Below the pieces are notes generated by a model, which was not told the origin of the DNA, did not search any database, and saw only the letters and a program-made list of their open reading frames with translations. 49,637 bases of DNA, from the IMG/VR virus record IMGVR_UViG_3300020470_000018, positions 1 through 49,637 of that record; one strand, 5' to 3'. Made by a program: the position numbers and the translations under genes. Shown one piece after another: positions 1 through 49,637 of this stretch. Position 1 is the first letter of the stretch. Every line of letters starts with the position of its first letter. Origin of the DNA: a virus.

Positions 1-1
1 T

Positions 2-124
2 ATCTCTAAGAAGAAGATAGTATCTGATGTTGAGGATATAATAGGTAAACCACCTGTAGTGAAGCATGAACCATTAAGGATGGCAAAGTATGACTTATCA
101 AAGTATGGTATAACTGACCAATGA
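2..124 (+). CDS. C-terminal end of a truncated upstream gene
   Basis: An open frame enters from the left edge and ends at the TGA at 122-124, giving about 40 residues that end in ...KYGITDQ. The tail is Lys-rich and polar, with no motif I recognise. The stop overlaps the ATG of the next small frame in an ATGA arrangement at 121-124, which is typical of translationally coupled phage genes. Function cannot be assigned because the body of the gene lies outside the window. Confidence 0.6.
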   Translation: MSKKKIVSDVEDIIGKPPVVKHEPLRMAKYDLSKYGITDQ

Positions 125-297
125 TAGAAAAATATATTATACTTTCATTATTATACCTTGAGTATATTACACAGAAACTATTATGTTTACCCTATCATCT
201 TTATATTAAATTTGACCATTGGAATTTCAATAGAAATCTAGACCAGAGAAATAAGGAGTTAGCAGCAAAAACACCACTAATAATAAAAGATGATTGA
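121..297 (+). CDS. small hypothetical protein (58 aa)
   Basis: The frame starts at an ATG that shares four bases (ATGA) with the stop of the preceding gene. It ends at TGA 295-297, eight bases inside the following methyltransferase gene, which starts at 290. The N-terminus is hydrophobic (M-I-E-K-Y-I-I-L-S-L-L-Y), which could be a short membrane or packing helix. The rest is polar and charged. Its coupling at both ends is the main evidence that it is a real gene. I do not recognise the family. Confidence 0.5.
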   Translation: MIEKYIILSLLYLEYITQKLLCLPYHLYIKFDHWNFNRNLDQRNKELAAKTPLIIKDD

Positions 298-1087
298 TAC
301 TATATTATATGGTGATTGTCGAGAGACACTACCAACAATTGATTTAAAATGTAGGATGTGTGTAACATCACCACCTTATTATGGACTGCGTAATTATAAA
401 TCAAATGATAAACAAATAGGATTAGAGCAATCACCTGAAGAGTATATTGATGAGTTAGTTAAGACATTTAGATTAGTAAGAGATATATTAACTGATGATG
501 GTACTCTGTGGGTTAATATAGGTGATAGTTATTATAATTACAGAGGTGGAAAGGGTCAGGCATTACCTAATCAATCATTTGGTGGTGATCAAGACTTACC
601 ACATATTAACCCTAGACGTGGTAATAAACTAGTAGGATATAAAGAAAAGGATTTAATTGGCATCCCTTGGATGTTAGCATTTGCATTACGTGCAGATGGT
701 TGGTATTTACGTCAAGATATTATATGGAGTAAACCAAACCCTATGCCTGAGAGTGTAAGGGATAGGTGCACAAAATCACATGAATATATGTTTTTGTTGA
801 GTAAGAGTCAGAATTATTATTTTGATGTGGATAGTATAAGAATACCAACAGTTGATGGTAGACAGTTAAAACGTAAGAAATCAGTGTGGGAAGTCAAGGT
901 CAAACCACATAGGTCAACAGGTCATCACGCAACATACCCTGAAGAGTTGATTATACCCTCTGTGCTGGCAGGTAGTGAGAAGGGTGATATAATACTTGAC
1001 CCATTTATGGGAAGTGGTACCACTGCTGATGTAGCGAAGTCATATGATAGGCATTTTGTAGGGTGTGATTTAGTGGACAGTTGGTAA
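290..1087 (+). CDS. beta-class site-specific DNA methyltransferase (N4-cytosine or N6-adenine)
   Basis: This 265-residue protein would transfer a methyl group from S-adenosylmethionine to a base in phage or host DNA. The catalytic motif IV is S-P-P-Y at residues 27-30. The SAM-binding motif I, D-P-F-M-G-S-G-T-T, lies near the C-terminus at residues 237-245. Motif IV before motif I is the circularly permuted order of beta-class enzymes, and SPPY is common in N4-cytosine members. After motif I the protein stops earlier than usual, ending ...VGCDLVDSW and lacking the normal trailing helix, so the C-terminus is slightly short. A second, distinct methyltransferase lies 1.3 kb downstream with a nuclease-like gene between them. 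Target sequence and base cannot be read from the sequence. Confidence 0.9.
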   Translation: MIDTILYGDCRETLPTIDLKCRMCVTSPPYYGLRNYKSNDKQIGLEQSPEEYIDELVKTFRLVRDILTDDGTLWVNIGDSYYNYRGGKGQALPNQSFGGDQDLPHINPRRGNKLVGYKEKDLIGIPWMLAFALRADGWYLRQDIIWSKPNPMPESVRDRCTKSHEYMFLLSKSQNYYFDVDSIRIPTVDGRQLKRKKSVWEVKVKPHRSTGHHATYPEELIIPSVLAGSEKGDIILDPFMGSGTTADVAKSYDRHFVGCDLVDSW

Positions 1088-1103
1088 AGTGGTACATGGT
1101 GGG

Positions 1104-1132
1104 TTGTGTCCCCACATTATCCGATGTATATT
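1104..1132 (+). promoter_or_regulatory. weak candidate promoter before the nuclease-like gene
   Basis: TTGTGT (1104-1109) and TATATT (1127-1132) are separated by 17 bases, about 30 bases before the ATG at 1159. A short GTGGG/CCCAC hairpin (1099-1103 with 1111-1115) overlaps the -35 box, just after the methyltransferase stop. The boxes are imperfect. The main reason to suspect a promoter here is that the next gene has different codon usage and its own terminator. Confidence 0.25.
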
Positions 1133-1158
1133 AAGAGAGTCAAAAACGACACAGCATT

Positions 1159-1740
1159 ATGACACTAACTCAAGACCTAGACATCCTCACCACTTGGACT
1201 GTTAAAGAAGTCAACAACTATCTTAAGGACTTCACCATTTATGGTAAGACTCTTCAGGATTATAAGGACACAATGTCCACTGCTGACTTCACCAAATTCT
1301 TTCAATACATCGTAAATGATGTAATTGAGGCAGGAATCAAACAGTTAGGTATTGATGGACGTAGGGAAGAGGTAAGTGGTTATGATTATGTTTTTGGAGA
1401 TACACCAGTAGAATTCAAACTACTTGGTGGTGAAGAGAAGGCATCATTTGCAACTGGTAACAAGACCAGTCACTTCGGTGGTGCTAAGACTAACATTGTA
1501 TGGGCAATCAAGTATACTTTCAAGGACAATCAAATCGATTCATTTGGTATGGTTGTAATTGATACAGACTTGACTGATTCAAACGTTTGGAAGTCATCTT
1601 CAGGTCGTAAGGATTCATTCTCAACATTGAAACTACTAATCGATGAGGAGAATTGCATTCTTACACAAGTTGGTATTGTAAAACCAGCATCTAAGTATCT
1701 TCATTTCCTACCATTACCAACCACAACCCTAGTTGCTTGA
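1159..1740 (+). CDS. PD-(D/E)XK nuclease-like protein
   Basis: The 193-residue protein carries D76, D81 and E85-F86-K87 in the segment G-Y-D-Y-V-F-G-D-T-P-V-E-F-K. This matches the Asp...Glu-x-Lys catalytic core of the PD-(D/E)XK fold used by many restriction endonucleases. A helix with E57 before it could supply the extra acidic residue seen in that fold. It lies between two DNA methyltransferases, so it could be the cleavage partner of a phage-borne restriction system, a nicking enzyme, or a nuclease against unmodified host DNA. The codons are richer in C than in the adjacent genes. A strong terminator follows at once. The fold is inferred from the motif and context; I do not recognise a named family. 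Confidence 0.5.
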   Translation: MTLTQDLDILTTWTVKEVNNYLKDFTIYGKTLQDYKDTMSTADFTKFFQYIVNDVIEAGIKQLGIDGRREEVSGYDYVFGDTPVEFKLLGGEEKASFATGNKTSHFGGAKTNIVWAIKYTFKDNQIDSFGMVVIDTDLTDSNVWKSSSGRKDSFSTLKLLIDEENCILTQVGIVKPASKYLHFLPLPTTTLVA

Positions 1741-1766
1741 CAAACCATTGAGGATACGGTTATAAT
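1737..1766 (+). promoter_or_regulatory. sigma70-type promoter, TTGACA-N18-TATAAT
   Basis: A perfect -35 box TTGACA (1737-1742) overlaps the TGA stop of the nuclease-like gene. A perfect -10 box TATAAT (1761-1766) follows after 18 bases. The predicted start, around 1773, lies inside the 3' arm of the terminator hairpin at 1750-1783. This promoter would drive the oxygenase/methyltransferase/small-gene run that begins at 1793, using host RNA polymerase as expected for early cyanophage genes. Confidence 0.75.
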
Positions 1767-1783
1767 GACTGTATCCTCTTTTT
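1750..1783 (+). terminator. intrinsic terminator of the nuclease-like gene
   Basis: GAGGATAC (1750-1757) is perfectly complementary to GTATCCTC (1771-1778), with a 13-base loop and a following run of five T (1779-1783). The loop contains the -10 box of the promoter for the next gene, so the end of one transcript and the start of another share the same bases. Confidence 0.85.
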
Positions 1784-1792
1784 AATGTTCTT

Positions 1793-2356
1793 GTGCTGCC
1801 ATTTAATGATAAACTATTATACTCAGTGCCTACCAAACTACCAGATAAACTGATAGAGTCAATGCTTGAGTATATTGAGTTGCAACATGTAATGCAATCA
1901 AGTTTACAAGATAAAGTGATAGATAATACTATTCGGTCATCAAAGAATGGTTTTATTAATTGGGATGAGTGGATACCTGGTATATTGCATAATATGTTTG
2001 TAGTTGCAAATGAGGCATATTTCGAGTATGATATATGCACATTTGATTCAAAGATACAGACAACAATATATGAGGAGGGTGACCATTATGATTGGCATAC
2101 TGATGCTAATAGACCAACTGGTAGTTACTATAATGGTAAAGAAAGAAAGTTGTCTATTACATTATGTCTAAGTGACCCTGAAGAGTATACAGGTGGAGAG
2201 TTAGAGTTTAAATATCATAAATTAAATGAATCTCTTAAACTTGATAAAGGTGAAGCAATTATATTTCCTAGTTGGTTACCTCATCGAGTAGCACCTATCA
2301 AGTCAGGTAAAAGAATCTCACTAGTAGCATGGATGAATGGAAACCTATGGAAGTAA
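1793..2356 (+). CDS. 2OG-Fe(II) oxygenase (prolyl-hydroxylase-like)
   Basis: The 187-residue product has the iron-binding triad of 2-oxoglutarate-dependent dioxygenases. H102-T-D104 lies in D-W-H-T-D, H164 in W-L-P-H-R, and R174, which would hold the 2OG carboxylate, in S-G-K-R-I-S. The spacing and the R-I-S-L-V-A-W strand fit the PKHD/P4H type found repeatedly in cyanophages. The substrate is unknown. Position between DNA-modifying genes makes hydroxylation of a nucleic acid or a protein equally open. The start is GTG at 1793; the nearby ATG at 1785 is in another frame. The 3' end overlaps the start region of the downstream methyltransferase. Confidence 0.85.
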   Translation: MLPFNDKLLYSVPTKLPDKLIESMLEYIELQHVMQSSLQDKVIDNTIRSSKNGFINWDEWIPGILHNMFVVANEAYFEYDICTFDSKIQTTIYEEGDHYDWHTDANRPTGSYYNGKERKLSITLCLSDPEEYTGGELEFKYHKLNESLKLDKGEAIIFPSWLPHRVAPIKSGKRISLVAWMNGNLWK

Positions 2357-3183
2357 ATAAGACATATCACATCAATTGTGTTGCTGGTATGGAGAAACTG
2401 GAAGATGAGAGTATTGACTTAGTTGTTACATCTCCACCTTATGACCAGTTAAGGACATATAATGATAGTAGCAAATGGAATATGGAAGTATTCTATGCTG
2501 TTGCTGCTCAACTCCAGAGGGTGTTAAAACCTGGTGGTGTTATTATGTGGAATGTAAATGATGCTACAGTTGATGGAAGTGAGACAGGGACTAGTTTTAG
2601 GCAAGCATTACATTTTAAAGATGTATGTGGTTTAAGACTACATGACACCATGATATATGAAAAGACTGGTATAGCATTTGCTAGTGGTAAGAATAGCGTA
2701 AGATATTCTCAAGCATTTGAATACTGTTTTATACTATCTAAGGGTAAACCTAAGACAGTTAATATTATTATGGATAAACCTAATAAGTGGGCAGGGTCAA
2801 CATCATGGGGTAAAGCAAGAAGTAGAAAGAAAACAGGTGAATTAGATATTAGAGAGCATAAGACTAATCCAATTAAAGAGTTTGGTGCACGTAATAATAT
2901 TTGGAGAATCAAGAATTGTGGAGGATTTGGACAATCAAATAAAGAGAGTTACAAACATCCTGCAACAATGCCTGAAGAGTTGGCACGTGGACATATTCAA
3001 ACATGGACAAATGAAGGTGATTTAGTATTAGATCCTTTCATGGGTAGTGGCACAACTGCACAAGTATCATTAGAAGAAAACCGTAAGTTTATTGGATTTG
3101 AAATTGATGATACATACTATCAAATGTGTAAGGATAGGGTCGCACCTATGCTTGACAATCTACTAACTAGATTAAATGCTTAG
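2347..3183 (+). CDS. second beta-class DNA methyltransferase
   Basis: The protein has motif IV T-S-P-P-Y and, near the C-terminus, motif I D-P-F-M-G-S-G-T-T followed by a complete F-I-G-F-E-I helix region. This is the permuted order of beta-class methyltransferases. I prefer the ATG at 2347, giving 278 residues beginning M-E-V-N-K-T-Y. An in-frame ATG at 2329 would add six residues inside the oxygenase gene. It differs from the first methyltransferase across the target-recognition region between the motifs, so the two probably modify different sequences. The product would protect phage DNA or pair with the nuclease-like gene at 1159. Confidence 0.88.
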   Translation: MEVNKTYHINCVAGMEKLEDESIDLVVTSPPYDQLRTYNDSSKWNMEVFYAVAAQLQRVLKPGGVIMWNVNDATVDGSETGTSFRQALHFKDVCGLRLHDTMIYEKTGIAFASGKNSVRYSQAFEYCFILSKGKPKTVNIIMDKPNKWAGSTSWGKARSRKKTGELDIREHKTNPIKEFGARNNIWRIKNCGGFGQSNKESYKHPATMPEELARGHIQTWTNEGDLVLDPFMGSGTTAQVSLEENRKFIGFEIDDTYYQMCKDRVAPMLDNLLTRLNA

Positions 3184-3382
3184 ACAGAAAGTTTGGGTAA
3201 AACCTATCAGTGAGCAATCTAAACTCACATGGGTACAATATCTTAACAGTAAGAATATTGTAAGATTAGAGCACAAGAGGCAAGATAAAATATTTGTCTC
3301 ATCAATAGATAATCCAGATTTTTGGTTTTGGATTAATGTCAACAATGACCCAAATTGGGAGTATAAAGAGTTAAATGAATGA
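3176..3382 (+). CDS. small hypothetical protein (68 aa)
   Basis: The ATG overlaps the last eight bases of the methyltransferase gene, and the stop overlaps the start of the next small frame. The product is rich in Trp and Asn (F-W-F-W-I-N-V-N-N-D-P-N-W-E-Y near the C-terminus) with a basic N-terminal half. It resembles a compact single-domain beta protein, but I do not recognise a family. Confidence 0.6.
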   Translation: MLRQKVWVKPISEQSKLTWVQYLNSKNIVRLEHKRQDKIFVSSIDNPDFWFWINVNNDPNWEYKELNE

Positions 3383-3542
3383 TGACATTAAATTATTGCT
3401 AAATAGCGTGGTTACCAAGTTAAATGGTAAACTACAGTTTACTAGCACCCTAGACTCAATGGGTAATATGAGTGACAAAATTACAATTATTTACAACGTG
3501 AGGAATAAGAATGACGAACAACCCATACGTGAGAGTGACTGA
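3375..3542 (+). CDS. small hypothetical protein (55 aa)
   Basis: An ATG frame beginning M-N-D-D-I-K-L-L-L-N overlaps the preceding stop by eight bases. It ends at TGA 3540-3542, inside the next gene by 32 bases. The product has a central T-S-T-L-D-S-M-G-N-M-S-D-K-I-T-I-I-Y segment suggesting a beta-hairpin. It fills what would otherwise be a gap of about 130 bases in a tightly packed run. The 32-base overlap lowers confidence, since one of the two starts could be later. Confidence 0.45.
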   Translation: MNDDIKLLLNSVVTKLNGKLQFTSTLDSMGNMSDKITIIYNVRNKNDEQPIRESD

Positions 3543-3780
3543 GGATGAGCACCCAGCAAAGCAACATCATGATGATTTAGATAGGTGTGTTAAGATACTA
3601 CAGGATACAGTAGATGAGTTTGTAACAGAAGAAGTGCTAACTCCAGGTGAGTTTGTTGCTTGTGTTAGAAATGCTCTGAGTGATTCTATTAGATATCATC
3701 AAGATCGCCTACAATTGCTCAAGGATGCCGAAAGTTTACTAACAAATAACCCAAAAGATCCACAACTGTTAAATGAATGA
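3511..3780 (+). CDS. hypothetical protein (89 aa), helical
   Basis: The ATG follows a GAGGA Shine-Dalgarno-like sequence about eight bases upstream. The protein is acidic with His-rich patches (H-P-A-K-Q-H-H-D-D-L-D) and long stretches predicted to be helical. It ends with an ATGA overlap to the next gene, indicating coupling. No family is recognised. Confidence 0.65.
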   Translation: MTNNPYVRVTEDEHPAKQHHDDLDRCVKILQDTVDEFVTEEVLTPGEFVACVRNALSDSIRYHQDRLQLLKDAESLLTNNPKDPQLLNE

Positions 3781-3983
3781 CATCTCAAGGTAAAGATGCT
3801 GCTAAAGCATTGCAAAAACTAATTGATATGAGTAATAAGTATTCATCGATGGAGATGGATGGTGATGAACTTAAAGAGTCAATCTCACAGAGGATTGAAG
3901 CAACAACTGAGTTGAAAGAACTATTACTCAAAGCACAAGAGAATCAAAGACATAGTTATCATCAATGGAGAGCAAGTGATTGA
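3777..3983 (+). CDS. small helical hypothetical protein (68 aa)
   Basis: Starts in an ATGA overlap with the upstream stop and ends eight bases inside the following oxygenase gene. The sequence is charged and helical (K-E-L-L-L-K-A-Q-E-N-Q-R), compatible with a coiled coil. No function can be assigned. Confidence 0.6.
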   Translation: MTSQGKDAAKALQKLIDMSNKYSSMEMDGDELKESISQRIEATTELKELLLKAQENQRHSYHQWRASD

Positions 3984-4497
3984 AGTTGTTAATGATTATT
4001 TTCCAGATTGGTTAGTTAATATTGTAAGTACTGACATGGAAAACATGCCAGTAACTTACTCTAACTCACCATATGCTGATTTTAATAGAGCACGATTCTT
4101 TGGTAATATGTTGATGCAAGATGATAAACACTTGCAACAACCGTGGTGGTTTTTAGAATATTTTAATAGATGTATTTACAATGATATTTGTATAAAATAT
4201 AATGTAAATCGTTGTGCTAGAATATTACTTAATGCACAATTACCTGGTATGGATGGATGTAATCATAATGATTCAGATAATGATAATTATCTAAGTGTAA
4301 TTTACATGGGTCATGGTAACTCAGGTGATACAGTTTTTGTTAATCAAGCAGATGAAGATATTGAGAGAGTAACATTTAAGGAAGGACGGTTAATTATATT
4401 TAATTCTGCAATTTATCATAGAGGTGAAGCACCAACACAAGGTTATAGATGTACTTTAGGGGCAGTATATCCATTAAATAATGAATCTAAATCTTAA
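3976..4497 (+). CDS. 2OG-Fe(II) oxygenase (P4H-like)
   Basis: The 173-residue product shows H97-N-D99 in C-N-H-N-D-S-D, H148 in I-Y-H-R-G and R158 in G-Y-R-C-T. Together these form the iron and 2-oxoglutarate binding set of the dioxygenase superfamily. The segment L-S-V-I-Y-M between them is the expected core strand. Start is GTG at 3976, overlapping the previous stop. The 3' end overlaps the next gene by 17 bases. The sequence is clearly different from the 1793 oxygenase, so the two are not a recent duplication. Substrate unknown; cyanophages often carry several such enzymes. Confidence 0.8.
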   Translation: MIEVVNDYFPDWLVNIVSTDMENMPVTYSNSPYADFNRARFFGNMLMQDDKHLQQPWWFLEYFNRCIYNDICIKYNVNRCARILLNAQLPGMDGCNHNDSDNDNYLSVIYMGHGNSGDTVFVNQADEDIERVTFKEGRLIIFNSAIYHRGEAPTQGYRCTLGAVYPLNNESKS

Positions 4498-4888
4498 ACA
4501 GTTGAAATACATTAGGGGAGTACTTTCTATTGCTAGGATGTATAAACCTTATGAAATTAGAGGTGATTGTAATACACCTAAGGGCACATTATGGAATGAT
4601 GATTTACATAATCTATTTGTGCAGGTTGAAGCAGAAATTGCTAGACGGTTTCCAAAGTGTCCACCATGGTCCCCATATGGGTCATTTTCGGATATAATAA
4701 GAGAGTCAAAGCAATTAAACGAATCAATGACACTCAACCAACTCACTCAAGATGATTGGAATCTCATTCAGACAGTATTCTCTTCTGCTGCTGCTCTGGA
4801 TATTGATACAAAACTTGACAATGATGGTGATTTCACTGTTGAGCAATTCTCCCAAGTGTGGGACAAAGTAAACGCACAAGGGGTTTAA
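4481..4888 (+). CDS. hypothetical protein (135 aa), possibly two joined units
   Basis: Residues 1-80 (M-N-L-N-L-K-Q-L-K-Y...) use A/T-rich codons like the upstream genes and contain C-P-P-W-S-P-Y. From M83 (ATG at 4727) the codons become C-richer and the text changes to an acidic helical segment (M-T-L-N-Q-L-T-Q-D-D-W). A perfect TATAAT (4693-4698) lies 29 bases before that internal ATG. The frame may therefore encode a fusion, or a full-length protein plus a separately expressed 53-residue C-terminal product. No known family for either half. Confidence 0.6.
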   Translation: MNLNLKQLKYIRGVLSIARMYKPYEIRGDCNTPKGTLWNDDLHNLFVQVEAEIARRFPKCPPWSPYGSFSDIIRESKQLNESMTLNQLTQDDWNLIQTVFSSAAALDIDTKLDNDGDFTVEQFSQVWDKVNAQGV

Positions 4889-4891
4889 TTC

Positions 4892-5038
4892 ATGTCAGTT
4901 TTACATCACGAGTCAATTCTTGAAACAATCTATGAGGAATTCATGGAAGAGTTAACACTAACTGAAACTCTCCCAATGTATTCAGAAAAAGAAATTGAAT
5001 CCATTGTTTATCAACGTTTTGAAGATTTATGTCAATAG
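4892..5038 (+). CDS. small conserved-type hypothetical protein (48 aa)
   Basis: Starts three bases after the preceding stop. The acidic peptide M-S-V-L-H-H-E-S-I-L-E-T-I-Y-E-E-F resembles a short helical protein I associate with T4-like cyanophages, of unknown function. The codon use matches the C-richer early genes. Confidence 0.6.
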   Translation: MSVLHHESILETIYEEFMEELTLTETLPMYSEKEIESIVYQRFEDLCQ

Positions 5039-5052
5039 ACAACAATCACAAC

Positions 5053-5208
5053 ATGAATTCTTTCATAGAAAGACATCACAATCAAAGGGGATTTACGACA
5101 AATGAGTATTACTCACCTAGTCGTATTATCCCCACTTTTTATGTCAATAAATATCACTATTATGATGATATGATTGATAGTTTAGCACAATACATTAATG
5201 GTTATTAA
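5053..5208 (+). CDS. small hypothetical protein (51 aa)
   Basis: ATG frame ending at TAA 5206-5208, one base before the next start. The product is Tyr- and His-rich (Y-Y-S-P-S-R-I-I-P-T-F-Y-V-N-K-Y-H-Y-Y-D). An AATAAATA sequence at 5146-5153 inside it resembles a late-promoter core but could be chance in AT-rich coding DNA. No family recognised. Confidence 0.5.
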   Translation: MNSFIERHHNQRGFTTNEYYSPSRIIPTFYVNKYHYYDDMIDSLAQYINGY

Positions 5209-5209
5209 C

Positions 5210-5407
5210 ATGAGTTTATCACAACAAGTTGAAGAGAGTTTAATTGGAGCACAAGAAGATTTACGCATTGCGTTATCATTTAGTGCAAGGACTGAGAAAC
5301 CCTATGTATCAAAACATATTGCAGATATGCTGCATAATATTGATAATTTAATACACGTAACTGACCTACTATCTGAACTTGAAGATGGCATTACAAATCA
5401 CAAATAG
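5210..5407 (+). CDS. helical hypothetical protein (65 aa)
   Basis: I choose the ATG at 5210 (M-S-L-S-Q-Q-V-E-E-S-L) over the in-frame ATG at 5198, because 5210 directly follows the upstream stop and gives a clean amphipathic helical protein. The whole length looks alpha-helical, with Leu/Ile spacing compatible with a helical hairpin. The 3' end overlaps the next gene by 23 bases. Confidence 0.6.
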   Translation: MSLSQQVEESLIGAQEDLRIALSFSARTEKPYVSKHIADMLHNIDNLIHVTDLLSELEDGITNHK

Positions 5408-5786
5408 TCAACGAGATAATGATGAGTTAAAGTATTATGAGGACGTGTATATTACTGACGATAATATACAAGTTAGTGATACACAATTACCTGCATTTAC
5501 TATAGTTGATAACACATATTATACTGGTGAAACTATTCCTGGATATCGTGTAAATGCACGTATTGGATGTAAACTAGGTAATGTTTTAGGTATGCAACAA
5601 CATTTAAATGCAGGTGATAAAGTACATAATCCAATGATATTTCAGGGTAATGTATTATGGACTTATGAAAAGATTAATCAATTTGATACAGTTGCAGATT
5701 GTAAATCATACATTGAAAGTTATATAAATGAAGATGTAAGTAAAGCAATAAATGATAAACAAAAGGAATTAAATAGTGACAGTTGA
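5385..5786 (+). CDS. hypothetical protein (133 aa)
   Basis: ATG at 5385 (M-A-L-Q-I-T-N-S-Q-R) is preferred to TTG at 5379. The product is rich in Asp, Asn and Tyr, mixed alpha/beta, without transmembrane segments or a recognisable motif. It is the last gene before an intergenic region with a promoter, and so probably closes the operon that starts near 1793. Confidence 0.65.
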   Translation: MALQITNSQRDNDELKYYEDVYITDDNIQVSDTQLPAFTIVDNTYYTGETIPGYRVNARIGCKLGNVLGMQQHLNAGDKVHNPMIFQGNVLWTYEKINQFDTVADCKSYIESYINEDVSKAINDKQKELNSDS

Positions 5787-5820
5787 TAAACTGGACTTTT
5801 TTGTTACAGTTGTGTTACAA

Positions 5821-5853
5821 TTGCTATACATGTCAACCCTTGGTCTGTATAAT
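5821..5853 (+). promoter_or_regulatory. candidate sigma70 promoter with perfect -10
   Basis: TATAAT at 5848-5853 lies 29 bases before the ATG at 5883. The -35 side is weak: TTGCTA at 5821-5826 is 21 bases away, longer than the usual 16-18. The downstream gene has distinct codon usage and a strong terminator, supporting an independent transcript. Confidence 0.5.
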
Positions 5854-5882
5854 GTAGGGGTAATCACGCAAGCACGTCTTTT

Positions 5883-6209
5883 ATGACAGCAACACGCACC
5901 CGCAGACCACGCAAGACAGCAACAAAGAAAACTGCTGTTACTGCTAAGAAATCCACTGCTAAGGTAAACGTGACTGAAACTCCAAAGACTGTGACCCCTT
6001 CCGCCCCAGTGCGTCCCGACACTCTTCTTAAGTTTGAAGACTACAAAAAAGACTTCAAATTAAGACTTGAAATCCACAATTATGAGATTAATGAGTTAGT
6101 CAAGGATTGCAAATGGGTTTACGAGCAATCAAAACCACTCGTAAAGCAAGGTTATGACTACGTTGTTGCTTCTTACAACAGAGCATTTAACGCACAACCA
6201 GTCAAATAA
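5883..6209 (+). CDS. basic Lys/Ala/Thr-rich protein (108 aa), possible nucleic-acid binder
   Basis: Residues 1-50 are low-complexity and strongly basic (R-T-R-R-P-R-K-T-A-T-K-K-T-A), ending in a Pro/Thr/Val linker like the tails of histone H1-like bacterial proteins. Residues 50-108 form a compact, mostly helical domain (F-E-D-Y-K-K-D-F-K-L-R-L-E). The composition suggests binding to DNA or RNA by the tail, but there is no diagnostic domain. The gene is flanked by its own promoter and terminator, and its C-rich codons suggest high expression. Confidence 0.7.
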   Translation: MTATRTRRPRKTATKKTAVTAKKSTAKVNVTETPKTVTPSAPVRPDTLLKFEDYKKDFKLRLEIHNYEINELVKDCKWVYEQSKPLVKQGYDYVVASYNRAFNAQPVK

Positions 6210-6218
6210 GTGTCACAC

Positions 6219-6242
6219 AACCCCACCACGGTGGGGTTTTTT
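6219..6242 (+). terminator. intrinsic terminator
   Basis: AACCCCAC (6219-6226) pairs with GTGGGGTT (6231-6238) around a CACG loop and runs into six T (6237-6242). It ends the 5883-6209 transcript. Confidence 0.9.
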
Positions 6243-6278
6243 CATGTACAATTATAGAGTCCTTTACAGGTAACCTAT

Positions 6279-7511
6279 TTGATTACACTAAGACCTCATC
6301 AATCACGTGCACTAAATGTAATGCAAGTTGAAGATAAAGGTCAAATAATTGTGCCTACTGGTGGTGGTAAAACATTCATTATGATTCAAGATTGCAAAGA
6401 AGATCTTGATAGTGATGTTACTGTAATTGTTGCACCACGTATACTATTAGCACAACAATTATGTGATGACTTTATTACTCAATTGAGTGATAAAATACAT
6501 CCTCAATTAAATGTATTACATGCACATAGTGGAAGGACTAAGCACACAAGTTCTACCAAACCTGATGAAATTAGTGCTTGGGTTAATGATACTCCCAACC
6601 ACAAATTAATATTCACAACTTATCATTCATTGGTTAAAGTTGTTGAATCAGGTATAGAAATAGATACAATCTATTTCGATGAAGCACACAATGGATGTGC
6701 AAGATCATTCTTCAAAAGTGTTAGTAAAGTGAGTGAATATGCTTCACGTTGTTATTACTTTACTGCTACACCTAAAATATCATATAAGCATGATAGAGGG
6801 ATGAATAACAAAATAGTATGGGGTAATATCCTTGAAGATGTCCCTGCACCTGAATTAATTGATGGTGGAAGTATACTACCACCTACTATTTTACCATTTG
6901 AAATTGATACTAACTACAGCAAAGAAAATGCACATGTGCATCATAGTTTAACTGTGCAATCTGTGTTAGATAGTATTGATGAATCACACGATGCTAAAGT
7001 ATTAGTTAGTGTCCCAAGTTCTAGAGTATTAAATAACATGCTAGGACGCACATTATTACTCAAAGAGTTAGAAACTCGTGGGTATGATGTATTACACATT
7101 ACAAGTAAATTTGGTGCTTATGTCAACAAAGAAAAGGTCAATCGCACTAAATTCTTTAACACTCTCAAAACGTGGGGTGAAGAGAAATCCAGGAAATTTG
7201 TTATCTTCCATTACTCCATTTTATCAGAAGGTATCAATGTTAGTGGACTCACTCATACAGTATTCTTGCGAAATCTTAATATCGTCGAAATGGCACAAAG
7301 TATCGGAAGAGTTATTAGACTGGATAAAGAGGATGCCAAAGACATTAAGCAAGGCATTATTCCTGCTGGCGTTGTTAGTTTGTATCGCAAATCCACTGGT
7401 ACTTGTGTTATTCCTATTCACAAGACTTATGGCACTAAAACTATCAAAAGAATGCAAAGAATAGTTAATGATGTATTCTACGAGGGACACCACACCACCG
7501 CATACTGTTAG
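6279..7511 (+). CDS. SF2 DNA/RNA helicase, DEAH type
   Basis: The 410-residue protein has the superfamily 2 motifs in order: Walker A P-T-G-G-G-K-T (26-32), motif II D-E-A-H (134-137), motif III T-A-T-P (162-165), motif V-like S-E-G-I-N-V-S-G, and motif VI Q-S-I-G-R-V-I-R (340-347). This layout matches the Res/UvsW-like helicases of T4-type phages, which unwind branched DNA during recombination-dependent replication. It is somewhat shorter than T4 UvsW, so I do not give that symbol. The start is TTG at 6279, preceded by AGG about nine bases upstream; the first ATG is 15 codons later, beyond the Q-motif-like R-P-H-Q, so the TTG is needed. A hairpin and promoter follow the stop. Confidence 0.9.
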   Translation: MITLRPHQSRALNVMQVEDKGQIIVPTGGGKTFIMIQDCKEDLDSDVTVIVAPRILLAQQLCDDFITQLSDKIHPQLNVLHAHSGRTKHTSSTKPDEISAWVNDTPNHKLIFTTYHSLVKVVESGIEIDTIYFDEAHNGCARSFFKSVSKVSEYASRCYYFTATPKISYKHDRGMNNKIVWGNILEDVPAPELIDGGSILPPTILPFEIDTNYSKENAHVHHSLTVQSVLDSIDESHDAKVLVSVPSSRVLNNMLGRTLLLKELETRGYDVLHITSKFGAYVNKEKVNRTKFFNTLKTWGEEKSRKFVIFHYSILSEGINVSGLTHTVFLRNLNIVEMAQSIGRVIRLDKEDAKDIKQGIIPAGVVSLYRKSTGTCVIPIHKTYGTKTIKRMQRIVNDVFYEGHHTTAYC

Positions 7512-7517
7512 TAGACA

Positions 7518-7545
7518 GTCCGCAAAGTGCACACTACTTGCGGAC
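7518..7545 (+). other. perfect inverted repeat after the helicase gene
   Basis: GTCCGCAA (7518-7525) and TTGCGGAC (7538-7545) are perfect inverted repeats around a loop that itself contains AGTG/CACT. There is no T-run, so it is not a classical terminator. Its 3' arm contains the -35 box of the next promoter, so it may be an operator or a rho-type/processing structure. Confidence 0.5.
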
Positions 7546-7568
7546 AACGTGCGGAAACATGCTATTAT
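7538..7568 (+). promoter_or_regulatory. candidate promoter TTGCGG-N19-TATTAT
   Basis: TTGCGG (7538-7543) and TATTAT (7563-7568) are 19 bases apart. The predicted start, about 7574-7576, coincides with the first arm of the inverted repeat in the leader of the next gene. The leader would be about 87 bases long. Confidence 0.45.
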
Positions 7569-7572
7569 ATAA

Positions 7573-7635
7573 GAGTGGAGGCAAGGGTGACGGATACCAC
7601 ACCAGAAAACGTCTTTAATTCGAACCTCTCCACTC
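7573..7635 (+). promoter_or_regulatory. structured 5' leader candidate
   Basis: GAGTGGAG (7573-7580) is perfectly complementary to CTCCACTC (7628-7635), enclosing 47 bases. Inside are GGTG...CACC and GACG...CGTC pairings that could form inner stems or a pseudoknot. The closing stem begins at the predicted transcription start and ends 26 bases before the ATG at 7662. I do not recognise a known riboswitch; the cyanobacterial glutamine-riboswitch signature is absent. Confidence 0.35.
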
Positions 7636-7661
7636 ACTCAACATTCTTTCTTTTTCATCAC

Positions 7662-7976
7662 ATGCGTAAAATCGAAGCACAAATGAATTCAGCAATCAGA
7701 AGTAAGAAAAACTTCTCAAAAGCGAATACACAAGTGACTTGGAATGACCGCATCGCTAGTGTTTATCTACACGGCAACCTAATTGCTAAAGTTGGTGACA
7801 CTTTCGTGCAGGTATTTGATGGAGGATGGCAGTCAGTGACTACCAAATCACGTCTAAATGCTCTACTTAGTGAGGTTACACCCGACGGTGGAGTATTTCA
7901 AAGAGACTGGACTTGGTATTACAATTCTTCTAAGGTTGGCACTGTGCCTTTCTTCTCAGGTATGGAAGCAGTTTAA
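7662..7976 (+). CDS. hypothetical protein (104 aa), beta-rich
   Basis: The open frame extends back to 7527, but that part overlaps promoter and leader structure, so I choose the ATG at 7662 (M-R-K-I-E-A-Q-M-N). The product has a basic helical N-terminus and then an SH3- or WW-like beta region (V-Y-L-H-G-N-L-I-A-K-V...D-W-T-W-Y-Y-N). It resembles a small family seen in cyanophages but has no assigned function. Codons are C-rich. The stop codon is in the loop of its terminator hairpin. Confidence 0.7.
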   Translation: MRKIEAQMNSAIRSKKNFSKANTQVTWNDRIASVYLHGNLIAKVGDTFVQVFDGGWQSVTTKSRLNALLSEVTPDGGVFQRDWTWYYNSSKVGTVPFFSGMEAV

Positions 7977-7992
7977 CAACTGCTTCTTTTTT
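7965..7992 (+). terminator. intrinsic terminator overlapping the stop codon
   Basis: GAAGCAGTT (7965-7973) and AACTGCTTC (7978-7986) form a perfect nine-base-pair stem with a TAAC loop that contains the TAA stop. Six T follow (7987-7992). The 5' arm is coding sequence. Confidence 0.9.
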
Positions 7993-8093
7993 CTTGGCAT
8001 TTGTTAACACCACCTTGATGACTTTTGACCAAAAAGTTGTTAACAATGTAAGTCCAAGTTTGTCCACTAAATGTTGTTTATTTCTTCACAATT

Positions 8094-8198
8094 ATGTCAC
8101 AGAATGTATCTCTTTCATTCCTAATTAACGATTTATCATTTGCACAAACTGGTAATGAATTAATTGCACTAATTGACAACTACCTCGCACAGGTTTAA
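8094..8198 (+). CDS. 34-residue peptide
   Basis: A short ATG frame (M-S-Q-N-V-S-L-S-F-L-I-N-D-L) ends at TAA 8196-8198, just before a terminator. It is isolated by non-coding DNA on the left (7993-8093) and a terminator on the right, and has C-rich codons, which supports it as a real separately transcribed mini-gene. It may be an amphipathic helix. Function unknown. Confidence 0.5.
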   Translation: MSQNVSLSFLINDLSFAQTGNELIALIDNYLAQV

Positions 8199-8208
8199 TT
8201 AACATTCT

Positions 8209-8239
8209 GAGGGGTGCAATTCCCCTCTCATTCTTTTTA
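8209..8239 (+). terminator. intrinsic terminator of the mini-gene
   Basis: GAGGGG (8209-8214) pairs with CCCCTC (8222-8227) around a seven-base loop, followed by a T-rich stretch ending in TTCTTTTT. Confidence 0.8.
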
Positions 8240-8244
8240 CTCTC

Positions 8245-8421
8245 ATGCTCAATTCACTCTCAGATTTGTTAGAAACATGGTGTAAATCACAGTCATTAGA
8301 GTTTATTAGTGCTGATGATTTACTACATGGTTACTATCAAGAATTAACCATAGATCAACGTGATTGGTTACACAATTACATTGAAATATGGGATAAAACA
8401 CAACAATTTGAGGTAGGATAA
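8245..8421 (+). CDS. small acidic protein (58 aa)
   Basis: Starts six bases after the terminator T-tract. The protein is acidic and Trp/Tyr-containing (S-A-D-D-L-L-H-G-Y-Y-Q-E-L-T...D-W-L-H-N-Y-I-E-I-W), mostly helical, and similar in style to short proteins in cyanophage genomes. Its last codons contain the GAGGTAGGA ribosome-binding site of the next gene. Confidence 0.6.
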   Translation: MLNSLSDLLETWCKSQSLEFISADDLLHGYYQELTIDQRDWLHNYIEIWDKTQQFEVG

Positions 8422-8422
8422 T

Positions 8423-8656
8423 ATGTTTCATAGTAAATCATTTGGACGCATATTTTGGGTAGATCCTGATACTCTAGATTTCAAATCATGCCCACAATTT
8501 GTTGATGGGACTGGTGATTTTGACCATGTAGATTGTGTATCAGACTGGGAAGATTTAGAGGGAGTTAATATGAGTAATTTACTAGATATTCATTCGTTTT
8601 GTTTACAAAACCTATGGAATCACTCCAATTCACTAACAATTAAGGATGGACTCTAA
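8423..8656 (+). CDS. hypothetical protein (77 aa)
   Basis: Strong Shine-Dalgarno AGGTAGGA sits a few bases before the ATG. The protein is acidic with several Asp-Trp and Cys residues (D-C-V-S-D-W-E-D-L-E). The stop is followed immediately by the next ATG. No family recognised. Confidence 0.65.
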   Translation: MFHSKSFGRIFWVDPDTLDFKSCPQFVDGTGDFDHVDCVSDWEDLEGVNMSNLLDIHSFCLQNLWNHSNSLTIKDGL

Positions 8657-8965
8657 ATGACAAATTATTCACAAACTGCAAACCCAAACGCAACAAATAG
8701 TGAGTTAGATGCTAAGGTTATTATTACACCTGACCATGTAACTTTGAATCAAAATGTTAATAAGTATCCACGGTTAAATGATAATGAATGGGATGAAATC
8801 CTCAAACTAATTGATATTGAGCAATCATACATTGTAGATGGTAATGATAATGACAACGAATTTTATAACACTTTGAGACGTAAACTGTTGGCATATCGTG
8901 CAGAAGATGATATAATTAATAAACTATGTGATACACCTTATGATTCAATTCCCCAGAGGTATTAA
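8657..8965 (+). CDS. hypothetical protein (102 aa)
   Basis: Begins directly after the preceding stop, with AAGGA about 12 bases upstream. It is Asn/Asp-rich and acidic, with a helical C-terminal half (Y-N-T-L-R-R-K-L-L-A-Y-R). Function unknown; part of the 8245-9082 run of co-oriented small genes. Confidence 0.65.
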   Translation: MTNYSQTANPNATNSELDAKVIITPDHVTLNQNVNKYPRLNDNEWDEILKLIDIEQSYIVDGNDNDNEFYNTLRRKLLAYRAEDDIINKLCDTPYDSIPQRY

Positions 8966-9082
8966 ATGCTCAAACTATCAACAATCAAACAACAATCACC
9001 ACCCAAAGTAACACAAACTGTAAGAGTGCAAAGTGTGTATAACCCACCACGTATACGCAAATTAAGTATACTCAATGACTAA
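8966..9082 (+). CDS. 38-residue basic peptide
   Basis: The ATG directly follows the previous TAA. The peptide is basic, with Q-S-P-P-K-V-T-Q-T-V-R and N-P-P-R-I-R-K segments, and no motif I recognise. Its contiguity with the upstream gene supports it. Confidence 0.45.
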   Translation: MLKLSTIKQQSPPKVTQTVRVQSVYNPPRIRKLSILND

Positions 9083-9132
9083 TACATAGTTTACACAAAC
9101 TTACACATAGTACGCACGATTTTTTTCACATC

Positions 9133-9780
9133 ATGTCAACAACTGACTCACAAAAACACCCACTAAGTGATAAACTTGAAGATGTAATCACTAATGAAAC
9201 TTATGGTTTATTCCCTACACCAATAAGTAAATTTAGTGTGCCTAATCATGATGAGTTAAAGAAACAAATACTATTGTGGATGAAAGATTCACAAATACTC
9301 AAAAAACATGGAAGAGAAGGTATAACTCACAACGTAATACAAGTTGGAGAAAATAATACTTTGTTACGTGATTTACCTGATGTTGCTAATACTTTGCAAA
9401 CTGCAATTACACAGCATAATAATAACTCAATGGAGTATAAATGCGACTTAGCAGTGAATGAAAGTTACCTGGAAGTTGCTGCACAAGATGCAATTTATGC
9501 ACCGCACGAAGTATCAAATTGTTTATATCATTCTATCTACTTAATTAACTACAACCCCGAAGGACATAGTTATTACAAATGGAGAAAGAATGTAGGTAGT
9601 AATCATTATCCAATAATGCAATTAGATAGTAAACAATTAACACCTTATAATATGACTGAAGCAACATTTACTATGGCAGAAGGAGATATTATTACTTTTC
9701 CCGCAAATCTTACATTTGGTTATGATACTAACCCAACCAATGAAAGAATTACACTTAGTGCTAACATTGTCCCACAATAA
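9133..9780 (+). CDS. 2OG-Fe(II) oxygenase-fold protein, apparently inactive
   Basis: The 215-residue protein resembles phage 2OG-oxygenases over residues 120-213. P-H-E-V-S-N-C-L-Y-H-S-I-Y-L-I-N-Y aligns with the strand carrying the first metal ligands, and G-D-I-I-T-F-P-A-N-L-T-F-G-Y with the strand carrying the distal His. The usual H-x-D becomes H125-E-V, and the distal His is replaced in T-F-G-Y, while R205, the 2OG-binding Arg position, is kept. Catalysis by the standard mechanism looks impossible, so it may be a binding protein. The alignment is by eye. A conventional active oxygenase with unusual ligands remains possible. Confidence 0.55.
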   Translation: MSTTDSQKHPLSDKLEDVITNETYGLFPTPISKFSVPNHDELKKQILLWMKDSQILKKHGREGITHNVIQVGENNTLLRDLPDVANTLQTAITQHNNNSMEYKCDLAVNESYLEVAAQDAIYAPHEVSNCLYHSIYLINYNPEGHSYYKWRKNVGSNHYPIMQLDSKQLTPYNMTEATFTMAEGDIITFPANLTFGYDTNPTNERITLSANIVPQ

Positions 9781-10044
9781 AATGTTAACAACTCAACCAC
9801 ACTTTTCCACAGGTTTTCCACACTTAGCGGAAATATTTGTTGAAAACAGTGTATATTTAAAATGGTTAATTAAATGTAATAGAGTGTTATTTAACTCTAG
9901 TTAATTGCCTCTACAAAGTGTTACCTTAGAGCGTAGCATAGCGAGATTTTTTTGTCAACAACCTGTATACAGATTACAAAGTGTCTGTAATACCTTGACA
10001 GGACAATCATTTTCGGTTATAGTAACATTGTCAGCGAAATTCCA
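9781..10044 (+). other. non-coding region with DnaA-box-like repeats; replication-origin candidate
   Basis: This 264-base region is the largest gap between genes I accept. It contains two direct copies of TTTTCCACA (9803-9811 and 9814-9822). A third copy in inverse orientation, TGTGGAAAA, lies at 10167-10175 in the gene behind it. This nonamer matches the cyanobacterial DnaA-box form as I recall it. An AT-rich stretch (about 9849-9905) and a strong promoter (9995-10023) follow. The combination resembles a bacterial-type origin, although T4-like phages usually start replication from their own primase and recombination systems. Confidence 0.3.
9995..10023 (+). promoter_or_regulatory. sigma70-type promoter TTGACA-N17-TATAGT
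   Basis: A perfect -35 box (9995-10000) and a five-of-six -10 box TATAGT (10018-10023) are separated by the optimal 17 bases. The predicted start near 10030 leaves a leader of about 15 bases before the ATG at 10045. Confidence 0.75.
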
Positions 10045-10233
10045 ATGGGAAGGACTTACAAACGCAATGACCCCTATTCTTCACATAGGGCAAAAAGTTT
10101 ACGAGAAAAACGTAAACAATCGAAGACCAAGTATCGCAGGGAAAATGTTAACGATTCCACAGACTATGTGGAAAAGTATAACAAACCCCGCACACAGTTT
10201 AACACACATACGGAGGACAATCACCTTGGATGA
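10045..10233 (+). CDS. small very basic protein (62 aa)
   Basis: M-G-R-T-Y-K-R-N-D-P-Y followed by an Arg/Lys-rich body is characteristic of a short basic protein family I associate with T4-like cyanophages, of unknown role, perhaps nucleic-acid binding. It directly follows a strong promoter. A longer frame in another phase (9905-10330) covers the same bases, but its upstream part includes the promoter and is not credible. The 3' end overlaps the next mini-gene by eight bases. Confidence 0.65.
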   Translation: MGRTYKRNDPYSSHRAKSLREKRKQSKTKYRRENVNDSTDYVEKYNKPRTQFNTHTEDNHLG

Positions 10234-10330
10234 AACTAACTACAACCCAATTGAATCTGACTGGGTAGATGATATGTTATACGAGGATGATTACAATACT
10301 AATGAAGAAGAATTGCCCCCTAATGCCTAA
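10226..10330 (+). CDS. small very acidic peptide (34 aa), TTG start
   Basis: GGAGG at 10212-10216 lies nine bases before the TTG at 10226, giving a protein that begins M-D-E-T-N-Y-N-P and is dominated by Asp/Glu (D-D-M-L-Y-E-D-D-Y-N-T-N-E-E-E). The frame stays open upstream to 9905, but only this part follows a ribosome-binding site. It is coupled to the very basic gene just before it. Confidence 0.45.
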   Translation: MDETNYNPIESDWVDDMLYEDDYNTNEEELPPNA

Positions 10331-10363
10331 CCTATTCTTTGCTCTTTTTTGCCCCTAATTGCC

Positions 10364-10537
10364 ATGACTAAAGTAACAACAATTAAAACACAATTTCCCC
10401 CTGTAGATGTTAAATTGTGGTCACAGGGTAGGAAACACTTTTGGGCGTATAATTACGACAAATGTGTTAAGAATGGTCCTTTTAATAGTGAGAAGTTAGC
10501 ATTACTCGACGCAACCAAATTCACGGAGGGAAACTAA
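10364..10537 (+). CDS. hypothetical protein (57 aa)
   Basis: ATG at 10364 (M-T-K-V-T-T-I-K-T-Q) is preferred to TTG at 10349. The product is short, basic and Trp-containing (L-W-S-Q-G-R-K-H-F-W-A-Y), like a small beta-sheet protein. Its stop overlaps the next ATG by one base (TAATG). Confidence 0.55.
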   Translation: MTKVTTIKTQFPPVDVKLWSQGRKHFWAYNYDKCVKNGPFNSEKLALLDATKFTEGN

Positions 10538-10734
10538 TGACAATTCCAACCAAATTAGCAGCAATTCTTGATACATACGATGAAGGATTACTAGACCCTG
10601 ATGAAACAATTGAAATGGCACAGTTTCTAATAGATACGGGGTTAAATAACACCCTGCTACAGTATCAACAATTGTGTGATTATTACGTTGCTGAGGGGTT
10701 ATGCTATGACGTGGAGATTGCATGCACTGATTAA
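10537..10734 (+). CDS. small phage protein resembling the DUF7417-type family (65 aa)
   Basis: The N-terminal half (M-T-I-P-T-K-L-A-A-I-L-D-T-Y-D-E-G, then L-D-P-D-E-T-I-E-M-A-Q-F-L-I-D-T-G-L) is typical of a small helical protein widespread in tailed phages. The usual C-terminal segment of that family (G-S-Y-G-R-T-A type) is replaced by a different Tyr/Cys-containing tail, so this is a divergent member. No molecular function is known to me. Confidence 0.6.
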   Translation: MTIPTKLAAILDTYDEGLLDPDETIEMAQFLIDTGLNNTLLQYQQLCDYYVAEGLCYDVEIACTD

Positions 10735-10757
10735 TACATAGTGTATAACAGTTATTA

Positions 10758-10791
10758 ACACATAGGACAGTTAATTCTGTCCTATTTGTGT
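10758..10791 (+). terminator. hairpin terminator before the structural module
   Basis: ATAGGACAG (10762-10770) pairs perfectly with CTGTCCTAT (10777-10785) around TTAATT. ACAC/GTGT extends the stem across a two-base bulge. The T-tract is poor, so efficiency is uncertain. It separates the accessory genes from the virion genes. Confidence 0.6.
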
Positions 10792-10876
10792 ATATTAAAA
10801 AATCGATAAATGCTAACCTACAAAAGTATACCATCGATAGAAAAATATTTCCCAGGAAAAAAATTCCCCCAGTAGG

Positions 10877-11362
10877 ATGAAGTTATCAGAGCGAGCACAA
10901 AAGAAGAAAGACTTAGAAACCCTCCATGCAGACTTGGTGGGTCGCCCGTGGCCTGGCAGAAGATATCCAGGTTGCTACGAGGTCATCCAATTATACGTTA
11001 AGAAAGAATTAGGAAGGGACTTAAAAAATTTCTCAGGGTTATATACGTCCTTCAAGGATGAGGCAGTAGCAGAGGAAGACGGTCTATGGATATCTAAACC
11101 TAGATGGGGAGAGCCATTAGACTTTGACATAATTAAGAAGAATGACCTCCTACTCTATAAGATTTACACAGACAGTCTGGGAGGAGGTTACTCCACGAAG
11201 ATGGAAGAGCGAGCACCCAATCACGGTGCGATTTATCTAGGTGATGGATTTATTCTTCATCAGGTCTGGCAGGAGAAGAGCACTATAGTAGACCTTATGT
11301 CAAAAGGTGCATATCTTTATCAGCACAGTTGTGTAGGCATAGTGAGGGAAAATGCTACATAA
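10877..11362 (+). CDS. NlpC/P60-type cysteine peptidase, tail-associated
   Basis: The 161-residue protein has a candidate catalytic Cys at 33 (R-Y-P-G-C-Y-E-V-I-Q-L-Y-V-K-K-E-L-G, matching the Cys helix of tail NlpC/P60 domains). The His is H116 in N-H-G-A-I-Y-L-G-D-G-F-I-L-H, with H128 as the possible third residue. Such domains cleave peptide cross-links in peptidoglycan and sit at phage tail tips or baseplates, helping penetration. AGTAGG precedes the ATG. It opens the virion gene block that leads to gp25/gp6. A GATAAATG sequence at 10805-10812 could be a variant late promoter. Confidence 0.75.
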   Translation: MKLSERAQKKKDLETLHADLVGRPWPGRRYPGCYEVIQLYVKKELGRDLKNFSGLYTSFKDEAVAEEDGLWISKPRWGEPLDFDIIKKNDLLLYKIYTDSLGGGYSTKMEERAPNHGAIYLGDGFILHQVWQEKSTIVDLMSKGAYLYQHSCVGIVRENAT

Positions 11363-11549
11363 ATCAGATATACTAGTTAAGTATGATATGAAACGATTTA
11401 CTCTCAGAATCGAAGAAGATGACTTCGGTGAGAATTATATACACATCCCTGATGATGTTATGCGAGAGTGTGGATGGGACATTGGCACAGAGTTAGAGTA
11501 TGAAGAAGAGACAGACGGTAGTATTATCTTGCATAAGTTAGAAGAATGA
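11352..11549 (+). CDS. AbrB/MazE-SpoVT-like small protein (65 aa)
   Basis: The segment Y-I-H-I-P-D-D-V-M-R-E-C-G-W-D-I-G-T-E-L-E-Y has the I-P-x-x-V-hhx-hGW-xxG-xxh pattern of swapped-hairpin AbrB-like domains. These bind DNA in bacterial regulators and antitoxins, but are also common as small conserved proteins in cyanophages. GAGGG just before the ATG at 11352 supports this start, which overlaps the peptidase gene by 11 bases; an internal ATG at 11388 lacks such a site. Confidence 0.65.
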   Translation: MLHKSDILVKYDMKRFTLRIEEDDFGENYIHIPDDVMRECGWDIGTELEYEEETDGSIILHKLEE

Positions 11550-11557
11550 GGTATAAT
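11529..11557 (+). promoter_or_regulatory. candidate promoter TTGCAT-N17-TATAAT
   Basis: A perfect -10 box (11552-11557), with TTGCAT (11529-11534) at the optimal 17-base spacing, straddles the end of the AbrB-like gene. A TAACCA/TGGTTA mini-hairpin (11568-11582) would be at the start of the leader of the gene at 11643. Confidence 0.5.
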
Positions 11558-11642
11558 CAGATAATGTTAACCATATTGGTTATTATTAACATCATTAATC
11601 TCATAAAAAATTAGCGTCTGAAAAAAACGGCGAATTCAAATT

Positions 11643-11960
11643 ATGACCGAAACACCGAAGTTTAATAATCAAGAAGAATTTCTTGCTTGGGCATTTGGGC
11701 AAACTAGTGAAGCGATTAAAAATCTTACTCAACGAATCGAAAATCTAGAAACTGCTGTCCAAAAAATCCCTCCTCCAGGTCCTGACATGATTAAATACAA
11801 GATTCCAGGGGATGAGGGGTATTCTAATTTGAAAGAGCTCCTAGATAATCTGTATGAGCGGATAAATAAGATAGAGACGGAATCCGCATATAGTGAGTTT
11901 TTAAAGAAGCATGGCAGCGTACATCCAGGAGACAGGTCGGAGTTTTCCCAACCCGACTAA
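11643..11960 (+). CDS. coiled-coil hypothetical protein (105 aa)
   Basis: Residues 20-40 (T-S-E-A-I-K-N-L-T-Q-R-I-E-N-L-E-T-A-V) show a heptad pattern typical of a trimeric coiled coil. A second helix follows near residues 62-80. A P-P-P-G-P linker separates them. This would fit a small fibre- or baseplate-associated structural protein. The 3' end overlaps the following large structural gene by 50 bases and carries a late-promoter motif. Identity unknown. Confidence 0.6.
   Translation: MTETPKFNNQEEFLAWAFGQTSEAIKNLTQRIENLETAVQKIPPPGPDMIKYKIPGDEGYSNLKELLDNLYERINKIETESAYSEFLKKHGSVHPGDRSEFSQPD
11861..11868 (+). promoter_or_regulatory. late promoter motif GATAAATA
   Basis: GATAAATA matches the N-ATAAATA late-promoter core of T4-like cyanophages. 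It lies within the coiled-coil gene, 42 bases before the ATG of the 1362-residue structural gene, a normal distance for a late promoter. Confidence 0.5.
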
Positions 11961-14900
11961 GGGCACTGATTTTACTAGCGAGTTTAAAAGACCTGCTTCA
12001 GGGGATTATGATTCCCATGGAGACTATCCTGGTGTGGGCACTGGTATGGCATATACTATCACCTTTGAGGGTGGTGGTCCTGGCACTATGCCTATGGGAA
12101 AGGACGTGGTGCATTATATTGGGGATGATGACCCAACTAATGTATCTGGAAAGACTGAGAGACAACCAATATACAGATGGTATAGAGGGTCTAAAGATGA
12201 CCACATGTATACCAACCTTCCTAGACTAATTAAATCTCACCTAGGATGTGAGAATGAGTCATGGAAGAAAGCAGCAGGAGGATATAACCCAGAGCCTAGA
12301 AGCGGTGCACCTGTATTCTATGTGATGACAAAGCAGGTTGAGAATAGTGTGCCTCTAAAAGCATACTACTCCTATTGGCCTGACGATTCACAACTATGTG
12401 TTGGCACTAATGTCCCCACTGGATTAAATGGGGTAGGTTGTGGTAGAAACAAATACAAATATATTACTACTTTAGGGTATGTGTTTACTTCACAAGCAGA
12501 TGCCGATGAATACTGTACAGGTGGTGAGACTGCTAAACCTCTATATGAATACCTTCATCCAGACCCTGACCACTTCTATACAATAACTCCTGAGACTGAA
12601 GTTAATCTAGAAGGTATAGCAGAAGGTGGTCCTGCTGATCCAGCTCAATCATATAATAAAGAATATGCCTACCTAGGCATCTTATGCTATGCCTTTGCAG
12701 AACCTCCCAGGGACGCTCCTACAGACCTTATACGAGACATTGGTAAGATAGGTCCTACTGGCATGCCTCCATGTATTGATAAAAGTGGGTGGTATGATTA
12801 TAGTTTTGGTAGACAAGCAACTTGGAATGGCATTGTAAATGGTATGGGTGCATGGACTGAGTTCATGTATCTTCAAATGCGTGATGCTCAAGGTAATAAT
12901 GTTGAAGGTCCACCTGCAATTAATGGTTGGGGTAATCCAGACAATGTAGAAGCATTATCTAATGATGCCTTCTTCGAGTGGAGTTATGGTCTGAGTGGTG
13001 CTGTAAAGGGTGCTATACCACGATATCTGGGTTTCGAGGACATGTATGACTCCCAGTTTGTATTCTATTTGTATGATACGTCATATCCATGGAATGGTCC
13101 TATCTTCTCTACTCAGTATATTCTTAGTAATGCACAATGCTGTCCTAATACTACTGACCCTGAAGGATGCCCTCAGTGTGCTCCTGTGTGGACGTATCAC
13201 TCACACTTCTATGAGATACAAGAGGATGTGTGGAATACTACTCATACTGACATATCAATACACGATGAGAGTAGTGTTGGTGTAAAAGAATCTTTCTGGA
13301 CTATAGGCACTGGTAGCACTACTATCTTCTTCCGTTATCTTACACGGACTGGTGATTTTAATAGAGGAGAAACTATTAATGGATGGGATATAAACTCTGT
13401 ATACTATTTCGGTGATGAGCTCAAGTGTGGAGTTATGGAGCTCACATGGAATGATGCTAACGATAATAAGTGGTATGTTAACCCTGCTTGCGTAGCATGG
13501 CGGTTAACTGATACTAGTGCTGTGGAAGTAACTAACTCACTTGCGGAGAAAGGCGCATGGGTTGGTCCTGTAGTACCTAATAATCCCGCAGTGCCGTGGT
13601 CAAACTTTATGAAGACCTACGGTATATACCCTTCTATACCCGCAGATGACGTAGTTGACCCTCTTATTGGCGTATGGCAAGTGCATACTGCGACATTTAC
13701 TATTACTACTGCGGGGGATTACTCCTTAGCGATAGAATCTGATAACTATGGTTACATGAAGATTACGGATTCTGGTGGCACTGTCCTCGTAGATAGGGAG
13801 ATTGTTTACGCTAGTGGTATGGGTAGTGAGGTATTCCAGTGGATGACACTTGGACCAGGCACTTATACTCTAGAAACTAGAGTGATGAATATTAATAGGG
13901 CAACCACACAGGAACCTTTTACATATCAAGAGCAGTTTACTTCTAGTGATGGAGGCACTGCAGAGATACTTGCGGGATATGGTATTCCTAATAAAGCAGC
14001 ATTCTGTGGTACGTATGAATTCCCTAAGAAGATATCTTATTGGAAAGTGCAGCTCAACCCTAAAGCACTTATCCCTTCACGCACATTAGACGAGGCAGAG
14101 CTTGAGGCAGTAGTTAGTGACTCTGGTGAGGTAATCGCAGTTAATATTATTAATGGTGGTAGAGGATACGTTAACCCTACCATAAGTGTAATGAATCCAC
14201 GGGAGTTAGAAAACTTCTCTCCCACTGATACCGCCGACTTTATGGAGGATAGTATCAATAGTGACTATGACTATGATAAAGCTATTGGTAATCCGTCTGT
14301 TAACCCTGGTGAATTCAAACAGCGCAATATGAAGAGCGCAATGAAGGCATATGGTTCACAGTCAGGAATAATAAAGCTACCAGAAACTAAGGATAAGGAT
14401 AAGATTAAAATAAGGAGAGCACAAGTTGAGATTTCTGAGATAGATACGCTCGGTGTTATTAAATCTATCCGTGTTATAGATGGTGGTGCGGGATATAACC
14501 AAGCAGAAGCACCCTATGTGCACTTGGTAGAGCCTGAGCATATTGAGTATCAGTCAGATGATGCGGGTGCAAATGAATTGAATGATACTCATAAGCAAAT
14601 GGGTGAGGCATGGAATCATCAGTTTGATAGTCCTTATCTAGACCAACCCATTGGTGCTAACTTTGACAGTGAGACTATGGGTTATGTGCAGAGCTCTTTT
14701 GGTGTAGCACAGGAAAAGCAGAATACACCAACTTCTGTATATGTTGAAGTCCCTGACAGTTATGTAAGAGCAGCAAATGACGGTGTAGACGATGATAAGA
14801 CTACACTCTGTATGAATCTTCCTGCTGCATGTAAAGAGATTAATGCTAGAGGGTACATTTCTCAGGCTATGCCAGATGAGGAAGTGTTCTCGGTTATGTC

Positions 14901-15999
14901 CTCATTAGACCCTTCTATAGCAAACCTAGAGAAGGATGTGATGCCATATGCATACAAGAGTACTAGTAGTGTTGATGACTACGGTGAGAATATGTCTCAC
15001 CTTTATGGACCTTTTGGTAAGAAGAGATGTATAGAAGTATCACAACCTAGACTCTATAATATTGCTAGATGGTTTGATATGCCTTGTGCATATTTGGATG
15101 TGGGTGATGACGGAGAGCAGAAAGCATTCGGATGGTTACCATACAAGTATTGTGCATCCACTGAGAAAGAAGCATCTTTCCGTGTATCCTTATCTTGCGA
15201 AGGTTATGTAGGTGGTAGTCAGGGTCCAGCATTTATGGATTGGTTTGCATCTAGACCCGTACCTTACTTGCAGGAGAAGAGGGAAGCACCAGGTAATGCT
15301 GGTAAGAGAATGTGGAATTGCAGAAGAGGGTCTATTCCAGGTAGATGTTACCGTGACCCTAATAACTCTTCAGATATCATATTTGTGCCAGTGGGACAGG
15401 ATGAGAATACTTGGGATTACAACAGAGCTGAGTTTACAGAGCTGGAACAGTTACAGATGTGGGCAGGAGATAATATTACCAGTAGTGCAGCAGTGCAAAC
15501 CTGGTTGGGACACCCTACGGCAAATGATCCAGCAGGTACACCGCATTCTGTGGATTACACTGCGTTAACTGTAGCAGCATGCACTAACGGACAACCACCT
15601 AATGATTGTTGGGATAGGTATGTGCGTGGAGTGGTTGCTAATGATGGACCCCTTACCGTATACTGTGGATATGATAATCAAGGTAATGGTCTAGCAGGTC
15701 AGACTTATTGTAATACTCCTGAGCTGCACAATAACCCTTGTCTAGCACTAGATAAAGTACTAGATTCTTCTATTGCTGTTACACCTAAACGTGTGAGGGG
15801 TAGTGGTGCGGATATGAGAATGTTAATGGGACCGTATAATGGAACTATGTCTGTTAGAAATTATTTGACTGGTGGTGTTATTGCACTAGATAAAGCAATC
15901 AAAAATTATGGTAACCCATATTTTGATGAATGTAGTGAAGAAAACTCTTGGTATTCTGGCACAGAGATAAACGAGAAAGAAAGGGGGATTAATCAGTAA
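11911..15999 (+). CDS. large virion structural protein with lectin-like segments (1362 aa)
   Basis: Residues about 87-139 and 210-263 are similar to each other and to the DUF5648 lectin-like repeat (Y-R-W-Y...D-D-H-M-Y-T and L-Y-E-Y...D-H-F-Y-T). A degenerate copy lies near 149-193. A Cys-rich stretch (C-C-P-N-T-T-D-P-E-G-C-P-Q-C) follows around residue 410. Residues about 570-666 look like a PA14-type beta-sandwich (T-F-T-I-T-T-A-G-D-Y-S-L-A-I-E-S-D). Two G-x-G-Y repeats near 750 and 860 are the same kind as in the giant protein downstream. These domains suggest glycan binding by a tail or baseplate protein. The stop overlaps the PAAR-like gene (TAATG). I cannot assign a T4 homologue. Confidence 0.75.
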   Translation: MAAYIQETGRSFPNPTKGTDFTSEFKRPASGDYDSHGDYPGVGTGMAYTITFEGGGPGTMPMGKDVVHYIGDDDPTNVSGKTERQPIYRWYRGSKDDHMYTNLPRLIKSHLGCENESWKKAAGGYNPEPRSGAPVFYVMTKQVENSVPLKAYYSYWPDDSQLCVGTNVPTGLNGVGCGRNKYKYITTLGYVFTSQADADEYCTGGETAKPLYEYLHPDPDHFYTITPETEVNLEGIAEGGPADPAQSYNKEYAYLGILCYAFAEPPRDAPTDLIRDIGKIGPTGMPPCIDKSGWYDYSFGRQATWNGIVNGMGAWTEFMYLQMRDAQGNNVEGPPAINGWGNPDNVEALSNDAFFEWSYGLSGAVKGAIPRYLGFEDMYDSQFVFYLYDTSYPWNGPIFSTQYILSNAQCCPNTTDPEGCPQCAPVWTYHSHFYEIQEDVWNTTHTDISIHDESSVGVKESFWTIGTGSTTIFFRYLTRTGDFNRGETINGWDINSVYYFGDELKCGVMELTWNDANDNKWYVNPACVAWRLTDTSAVEVTNSLAEKGAWVGPVVPNNPAVPWSNFMKTYGIYPSIPADDVVDPLIGVWQVHTATFTITTAGDYSLAIESDNYGYMKITDSGGTVLVDREIVYASGMGSEVFQWMTLGPGTYTLETRVMNINRATTQEPFTYQEQFTSSDGGTAEILAGYGIPNKAAFCGTYEFPKKISYWKVQLNPKALIPSRTLDEAELEAVVSDSGEVIAVNIINGGRGYVNPTISVMNPRELENFSPTDTADFMEDSINSDYDYDKAIGNPSVNPGEFKQRNMKSAMKAYGSQSGIIKLPETKDKDKIKIRRAQVEISEIDTLGVIKSIRVIDGGAGYNQAEAPYVHLVEPEHIEYQSDDAGANELNDTHKQMGEAWNHQFDSPYLDQPIGANFDSETMGYVQSSFGVAQEKQNTPTSVYVEVPDSYVRAANDGVDDDKTTLCMNLPAACKEINARGYISQAMPDEEVFSVMSSLDPSIANLEKDVMPYAYKSTSSVDDYGENMSHLYGPFGKKRCIEVSQPRLYNIARWFDMPCAYLDVGDDGEQKAFGWLPYKYCASTEKEASFRVSLSCEGYVGGSQGPAFMDWFASRPVPYLQEKREAPGNAGKRMWNCRRGSIPGRCYRDPNNSSDIIFVPVGQDENTWDYNRAEFTELEQLQMWAGDNITSSAAVQTWLGHPTANDPAGTPHSVDYTALTVAACTNGQPPNDCWDRYVRGVVANDGPLTVYCGYDNQGNGLAGQTYCNTPELHNNPCLALDKVLDSSIAVTPKRVRGSGADMRMLMGPYNGTMSVRNYLTGGVIALDKAIKNYGNPYFDECSEENSWYSGTEINEKERGINQ

Positions 16000-16532
16000 T
16001 GGCATTTGGTTTCTTAAAACCAGTAGCATCTCTAAATGGACTACCTTGTAGTGGTCATGGACTCTGCTTGCCATCCACTATCCACTCTGTACAAGCGTGT
16101 GGCACCCCTCCAATCCCCTACAGCATAGTCATTAAGGAATATACGTGTTGGTGGCCCCCTCAACCAATGATTCCCATATTCCCAGTTACTCCTTATAGGG
16201 CAACTGTGCTTGTGAATCGTATTCCTATCATGCTTTTAGGTGATACTTTCACCCCACACATAGCAGTATGTACTAATATTGTTGTGTTCATTTGTCCTTG
16301 TGGTAAATCGATGTGTCCAAAACCCACTCCTATACCATGTAGCACCTTAACAATTGAAGATGGAGGTGGAGTTGGACATACAAGAATCGTAATGGCAACA
16401 ACTTTAACTGTTTTTGCCTTGAAATTACCTATTGCACGTATCCTAGACCCCCTAGGAGTTGGATTTCCTGGGTTTAGTTACCCTTGTTCATCTGTGGTTG
16501 CCTGGGGGCATGCAACTGTGCTATCATCTTAA
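15999..16532 (+). CDS. PAAR-like baseplate spike-tip protein
   Basis: The 177-residue protein contains a PAAR-like pattern: L-P-C-S-G-H-G near residue 17, then V-L-V-N-R-I-P-I-M-L-L-G-D-T-F-T-P-H near 70-87, where small Gly/Pro turns and Cys/His ligands build a metal-capped cone. About ten Cys are present, more than in a minimal PAAR, so metal binding or disulphides are likely. In T4 the PAAR protein (gp5.4) tips the central spike, and this gene lies just before gp25. An AGGGGG precedes the ATG by about 13 bases. Confidence 0.7.
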   Translation: MAFGFLKPVASLNGLPCSGHGLCLPSTIHSVQACGTPPIPYSIVIKEYTCWWPPQPMIPIFPVTPYRATVLVNRIPIMLLGDTFTPHIAVCTNIVVFICPCGKSMCPKPTPIPCSTLTIEDGGGVGHTRIVMATTLTVFALKLPIARILDPLGVGFPGFSYPCSSVVAWGHATVLSS

Positions 16533-16549
16533 GTAGTTTATTCAATAAA

Positions 16550-16687
16550 ATGGCACTTTACGGAACAACAGGTGGTTATGTAGCACCTCAACCCAAGAAA
16601 ACTAGACAAGGAAACTCGAAAAATACTAAATTAGCTGCCACAGCTCGTAACGGAGCAAGAAAAAGATATAGAGGTCAAGGAAAATAG
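16550..16687 (+). CDS. small basic conserved cyanophage-type protein (45 aa)
   Basis: Start at ATG 16550 gives M-A-L-Y-G-T-T-G-G-Y-V-A-P-Q-P-K-K-T-R-Q and a C-terminus R-K-R-Y-R-G-Q-G-K. Both ends match a small Gly/Lys-rich protein I recall near baseplate genes of T4-like cyanophages. The frame is open back to 16484, but that part overlaps the PAAR gene. Role unknown. Confidence 0.65.
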   Translation: MALYGTTGGYVAPQPKKTRQGNSKNTKLAATARNGARKRYRGQGK

Positions 16688-16698
16688 TCGGAAAACCC

Positions 16699-16725
16699 TA
16701 TAAATAACTATTAAGGTGATAAATA
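16699..16725 (+). promoter_or_regulatory. tandem T4-type late promoters
   Basis: TATAAATA (16699-16706), a perfect T4 late core, and GATAAATA (16718-16725) lie 19 bases apart, 39 and 20 bases before the gp25 ATG. The second is in the loop of an AGGT/ACCT inverted repeat. They would drive gp25, gp6 and the giant gene. Confidence 0.8.
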
Positions 16726-16744
16726 CCTCAATAGAATCTGAAAA

Positions 16745-17158
16745 ATGCCCGCTTATAGGTTTAGATCTGAGAAATACGTCAGTAGAGGCTTTAAAGATTT
16801 AGCAATTTCTTTAAATCCTAACCCTTCTACTGGCGATTTTGGCGTGGTAAAAAATGAAAACGCAATTAAACAGTCAGTAAGGAATTTAATTCTTACTATG
16901 TTTGGTGAAAGACCCTTCCAATCAGATATTGGGTCTAGAGTTAAGATGCTTTTATTTGAACCATGGGATCCATTCAGTATAGATTCCATGAAAAGTGAGA
17001 TTTATAACTGTCTGACAAGACTTGAACCAAGAATTGAAGTGACTGGCGTGGATTTACGTGATGAATCTGATGTGAATGCAATACAAGTGGCAATTGATTA
17101 CAAGATTGTAGGAGAAAGTATTGTCCAAAATGTTGATTTCCTCTTAGAGAAAGCGTAA
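16745..17158 (+). CDS. 25: baseplate wedge protein gp25
   Basis: The 137-residue protein has the gp25/GPW lysozyme-like baseplate pattern: A-I-K-Q-S-V-R-N-L-I-L-T-M-F-G-E-R-P-F at residues 40-58, then D-I-G-S. It is almost the same length as T4 gp25 (132). In the wedge gp25 contacts gp6 and the sheath initiation site. It is preceded by tandem late promoters and followed one base later by gp6. Confidence 0.92.
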   Translation: MPAYRFRSEKYVSRGFKDLAISLNPNPSTGDFGVVKNENAIKQSVRNLILTMFGERPFQSDIGSRVKMLLFEPWDPFSIDSMKSEIYNCLTRLEPRIEVTGVDLRDESDVNAIQVAIDYKIVGESIVQNVDFLLEKA

Positions 17159-17159
17159 A

Positions 17160-19250
17160 ATGGCAGCAATCCCATCACAATTAACGTCGTTAGACTTCTT
17201 TGAAATTAAAGAATCCATAAAATCGTATCTTCGGACTCGAAAAGAGTTTACCGATTACGATTTTGAGGGAAGTACTGCGTCATATTTGATTGATACGCTT
17301 GCTTATAACACATATTACACTGCTTTTAACGCTAATATGGCGTTAAATGAGTCTTTTTTAGAGACTGCAACCGTTAGAGACAACATTGTAAGGATTGCAA
17401 AGCAGTTAAATTACACTCCAAGGTCTATAAAAGCACCTAGAGCATGCTTGAAACTCGTTGCACAGACTACAACTTCTCTAAATGGCACTACTTTTCCAGA
17501 ATTTGCTACTTTAAAGAAGGGTGATGTCTTCGTTGCAGAGAATGCAAACGATACTTATACCTTTTGTTTGACTCAGGACATACAAGTTGCCGTTGATACT
17601 GCTACAGGACAGGCATCATTTGATAATGTCATGACCTATCAAGGTAATTTACTCTATTTTAACTATACAGTTGATTATACTAAGAAGCAAGACTTCATAA
17701 TTCCTGGTGAAAACGTTGATACTGGTCTTTTAGTCGTTGATGTTTCACCATCTGCCCAATCTAATGAGACAGATACCTATTCTCTTGCTAAAAACGTCAC
17801 TGCTGCTAACTCTACAAGCAGAATTTACTACTTAGAGGAGACAGATGACCTTAGATATCGTCTTGTTTTCGGTGATGGCGTTATTGGACGTAAATTAATT
17901 GATGGAGAATACCTAACTTTGACCTATGTCACTACAGATGGGGTTGAAGCTAACGGATGTAAGAATTTTGACTACATTGGTAACGTAGTTGACAGTGATG
18001 GAAGGGTAATTGACCCAAATAGCATCACTTTAACAACAAAAGACGCTGCTCAAGACGGTGAAGACCGTGAAACTTCACTTTCTGTGAAATTTAGAGCACC
18101 TAGAGCGTATGCAACTCAAAATAGAGCTGTTACTGAGACGGATTATGAGCATATTGTCTCAGAAATCTATCCTCAAGCAGCATCTGTGACTGCTTATGGT
18201 GGTGAGAAGCTATCTCCACCGATTTATGGCAAGGTTTACATTGCAATTCGACCAAAAACGGGAAATAAGCTAAACGAAACAACAAAAGCAAGGATTAAAA
18301 ACGATTTGAAGAAGTATTCTGTTGCTTCTATCGAGCCAGTCATCATTGACCCAACAAGTTTCTACATTATTCCGAAATCTTACGTTTACTATAACGGAAA
18401 TGATACATCTTTGACTGGATCTCAACTCGGAACTAAAGTTTTACAGTCCATGGATGATTATAACAGAAATGGACAGAATAATCGCTTCGGTGGAAGGATA
18501 GATGGGTCTAAATTTGGATCCATGATTGATAATAGCGATAATTCAATTTCTGGTAACGTTACTCAATTGACTTTAGGTCAAAATCTCGACCAATTCACTT
18601 TTGGTAACGTATTTACCCAATGTTTAGATTTTGGTAACCCACTTTATGACCCATCTCAGTATTCTGGTAACCCAGATGGAGATACAACTGGTACAAAGTG
18701 TGCACCTTCATTCTCTACGACTAAATCAGGGTCATTTTACGCTACAGGGTATACAGAAGACTTAGTTAACCTAACATTGTCAGATGGTACTACTTCTGCT
18801 GCTATAACTACTCCTGGATTGTCAACAAACGTGACTAATCAAGTATTAGTCCCTGTAAATATTAGAGATGATGGTAGAGGTAACTTAATTCTTGTTACTA
18901 TTAGAGATGAGACAGAATTAGTCCTAAATCCTTCAGTAGGTAGTGTTGATTACTCCACTGGTAAGGTATGTGTAGGACCAATTGCCATTCAGGGCACTCC
19001 AGATGACACTGAGAGACTCCCAATTCAGGTATTACCTGCAGGAGGGTCTGTAATCATTCCACCAGGAGTTGACCCAACAGTCTTTAACCCAACAGTCAAT
19101 CCAATTGACTACACAATCAATGATGTAGCAATCCCCACCTTCGATCCTAACAATTTTGGAGGTTATAACTTCGGTGATATAGGGGGTATAAATATCATAG
19201 ATTATCCAACAGATACCTTCGAGTATCCAGTCAGCGAATCCTGTTTCTAA
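17160..19250 (+). CDS. 6: baseplate wedge protein gp6 (baseplate J-like)
   Basis: At 696 residues it is close to T4 gp6 (660). The N-terminal L-T-S-L-D-F-F-E-I-K-E-S-I-K-S-Y-L and N-A-N-M-A-L-N-E-S-F-L-E-T-A regions and the central Y-R-L-V-F-G-D-G-V-I-G-R-K are typical of gp6-like baseplate J proteins of cyanophages. gp6 dimers form the iris-like inner ring of the baseplate and pair with gp25, encoded directly upstream. The C-terminal 150 residues are a Pro/Asn-rich extension. The giant gene starts five bases after its stop. Confidence 0.9.
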   Translation: MAAIPSQLTSLDFFEIKESIKSYLRTRKEFTDYDFEGSTASYLIDTLAYNTYYTAFNANMALNESFLETATVRDNIVRIAKQLNYTPRSIKAPRACLKLVAQTTTSLNGTTFPEFATLKKGDVFVAENANDTYTFCLTQDIQVAVDTATGQASFDNVMTYQGNLLYFNYTVDYTKKQDFIIPGENVDTGLLVVDVSPSAQSNETDTYSLAKNVTAANSTSRIYYLEETDDLRYRLVFGDGVIGRKLIDGEYLTLTYVTTDGVEANGCKNFDYIGNVVDSDGRVIDPNSITLTTKDAAQDGEDRETSLSVKFRAPRAYATQNRAVTETDYEHIVSEIYPQAASVTAYGGEKLSPPIYGKVYIAIRPKTGNKLNETTKARIKNDLKKYSVASIEPVIIDPTSFYIIPKSYVYYNGNDTSLTGSQLGTKVLQSMDDYNRNGQNNRFGGRIDGSKFGSMIDNSDNSISGNVTQLTLGQNLDQFTFGNVFTQCLDFGNPLYDPSQYSGNPDGDTTGTKCAPSFSTTKSGSFYATGYTEDLVNLTLSDGTTSAAITTPGLSTNVTNQVLVPVNIRDDGRGNLILVTIRDETELVLNPSVGSVDYSTGKVCVGPIAIQGTPDDTERLPIQVLPAGGSVIIPPGVDPTVFNPTVNPIDYTINDVAIPTFDPNNFGGYNFGDIGGINIIDYPTDTFEYPVSESCF

Positions 19251-19255
19251 GATAG

Positions 19256-22200
19256 ATGCCGATTACAAAGAATATCAATGTCTCTGATAGGGTAGAGAGT
19301 CAGTTACCTGATTTTATACGGCAAGAAGACAGACAATTAGTCAACTTTTTGTTTGAGTATTATAAATCTCAGGAAAAAACTGGTCGCCCTTATGATATTC
19401 TCAATAACTTATTGAGGTATCTCGATTTAGACAAATACAGCTCAACAGAGTTAGCGAGTGCTACGTCTTTGCTTAAAGATATTGGCATAGATGACCGCAA
19501 GATAGAAATAGAAAGTATTGATGGTTTCCAGGAGAATGATGGATCCATCATGATTGATAATGAGGTGATCTACTATGAGTCTGTGACTCGTGGTCCTGAT
19601 GTTATCATTACTCCAGGAATTTCATTCCCACAATTCAATAAAAAGAAGCAACAACTAGAAAATCCCTTTAATCTGTTTAATGGCACTGATAAGGTATTCC
19701 CTCTTAGTTTCTTAGGCACTCCAATTGCCCCACCTTCTGCTGAACACCTTATTGTAATCACTTACAATGATATGCAGGTGCCAGGAGTTGATTATACTGT
19801 AGATGGCACAAATATTATCTTTACTGAAGCACCTCGTGATCAAACTGGTGCTGATGATTCAGAATTTACTCAAATTACATATTTGGTTGGATATTCCGAC
19901 CAAACTATCAAAGTTACTGATAGTATACCTTGGCAAGAGTGGCAAAACACCAAAATCTATCCATTAAGGATTGGAGGGGTTTCATATACTCCAACTTCCG
20001 AAATTGGATTAGTAATTAACAAAAATGGTCGCTTACAAAAACCTTTTGAAGACTATACAGTCTATCAGGACAAAGTTGTCTTCAAAAATGAGATTGGAGC
20101 TGCTGATGATATTCATATTAGGTCTGTTGAATACATTGCTCCTGCTTATGGATCTGGAGCCTCAGCAATTGCGTCTGTTAGTGAAAATGGTCTGATTGAA
20201 TCACTGATTCCTAAGACAGGTGGTAGTAAGTATCGTCTTGATTTTGCTCCTAAGGTTGCTATTACCCATGAGAGTGGTATTACTGCCACTGCAAGGGCAT
20301 TGGTTGGTGGTATTAAGGATATTCAGTTAATTTCTGGTGGACAGGGTTATACATCTTATAATCCACCAATTCCTGTTGTAGTAGCACCTAGCAACGTTAA
20401 TGGAACACCTGCAAAACTGTCACTAACTGTTGATGACACCACTGGACAGGTTGATACTCTTACTATCACTGATAGTGGTAGTGGATATGACTTTATTCCT
20501 GCTATTACCTTCCAAAATCCAGGTGGAGCGACTATTGGTGCTCCCACTATCGATAGTGAAGGAAGGATAGGTGTTGGAAGTATTGCAGTCCTCACAATGG
20601 GTGTTGGATATAGCAATCCACCTACTGTTTACATTGATCCTGCACCTGATGGTGGTATTAATGCCACTGCAACTGCTAAAATCAATCAGGATGGTCAAGT
20701 ATACGAAATTACAGTTAATAATAGAGGTAGAGGATATACAAGCGTCCCTAGATGTAAGATTGTTGACCCAATTGGTGCTCAAGTCCTTGATGTAACAGTT
20801 GCATCTGGTTCAGTTACCAATATTGAGATGTTAACTGGTGGTAGTGGTTATACCGATGCACCATCTGTTTATATCGTTGATAAAAGGGTAGATGAGTATG
20901 GAGAACCAATAGGAGGCACAGGTGCAACTGCTGTTGCTACTATTTTCAACGGTGAAATCACAGATATCAATATTACCAACTTTGGTACTGGATATTCAAC
21001 TGAATTCCCACCTAAAATCTATATTGCCGACCCTGCAGCTGCTAGAGCGTCTGTAGATGTTGGTTTTGATGAAGTTACTGGATTTGATGTTATTCAACAT
21101 GGATCTGGTTACTCTTCTAGTGCTTTCTTGGAATGTTCTCGTGGTGTATCTGGTCCTGTCGATTATGACAACCTTCATAACGAAATATACGCTGGAGAAG
21201 CGTCTCTAAGGCAGTCTAATCACCTTTCAGGGACTTCTGTTACCAATCTTGACTCTTTATTCATTAAAGAGGTATTTGACAAGTTTAGAAGGCAGTATTT
21301 GCCTACTTTGGACATCGATTTCTCCAAAGTTAACCCAGTTCAGGTAATTAAGAATATTAGCGACTTCTATGTCTCTAAAGGAACGAAATTAGCAACTCAA
21401 TACCTGTTTAAAATCCTTTTTGGTGAAGAAGTAGATCTATACTATCCAAAAGACGAAATTATTAGTCCATCTCATGCTACTTGGGTTGTAGACACCATTC
21501 TTCGTGCTGAATTGATTGAAGGGTCACCTGAAAACCTAATTGACTCTCAAATTAACCAATATGCTGATGAAGTAGACTCTAGTGTTACTGCTGCATCCGC
21601 TTTAATCGAAAATGTCATTACAATCATTGAAGGAACGGATACAATCTACGAATTGGCTATCTCGGAAGAAACTCTTACTGGTAACTTCATTATTCCTTAT
21701 AAAACTCGTCTTGTTGAGCCTCTTACTACAACAGGGCAGATTATCACAGTTGACTCAACTATTGGATGGCCTGAGAGGAATGGTACTATAAGAATTAACG
21801 ATGAGGAGCAAGTTCAGTATAAAGAGAAGTCTTTAAACCAGTTTATCGAATGTACTCGCTCTAAAAACGGAATTGTTGAAGATTGGGATCCTGGTACTAT
21901 AATTCAGTCCGAAATCTTCGTATATACGAATTTTGGCACTTCTGAGCAATGTAAACTAAGAATTCTTGGTATTGCAGAAGCAGGGACTACTGTATTGAAT
22001 GATACAGGTAGTTACTACCTTGGTGGCGACAAATTGAAGGTTGCAAACCTTGGATCTACTGCTGAGGAGTTGAGACTGTCTTCTTGGTTGTATAACGTTA
22101 AAAAACTCATTCAGGTTAGTAGTATTACTCCTGGTGGTGTTAATAACCAGACTGCAACTGTAGTTTGCGCTAATCCACATGGATTGCTTGTTTCTGACCA

Positions 22201-25200
22201 AGTTACCATATATGGTGCAAACCCAGTTGTATATAACGGCACATTTACCGTTACATCTCGTATTGACCAGTTTACCTTCTCTTATCAGATAGCAACACCT
22301 ACAGAGATTATTCCAGCTGGTAATATCCTATTATCTGTTGACCTTAACAGAGGTAAGTCAAATATACCCTCTATTAACAAGGTTGTTAGTGAATTTACCA
22401 CTAATATTCAAAACTCTTTCTTTAACGACGATTATGTCTATGTTGCTGCCTCTGGACTACCAAACTATAAGATAGGTCCATTTACAGGGTCAGCACTCAT
22501 TCCAGGTAACCAAAGGAAGCTTCTAAGATTCCCTAGGAATGTCCAAACTATATCAGAGCGTAAAACAATTGCTCCAGGTACCCCAGTTGGTTCTTGGGTT
22601 AATGGTGTTTCTATTTGGTCTTATAAGTCAAAAGAATACGTCCAATATGGTCCTTTAACTAATATTAGTGTAACTAACACAGGTGAAGGTTATGATGCTG
22701 GTGCTAAGCCTAATGTAGAGATAACAGGAGGCGGAGGCACAGGTGCTTCTGCTGAGGTTGTTGTAAATGGTAGTCTTGTATCTTTTGATGTTACTGAAGG
22801 TGGTAGTGGTTATACTGAGTCACCTTTGGTATCAATCGTTGGTGGCGGTGGTGTTGGTTCTACAGCACAAGCAGTTATTACTGGTGGTTCAGTATCAAGG
22901 ATTCTTGTAGAGCAACCAGGCACAGGATATACTTCACAACCTAGTGTTTCTATTACAGGTGGTGGAGGTACTGGAGCAGAAGCAATTGCTAATGTCCGTG
23001 GTCCTATTTCCAGTGTTAATGTTACTAGCTTTGGTAGTGGATATACTTCACTTCCTAGTATTAAGGTTAACTCTGGTGAGAATGCTCTTGCTCAACCAAT
23101 CGTATTAAATGGTAGAATAGTTTCTATCGCTATTATTAACTCTGGTAACAGTTATACAACAGCACCTAACGTAATTATCAATGGTGATGGATTTGGTGCA
23201 ATTGCTAGAGCAACTATTGGAACCATCGGAGAAGACAAGGGTCGTGTCCTTGGCGTAACTATTCTAAACAAGGGTATTGGGTATACCCAAGGTTTAACCA
23301 CCGTTAGACTCGAAGCAGTGGGTCAATTAGCAGACTTTGAACCTACTGTCTATCAATGGAATAAAAACCTTCAATATGAATTAGCTGACAGTTATGACTT
23401 TGCAAGAGGTTATGTATTCACTGGATATAACAACCAGTTTGGTGGTGAGTATGCTCACGTATCAGACCCTAAAGAATTAAGATATGTTGTTGGAGACAAC
23501 GTATTCCTTGACCCTGTTACTCAGCAATTCCAAGAAGTTTCAGGTAACTATGACCACTCACCTATTATAGGTTGGGCATTTGATGGTAACCCAATTTATG
23601 GTCCTTATGGATATATCGATCCTACTGACCAGAATAGTGGTATCAGAAGGATGCGTACCTCATATAAGTTAAAGACTAATGTTGTATATGATGCAATTAC
23701 GAATCCTGATCCTTCTAGGGTAGATGGTCCTCCTATTGCCACATATCCTGCAGGTACTTTTGTTGATGATTATTACTATGATTTCCAGTCTGGTGACCTA
23801 GACACTTACAATGGACGTTTCTGTAAGACACCAGATTACCCAGACGGCACATATGCATACTTTATTACTATTGATTCATCTGATGCTGGTGTTTCTGAAT
23901 TCCCATATATCATGGGACCACAGTTTAACTCACTTCCTGATGATTGGAACTTCTCACAGATAGCAACACAAGAGAATATTCCTAATGGTGTTGTCCGTTA
24001 TAGAGACCCATATACTGATGTTGATATTGATGTTGACCGTCAACCAAACCAGACTGCTGATATCTTTGCTACTGAGATTGAAGGATATCCTATTATCTTT
24101 GAAATCCAAGACTCTAATAATGATGGTTTGATTGATGCTAATGAGCAACAAGAAATCCTAGAGATGTCAGAAGAGGCAACTCTACAAATCTATGATTATT
24201 TCCCAAGAGTATCAGAAGAGTCTAGAGTTGATATTGAAGTTGAAACAACTACTCAGTTTGAAAATGCTAAGATTGACGGATTTGTTATTGAAAACCCAGG
24301 CACATCTTATCAGGTAAATGACACCGTATTCTTCGATAATGAAGGTACTGGTGGATTTGGTGCTTCTGCACTTATTGAATCTGTTAAAGGTCAGAAGATA
24401 GTTGGTTACTCAAAAGAGATTATTGGTGACCGTCCTTATGGTGTTATTACCACTAGTGAGGGACATGAACTTCGTCAGCAAGATGAAATCATTGTAAATT
24501 CACGACCTGTAATTGATAACACTAATAAGACTTATAAAGTTAAGGTTGTTGCTGGTGTTGAGAGAATTGATATCACTCAAGCAGGTACAGGTTACAACGA
24601 AGATATTCCACCAACATTTGAATTGATTAGTGCTTCTGGTCAGGATGCTGCTCTAGAGTTGGTACTACTTAATACTGGACAAGTTAACGCTGTTAATATC
24701 ATTAATTCTGGTAGTGGATATGATAATGATAATCCTCCTCAGATAAGGGTATCACATCCACAGCAGTATAAGAAGACTCGTTATTGGATAACTGAGTATC
24801 TTGAGGCTGCTGGTACTATTACTATTCATGATACTTTAACCACACCTGAGCGTTACACTTATATCTGTGGTAGTGTTCTAGAGACAGATGGTGACCAAGC
24901 AGCAATTATTGCCAAATTTGATGACCTAGGCCAACTTGTTTGGGAGAGAAATCTACTTCCAACTAATTCTGGTGTTAAGAAAGCAGAATTTATTAAGATG
25001 CATCTTGACAGCAGCTTAGAGAATGATGTTATATACGTTGCTGGTCAGACTTACGATCCTAATAATAATCAGTATAATCCTGATGTATGGATAGGTAAGT
25101 ATGAGTCTGGATTTAACAATGCTAATGCTCCTGATGGTATTCTACAGTGGCAGAAATCTATTGCTGGTATCTCAGGTATTAATAGAAGGGATTGGATTAC

Positions 25201-28200
25201 CTCTATTGCTTTAGACCAAGATAAGAGAATTTACCTTGCAGGTTATACTGACAGTAATTCACCAGATCCTAACGATATGTGGATTATCCAGTGTGATTTG
25301 GATGGTGACCTTGTAGAGAAGAGAAAGATTGCATCTGCAGATGATTCTGAGATGATCAATCAGATAAAGTGGATATCCAATGATAGATTCTTCTTTGTTG
25401 GTGTCAACGATGATAATGATGATTGTATTTTCGGTGTATTCTTCTATGATGGGGCAAACCTTGAGATTGAATACATTAAGCAGATTCCAACTATCGGTGG
25501 ATATGTAAGAAATCCTCAATTTGCTATTGATGATTATGGTGATGCTATCTTGGTATGGGATGTATATAATGCAGCTGCTACCAAGTATGATAAAGTCCAA
25601 ATCAGCAAATTCCCAATTGCAACTGCAAATACTGCATGGGAATGGCAGAAGACAGTAACTATCAGTGGTAGTATTGATTCAATTAGACATGCTGGTATTA
25701 ATGTAGATGTATTTGGTAACTATTCACTTGTTACTGATGTAATTGAAAGTCAGAATCAGAGATATTCTATTATCCATTATCTCAAATATGATGGTAATAT
25801 TATCAAGGAAACAAAAGTTGATGATACTGCCAATATTGGTTTCCATGTAAAAGCACACAGTGTTGATAACTCTGGTGACCCAATTCTTGTTGTAGATAGA
25901 CAACAGTCAGATCAACTTGCTTCATATAGGTTTAATAATGCTGCTGATATAGATGAAGATACTACTAAGCAGGATCTTGCTACAGTAACATTTGGATCAC
26001 CTTCTGATGCGTCAATAGATGCTACATTTAAGAAGTTTGGAGATTCTTCACTTAAGTTGAGTGCAGTTTGTCCTGTTACATTAGGTGGTTATAATTTACA
26101 GTCAAAAGAATGGAGTTTTAGAGCTTGGTTCTCTATGACTACTGGTGCTCATAGCACTAATCATAAACCAATTATGTTTGACCTGACTCCTATAACTGGA
26201 GATTCTATTCAGGTTGAATTAGATGGAGATTCTACTAGTGCCAACTATGAGAAATTCCTAATTTATGTAAACTCTGTACAAGTAGCAATTTCATCTGTAG
26301 CAACTAACTGGACTGCATTTGGTAGTGCTGCTTGGGTGCATTTAACATTCCAGAAGAGAGAAGAATCTCTTGGATTGTATCAATATGAAGTATATTTGAA
26401 TGGTAACCTTGTATGTAACTATCAGAGCACTTCTGATATCAATCTAGCAGATATGAGTCTTGCTGGTAAAGCAGCTGGTGCTGCAAGTCAAAACTCATTC
26501 ATTGGATGGATTGATGACCTTGTATCTGATGATACTGCTCCATATAACAGCACTTATACATTACCTACTGAAGAGATTCCTGTTACTACAAGTAACTCTG
26601 ATTCTGCTCTAATCAAGTTTGATAGATTACATTCTAAGAGAGATGCATATACTATCTCTGGTCTTAGCAAGTATACAAACGTAGAATTTAGTGATATTGA
26701 AGTAGCAACTACATGGGTTGATCTTAGTCTTTCTGCAATTAGTGATTGGGTTGTTGGTGCAGGTGGTCTGCAGATACTTGATATGTCACAAGTTATTGCA
26801 ACTCTTAATGCTGCTAGTGGCACATATACATTTACTAATGCTAAGAATGAGTATGCAACTAAGACATCAACAGTACCTTCTCCTTTAGGTAAGAGACTAG
26901 AAATTACTGCTGATGTTATTAGTAAGTTCTATATTCGTGATGCTCTTTATCAGAAGATTGATAATGTAATGGAGTTTACCTTTAATCAGGATATAAAACT
27001 GACTAAGGGATCTATACTTCAACAGTTTAACGATAATGATGTTGTTACTGCATATGGTACTATTGTTAAAGTCCCTGAAGGCACTTTAACTAATCCTGGT
27101 TATGGTAACAAGTATCAAGTTGGTAAGATATACGGTACATTTAATAATACTGATCGTTATCAGACTACTGCCAATGATGTTAACCAGATTACTGGCACAT
27201 ATTTCGACACAATAGAAGAAGAATCACCATGGGCTGCTAATACAGTATATGCTCAGGGTGATAGAGTATACAGTGATAAGAAGATATACGAGGCACAAGG
27301 TGCTGGAACATCAGGTACTATTGCTCCTGTCCATACTACTGGATCTGCTAGTGATGGTGTTATTAACTGGGCATTTATTGATGATGCAGGTAAATTTACT
27401 GTTGATTTAACAGAGCATCCATATCCTAGACCTCAATGGACTGGATTAGATATGCCTGAGTGGTTGCCAGACCGTCTCTACGTCGTTGGACAGAGAGTTT
27501 GGTATAAACTTAACGTATATGAAGTTGCAAGCGGTGGAGCGGGTGTCAGTGGCACTACAGCACCTGTACATACCACTGGTAGTGTATCAGATGGTGGTGT
27601 AACTTGGACTCATGTTTCTACTGAAGAAGCAATTAGTGGATATTCCAGATTGATGGGATATGACATGGGCAATAATTATACTGTCCAGATTATAGAAGTC
27701 CATCCTGGTTCAGTATACATTCCAGATGACGTTGTTAGTATCAATGCTGGAAATATTACTTTAGCAGAAGATGAAAAATCAGTTGTAATTTCTGGATTCC
27801 AATCTGTTAAGAAGATTCGTGTTACTGCACGTCTTGAGAAAGATATTCTCAGGACAGCAGATGCAAGGACAGAATATGTCTATGCTACATCAAATAGTGC
27901 TCACGGATTTAAACAAGGTGAGATTATCTTTACTGAAGGGTTTACAACTAGTCAGTTTAATGGATCATTCTTTATTGACCAGATTATAGGATCAAGGGAG
28001 TTTACATTTGCTATTAGATCAACTGCTATAAGTGATCCTGATTTTAATAATAATGCTATTGCTAGTGTTAACATATTTGCTAAACACCCAACTTTAGAAT
28101 TTACTAAGAGTCATCAATACGTCTTTGACTTATCTGATAATTCAAACTTTGGTTATTACCTATCATTCTCTCAGGATAACCAATACAAACTAGAATACTC

Positions 28201-31200
28201 ATTCAATAATATTGAAAGGTCTGGTACTCCTGGTATTGCAACCACACCAGCTCCATTTGTTAAATTCTCTGTATTGGGTGATGTAACTAATATTTCTTAT
28301 TACTTTGACCCATCTAGGACTGGTGCTGATTCACCAGTTGGTGATAACTCCTTTATTGATGTTATCACTACTCCTTTTGATGGAACATTTACCATCTCTG
28401 AAGTACCAACTGATACTACATTCAAGTTCCCTCTACACAAGGAACCAGAAAGACAGAATGCTGAAGTTGGAACAGATGAGTTTGATAATGCGTATTCTTT
28501 CTACTCTACAACCTCAACCAGAGCAGTTGGTCCTATTAACTCGATCAAACTGGTCTCTCCTGGTGGATTCTATCAGAAACTACCCATCATCAATGATATT
28601 GCATCCTTCAGACAGATTGAGAAGATTGTAATTGAGGATGGAGGTACTGAATATGCACCTGGTGTCTATTATGATGTCCCTGTCTTAGGAGATGGTGAAG
28701 GTGCTAAAGCAACTATTACTGTTGAATATGATGAAGAGGTTGGATCTGGAACTATTACTCTTGCTCAAGTAGCAGACCCAGGTAAAGGTTATACTACTGC
28801 ATCTATTGATATTGATGCAATTCCAGGAATCTTAGGTAACACTCTTGCTGGTTCTGGTGGATCTGTAACTGTTGTTATTCCTTCAGAAGGTAGTGGTGCA
28901 TCTGTATTCCTAACAGGTACTAATATTGGTAAGATTAAGAGACTGAAGAATAATGAATTTGGTTTTGGTTATTCACATGACTATACCTTAAAACCAGAGA
29001 TTACCTTCCCTGTTAACTTACAACTCTTTAATACATCTATACTAAGTCAGATTAAGATAACTGACCCAGGTTCTGGATATACTTCTACTCCTGCTGTTGT
29101 AATTACAGGTGGTGGTGGATCTGGTGCAGAAGCAGAAGCAGTTATTAGAAATAATCGTCTGAATGAAATTATCATTAAAAATCCTGGTGCTGGATATTCA
29201 TCAGAACCAGATGTTACTCTAAAATCAGAATTTAACTACGTTGTTAACTTAGACCTTAACTATCTACAGTTTAACTTCCCACATGGTATTACAACTGGTG
29301 CTGAAGTTACATTCCGTGCTGATAATGTCGGGTCTACAGAAGGAGAGCTTCCAAAACCAAGTACTGCTGGTTTGACCAGTTTGGTTGAAAATCAGATTTA
29401 CTATGCTATTGCTGGTGAAGCAGCTGGTCTAGAAACTGACCAATTGAGATTTGGTCTTACTTTACAAGCAGCACAAGCAGGATCTTATATTACCTTCTTA
29501 ACTCAAGGTAGTGGTCGTCAGACACTTTTAACTGAGGTATTTGGTGGTAAAGCAATTGCAGTTGTTGAAACATCTCGTTTCCTTGAAGGTGAAGAAGTAT
29601 TCCAAGGGTCTGCTATTGAGACTGCTACTGCAACTGGTAAGGTATCTACAAACACTGGTTGGCAGATTGGTCCTAAGATTCTTAAGATTGTCGATTATGA
29701 TGGCGATTGGGTTGCTGGTGAGAAAGTAACAGGTGTTATTTCTAAAGCATCTGGTCTTATTGATAACCTGTCTATAGCACGTGGTGTGTTAAATATCGGC
29801 TCCCTAACGAAGACACCAGGCCGATTTATTGATGACGTTGGTAAGCCTTCTGAGATTGTCCAGAAGATTCAGGATAGTTTCTTCTACCAGAACTTCTCAT
29901 ACGTTGTACAATCACAAATTCCTATTACACAATGGAAGACACAGGTATTAGAAAATAACCACCCTGCTGGTTTTAATATGTTTGGTCAGTTACAACTGAC
30001 TGGTGGTAAGGATATATCTGGACGTAATATTGGTACAGAATTTACTAAGAAGGTTAATATTAACAGTTATACTAATGTTAACCAGATTACCTCCTTTGGT
30101 GCTGCACAACCAATCTATACTGACTACAACAATACTGAGGTTCTCTTCCGTAAGAAGCGTTTAACTTCTTCTGAGGAAATCTTAACTTCTATTGTTAAGA
30201 AGCTTGATAACTTCTCCGACCAGTTTAATGGTATTGAGAAGTCATTCCCATTAACTGTTGAGGGTGAACAAGTAATTGTTAAGCAAGACCAATTGATGAT
30301 TACACTTAACGGTGTTATTCAGTCTCCTGGTACTTCTTATCAGGTTGTTGGTGCTAACTTGGTATTCTCTGAGCCACCTAAACCACCTTCTAAGGTTAAC
30401 TATAGGACTGTTGGTATTACACCTACTCCAATCTATAGAATCGCACTTTACAGTTCTGGTGGTGGTGCTAATTATGGTATTTTCCCAACTACAGGTCAAC
30501 AAGTCCAAGGTGAATTCTCAGATGCATATGCAACTGTTATTGACTCTGGAACTAATCATATTGACGTTATTAACGTTAATGGAACCTTCCAACTCAATGA
30601 AGAGATTGTTAGAGGAGAATTATTCTCTGCTCTAGTTGAAAGTGTAACTCTAATTAACTCTGAGACCATATTTGAATTTGGTGAAGCAATTACTAACCTT
30701 GAAGGTGATACTGCTTATGTTGAAGAGACTAATATCGATAATCAAGGTAATGTTACTGATAGACTCGTTGTAAGTAAGACTTCAGGTACTCCTAGGTTTG
30801 AAACTGGTATATTCGACCTTAAACTCAACGAATACATTTATTCTGCCTCATCTAAGATTGCAGGCCAGATTACATACATTGCACCTTACACTGACCCAAT
30901 TAACGGTGAAGTTGTTGATGAATTAGTCATTAACGCTGGAACAACCTTCTTCGGATTGCTATTTGAGCGTTTAGTATCTCTAACCAATCCTAATGTCATC
31001 TTAGATGATATTTCACAGTCTTCTATCACTCCTACAGAGCTTTACAATTCTGACAACAGAATTAACGATGATTTCCTTGATTTTGAAGAAGTAAGGACTA
31101 CAGAAGTAACATATTCGCAATTAGCGAATGGTACTTTTGCAGATGGTGATATTATCCGAAATAAGAAGACATTCTACGGAAATCCCGTTTCTGTCTTCCA

Positions 31201-34200
31201 TGGAGTTGCTGCAAACAGATTCCTTGATGGAAAACGCAATATTGCAAATAATAAGCAAGAAATCATCGATTTTGCAGAAGCAAGCATTGCAATTGACTAT
31301 CCTGATTATTATTTCCCATCTGATATTATTACTAACTCTTGGAGTCGTTTTAAAGACGCATATCGTCTAATTCAGAAGAATAAGGCATTAATCGCTGGAA
31401 TGGCGTTTGATGACATGAAAACTCAATATCCTTCTTCTTCAATCCCTTCAGATGCGAAATGTAAGAGAGATATTGAATATTTGATTGATGCAATCTCTAT
31501 TGACGTTTATGCTGGTGGAAACCGTTATTCACGTAAGTTTACTCAACAATTCTTCGATTCTGAAGGAAGTTTCACTTATGTAAATGGTCAAAGTGCAGAA
31601 ACCCGTTTTGCCTTTGAAAAAGCAAGAGATAGAATGAAAGCAGCTATTGCTAACCAATATTCAGGTACAATCAATGCTGTAAACTCTGGTGACTCTTGGA
31701 CGGCATATCAAGACCTTACAATCACTGCTGACCCTTCACCTAACGATCCATACGGAACTGCTGGTTCTAACGCTAATAATCAAGATGCTGCAAACTGCAC
31801 GGACGTACAATCTACAATTGACACTCTTCATAACTTAATTAATGAGTGTTTAACTAATGCAAGTTTAACTGAGCTTCCTGGTGAAACTCAAGGCACATAT
31901 TCACCTCACCAAGAGAAGTGCCGTCGTGACCTTGGATACTTCATTGATGCTATTGCTGAAGACGTTGGACAAGGTGGTAACTTTAATGTTGTTGAATTTA
32001 CTAAGAAATTCTTCGATGATGATGGTGTCCCTCTAACTAACGGTATTGTTGGTGAAGAGGCAGAAGCAGTCCATGCATTCACTAGTGCTGGTACATTGAT
32101 GTATCGTGCGATTAATAACCTAATGTATTGGAAGGATCTCTCTGGGGTTGGATATAACCTTAATGATCCTACTACTTACTCTGGTGGTGTTGCTCCTGCT
32201 AATACTTACGATGCTAACTATGCATCTGGTAATAACCAAGATATTAACAATTGTGCAAACGTTAAGACTTATATTGATACACTAAGAGCTATTGCGACAA
32301 CCGCAATGACTGCTGGTAACCTTAATAACGTTAATGCTCTTTCTAGCGTTAATGATGGAACATTTGTTGATGGTGAAACAATCAGGACTACAAAGGTTGC
32401 TTATAAGGATCGCTCTAGAGGATTATTCGTAACTGGAGACCAAATTAAGGGTGTAACTTCTGGAGCAGTATTTAATGCAATTGGTGCTAACTCTGGTCTT
32501 AAGTGGATATTTGCAAGTGCTATTACTGGCACATTCCAAGATGGTGAATATCTCACTAATTCCACTCTAACTGCAACAAATATCACTACTAGTGTTATTG
32601 TTAAGAAACCAGAATTAAGTGGCACTAAATCTGTCTATATTCCTTCTAATGGAGTTATTACACAATCTGAAAGAGGAGACTTTGCATTTGGCACTGGAGA
32701 CTTCACATTAGAAGGTTGGTTCCGTCCTGCTGCTAATGTTGGCACACAGATGCTATTTGACTTCCGTCGTTTGAGTGCTGCTTCAGGACTCAACGTTAGA
32801 ATGGATGCACAAGAATTAAAGGTATATAACGGCACAACACAAGTTATCAATAGTGGTAACGTCTTCACAACAACTGGTACTTGGTATCATATTGTGGTTG
32901 TTAGAAGCAGTAACGTTACTCAGGCATATGTAAATGGTTCTCAGGTTGGTAGTAACTTCGTTGATAATAACAATTATCTTTATTCTGCTTTATATCTTGG
33001 TTGTGACTTTAACCAAGCAACTCATTGGACTGGTCACGTAGATAACGTTGTAGTTAAGAAAGGTATTGCTGATTATACTGCTGGATTTGTACCACAGACA
33101 CAAGTTGATTATACTCAAGATAATATTGTATTTGGTTTAGATGGTGAAGGTCCATTCATTGCTTCTACTACTGAAGTATGGGCAAAGTATAGCGGACAAA
33201 ATACAGCATCTACAACTGCTAAGAAATTAGATTATGATAATCGTGCAGTTATTGCATCTGACGTTGATTTAGGTAGATTAGAGAATAGGACTTGTGCAGA
33301 TATTCTTGATTTGAATGCTACTTGGATTGCTGAAGAAGCAGTCGGTAGGATGAAGAATACATTCTCTGATTTCACTATCCGTGGTGACGATCCTGGTAAT
33401 AATGTATATGGTGGTACCAACCTTTGTATCAGGGATACTAAGGATTACATCCTAGGTGCACTTATTAAGGATATTAGAGAAGGTGGTAATTTCCATACTA
33501 TCTTTACTGCAAGGACTTATTTAACTTCTAGTGGTAAATTAGACCATATTGCTGCTGAGATTCTTCAGTCACTTTATACTTGGAATCAGGTATTTGAGCT
33601 TTGCAACTTTGTAATTACTACAACATCTAGTGACCTAACTGGTACCTATACTACAAAACTAAGAATTCCAAATAATTTCTCATCACCTGCATCACAAGGT
33701 GTACAAGATGAGATTACTCAACTTGGTAATGATTTACTTAGGGTTATTGCTCCTAATGACCAGAGATTTAGAGAAGGTGGATTCCAACTTTGGAAGAACC
33801 GTGATTACATTGCTGAAGAAGCAGCTGGATATGTAGAAGCTAAGTATCAGAAGGAAATTAATGGTGTTAACTATGACTTCCTAACAATGCCTGGTGGTGG
33901 TAGGACAACATGTGAAAGAGATATTAAAGATTTCATTCTTCCTGCTGTAATGGCTGACCTAGTTACAGGTGGCACATATCAGACTCAAGCAGTTATCGAT
34001 AAGTATCTTGATTCACAAGATAATATTACTAGTGTAGAGGATGAGCTTAATCCAACCTTAGATGCAATTGAGCATACTAAGATGCTTTGTATGAAGGCAG
34101 TTAATAACCTATTGTTATCTCCAGGTGTTGCTGTTGCTGAATTAGGTGTTCCTGCATGGGTACAAGAAGAGTATTATTCACCAGCATATACAACAAGAGC

Positions 34201-37200
34201 AGCATATAGAGATGATACTATTGTTAAAGATACTGAAGCATATCCACAAGCAACTAGAAATGCTAATGATAGATTCTTAGATGCTGCAAGACTCATTGAC
34301 CTTAATAAGTCAGTAATTGCTAGAGAAGTTGTTGCAGTAATGAATGACTTGTCTAAGTATGAGAATCTTCAAATTCCTGGTGGTCATGTTAACTGTGAAG
34401 ATGATGTCCTTGACATGATAGATGCGATGGTTCATGACCTTCGTATGGATTGTAATGAGAAGACATACGATGCAGCAGCATTATATGTTGAGACAGAAAA
34501 TAATTCACTTAAGCACATTGAGACTGAGTGGGAAGCATCTATCACTGTAGTTAAGATATTGAGAGATGTCCTTACAATGACAATGCGTAATGCATTTGGT
34601 AGGGATTATATAGAAGGCACTGACCTTAATACTACTCCAGTACAATCTTATGAGCAGAATGCTAAGGAGACATTATATCAACAATGTGCTGATGCAATTG
34701 ATGGAAATATTAGATACATTGCAGAGCAAGCAGTTGCTGCTGGTTTAGTCCAATTCCCCAACCTTAATATTCCTGGAGGGTCATCAAACTGCGTCCATGA
34801 CGTTACTGATATTCTCAGGTCATTAGCATTTAACCTTAAGTATGGTGGTAATAACTGGTTACAGTATTCTACTGAATTCTATACAACTTATGCTGGTAAC
34901 TTAGACCACGTTACTAATGCACCTACTGAGACTAATTGGATAATGAATAAAGCACGTGATTATGCAATTCGTGCTATGAAGGGTCAGGTAATTACTAATG
35001 CTGCTGGTCATAATGTTGACCAGAGATTCTATAATGCTGTCCCAAGACCTACCAATTCTCTGAAAAATAGTGATGAGAATGGTATCATTACTGGTAGTGA
35101 AAATAATATCGTTACTAGAAACTTTAAGTTTGGTGAGGATAAGATTTCAACAACAGATACTGGCACAGGTATCATCACCGATGAGGATGCTGTATTCCGT
35201 GTTGTAACTAAACTTCCATCTACTCCAATTGATGCTTGTTTATTTGAAGCAGGTGGTAATACATCTGGTGTTTGGGTTGGTATTAGAGACAGTGGAACAT
35301 ATTTCAGACTTCGTGCTGGTAATGGTCAGAATTCATATGCTGCTGGTGCATCATATACCTCAGACACTGGTCTTGCTATGCTTGACCTACAAATTACTGG
35401 GCAATTTGCAACTTACTTCGATGATGGTGACCATGAATTAGTATGGGAGATTAAGATTGGTGGTAATCTAAGCACTGGTCCTGGTAGAATTAAACTATGG
35501 ATTGATGGAGACTTCATTGACGAAGCAGTAACTCCAGGTGGCGGTAATACTGGTCTAACTGGTGGATCTGGAATCTTTGCTAATGAGCAATGGGCTGGAT
35601 TCGGTGTATCAAATGGATCTCTAGTTTCTGGCGAGGCTGCTGGCATTAATACATTTACTGTTAATGTTGGACCTGCTCCTACTATTGCATATGACGTAAC
35701 CAACGCAGTGTATGACAGTAGCACAGGTGATCTAGAATTAAATGTAGGACATCATAACCATACTCCTGGTACTTTCCTATCTCTGGTTACAAATTCATTG
35801 AATTTCACATGTGACCAAGATGATAATGCTACAACTCATTCATATCCTAGGTCAGGAGACCCTGCAGGTAATACTTCTATAGAAGTCCTCGATGTCGGTA
35901 AGGTTGAATGGACTGCAGAGAATGCTGTATATGACCCTGAAACAGGAACTATGACTATTACAGTTGATAGTCACGGTTTAACTGATTCTACAACTCATAC
36001 TGCTACAGACGCAGCATATAATCCTGATTCTGGTGTTTTAGAAATCACCATGAGTGGTCATTCATTTAAGACTGGTGACCAAGTAAGAATTAAGAACGGT
36101 GGATTAATATTCACCTGTGCACAAGATAATCACGCTACTAAGCATGGATATCCAAGACAGAAAGACCCTGCTGGTAATCAGTGGTTGATTGTTGAAGCTA
36201 CTACCACAGAGACATTTAGTGTCAACGTTGGTATGACACCTAAGGTTGAATATGATGTATCTGCAGCAACATATAATCAGGAAGATGGCGAGCTTGAAAT
36301 GACAATCGGTCAACACCGTTTTGTTGGTGCTACCGTCCATACTGCAACATATGCTGAGTATACTGCTTCTACTGGTTGGTTGAAACTAACTGTACCTGGT
36401 CATAAGATTACTAAAGGTGAGCAAATTCAAATCATGGATAACTCCATGACATTTACTTGCTCAATGGATAATCATTATTCTAACCACACATATCCAAGGG
36501 CAACTGACCCATGTGTTGACAAGTGGTTAGATGTTGTTGAGACTGATATTCCTAACGGTACATTCACTGTTAATGTAGGTGCATCACCTATTGTTGGATA
36601 TAATGCAACTTCTGCTAACTTTAATGCTGCTAGTGGTGACCTTATTTTAACCATTGGAGACCACACTCTCCCAGTAGGAACTCATATTAAATTAGCACAA
36701 GGGTCACTATCCTTCACATGTGATATGGATGACCATGCTAGTGTCCACAAATATCCTAGAAGTGTTGACCCAGTACATAACGAGCCTATTCCAATTAAGG
36801 CTGTTACTTCTGATTCTATTACTATTAACGTTGGTCCTACACCTCAGGTTCAGTATGATGTTAGCAATGCTACTTTCACACCTGCTGATGGTCTGTTGAC
36901 ATTAACAACAGATAGGAAGTTTAGTTTCCGTGATTCTACCAGACATAGTATTAATACTGCATCTTATAATGGTCAGACTGGTTTGATGAGACTCAAGGTT
37001 ACTGACCATGGATTCTCCGATGGAGATTTCGTTAAATTAGATGATGGTGCTGTCACATTTACTTGTGATATGGATGCTAATGCATCTAACCATGCATATC
37101 CTCGCTCTACCGATCCATATAGTGGTAAGTGGATGGATGTTAGAAATGCATCTAAGGATGAATTTGATGTATATGTTGGTATGACACCAGAGATACCATT

Positions 37201-40200
37201 TGCAGTCTCTGATGCTACTTTCAATCCTAATACTGGTAGTATGGTATTGACTATCGGTGAGCATACCTTAGTAACTGGACAGAATGTTAAACTAACAGAA
37301 GAGTCAGTAACATTCCAGTGTTTCTTAGATGCTTATCAATCTGACCATGCATATCCTAGAGCATCTGGATCTAACTACGTTGGTAATGGTGGTGCTGACC
37401 CATTCTATAACAAACCAATTGCAATTGCAGCAACAACTTCTACAACTATTGAATTGAATGTTGGTGCTTCTTCAGATACTACACAACATCAGTTTGTACC
37501 TGCTGTTGGATTAACTCCAACTAATATTAGTCACAATCCTAATACAGGTCTTATGACTATCACTGTTGTTGATCATAAACTAAGCAATGGTGATTTCATT
37601 AAGATTGCTGATAATGCATTGACATTTACTTGTGCAATGGATAATCATGCAACTGACCATACATATCCACGTCCTGCAGACCCTGCTTCTGGATCATGGT
37701 TGAAAGTTTCTAACGTATCTGGTAACCAGTTTGATGTCCAAGTACTATCTGTAATCCCACAAACTAATACTACTCTTCACCTCTTTAAATCTGCTGTTGC
37801 TAACTGCATCACTAAGTCTGTTGTTAAGAGTGGTGGTGTTTACAACCATACATACGTTTCTTCTGTTGCTGACAGTCTACTTCATGCTGGAGATAGCGTT
37901 AAGATTGCACCTAATTCATTAGTATTCCGTTGTGATGAAGATGGACAGTCAAGTGACCATAGTTATCCTAGAGCTGCAACAACAACTCATACTCCTACAG
38001 ATGTATCCTACGATCCTAATACAGGACATTTAAGATTTGAAGTTGCTGGACATGGATTCTCAAGTGGTGACTACATTAAGATTGCTGATAATTCTCTTAC
38101 ATTTACATGTAAGAAAGATGATGATGCAACTGGACATACCTATCCAAGAGCAACTGACCCTGTAAGTGGTAAGTGGGTCATGATTCATGATGTTACAACT
38201 GATAAGTTTACTATTGAAGTATTAGATTCTATACCTTCTACAAATACCACAATCCATTCATTTGTATCTGCTGATGCAAACTGCATTACTCATAAGAAGG
38301 ATCACTTCTATGATACAAATATCCCTATTCATGGATTAGGCACAACATCACAAACTCCATCTGATATTACCTACGATCCAACTGCAGGTAAGATGAGAGT
38401 TACTGTTGCTGGTACTTACACTGATGCTACTGCGTATACACCTAGTGGATGTATGTTCTATCCTGCAACTGGTATCTTAAGAGTAACAAACTCTGGTCAT
38501 TCTGTTAAGAATGGTGATATGATGCTTATTAAGGATAGCACCTTAACATTCAGGTGTGATGAAGATAGTCAAGCATCTGACCATCTATATCCAAGACCAT
38601 CTGACCCAGTTAGCGGTAGATGGATTAAGGCATTTAATGTAGGTAGCACAACATATGACCTACAAGTTGGTAATGTATTAGGTGAGGCTGCTATTTCTAA
38701 CCAGACAACTCATGTCTGCACAAATATTGCTGCTGGTGCCATCCTACATGCACAAGACTTTGTTAAGTTTGACGAGAATTCAATAACATTCCAGTGCACT
38801 AAGGATAATAACGCTACTGACCACACATATCCAAGAAGGTCAGACCCAACATTTAATCATTGGTTACCTATTTCTAATGTTTCAGGTGGAGCATTTGATG
38901 TCCATGTTGGTAAGTCTGGTATTAACGATGTATACGACCATACATTTGTATCAGTTGTTGCTAATGGAATGAAGCATCAGAATGGTACAGTTATCCTAGA
39001 TGTAGGTAATGGTGCTATTTCTAATCAAACAACTCATGTATTCCAGAGTGCTACTCCTAATGCATTGACTGGTGGTGGACAGTATAATCATACATTTATT
39101 CCATCAGCAGAAACATATACACCAACTACTGCTACCTATCTACCAGCAACAGGTGTGATGACTATCACCATACCTAATCATGGATTCATGGAAGGTGAGA
39201 GTATTAAGATTGCTGATTATGGTTTAACATTCACCTGTCTACAAGATAGTAATGGTAGCGACCACTCATATCCAAGAAATACTGACCCTGTAAGTGGTAA
39301 GTGGTTGACTATTAGTAATGTAACTGATGAGACATTTGATGTCCAAGTCCTTCAGAATATTCCATCTACTAACACAACACTTCATACTTTCAAGAGAGCA
39401 GTTGCTGGATGTATAACAAGAGCAGGTGTAGCAACTGGTGGTAATTACACTCACAAATTTGTTGCTCCTTCACAGTTAACACCAACTAACGTTGCATACA
39501 ATCCAACAACAGGTATTATGTCAATAACTGTTGCTGGTCATGGACTTAAGAATGGTAGTAGAATTAAGGTACAAGATGGATTCGTAACATTTACTTGTGA
39601 CCAAGATGGTGACCAAACCAATCATGCTTATCCTAGGGCATCTGACCCATATAGTGATGAGTGGATGAAGGTAAGTAACGTCACTAAGGATACCTTTGAC
39701 GTACAAGTCCTATTCAACATTCCTTCTAGCAATACTACAACCCATACATTCGTATCTGCAGTACCTAATAGTATTACAGTTGCTACTCTATTCAAGGGTA
39801 ATGATAGTATCAAGATTGCTGAGAATGCTCTAACATTTACTTGCTCCATGGATGGCGGTAGCACAGAGCATACCTATCCACGTGCTACTGACCCTGCATA
39901 CAATAACTCACTAAGGATTATTGATGATGGTGTAACACGTCATACTCCAACTAATGCTGTTTATACTCCAGGTACAGGTAATCTAACTCTAACAGTACCT
40001 AAGCATGGATGGTCTAATGGTGATTACATCAGACTTGATGATTATGCATTGGATCTCACTTGCACAATGGATGACAATTCTGAGAATCATGCATATCCAA
40101 GAGGCACTGACCCTGTAAGTAATAAGTGGGTGCAGATTTCTAACGTTGCTACAGATACTTTTGATATCAACGTAGGCACAACCTCTGCTGTCCAGTATAC

Positions 40201-43200
40201 ACCTACTGATGCTTCTTATGACCCATATACAGGTCATGTAGAAATGAATATTGGTGCTCATCCACTTAAGGTTGGACAGAGTATTAAACTTGCTGACGGT
40301 GGTTTAACATTCCAGTGTGACTTAGATGGTAATGCAACTAACCATGCATATCCAAGGACTACTGAGGATACATTCACTCCTACTGCAGCAACCTACAGTG
40401 GTGAAACAGGATACCTTCAATTAACCATTGAAAATCATGGTATGGATGATGGATCCTATATCAAGATTGCAGATAATGCACTTTCTGCTACTTGCACAAT
40501 GGATGGCAATACAGATACTAAGACATATCCTAGGTCATCTGATCCTATTAGTGGTAAGTGGAAGAAAGTAGAAAATTCAACTGTTAATACTATTGATATT
40601 TTCGTTGGTAAATCAGAATTCACTAGTTACGACCCTCAGAATGTAGATTACAATCCTGCTACAGGTGTAATGGTAATTACTGTTGGTCCTGACCATGGAA
40701 TAGTTACTGGAGATAGCATCTACATTAACCCACTATCCATGTGCTTTACTTGTGCACAGGATGGTCATGGTAGTGACCACTTCTATCCACGTCCTAATGG
40801 TACTGGTGGTGCTACTTCTGATGACCCTGCATATCAAGATGCTGTTGATGTAACTGCTGTATCTGATAGCACTATTACAGTTAATGTAAACCCATCACCT
40901 ACTGGAGCATCTAATCACGCTCACATCTTTAAACCTTCTGTAGGTAAGACACCAACTGCAATTACTTACAGTCCATCTTCAGGTATCATGACTGTGACTG
41001 TTGTTGGTCATGGAATGGAGAATGGAGAGCAAATTCTATTTGAAGATAACTCTCTTATCTTTACCTGTGCCAAGGATGACCATGAGACAGAGCATGCATA
41101 TCCAAGACCAACTGATTATGCAAGCAACAATTGGTTGACTATTTCTAATAGGACTAATGATACTTTCCAAGTTAAAGTCTTAGATAAAATACCTTCTACT
41201 AATACCTCTGCTCATACATTTAAGTATGCTAAGAAGCAGTCAATGTTGAGAGGCACTATTAGAAAGGGTGGTTCATTCGACCATACATTTACTGCATTCT
41301 CATCTGGTGGTGTATCTCATCTAAGAGATAGAGCACATGATATGCCTCTTGAGATTCAGAAGGTTGGTAACGCTAAGTATACTGCAACTGGTGCTACATA
41401 CAATCCTGCAACTGGTATCTTACAGATTACAATCAACAACCATCCATTCTCTAATGGAAATAGAATTAAGATTGCTGACAACTCATTGATATTCACATGT
41501 GATATGGATAGCAATGCAACCAAGCATAGTTACCCACGTAAGGGTGTTGACCCATATGCAGGTAAGTGGTTGGAGATTAGCAATAAGCAGACAAACACAT
41601 TTGATGTATTTGTAGGTAAGCAACCACGTGCTAACTACCTAGTTTCTGATGGTTCATATAATCCTGCTACAGGTGATATGACCTTAAAGATTGGTCAGCA
41701 CAACTATAGAGGTGGATCACAGCATACTGTAACTGATGCTCATTACACTGCTTCCTCTGGTGTATTGAAACTAACAGTACCTTCACATGGATTTACTATT
41801 GGTGACAGAATTAAGTTAGCAGATGATTCTCTTACATTCAGATGTGAGATGGATGGTAATACTTCTAACAAGACATATCCAAGAGCAACTGATCCTAAGC
41901 GTAATAAGTGGATGGATATTAGTAATGTTACCCATGACACCTTTGAAGTTAACGTTGGATCATCTCCAATAGTTAATCACGATGTAACTACTGCTACTTA
42001 CGATCCAAATTCAGGTAATTTAGAATTGACAATTGGATCTCACACTTTAACTGTTGGTGAGAGCATTAAGATTAAGAATAATTCATTGTCCTTCACTTGT
42101 GATTTTAATGGTGATGGTAACACTACTGTTAAGACATATCCTCGCTCTTCTGGTGCTTCAACTGGTGATGGTAAGGACTATGTTTATGATACTGCTGTTG
42201 CAATTACCGCAGTAAGTGGCACAACCATTACTGTTAATGTTAATGGTGGTCAAGGTGCTATTACAGATACTACTGCTCACAACTGGTCTGGTGGCACATC
42301 AACTGCTGCTATTCAGAGTGGTGGTAACTATCCTCACACCTTCCAGTCTGCTACTACAAATGGTTTGACTGTATCACATGAAGCAATTAAGATTGCTAAG
42401 GAATCACTAGTATTCAAGTGTGCAAATGATTCATTTGCTTCTGAGCACAAGTATCCAAGAGCAACTGACCCATACTATAACACTTCAGTACCTATTATTT
42501 CTTCTACTGCTGATAGCGTTACAGTGAATATTGGTATATCTTCTGACCTAACAGAGCATAGGTTTGAAAGGTCTATTAATGCATTCACACCAACTGGTGC
42601 AACATTTGTACCTGCTACTGGTGTTATGACAGTAACAATCCCAAGTCACCCATTTGCCAATGGTGATCAGGTGCAGGTTAAAGATGGTGGATTTACATTT
42701 ACTTGCTTAGAAGATAATAATCAGACTAATCATTCTTATCCAAGAGCAAGTGACCCTGCTTCACAGAATGCATGGTTAACTGTATCTAACGTATCTGGAA
42801 ATAATTTTGATATTAACGTTGGTACATCCTCTAACACTACAACTCATACATGGGTATCTTCCTTAGATGGTGCAGTTATAAGAGGAGTTGTCCAAGGTGG
42901 TGGTGCTTATGCACATACATTTGATAGTGCAGTTGCTGATGGAATCCATTGGGAGAATTCAACAATTAGTGTCGATGTAGGTGAATCTAAAGCTAAAGGA
43001 TATGGCGTTTCTGCTGCATCCTTCGTACCTGCTACAGGTCTACTTACAATGACTATAGGTAACCATCAACTTAAGACTGGTACCTATGCGAAGATTGCTG
43101 CCAATTCAATGGTATTCCGTTGTGACCAAGATAGTCAGCAAAGTGACCACTCATATCCACGTCCTAATGGATTCAATGGTGCTACAGCAGATGACCCTGC

Positions 43201-46200
43201 GTTTAACGATAGAGTTGAAATTACTGCTGTAACTGCTGACAGTATTACTGTTAATGTTGGTACATCTTCTAACACCACAACTCACGTATTCCAAAACGCT
43301 AATAATACTTACACCCCATCATCTGCTGCTTACGACCCAACTACAGGTATCATGACTGTTAGTGCTCCTAAGGACACTAAGACAGTAAGTGGTGCTACCT
43401 ATAACCCAACAACAGGTGTGATGGTATTGACTATTGGTGCTCATACATTGACCACTGATGATACTATCAAACTGAAGCCAAATTCAATTACATTCAGTTG
43501 TGATTTCAATGGTGATGGTAATGTTTCTAATAAGTCATATCCTCGTGCTGAGGGTGCAGCAACCACTAGTGGTGCTGACTATGCTTATAATACTGCTCTA
43601 GCAATTAGTGCGGTAGACCAAGCAGCAGGAACAATTACTGTTAACGTTAATGGTGGACAAGGTGCTGTAACAGATACTTCTGCTCATTCATTCGTTTCAG
43701 CAACTGCTAATGGAGTCCTAGTTGGCAACCACTTCCAGAATGGTGAATACGTTAAGATTGCAGACAATACATTTACCTTCACATGTGAGAAGGATAATGA
43801 TACTACTAACCATTCATATCCAAGGTCTACTGACCAAGCAAGTGGAAGATGGTTGAAGATTTCTAACTGTAATGTTGATACATTTGATGTCCAAGTATTA
43901 CCATCAGTACCTTCTACTAACGTATCTAAGCATACTTTCGTATCTGTTAATGGTGCAAATGGTTTAACTAGGTCTGTAGTTACAATTGGTGGTGAGTATA
44001 CACATACATTCGTAAGTGCTACTAGCAACGCTGTAACTGCTGGTGGTAACTATACTCATACATTCGCTGCTGCTAAGAAGAATTCACTACACAGACAGAG
44101 TGGTAAGATTACAGTTGATGTAAATATTGCTCCAGACAGCACTAACAGATATGACCATACATTTGTAAGTGCTATTCCTGGTGCTGTCCAAGGTGGTGGT
44201 AATTACACTCACACATTTGTATCTTGTGATACAGGTGCTATTGAGAGAGCAAATGACTACATTTACATTAAGGATAATTCTTTAATATTCACATGTGACC
44301 TAGATGATCATAGGACACAACATACCTATCCAAGGTCTACTGATTATGCAAGTAATGAGTGGTTGGGTGTTTTCAATGTAACTTCTAGCACTTTCGATGT
44401 CCAAGTACTAAGAAATACACCTTCTACATTCCTAGGTAACCATACTTTCGTATCTGCTGAGAAGGATGGATTATGGAAGCAAACTGGCACCATACATGTT
44501 AATGTTGGACCTTCCCCTGCTGGTAATACATTCCAGCACCACTTTGTAAGTGCTAATGCTGGTGCTGTAATTCAAGGTGGTAACTATAAGCACAACTTTG
44601 TATCTGCTGCATCTAACTGTATTACAGTTACTAACGATGGAAGCACATTAACACCTACAGATGCATACTACGAGCCTGTAACTGGTCAATTAACCTTCAC
44701 AGTTGTTGGTCATACTTTAGGCACTGATGATAGCATTAGAATTGATAGTAATTCACTAACATTTACTTGCACACAAGACCAGAATGCTACCAACCATACT
44801 TACCCTCGTGTAACTGATTATGTCGATGGTAGAATTATTCCTGTCCAGCAAGTTAACTCATGGGCATGGCCTGTGCAGAGTGACCTTTCATACTATCGTG
44901 CAAGATTAGTAGATCCTGGTTATACAGGTAATGAAGCAGCTGCAGTTGAAAGTGAGATTCAGACTCTTATACAATTCGTAACTGATGGTCTAAGCAATAC
45001 TAATACTGTTGCTTCTAGAAGTTACTCAATGCCAACTATATGGCCTATTAAGTATACTCCAGAGATAGTCCAGAGAGATCTTGATATCACATATGACTTT
45101 GCATCTGGTGGTCAAGATTCTAGTGGTACATGGAATCAAACATGTCCTGAGAGTGCTGCTGCTATTAATACACTGGCAGATATCTATATCAATACTATTA
45201 GTGAGGCAGCAAATAATCAAGTTAATTACTTGACTAGTAATGTAACTAAGACATTCCCATACAATAGTAATACTGAATTCCAATCAGGTACTTGCTACAA
45301 TGTTACATCAGCAATTGATTCACTATTTGACCTAATGGGTGCTGCTCTAGGGGCTGGTGAATACAATGATAAGAATATTGCTAATATGATTCTTTGGAAT
45401 CAACAGGCAATTGCTGATAGAGCATTCGGTGAGACACAAGCTAACTATCCAACTACCAACCTTACTATTGACTTTGTAAATGATGTGCTCAAGGCATGTC
45501 GTTATGACATGATTACACATGGTAATGCTGGATCATTCAGACTTGCACAAACATGGTTTGACGGTGAAGGTAACTTCATTGCATTCCAGAATGTAACTAG
45601 GTCACACATCTTATATTGTCTGACAAAGACAAGAGAGATGATTAAGAGTGTTATGTATCTCCATACGGAAGATCCAATATGGGCTAATTATGATGTATAC
45701 ATTCCTACTGATAGACTTGAGTGGAATCAGGAAGCAGTTGAATTTATAATTGACTCTTCACTTAACCCACTAGAATATGCTTTAGAGCTTGGTAAGTTCC
45801 CAACAGAAGCAAGAGTTACATTCGTTGCATCTACTGACGCTGTTAATAGAGTTACTAAGAATGAGGTAGGTTGGGATTATAATACCGACCCTGCTCTTGT
45901 TACTCTAACACCTGAGGTAGAAGTTGGTTATGACCGTGCTGAGTATAGGATTAGAATTAATCGTGCTAACCAGTTCCGTCGTGGTGATATTCTAGAGTAT
46001 ATCCCTGCATCTGAAACTTCTCTCAGTGGTCTAACTAAACAGCAATATTTCTATTGCTTGACTGCTACTGCTGAGTGGTTTGAGGTTGGTGCTTCTTATA
46101 TCCATGATGGAAGGTTTAGATTGTTATCAGTTGATACATCCAACTCTGGATCACAGATATTTGCTGTTACCAGAAGAAGCGGTGTTACAAGGACTGCTCC

Positions 46201-48634
46201 TACATATCCAGTTGACCCATCTGATACACCAATCCAAGGTGGATTCAATGCTGCTGATGTTATCTACGGAAGTACTTCTGGAGCAAATGCTGAAGTTTCT
46301 TCAGTATTGACTAACGAAGCGAAGATTTACAAACTCTTTACTCATTATGATGTTACATCCATGTCTCAGACATTGGGTGCATATGATAACTTCACTAACG
46401 GTGAGCAAGTACAGGTACAAGGAGCAACTGCTAATAATGGTTATGTCTTACAGACTGCTAAGACATCTGAGACTGGCACCACTATTGCTAAAATCCATAC
46501 TATCGCTGGTTCTATTGCTGATACTGACGTAATTGAAGGTGTTGATAGTGGTGCTTCAGGTACTGTCGGACCTGCTTCTAATAGATTCTTAATTAATGTT
46601 ACATCTGGTGCATTTGCAACTGGTGACTGGTTCTTTGCTAAGACTGGTAACACTGAAGCATATATGGATAACTACGTTAATAAGTCAGGTTCTCTGATTG
46701 ATAACAGTGGTGGTCGTATTTCAATTGATGTAGAAACCATTGATAGTCAGTGGGTACCTGGAGACGTAATATATGGTAGTGTAACTGATTACATCCTTGA
46801 AGTTAAGGGTATCAGTGGCACAACTATCCAACTCAATCAGTGGTTACATGGCACAAATGTTTACCAATTAGAGCTTGGACCTGCCATTATTGATACAGGA
46901 ATTAGCGATACATTCCGTGTTGGTGATGAAGTAACATTACTACAAGGCACAACTCAGAAGAATCCTGGTTGGACTGCAACTGTTACGAAATATGTCAATG
47001 ATATTGATGCTGGTATTCATCGCCTCTGGATAGGTAATTTGGTACCAGTCGGCACAGGTGGTACCATTGCTGAAGTAACTCAGTCTACTAACAATATTGG
47101 TAAGGTAGATATCGGGTCTAACTTCCCAACCATCTATGCTCAGTGTATATCTTACACAGATACTGCTTACAGTTCTTACGCTAAGGTAGTTGCTATAATC
47201 CAACAGGGTATTACTGCTACTATCTGGGTAGAAGATGCTTCTGGAACATTCGTTGATAACATGTCATTGATATCTGATGATGGATGGGGTGGTGCAGTTT
47301 CTTCTGCTCGCACACTTGAGGGTAGAGTTGACCGTTATTTCCGTGGATTTGATGGAGTGCAGACAACATTTGATTTAACTATCTCTAATGGTGAAGCATA
47401 CTTCCCAGATCCTGCAGGACATATACTAACATTCGTTAATGGAATCCTACAACCTCCTGGTGGTAACCAGTCATACGTTGCATTCTCTGATAAGATTCAG
47501 TTCGCTGAGCCTCCTGAGATTGGATCACAGTTTGTTGGATACTACGTTGGTAAATTACGTCAGTTAGATGATATTTCATTCGAGTTTGACTCATTGAAAT
47601 CTTCCTTTAACCTCAAGCGTGGTGGATTATTCTACTCCTTGACACTAACTGAAGGTGTTTCCTCTAACGTTATCCGTCCTGAGAATAATATTATCGTTTC
47701 ACTTAACGGTATTATTCAGGAACCTGGTATCGCATATGAGATTGTTGGTTCACGTATCATCTTCGCTGAAGTCCCACGTGCGGGAAGCACATTTGTTGGA
47801 TTCTCCTACATTGGTAGTGACGCTGACGTTATTGCAGCAACAGTTGTCCCACCAATTGAAGCAGGTGACCAACTCTTTATCGAGGGTGAGGAATTTAATC
47901 GTGACGTTGCTCTGATTGAGTCTTCTAACTCATTAATCACATTTGAATACACTGGATCTGTTAAGGGTAGAAACGCTGCTGCTATTGCAGAAATCACTTC
48001 TGGTCAGATTACAAATGCTAATCTAACCAACTCTGGTGATGGTTATACCACACGTCCTAACGTTGATGTTATTTCTTCCTCTGGATTTGATTCACGCATT
48101 AAGGCATTGATGGGTGTTACTAGAGTTGATGTTAAGACTACTGGTGTAGGTTACTCATTACCTATCGTTGCTATCGATAACGTGGTACCTGATGACTTCA
48201 CAGAGCCAGAAGGTGCTCCAATTAACGGAGGATTTGACGTACTCGCAGGTGAAGGTGCTGAATATCAGGATGGTGGAACACAAGTTGATCCTGGCACGAT
48301 TGCTATCGTGATTGACCCAGTTAACGTAACAGTTAACCAAGGTCAGACTGCTGCATTCACAGTTGTCTCTACTGTAACTAACAGTCAGACAATGAATTAT
48401 CAGTGGCAGAAGAAGGAATATGGTACTCAAACTTGGAGTAACATCATTGGTGCTAACCAAGCGACATATAATTCAAATAATACACAACAGGCAGATGACG
48501 GTGATGAGTATCGTGTTGCTATAACAGCAGCAGGTGCAACTCCTGTTTACTCACTATCTGCTATCTTGAGTGTCCAGACTGGTGCTACAGTCCTAAGCAA
48601 CTTCAGTCCAACTCAAATCTTCGATGACATCTAA
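19256..48634 (+). CDS. giant multi-domain baseplate/tail-fibre protein (9792 aa)
   Basis: One uninterrupted frame of 29.4 kb. Approximate residue map: 1-130 helical baseplate-like head; 135-298 two fibre-type beta modules; 300-625 G-x-G-Y repeats; 665-738 helical F-Y-V-S-K-G-T-K module common in phage baseplate proteins; 1134-1357 more G-x-G-Y repeats; 1376-1539 YHYH-like domain; 1619-1630 EF-hand loop; 1859-2215 beta-propeller-like; 2221-2430 LamG-like; 2656-2787 two chitin-binding-like modules; 3652-3720 fibre module; 3990-5262 helical C-x-R-D modules with a second LamG; 5276-5465 third lectin-like; 5467-8528 the 29-copy YPR array; 8599-8820 last helical modules; 9360-9520 two fibre modules; 9686-9779 Ig-like. 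Head next to gp6 and the adhesin content suggest a baseplate-anchored receptor-binding fibre. No T4 homologue covers it. Confidence 0.85.
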   Translation: MPITKNINVSDRVESQLPDFIRQEDRQLVNFLFEYYKSQEKTGRPYDILNNLLRYLDLDKYSSTELASATSLLKDIGIDDRKIEIESIDGFQENDGSIMIDNEVIYYESVTRGPDVIITPGISFPQFNKKKQQLENPFNLFNGTDKVFPLSFLGTPIAPPSAEHLIVITYNDMQVPGVDYTVDGTNIIFTEAPRDQTGADDSEFTQITYLVGYSDQTIKVTDSIPWQEWQNTKIYPLRIGGVSYTPTSEIGLVINKNGRLQKPFEDYTVYQDKVVFKNEIGAADDIHIRSVEYIAPAYGSGASAIASVSENGLIESLIPKTGGSKYRLDFAPKVAITHESGITATARALVGGIKDIQLISGGQGYTSYNPPIPVVVAPSNVNGTPAKLSLTVDDTTGQVDTLTITDSGSGYDFIPAITFQNPGGATIGAPTIDSEGRIGVGSIAVLTMGVGYSNPPTVYIDPAPDGGINATATAKINQDGQVYEITVNNRGRGYTSVPRCKIVDPIGAQVLDVTVASGSVTNIEMLTGGSGYTDAPSVYIVDKRVDEYGEPIGGTGATAVATIFNGEITDINITNFGTGYSTEFPPKIYIADPAAARASVDVGFDEVTGFDVIQHGSGYSSSAFLECSRGVSGPVDYDNLHNEIYAGEASLRQSNHLSGTSVTNLDSLFIKEVFDKFRRQYLPTLDIDFSKVNPVQVIKNISDFYVSKGTKLATQYLFKILFGEEVDLYYPKDEIISPSHATWVVDTILRAELIEGSPENLIDSQINQYADEVDSSVTAASALIENVITIIEGTDTIYELAISEETLTGNFIIPYKTRLVEPLTTTGQIITVDSTIGWPERNGTIRINDEEQVQYKEKSLNQFIECTRSKNGIVEDWDPGTIIQSEIFVYTNFGTSEQCKLRILGIAEAGTTVLNDTGSYYLGGDKLKVANLGSTAEELRLSSWLYNVKKLIQVSSITPGGVNNQTATVVCANPHGLLVSDQVTIYGANPVVYNGTFTVTSRIDQFTFSYQIATPTEIIPAGNILLSVDLNRGKSNIPSINKVVSEFTTNIQNSFFNDDYVYVAASGLPNYKIGPFTGSALIPGNQRKLLRFPRNVQTISERKTIAPGTPVGSWVNGVSIWSYKSKEYVQYGPLTNISVTNTGEGYDAGAKPNVEITGGGGTGASAEVVVNGSLVSFDVTEGGSGYTESPLVSIVGGGGVGSTAQAVITGGSVSRILVEQPGTGYTSQPSVSITGGGGTGAEAIANVRGPISSVNVTSFGSGYTSLPSIKVNSGENALAQPIVLNGRIVSIAIINSGNSYTTAPNVIINGDGFGAIARATIGTIGEDKGRVLGVTILNKGIGYTQGLTTVRLEAVGQLADFEPTVYQWNKNLQYELADSYDFARGYVFTGYNNQFGGEYAHVSDPKELRYVVGDNVFLDPVTQQFQEVSGNYDHSPIIGWAFDGNPIYGPYGYIDPTDQNSGIRRMRTSYKLKTNVVYDAITNPDPSRVDGPPIATYPAGTFVDDYYYDFQSGDLDTYNGRFCKTPDYPDGTYAYFITIDSSDAGVSEFPYIMGPQFNSLPDDWNFSQIATQENIPNGVVRYRDPYTDVDIDVDRQPNQTADIFATEIEGYPIIFEIQDSNNDGLIDANEQQEILEMSEEATLQIYDYFPRVSEESRVDIEVETTTQFENAKIDGFVIENPGTSYQVNDTVFFDNEGTGGFGASALIESVKGQKIVGYSKEIIGDRPYGVITTSEGHELRQQDEIIVNSRPVIDNTNKTYKVKVVAGVERIDITQAGTGYNEDIPPTFELISASGQDAALELVLLNTGQVNAVNIINSGSGYDNDNPPQIRVSHPQQYKKTRYWITEYLEAAGTITIHDTLTTPERYTYICGSVLETDGDQAAIIAKFDDLGQLVWERNLLPTNSGVKKAEFIKMHLDSSLENDVIYVAGQTYDPNNNQYNPDVWIGKYESGFNNANAPDGILQWQKSIAGISGINRRDWITSIALDQDKRIYLAGYTDSNSPDPNDMWIIQCDLDGDLVEKRKIASADDSEMINQIKWISNDRFFFVGVNDDNDDCIFGVFFYDGANLEIEYIKQIPTIGGYVRNPQFAIDDYGDAILVWDVYNAAATKYDKVQISKFPIATANTAWEWQKTVTISGSIDSIRHAGINVDVFGNYSLVTDVIESQNQRYSIIHYLKYDGNIIKETKVDDTANIGFHVKAHSVDNSGDPILVVDRQQSDQLASYRFNNAADIDEDTTKQDLATVTFGSPSDASIDATFKKFGDSSLKLSAVCPVTLGGYNLQSKEWSFRAWFSMTTGAHSTNHKPIMFDLTPITGDSIQVELDGDSTSANYEKFLIYVNSVQVAISSVATNWTAFGSAAWVHLTFQKREESLGLYQYEVYLNGNLVCNYQSTSDINLADMSLAGKAAGAASQNSFIGWIDDLVSDDTAPYNSTYTLPTEEIPVTTSNSDSALIKFDRLHSKRDAYTISGLSKYTNVEFSDIEVATTWVDLSLSAISDWVVGAGGLQILDMSQVIATLNAASGTYTFTNAKNEYATKTSTVPSPLGKRLEITADVISKFYIRDALYQKIDNVMEFTFNQDIKLTKGSILQQFNDNDVVTAYGTIVKVPEGTLTNPGYGNKYQVGKIYGTFNNTDRYQTTANDVNQITGTYFDTIEEESPWAANTVYAQGDRVYSDKKIYEAQGAGTSGTIAPVHTTGSASDGVINWAFIDDAGKFTVDLTEHPYPRPQWTGLDMPEWLPDRLYVVGQRVWYKLNVYEVASGGAGVSGTTAPVHTTGSVSDGGVTWTHVSTEEAISGYSRLMGYDMGNNYTVQIIEVHPGSVYIPDDVVSINAGNITLAEDEKSVVISGFQSVKKIRVTARLEKDILRTADARTEYVYATSNSAHGFKQGEIIFTEGFTTSQFNGSFFIDQIIGSREFTFAIRSTAISDPDFNNNAIASVNIFAKHPTLEFTKSHQYVFDLSDNSNFGYYLSFSQDNQYKLEYSFNNIERSGTPGIATTPAPFVKFSVLGDVTNISYYFDPSRTGADSPVGDNSFIDVITTPFDGTFTISEVPTDTTFKFPLHKEPERQNAEVGTDEFDNAYSFYSTTSTRAVGPINSIKLVSPGGFYQKLPIINDIASFRQIEKIVIEDGGTEYAPGVYYDVPVLGDGEGAKATITVEYDEEVGSGTITLAQVADPGKGYTTASIDIDAIPGILGNTLAGSGGSVTVVIPSEGSGASVFLTGTNIGKIKRLKNNEFGFGYSHDYTLKPEITFPVNLQLFNTSILSQIKITDPGSGYTSTPAVVITGGGGSGAEAEAVIRNNRLNEIIIKNPGAGYSSEPDVTLKSEFNYVVNLDLNYLQFNFPHGITTGAEVTFRADNVGSTEGELPKPSTAGLTSLVENQIYYAIAGEAAGLETDQLRFGLTLQAAQAGSYITFLTQGSGRQTLLTEVFGGKAIAVVETSRFLEGEEVFQGSAIETATATGKVSTNTGWQIGPKILKIVDYDGDWVAGEKVTGVISKASGLIDNLSIARGVLNIGSLTKTPGRFIDDVGKPSEIVQKIQDSFFYQNFSYVVQSQIPITQWKTQVLENNHPAGFNMFGQLQLTGGKDISGRNIGTEFTKKVNINSYTNVNQITSFGAAQPIYTDYNNTEVLFRKKRLTSSEEILTSIVKKLDNFSDQFNGIEKSFPLTVEGEQVIVKQDQLMITLNGVIQSPGTSYQVVGANLVFSEPPKPPSKVNYRTVGITPTPIYRIALYSSGGGANYGIFPTTGQQVQGEFSDAYATVIDSGTNHIDVINVNGTFQLNEEIVRGELFSALVESVTLINSETIFEFGEAITNLEGDTAYVEETNIDNQGNVTDRLVVSKTSGTPRFETGIFDLKLNEYIYSASSKIAGQITYIAPYTDPINGEVVDELVINAGTTFFGLLFERLVSLTNPNVILDDISQSSITPTELYNSDNRINDDFLDFEEVRTTEVTYSQLANGTFADGDIIRNKKTFYGNPVSVFHGVAANRFLDGKRNIANNKQEIIDFAEASIAIDYPDYYFPSDIITNSWSRFKDAYRLIQKNKALIAGMAFDDMKTQYPSSSIPSDAKCKRDIEYLIDAISIDVYAGGNRYSRKFTQQFFDSEGSFTYVNGQSAETRFAFEKARDRMKAAIANQYSGTINAVNSGDSWTAYQDLTITADPSPNDPYGTAGSNANNQDAANCTDVQSTIDTLHNLINECLTNASLTELPGETQGTYSPHQEKCRRDLGYFIDAIAEDVGQGGNFNVVEFTKKFFDDDGVPLTNGIVGEEAEAVHAFTSAGTLMYRAINNLMYWKDLSGVGYNLNDPTTYSGGVAPANTYDANYASGNNQDINNCANVKTYIDTLRAIATTAMTAGNLNNVNALSSVNDGTFVDGETIRTTKVAYKDRSRGLFVTGDQIKGVTSGAVFNAIGANSGLKWIFASAITGTFQDGEYLTNSTLTATNITTSVIVKKPELSGTKSVYIPSNGVITQSERGDFAFGTGDFTLEGWFRPAANVGTQMLFDFRRLSAASGLNVRMDAQELKVYNGTTQVINSGNVFTTTGTWYHIVVVRSSNVTQAYVNGSQVGSNFVDNNNYLYSALYLGCDFNQATHWTGHVDNVVVKKGIADYTAGFVPQTQVDYTQDNIVFGLDGEGPFIASTTEVWAKYSGQNTASTTAKKLDYDNRAVIASDVDLGRLENRTCADILDLNATWIAEEAVGRMKNTFSDFTIRGDDPGNNVYGGTNLCIRDTKDYILGALIKDIREGGNFHTIFTARTYLTSSGKLDHIAAEILQSLYTWNQVFELCNFVITTTSSDLTGTYTTKLRIPNNFSSPASQGVQDEITQLGNDLLRVIAPNDQRFREGGFQLWKNRDYIAEEAAGYVEAKYQKEINGVNYDFLTMPGGGRTTCERDIKDFILPAVMADLVTGGTYQTQAVIDKYLDSQDNITSVEDELNPTLDAIEHTKMLCMKAVNNLLLSPGVAVAELGVPAWVQEEYYSPAYTTRAAYRDDTIVKDTEAYPQATRNANDRFLDAARLIDLNKSVIAREVVAVMNDLSKYENLQIPGGHVNCEDDVLDMIDAMVHDLRMDCNEKTYDAAALYVETENNSLKHIETEWEASITVVKILRDVLTMTMRNAFGRDYIEGTDLNTTPVQSYEQNAKETLYQQCADAIDGNIRYIAEQAVAAGLVQFPNLNIPGGSSNCVHDVTDILRSLAFNLKYGGNNWLQYSTEFYTTYAGNLDHVTNAPTETNWIMNKARDYAIRAMKGQVITNAAGHNVDQRFYNAVPRPTNSLKNSDENGIITGSENNIVTRNFKFGEDKISTTDTGTGIITDEDAVFRVVTKLPSTPIDACLFEAGGNTSGVWVGIRDSGTYFRLRAGNGQNSYAAGASYTSDTGLAMLDLQITGQFATYFDDGDHELVWEIKIGGNLSTGPGRIKLWIDGDFIDEAVTPGGGNTGLTGGSGIFANEQWAGFGVSNGSLVSGEAAGINTFTVNVGPAPTIAYDVTNAVYDSSTGDLELNVGHHNHTPGTFLSLVTNSLNFTCDQDDNATTHSYPRSGDPAGNTSIEVLDVGKVEWTAENAVYDPETGTMTITVDSHGLTDSTTHTATDAAYNPDSGVLEITMSGHSFKTGDQVRIKNGGLIFTCAQDNHATKHGYPRQKDPAGNQWLIVEATTTETFSVNVGMTPKVEYDVSAATYNQEDGELEMTIGQHRFVGATVHTATYAEYTASTGWLKLTVPGHKITKGEQIQIMDNSMTFTCSMDNHYSNHTYPRATDPCVDKWLDVVETDIPNGTFTVNVGASPIVGYNATSANFNAASGDLILTIGDHTLPVGTHIKLAQGSLSFTCDMDDHASVHKYPRSVDPVHNEPIPIKAVTSDSITINVGPTPQVQYDVSNATFTPADGLLTLTTDRKFSFRDSTRHSINTASYNGQTGLMRLKVTDHGFSDGDFVKLDDGAVTFTCDMDANASNHAYPRSTDPYSGKWMDVRNASKDEFDVYVGMTPEIPFAVSDATFNPNTGSMVLTIGEHTLVTGQNVKLTEESVTFQCFLDAYQSDHAYPRASGSNYVGNGGADPFYNKPIAIAATTSTTIELNVGASSDTTQHQFVPAVGLTPTNISHNPNTGLMTITVVDHKLSNGDFIKIADNALTFTCAMDNHATDHTYPRPADPASGSWLKVSNVSGNQFDVQVLSVIPQTNTTLHLFKSAVANCITKSVVKSGGVYNHTYVSSVADSLLHAGDSVKIAPNSLVFRCDEDGQSSDHSYPRAATTTHTPTDVSYDPNTGHLRFEVAGHGFSSGDYIKIADNSLTFTCKKDDDATGHTYPRATDPVSGKWVMIHDVTTDKFTIEVLDSIPSTNTTIHSFVSADANCITHKKDHFYDTNIPIHGLGTTSQTPSDITYDPTAGKMRVTVAGTYTDATAYTPSGCMFYPATGILRVTNSGHSVKNGDMMLIKDSTLTFRCDEDSQASDHLYPRPSDPVSGRWIKAFNVGSTTYDLQVGNVLGEAAISNQTTHVCTNIAAGAILHAQDFVKFDENSITFQCTKDNNATDHTYPRRSDPTFNHWLPISNVSGGAFDVHVGKSGINDVYDHTFVSVVANGMKHQNGTVILDVGNGAISNQTTHVFQSATPNALTGGGQYNHTFIPSAETYTPTTATYLPATGVMTITIPNHGFMEGESIKIADYGLTFTCLQDSNGSDHSYPRNTDPVSGKWLTISNVTDETFDVQVLQNIPSTNTTLHTFKRAVAGCITRAGVATGGNYTHKFVAPSQLTPTNVAYNPTTGIMSITVAGHGLKNGSRIKVQDGFVTFTCDQDGDQTNHAYPRASDPYSDEWMKVSNVTKDTFDVQVLFNIPSSNTTTHTFVSAVPNSITVATLFKGNDSIKIAENALTFTCSMDGGSTEHTYPRATDPAYNNSLRIIDDGVTRHTPTNAVYTPGTGNLTLTVPKHGWSNGDYIRLDDYALDLTCTMDDNSENHAYPRGTDPVSNKWVQISNVATDTFDINVGTTSAVQYTPTDASYDPYTGHVEMNIGAHPLKVGQSIKLADGGLTFQCDLDGNATNHAYPRTTEDTFTPTAATYSGETGYLQLTIENHGMDDGSYIKIADNALSATCTMDGNTDTKTYPRSSDPISGKWKKVENSTVNTIDIFVGKSEFTSYDPQNVDYNPATGVMVITVGPDHGIVTGDSIYINPLSMCFTCAQDGHGSDHFYPRPNGTGGATSDDPAYQDAVDVTAVSDSTITVNVNPSPTGASNHAHIFKPSVGKTPTAITYSPSSGIMTVTVVGHGMENGEQILFEDNSLIFTCAKDDHETEHAYPRPTDYASNNWLTISNRTNDTFQVKVLDKIPSTNTSAHTFKYAKKQSMLRGTIRKGGSFDHTFTAFSSGGVSHLRDRAHDMPLEIQKVGNAKYTATGATYNPATGILQITINNHPFSNGNRIKIADNSLIFTCDMDSNATKHSYPRKGVDPYAGKWLEISNKQTNTFDVFVGKQPRANYLVSDGSYNPATGDMTLKIGQHNYRGGSQHTVTDAHYTASSGVLKLTVPSHGFTIGDRIKLADDSLTFRCEMDGNTSNKTYPRATDPKRNKWMDISNVTHDTFEVNVGSSPIVNHDVTTATYDPNSGNLELTIGSHTLTVGESIKIKNNSLSFTCDFNGDGNTTVKTYPRSSGASTGDGKDYVYDTAVAITAVSGTTITVNVNGGQGAITDTTAHNWSGGTSTAAIQSGGNYPHTFQSATTNGLTVSHEAIKIAKESLVFKCANDSFASEHKYPRATDPYYNTSVPIISSTADSVTVNIGISSDLTEHRFERSINAFTPTGATFVPATGVMTVTIPSHPFANGDQVQVKDGGFTFTCLEDNNQTNHSYPRASDPASQNAWLTVSNVSGNNFDINVGTSSNTTTHTWVSSLDGAVIRGVVQGGGAYAHTFDSAVADGIHWENSTISVDVGESKAKGYGVSAASFVPATGLLTMTIGNHQLKTGTYAKIAANSMVFRCDQDSQQSDHSYPRPNGFNGATADDPAFNDRVEITAVTADSITVNVGTSSNTTTHVFQNANNTYTPSSAAYDPTTGIMTVSAPKDTKTVSGATYNPTTGVMVLTIGAHTLTTDDTIKLKPNSITFSCDFNGDGNVSNKSYPRAEGAATTSGADYAYNTALAISAVDQAAGTITVNVNGGQGAVTDTSAHSFVSATANGVLVGNHFQNGEYVKIADNTFTFTCEKDNDTTNHSYPRSTDQASGRWLKISNCNVDTFDVQVLPSVPSTNVSKHTFVSVNGANGLTRSVVTIGGEYTHTFVSATSNAVTAGGNYTHTFAAAKKNSLHRQSGKITVDVNIAPDSTNRYDHTFVSAIPGAVQGGGNYTHTFVSCDTGAIERANDYIYIKDNSLIFTCDLDDHRTQHTYPRSTDYASNEWLGVFNVTSSTFDVQVLRNTPSTFLGNHTFVSAEKDGLWKQTGTIHVNVGPSPAGNTFQHHFVSANAGAVIQGGNYKHNFVSAASNCITVTNDGSTLTPTDAYYEPVTGQLTFTVVGHTLGTDDSIRIDSNSLTFTCTQDQNATNHTYPRVTDYVDGRIIPVQQVNSWAWPVQSDLSYYRARLVDPGYTGNEAAAVESEIQTLIQFVTDGLSNTNTVASRSYSMPTIWPIKYTPEIVQRDLDITYDFASGGQDSSGTWNQTCPESAAAINTLADIYINTISEAANNQVNYLTSNVTKTFPYNSNTEFQSGTCYNVTSAIDSLFDLMGAALGAGEYNDKNIANMILWNQQAIADRAFGETQANYPTTNLTIDFVNDVLKACRYDMITHGNAGSFRLAQTWFDGEGNFIAFQNVTRSHILYCLTKTREMIKSVMYLHTEDPIWANYDVYIPTDRLEWNQEAVEFIIDSSLNPLEYALELGKFPTEARVTFVASTDAVNRVTKNEVGWDYNTDPALVTLTPEVEVGYDRAEYRIRINRANQFRRGDILEYIPASETSLSGLTKQQYFYCLTATAEWFEVGASYIHDGRFRLLSVDTSNSGSQIFAVTRRSGVTRTAPTYPVDPSDTPIQGGFNAADVIYGSTSGANAEVSSVLTNEAKIYKLFTHYDVTSMSQTLGAYDNFTNGEQVQVQGATANNGYVLQTAKTSETGTTIAKIHTIAGSIADTDVIEGVDSGASGTVGPASNRFLINVTSGAFATGDWFFAKTGNTEAYMDNYVNKSGSLIDNSGGRISIDVETIDSQWVPGDVIYGSVTDYILEVKGISGTTIQLNQWLHGTNVYQLELGPAIIDTGISDTFRVGDEVTLLQGTTQKNPGWTATVTKYVNDIDAGIHRLWIGNLVPVGTGGTIAEVTQSTNNIGKVDIGSNFPTIYAQCISYTDTAYSSYAKVVAIIQQGITATIWVEDASGTFVDNMSLISDDGWGGAVSSARTLEGRVDRYFRGFDGVQTTFDLTISNGEAYFPDPAGHILTFVNGILQPPGGNQSYVAFSDKIQFAEPPEIGSQFVGYYVGKLRQLDDISFEFDSLKSSFNLKRGGLFYSLTLTEGVSSNVIRPENNIIVSLNGIIQEPGIAYEIVGSRIIFAEVPRAGSTFVGFSYIGSDADVIAATVVPPIEAGDQLFIEGEEFNRDVALIESSNSLITFEYTGSVKGRNAAAIAEITSGQITNANLTNSGDGYTTRPNVDVISSSGFDSRIKALMGVTRVDVKTTGVGYSLPIVAIDNVVPDDFTEPEGAPINGGFDVLAGEGAEYQDGGTQVDPGTIAIVIDPVNVTVNQGQTAAFTVVSTVTNSQTMNYQWQKKEYGTQTWSNIIGANQATYNSNNTQQADDGDEYRVAITAAGATPVYSLSAILSVQTGATVLSNFSPTQIFDDI
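20155..21130 (+). repeat. G-x-G-Y beta repeats, cluster 1 of the giant protein
   Basis: Seven clear copies (G-Q-G-Y-T, G-S-G-Y-D, G-V-G-Y-S, G-R-G-Y-T, G-S-G-Y-T, G-T-G-Y-S, G-S-G-Y-S), plus one degenerate at the start, are spaced 36-50 residues apart. Each has I/V strand, G-x-G-Y turn, P-x-V/I strand and a Gly/Ala-rich connection. This suggests a stacked beta-solenoid or fibre shaft. Copies differ at DNA level. Confidence 0.75.
22655..23325 (+). repeat. G-x-G-Y beta repeats, cluster 2
   Basis: Six copies with a tighter period of about 39 residues. Several contain I-T-G-G-G-G-T-G-A-x-A between units, so this cluster is more uniform than cluster 1. Smaller groups of the same repeat recur near 24270-24750, 28640-29230 and 48000-48160, and twice in the 1362-residue protein. 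Confidence 0.75.
24110..24145 (+). other. canonical EF-hand calcium-binding loop inside the giant protein
   Basis: Residues 1619-1630 read D-S-N-N-D-G-L-I-D-A-N-E. This has ligands at loop positions 1, 3, 5, 9 and 12, Gly at 6 and Ile at 8, and a helical flank E-Q-Q-E-I-L-E-M after it. It is an exact match to the 12-residue EF-hand/dockerin loop consensus. Confidence 0.7.
31225..35040 (+). repeat. helical C-x-R-D ... D-x-x-x-G-G-N modules
   Basis: Six modules of roughly 100-200 residues carry a C-x-R-D-I/L-x-x-h-I-D-A-I core followed by G-G-N (cores near 31460, 31919, 33425, 33911, 34395, 34790), often preceded by a helix A-N-x-R-F-L-D-A-A-R-L-I-x-x-N-K. A LamG-like domain interrupts them near 32615-33110. 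Related, more degenerate modules recur at about 45060-45700, beyond the YPR array. Confidence 0.65.
35655..44840 (+). repeat. 29-copy YPR repeat array (about 107 residues per unit)
   Basis: I count 29 occurrences of a signature F-x-C-x-x-D followed about seven to nine residues later by [HK]-x-Y-P-R, from about 35842 to 44802. Each unit has P-x-T-G-x-h-x-h-T-h, then H-x-h-x-x-G-x-x-h-K-h-x-x-x-[SAG]-h, then the signature, then D-P-x-x-x-K-W-h-x-h and F-D-h-x-V. Some units carry an extra H-T-F-x-S-A tail with I-P-S-T-N-T. Average spacing is about 320 bases. DNA copies are well diverged, so the array is old or under selection against identity. Confidence 0.85.
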
Positions 48635-48648
48635 ATAAAAGTAAAACC

Positions 48649-49637
48649 ATGGCTGCTACCGCCACTATAGATAACGCTACCAAAATAATCTCAGTGAGCT
48701 CGGATTGTCTCCCTGCTCCTGTGAATTTTGGGACGTTCCCTAACGATAACAATCCTAATACTATTGTTGAGCATGATTGGGACCATAGTTTCCTATATCG
48801 TGGTGGTACATTTGGTATCACTAGAGTATTTGATGACAATCAATATACTCATGATGGATTTATTAGGTCTATCACAATATCAACAAATGACCTAACACTA
48901 TTCACTAATAATCAAATAGATGAAGGTGACCATTTGCTATTTGTATTCAGTGATGGATTAAAGAAAAAGTTTTTATATAAAGGGACTACATTCACATCAC
49001 TTTCTGGTGAGTGTTGGTTGGCAACAGACCAACGGTTAGATTTGATAATGGAGACACAGGAGTCAACTCCTGTAACTGGTACCTATGAATATTATGACCA
49101 AAGGAATGGAAGAGGAGACACACCATTAGGTGCTATTGGAGTATCTGGAAATGGTGTAATGATATTCAACCCTTCTGCTGGTTCTGGACTTAATCCTCCT
49201 TCTGGATTTAGTTGGGTTGCTGCAGGAGAGTCTACATTTGTCGATACTGGAGAGGATTCTTGTGGTGGACATCCACAGCAACAAGGGATGTATCATTACC
49301 ATGACCCTCATTTCTTAGATTGTTGGAAATCTGGATCATCTATGGCATCATATAATGATTATTATGGTGCTACTCAGTATAATGGTAATAATATCCGTCA
49401 TCCTGATGGTCATTCTAAGATGATTGGTATAGCATTTGATGGATTCCCTATCTATGGACCTTATGGATACGGCACACCATTCGATAATTTGAGTGGTACA
49501 AGACCAATGAGGACTTCATATCGTGTAAAAGATACAGAAGCACCTGGAAGACCTGATTATGGTAATACAACTGACAATCCTCCTGCAGGAACACTTATGG
49601 AGGACTGGGAATATGTTGAAGGTGTAGGAGATTTAGA
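48649..49637 (+). CDS. YHYH-domain virion protein, 3' end outside the window
   Basis: An ATG frame starts 14 bases after the giant gene stop and stays open to the window edge (329 complete codons). It contains the literal Y-H-Y-H at residues 215-218 (in Q-G-M-Y-H-Y-H-D-P-H) and the downstream hallmark I-A-F-D-G-F-P-I-Y-G-P-Y-G-Y at 261-274, defining the YHYH domain found in cyanophage and bacterial surface proteins. The giant protein has its own YHYH-like segment lacking the His motif. Likely another fibre or baseplate-decorating component. The residues before 200 form a beta-rich region I do not recognise. Confidence 0.8.
   Translation, partial: MAATATIDNATKIISVSSDCLPAPVNFGTFPNDNNPNTIVEHDWDHSFLYRGGTFGITRVFDDNQYTHDGFIRSITISTNDLTLFTNNQIDEGDHLLFVFSDGLKKKFLYKGTTFTSLSGECWLATDQRLDLIMETQESTPVTGTYEYYDQRNGRGDTPLGAIGVSGNGVMIFNPSAGSGLNPPSGFSWVAAGESTFVDTGEDSCGGHPQQQGMYHYHDPHFLDCWKSGSSMASYNDYYGATQYNGNNIRHPDGHSKMIGIAFDGFPIYGPYGYGTPFDNLSGTRPMRTSYRVKDTEAPGRPDYGNTTDNPPAGTLMEDWEYVEGVGDL

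Follow-up and report, generated by a model that had tools for sequence, protein, structure and literature searches.

The window (the whole stretch of DNA analysed, 49,637 nt) derives from a marine T4-like cyanophage of the Kyanoviridae type and contains a single ORF of 9,792 aa that carries the whole of a long repeat array. This ORF directly follows gp6, an order also seen in S-SM1 and P-HM1, and precedes a further virion gene. The features are as follows.

17160-19250, + strand: gp6 baseplate wedge subunit, directly upstream of the giant ORF (phrog_219, E 5e-201)
19256-48634, + strand: giant virion structural protein, adjoining gp6 (phrog_701, E = 0)
23441-23875, + strand: YHYH domain of the giant protein (PF14240, E 4.6e-27)
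32681-33055, + strand: LamG/concanavalin-like lectin domain of the giant protein (PF13385, E 1.4e-20)
35690-44860, + strand: array of 29 FxC...YPR units
35690-35902, + strand: unit 1, C-terminal strands missing
35909-35992, + strand: lone N-terminal half-unit, beta hairpin, without Cys
35993-36238, + strand: unit 2
36251-36322, + strand: lone N-terminal half-unit
36338-36586, + strand: unit 3, second Cys, in AF2 pair construct
36599-36841, + strand: unit 4, in AF2 pair construct
36851-36913, + strand: lone N-terminal half-unit
36944-37186, + strand: unit 5
37199-37471, + strand: unit 6
37511-37750, + strand: unit 7
37853-37975, + strand: unit 8, Cys hairpin and alternative N-half, without C-terminal strands
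37985-38230, + strand: unit 9
38354-38413, + strand: lone N-terminal half-unit
38435-38674, + strand: unit 10
38690-38917, + strand: unit 11, alternative N-half
39113-39355, + strand: unit 12, single-unit AF2 model, pLDDT 92
39473-39712, + strand: unit 13
39782-39922, + strand: unit 14, alternative N-half, short C-terminus
39941-40183, + strand: unit 15, L-x-C
40193-40366, + strand: unit 16, C-terminal strands missing
40370-40615, + strand: unit 17, A-x-C, Lys for His
40628-40897, + strand: unit 18, second Cys
40949-41185, + strand: unit 19
41375-41620, + strand: unit 20
41636-41716, + strand: lone N-terminal half-unit
41720-41965, + strand: unit 21, Lys for His
41975-42244, + strand: unit 22, CDFNGDGN loop, Lys for His
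42350-42541, + strand: unit 23, alternative N-half
42584-42829, + strand: unit 24
43004-43267, + strand: unit 25
43307-43369, + strand: lone N-terminal half-unit
43379-43648, + strand: unit 26, CDFNGDGN loop, Lys for His
43724-43906, + strand: unit 27, alternative N-half
44246-44413, + strand: unit 28, alternative N-half
44648-44860, + strand: unit 29, last, C-terminal strands degenerate
48649-49635, + strand: next virion structural gene 3′ of the giant ORF, cut by the contig end (phrog_25852, E 2.5e-154)

Homologues of the giant ORF are annotated as gp7 or baseplate wedge initiator, and in S-SM1 as T4-GC969. The gp7-type wedge core domain PF23786 gave a weak 41-residue match to the giant protein (E 3.4e-4; its 20.6 bits fall short of the 27-bit cut-off), and T4 gp7 is absent from cyanomyophages, apparently with VrlC in its place (PMC7029224). 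The S-SM1 gene (SSM1_102) lies between gp6 and gp9 and encodes two FxC...YPR units, and T4-GC969 has been detected by mass spectrometry in purified virions (PMC3037559). The first-pass annotation had regarded the array as part of a virion protein forming a simple fibre; the virion assignment is supported by this homology, whereas the protein is one of the baseplate-wedge region rather than a simple fibre.

The array comprises exactly 29 units (aa 5479-8535 of the ORF), and the signature Cys and the Tyr-Pro-Arg are both found in 29/29, as had been recognized at first pass; the 30th YPR of the ORF, at aa 2723, is unrelated to the array. Profile E-values for individual units range from 1e-39 to 1e-14, which excludes chance, and a Tara Red Sea contig mis-binned as Euryarchaeota (PBPH01000042.1) covers aa 4287-9619 gap-free at 99.4% amino acid identity, so that misassembly of this one contig cannot account for the array. 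The remainder of the motif is less uniform. A single signature Cys within F-x-C had been attributed to every unit, but the F-x-C context holds in 27/29 (unit 15 has L-x-C and unit 17 A-x-C) and units 3 and 18 possess a second Cys. Similarly, the Asp expected two to three residues beyond the Cys is at +3 in 27/29, whereas units 22 and 26 carry a two-residue insertion (CDFNGDGN). The usual His was correctly described, with C-x(8)-H spacing in 25 units and Lys in its place in the other four. The unit is also modular, its N-terminal half being replaced in units 8, 11, 14, 23, 27, and 28, and its C-terminal strands being absent or degenerate in units 1, 8, 14, 16, and 29.

Profile searches found no Pfam or NCBIfam family covering the unit, in keeping with the earlier claim that no named family bears this signature, but the repeat is already included in phrog_1276 and phrog_701, each of which matched 24/24 units tested (profile, E<0.01). 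The former (325 aa, annotated as unknown function) matches 29 stretches in the C-terminal half of the ORF, and the latter (virion structural protein, 6136 columns) spans most of it; both were built on whole proteins, without a described function, fold, or unit. A profile search of PDB sequences with the unit returned spurious matches only, and a search of the literature available found no description of the repeat, its role, or the structure of the giant protein. In a wider search of phage and marine metagenome sequences, with relatives collected by DNA pattern search, the unit was found in 331 cyanophage records of the collection searched and in many marine metagenome contigs, and it is a domain family common in cyanophages of Synechococcus and Prochlorococcus, without a described function. 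A cellular origin was considered for 29 stretches from genome collections and rejected, most of these being phage-type marine contigs binned from metagenomes; two single-match stretches among them lack the unit by profile. The unit is common to the present ORF, T4-GC969 of S-SM1, and the proteins annotated “gp7/baseplate wedge initiator” of P-HM1, P-SSM2, and S-SSM7. Isolate proteins of the T4-GC969 or gp7-like type (4446 to 8573 aa) contain 1 to 20 units as counted, so that the present ORF has more units than any of them, and it is also longer than the PHROG 701 profile.

Copy number among relatives ranges from 1 to 29 and includes odd counts such as 1, 7, 13, 15, and 29. Such variation would suit an array that serves only as filler in a tail-fibre-like gene, built up by ordinary tandem duplication with the Cys simply passed on. 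However, the best matches between units inside the array are only ∼40-62% identical and the closest relative of 27/29 units lies in another phage, indicating that the units are old and ruling out recent tandem amplification. The Cys has thus survived long independent divergence during which most positions changed, and the filler explanation, disfavoured by the same observations, is regarded as highly unlikely.

AF2 modelling yielded a pLDDT of 92 and a pTM of 0.78 for unit 12 alone and a pLDDT of 87 for units 3-4 as a pair, and AF2 and coevolution agree on a predicted small beta-barrel with an inserted hairpin. In the unit alignment, hydrophobic columns L38, F40, and C42 alternate strictly with polar columns 37, 39, and 41, which places the Cys on the inner face. 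DCA pairs 39-52 and 41-50 fit the AF2 hairpin (E38-41/E50-53), while pairs A7-F40, m16-L38, Y9-C42, and G14-C42 tie the C42 face to the first hairpin, couplings to the near-invariant columns C42 and P54 resting on few outliers. Judged from this alternation and coevolution, the Cys would be buried; units with an alternative N-half retain it though they lack Tyr9 and Gly14. Predicted structures in BFVD that share the fold of the pair (TM 0.81-0.87; lowest E 1.7e-17) are cyanophage structural proteins, for example the S-SSM7 baseplate wedge initiator, whereas Foldseek searches of the PDB with the pair and the single unit returned nothing at E<0.001. The HG..GD.V.I strand pair is shared with the endosialidase beta barrel PF12195 and with FCCH-type small barrels (UBA1/UBA6), both of which lack the Cys hairpin, so that it has the appearance of an insertion in the unit. 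These likenesses are weak, PF12195 reaching ∼15 bits at best (E 0.011-0.024) against a curated cut-off of 35 bits and FCCH of UBA1/UBA6 a TMq of 0.41-0.44 with the single unit (E about 1-3.2, none <0.001). Profile-profile comparison with Cys-free HGL..GD domains gave 40-81% over 18-19 columns, a weak match based on four template sequences only. An iterated search drifted into the Cys family.

Among about 870-970 distinct units the Cys is present in 865/867 (99.8%), and it was found in 206/206 units in a scan with the Cys codon left free and in 58/58 from cultured isolates; its retention throughout the array, remarked upon at first pass, is therefore general to the family. A Cys that is no more than buried is usually replaced in the course of evolution by Ala, Ser, Val, or Thr, and conservation of this order is unusually strict for such a residue. 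The only residue equally invariant is one Pro, which has no side-chain chemistry, and a packing motif fits this.

It had been proposed that Cys, His, and Asp of each unit, through C-x(8,9)-H, bind zinc, iron, or calcium. Coevolution suggests that Cys and His are diagonally adjacent on the same hairpin face, and the DxNxDGN loop of units 22 and 26 resembles calcium loops, although this loop is a minority variant. The His position, however, is His in 69% and Lys in ∼20% of distinct units; most single-unit isolates lack the His, and Ile or Leu occupies the position in the solitary units of S-RIM2, syn9, QB2, and ACG-2014a. The Cys persists in 92/96 variants having neither Asp nor His/Lys, and it is the only invariant residue among possible ligands, where a zinc or iron site would require at least 3-4; no other conserved ligand set occurs in the unit. 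The proposed site is not supported by these data, and metal binding is considered most improbable.

Disulphides joining successive units along the chain are likewise unsupported, since solitary units, odd copy numbers, and the lack of a fixed second Cys argue against them; most units have one Cys, where such linkage would require paired Cys residues within the unit or even numbers along the chain. Disulphides between chains or domains that would stiffen the arms or lock them in the mature virion have a precedent in Agrobacterium phage Milano, where extensive disulphide networks occur in the sheath, tube, and baseplate (PMC10811340). That system resembles the present one in that Cys residues are functionally important in the virion and baseplate of a contractile phage, and the extreme conservation of the Cys, its position at the hairpin end, and recurrent Cys residues in other domains of the same giant protein are all compatible with this. 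The Milano disulphides, though, are mapped between subunits, whereas the array Cys is predicted to face inward; it is also kept in single-unit proteins and odd unit numbers, with no fixed second Cys and no known partner chain, and such bonds are considered unlikely. A related possibility, that the Cys is chemically active in the virion and that very long baseplate arms are switched or locked by inter-chain disulphide or other thiol cross-links once outside the reducing environment of the host cell, is judged quite doubtful. A reactive or covalent-bond role (e.g., a thioester or Lys-Cys linkage) in host attachment or chain cross-linking would be in line with a single reactive residue that is almost absolutely conserved and with Lys as second commonest at the neighbouring His position, but the unit offers no Gln, Lys, or Asn as an invariant partner and the predicted inward face is again unfavourable, making this very improbable.

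The Cys is instead probably a buried structural thiol that locks a hairpin in a modular baseplate arm. Each unit of ∼82 residues is predicted to fold on its own as a small beta-barrel, in which an extra beta-hairpin (columns 37-54, F-x-C...Y-P-R) would be inserted between strands 3 and 4 of the HG..GD.V.I meander. The Cys would close the first strand of this hairpin on its inward face, aligned with Leu/Ile at i-4 and Phe at i-2, and, as an unpaired structural thiol, may combine with the invariant Pro and with the conserved first-hairpin Tyr and Gly to pack the inserted hairpin as a lid onto the barrel. The Asp at +3, the His/Lys, and the Arg and Asp of YPRxxD would contribute to local turn and salt-bridge networks rather than a metal site. 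The units would thereby form beads in a long arm of the baseplate-wedge-region giant, alongside its LamG lectin and YHYH domains, and copy number may alter arm length or spacing, presumably for contact with the host surface.

Despite its occurrence in so many cyanophage records, this domain family was found to have no Pfam entry, solved structure, or described role. Cys is its only reactive residue to be conserved almost absolutely, and the proteins containing the domain, the longest of 9,792 aa, have their genes in the baseplate region. The variation in array length provides a natural series for asking what such arms do in adsorption. A companion domain in cyanophage tail fibres (S-T4, ACG-2014f, S-CAM7), here termed “FPDG,” has the same barrel pattern, F-x-C position, and VNVG end but lacks the Asp at +3, the His, and YPRxxD, its loop often being C-x-x-G-G or FPDG.

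The units lie in a giant ORF whose translation product is for the most part covered by a profile match to phrog_701 ('virion structural protein') and also includes LamG lectin domains and a YHYH domain, predicted elsewhere to be a Zn-dependent hydrolase (PMC7824862). Another virion gene follows directly in this 49,637-base virus record.

Features of the giant ORF and its vicinity
17160-19250, gp6 (phrog_219, E 5e-201), preceding the giant ORF
19256-48634, + strand, giant ORF of 9,792 aa, final 60% of the window
23441-23875, YHYH domain of the giant protein
31250-35150 and 45000-45700, helical Cys repeats (aa about 4000-5300 and 8600-8800)

Genes for two DNA methyltransferase-like proteins and for endonuclease V (denV) lie at 290-9777, upstream of the baseplate genes, together with a fragment of a helicase gene and a gene for a 2OG-Fe(II) oxygenase.

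Homologues of the array were detected in 331 records (329 in a second search), and the phages bearing them are named only as Synechococcus phage, Prochlorococcus phage, Cyanophage or Marine virus. Gene order in S-SM1 is as in the window, gp6 being followed by the 18.5-kb T4-GC969 gene with two units, and purified S-SM1 virions contain T4-GC969 (PMC3037559). The homologous gene is annotated gp7 or baseplate wedge initiator in other phages; since T4 gp7 itself is absent from cyanomyophages (PMC7029224), the label 'gp7-like' is positional. In NZ_RMVE01000006.1 (locus L146; 188,235 bp, 'Nonlabens xiamenensis strain 1Q3'), an 8-kb stretch codes for a giant structural protein of cyanophage type that has five units; the contig is as large as a cyanophage genome and may be a contaminant of the Nonlabens assembly. 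Unit arrays are also present in QCLS01000003.1 (loci L149, L152 and L160; 189,106 bp) from the Prochlorococcus sp. AG-418-C09 single-cell assembly; this contig is probably the genome of a cyanophage inside or attached to the cell, a possible link to the host.

The 29-copy array proposed in the first-pass annotation was borne out: exactly 29 F-x-C...YPR units occupy aa 5479-8535 (per-unit profile E-values 1e-39 to 1e-14), with the Cys and YPR in all 29, Phe before the Cys in 27, Asp at +3 in 27 (the other two having a CDFNGDGN insertion), and His in 25 or Lys in four. The array is modular, with six lone N-terminal half-units interspersed, an alternative N-half in six units and C-terminal strands wholly or partly missing in five. 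A dockerin-like DFNGDGN loop immediately after the Cys in the 22nd (41975-42244) and 26th (43379-43648) units is possibly a calcium loop in a minority variant. Assembly of the array is supported by a Tara Red Sea contig (PBPH01000042.1; L139, L158) that aligns without gaps to aa 4287-9619 (99.4% aa identity; 99.5% DNA identity across 32114-48113); binned as Euryarchaeota, it is a mis-binned copy of this or a near-identical phage in an archaeal MAG. With that contig excluded, 27/29 units had their nearest relative in another phage (11 of the 27 in one IMG/VR contig, L167), which indicates that the array is old and rules out recent amplification.

Because the first unit scan required the Cys, it was alone no test of conservation; when the Cys codon was left free, the residue was found in 206/206 units, and an iterated profile across all loci gave 865/867 filled positions, alongside Pro54 (99.4%), Tyr9 (95%), Gly14 (94%), Asp58 (92%), Tyr53 (92%), Arg55 (91%) and Asp45 (87%), numbered by alignment column. 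The Cys-His-Asp metal site suggested earlier is not upheld. Column 51 is His in 69% and Lys in 18% (similar sequences down-weighted), and cultured isolates retain Cys in 58/58 units whereas His occurs in 31/57. The one-unit phages S-RIM2, syn9, QB2 and ACG-2014a keep the Cys with Ile or Leu in the His column; ACG-2014b, likewise with one unit, has His. In the merged set, 92/96 variants without Asp and without His/Lys still carry the Cys, which is therefore independent of the proposed ligands. The related FPDG domain of cyanophage fibres has the Cys as in the unit, but lacks YPR.

AlphaFold2 (units 3-4, pLDDT 87; unit 12, pLDDT 92, pTM 0.78) predicted strands at 6-10, 15-19, 30-32, 38-41, 50-53, 64-68 and 74-78, consistent with the coevolution pairs 5-19, 7-18, 39-52, 41-50, 30-64, 32-62, 35-61, 69-76, 15-78 and 17-74. 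Leu38, Phe40, Cys42, His51 and Tyr53 share a face of the hairpin 38-42/50-53; hydrophobic residues or Cys make up at least 99% of each of columns 38, 40 and 42, and columns 37, 39 and 41 are mostly polar or small. Since this face is coupled to the first hairpin (A7-F40, m16-L38, Y9-C42, G14-C42), Cys and His are predicted to be neighbours but to point inward, and the His is dispensable. BFVD cyanophage proteins share the fold (Foldseek TM up to 0.87), and the PDB search returned no significant structural match. The FCCH barrel of UBA1/UBA6 gave weak structural matches (TMq 0.41-0.44, E about 1-3), and PF12195 gave sequence matches below threshold. These hint at a small barrel of the FCCH/endosialidase type into which a Cys hairpin has been inserted. 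In BFVD the unit pair also has weak structural matches to proteins of eukaryotic viruses (Marseillevirus LCMAC103, E 3.6e-3; Ectocarpus virus EsV-1-91, E 0.12), which chance could explain.

The best-supported reading is that the Cys would be a buried structural thiol inside a modular barrel, such barrels being strung along a putative long arm of a baseplate-region protein. This gives no reason for the unusually strict conservation of the Cys. Disulphides along the chain are disfavoured by the lack of a fixed second Cys in the merged unit set and by unit numbers of 1, 7, 13, 15 and 29; an inter-chain disulphide through the invariant Cys, as suggested previously and of a kind known from phage Milano (PMC10811340), is a less probable alternative to the buried thiol. 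The helical repeats of the giant protein have a recurrent Cys of their own (C-x-x-D[IVL]; NCEDD/DCADV), and a pair of these Cys motifs flanks the beta unit in most phages that have a single one.
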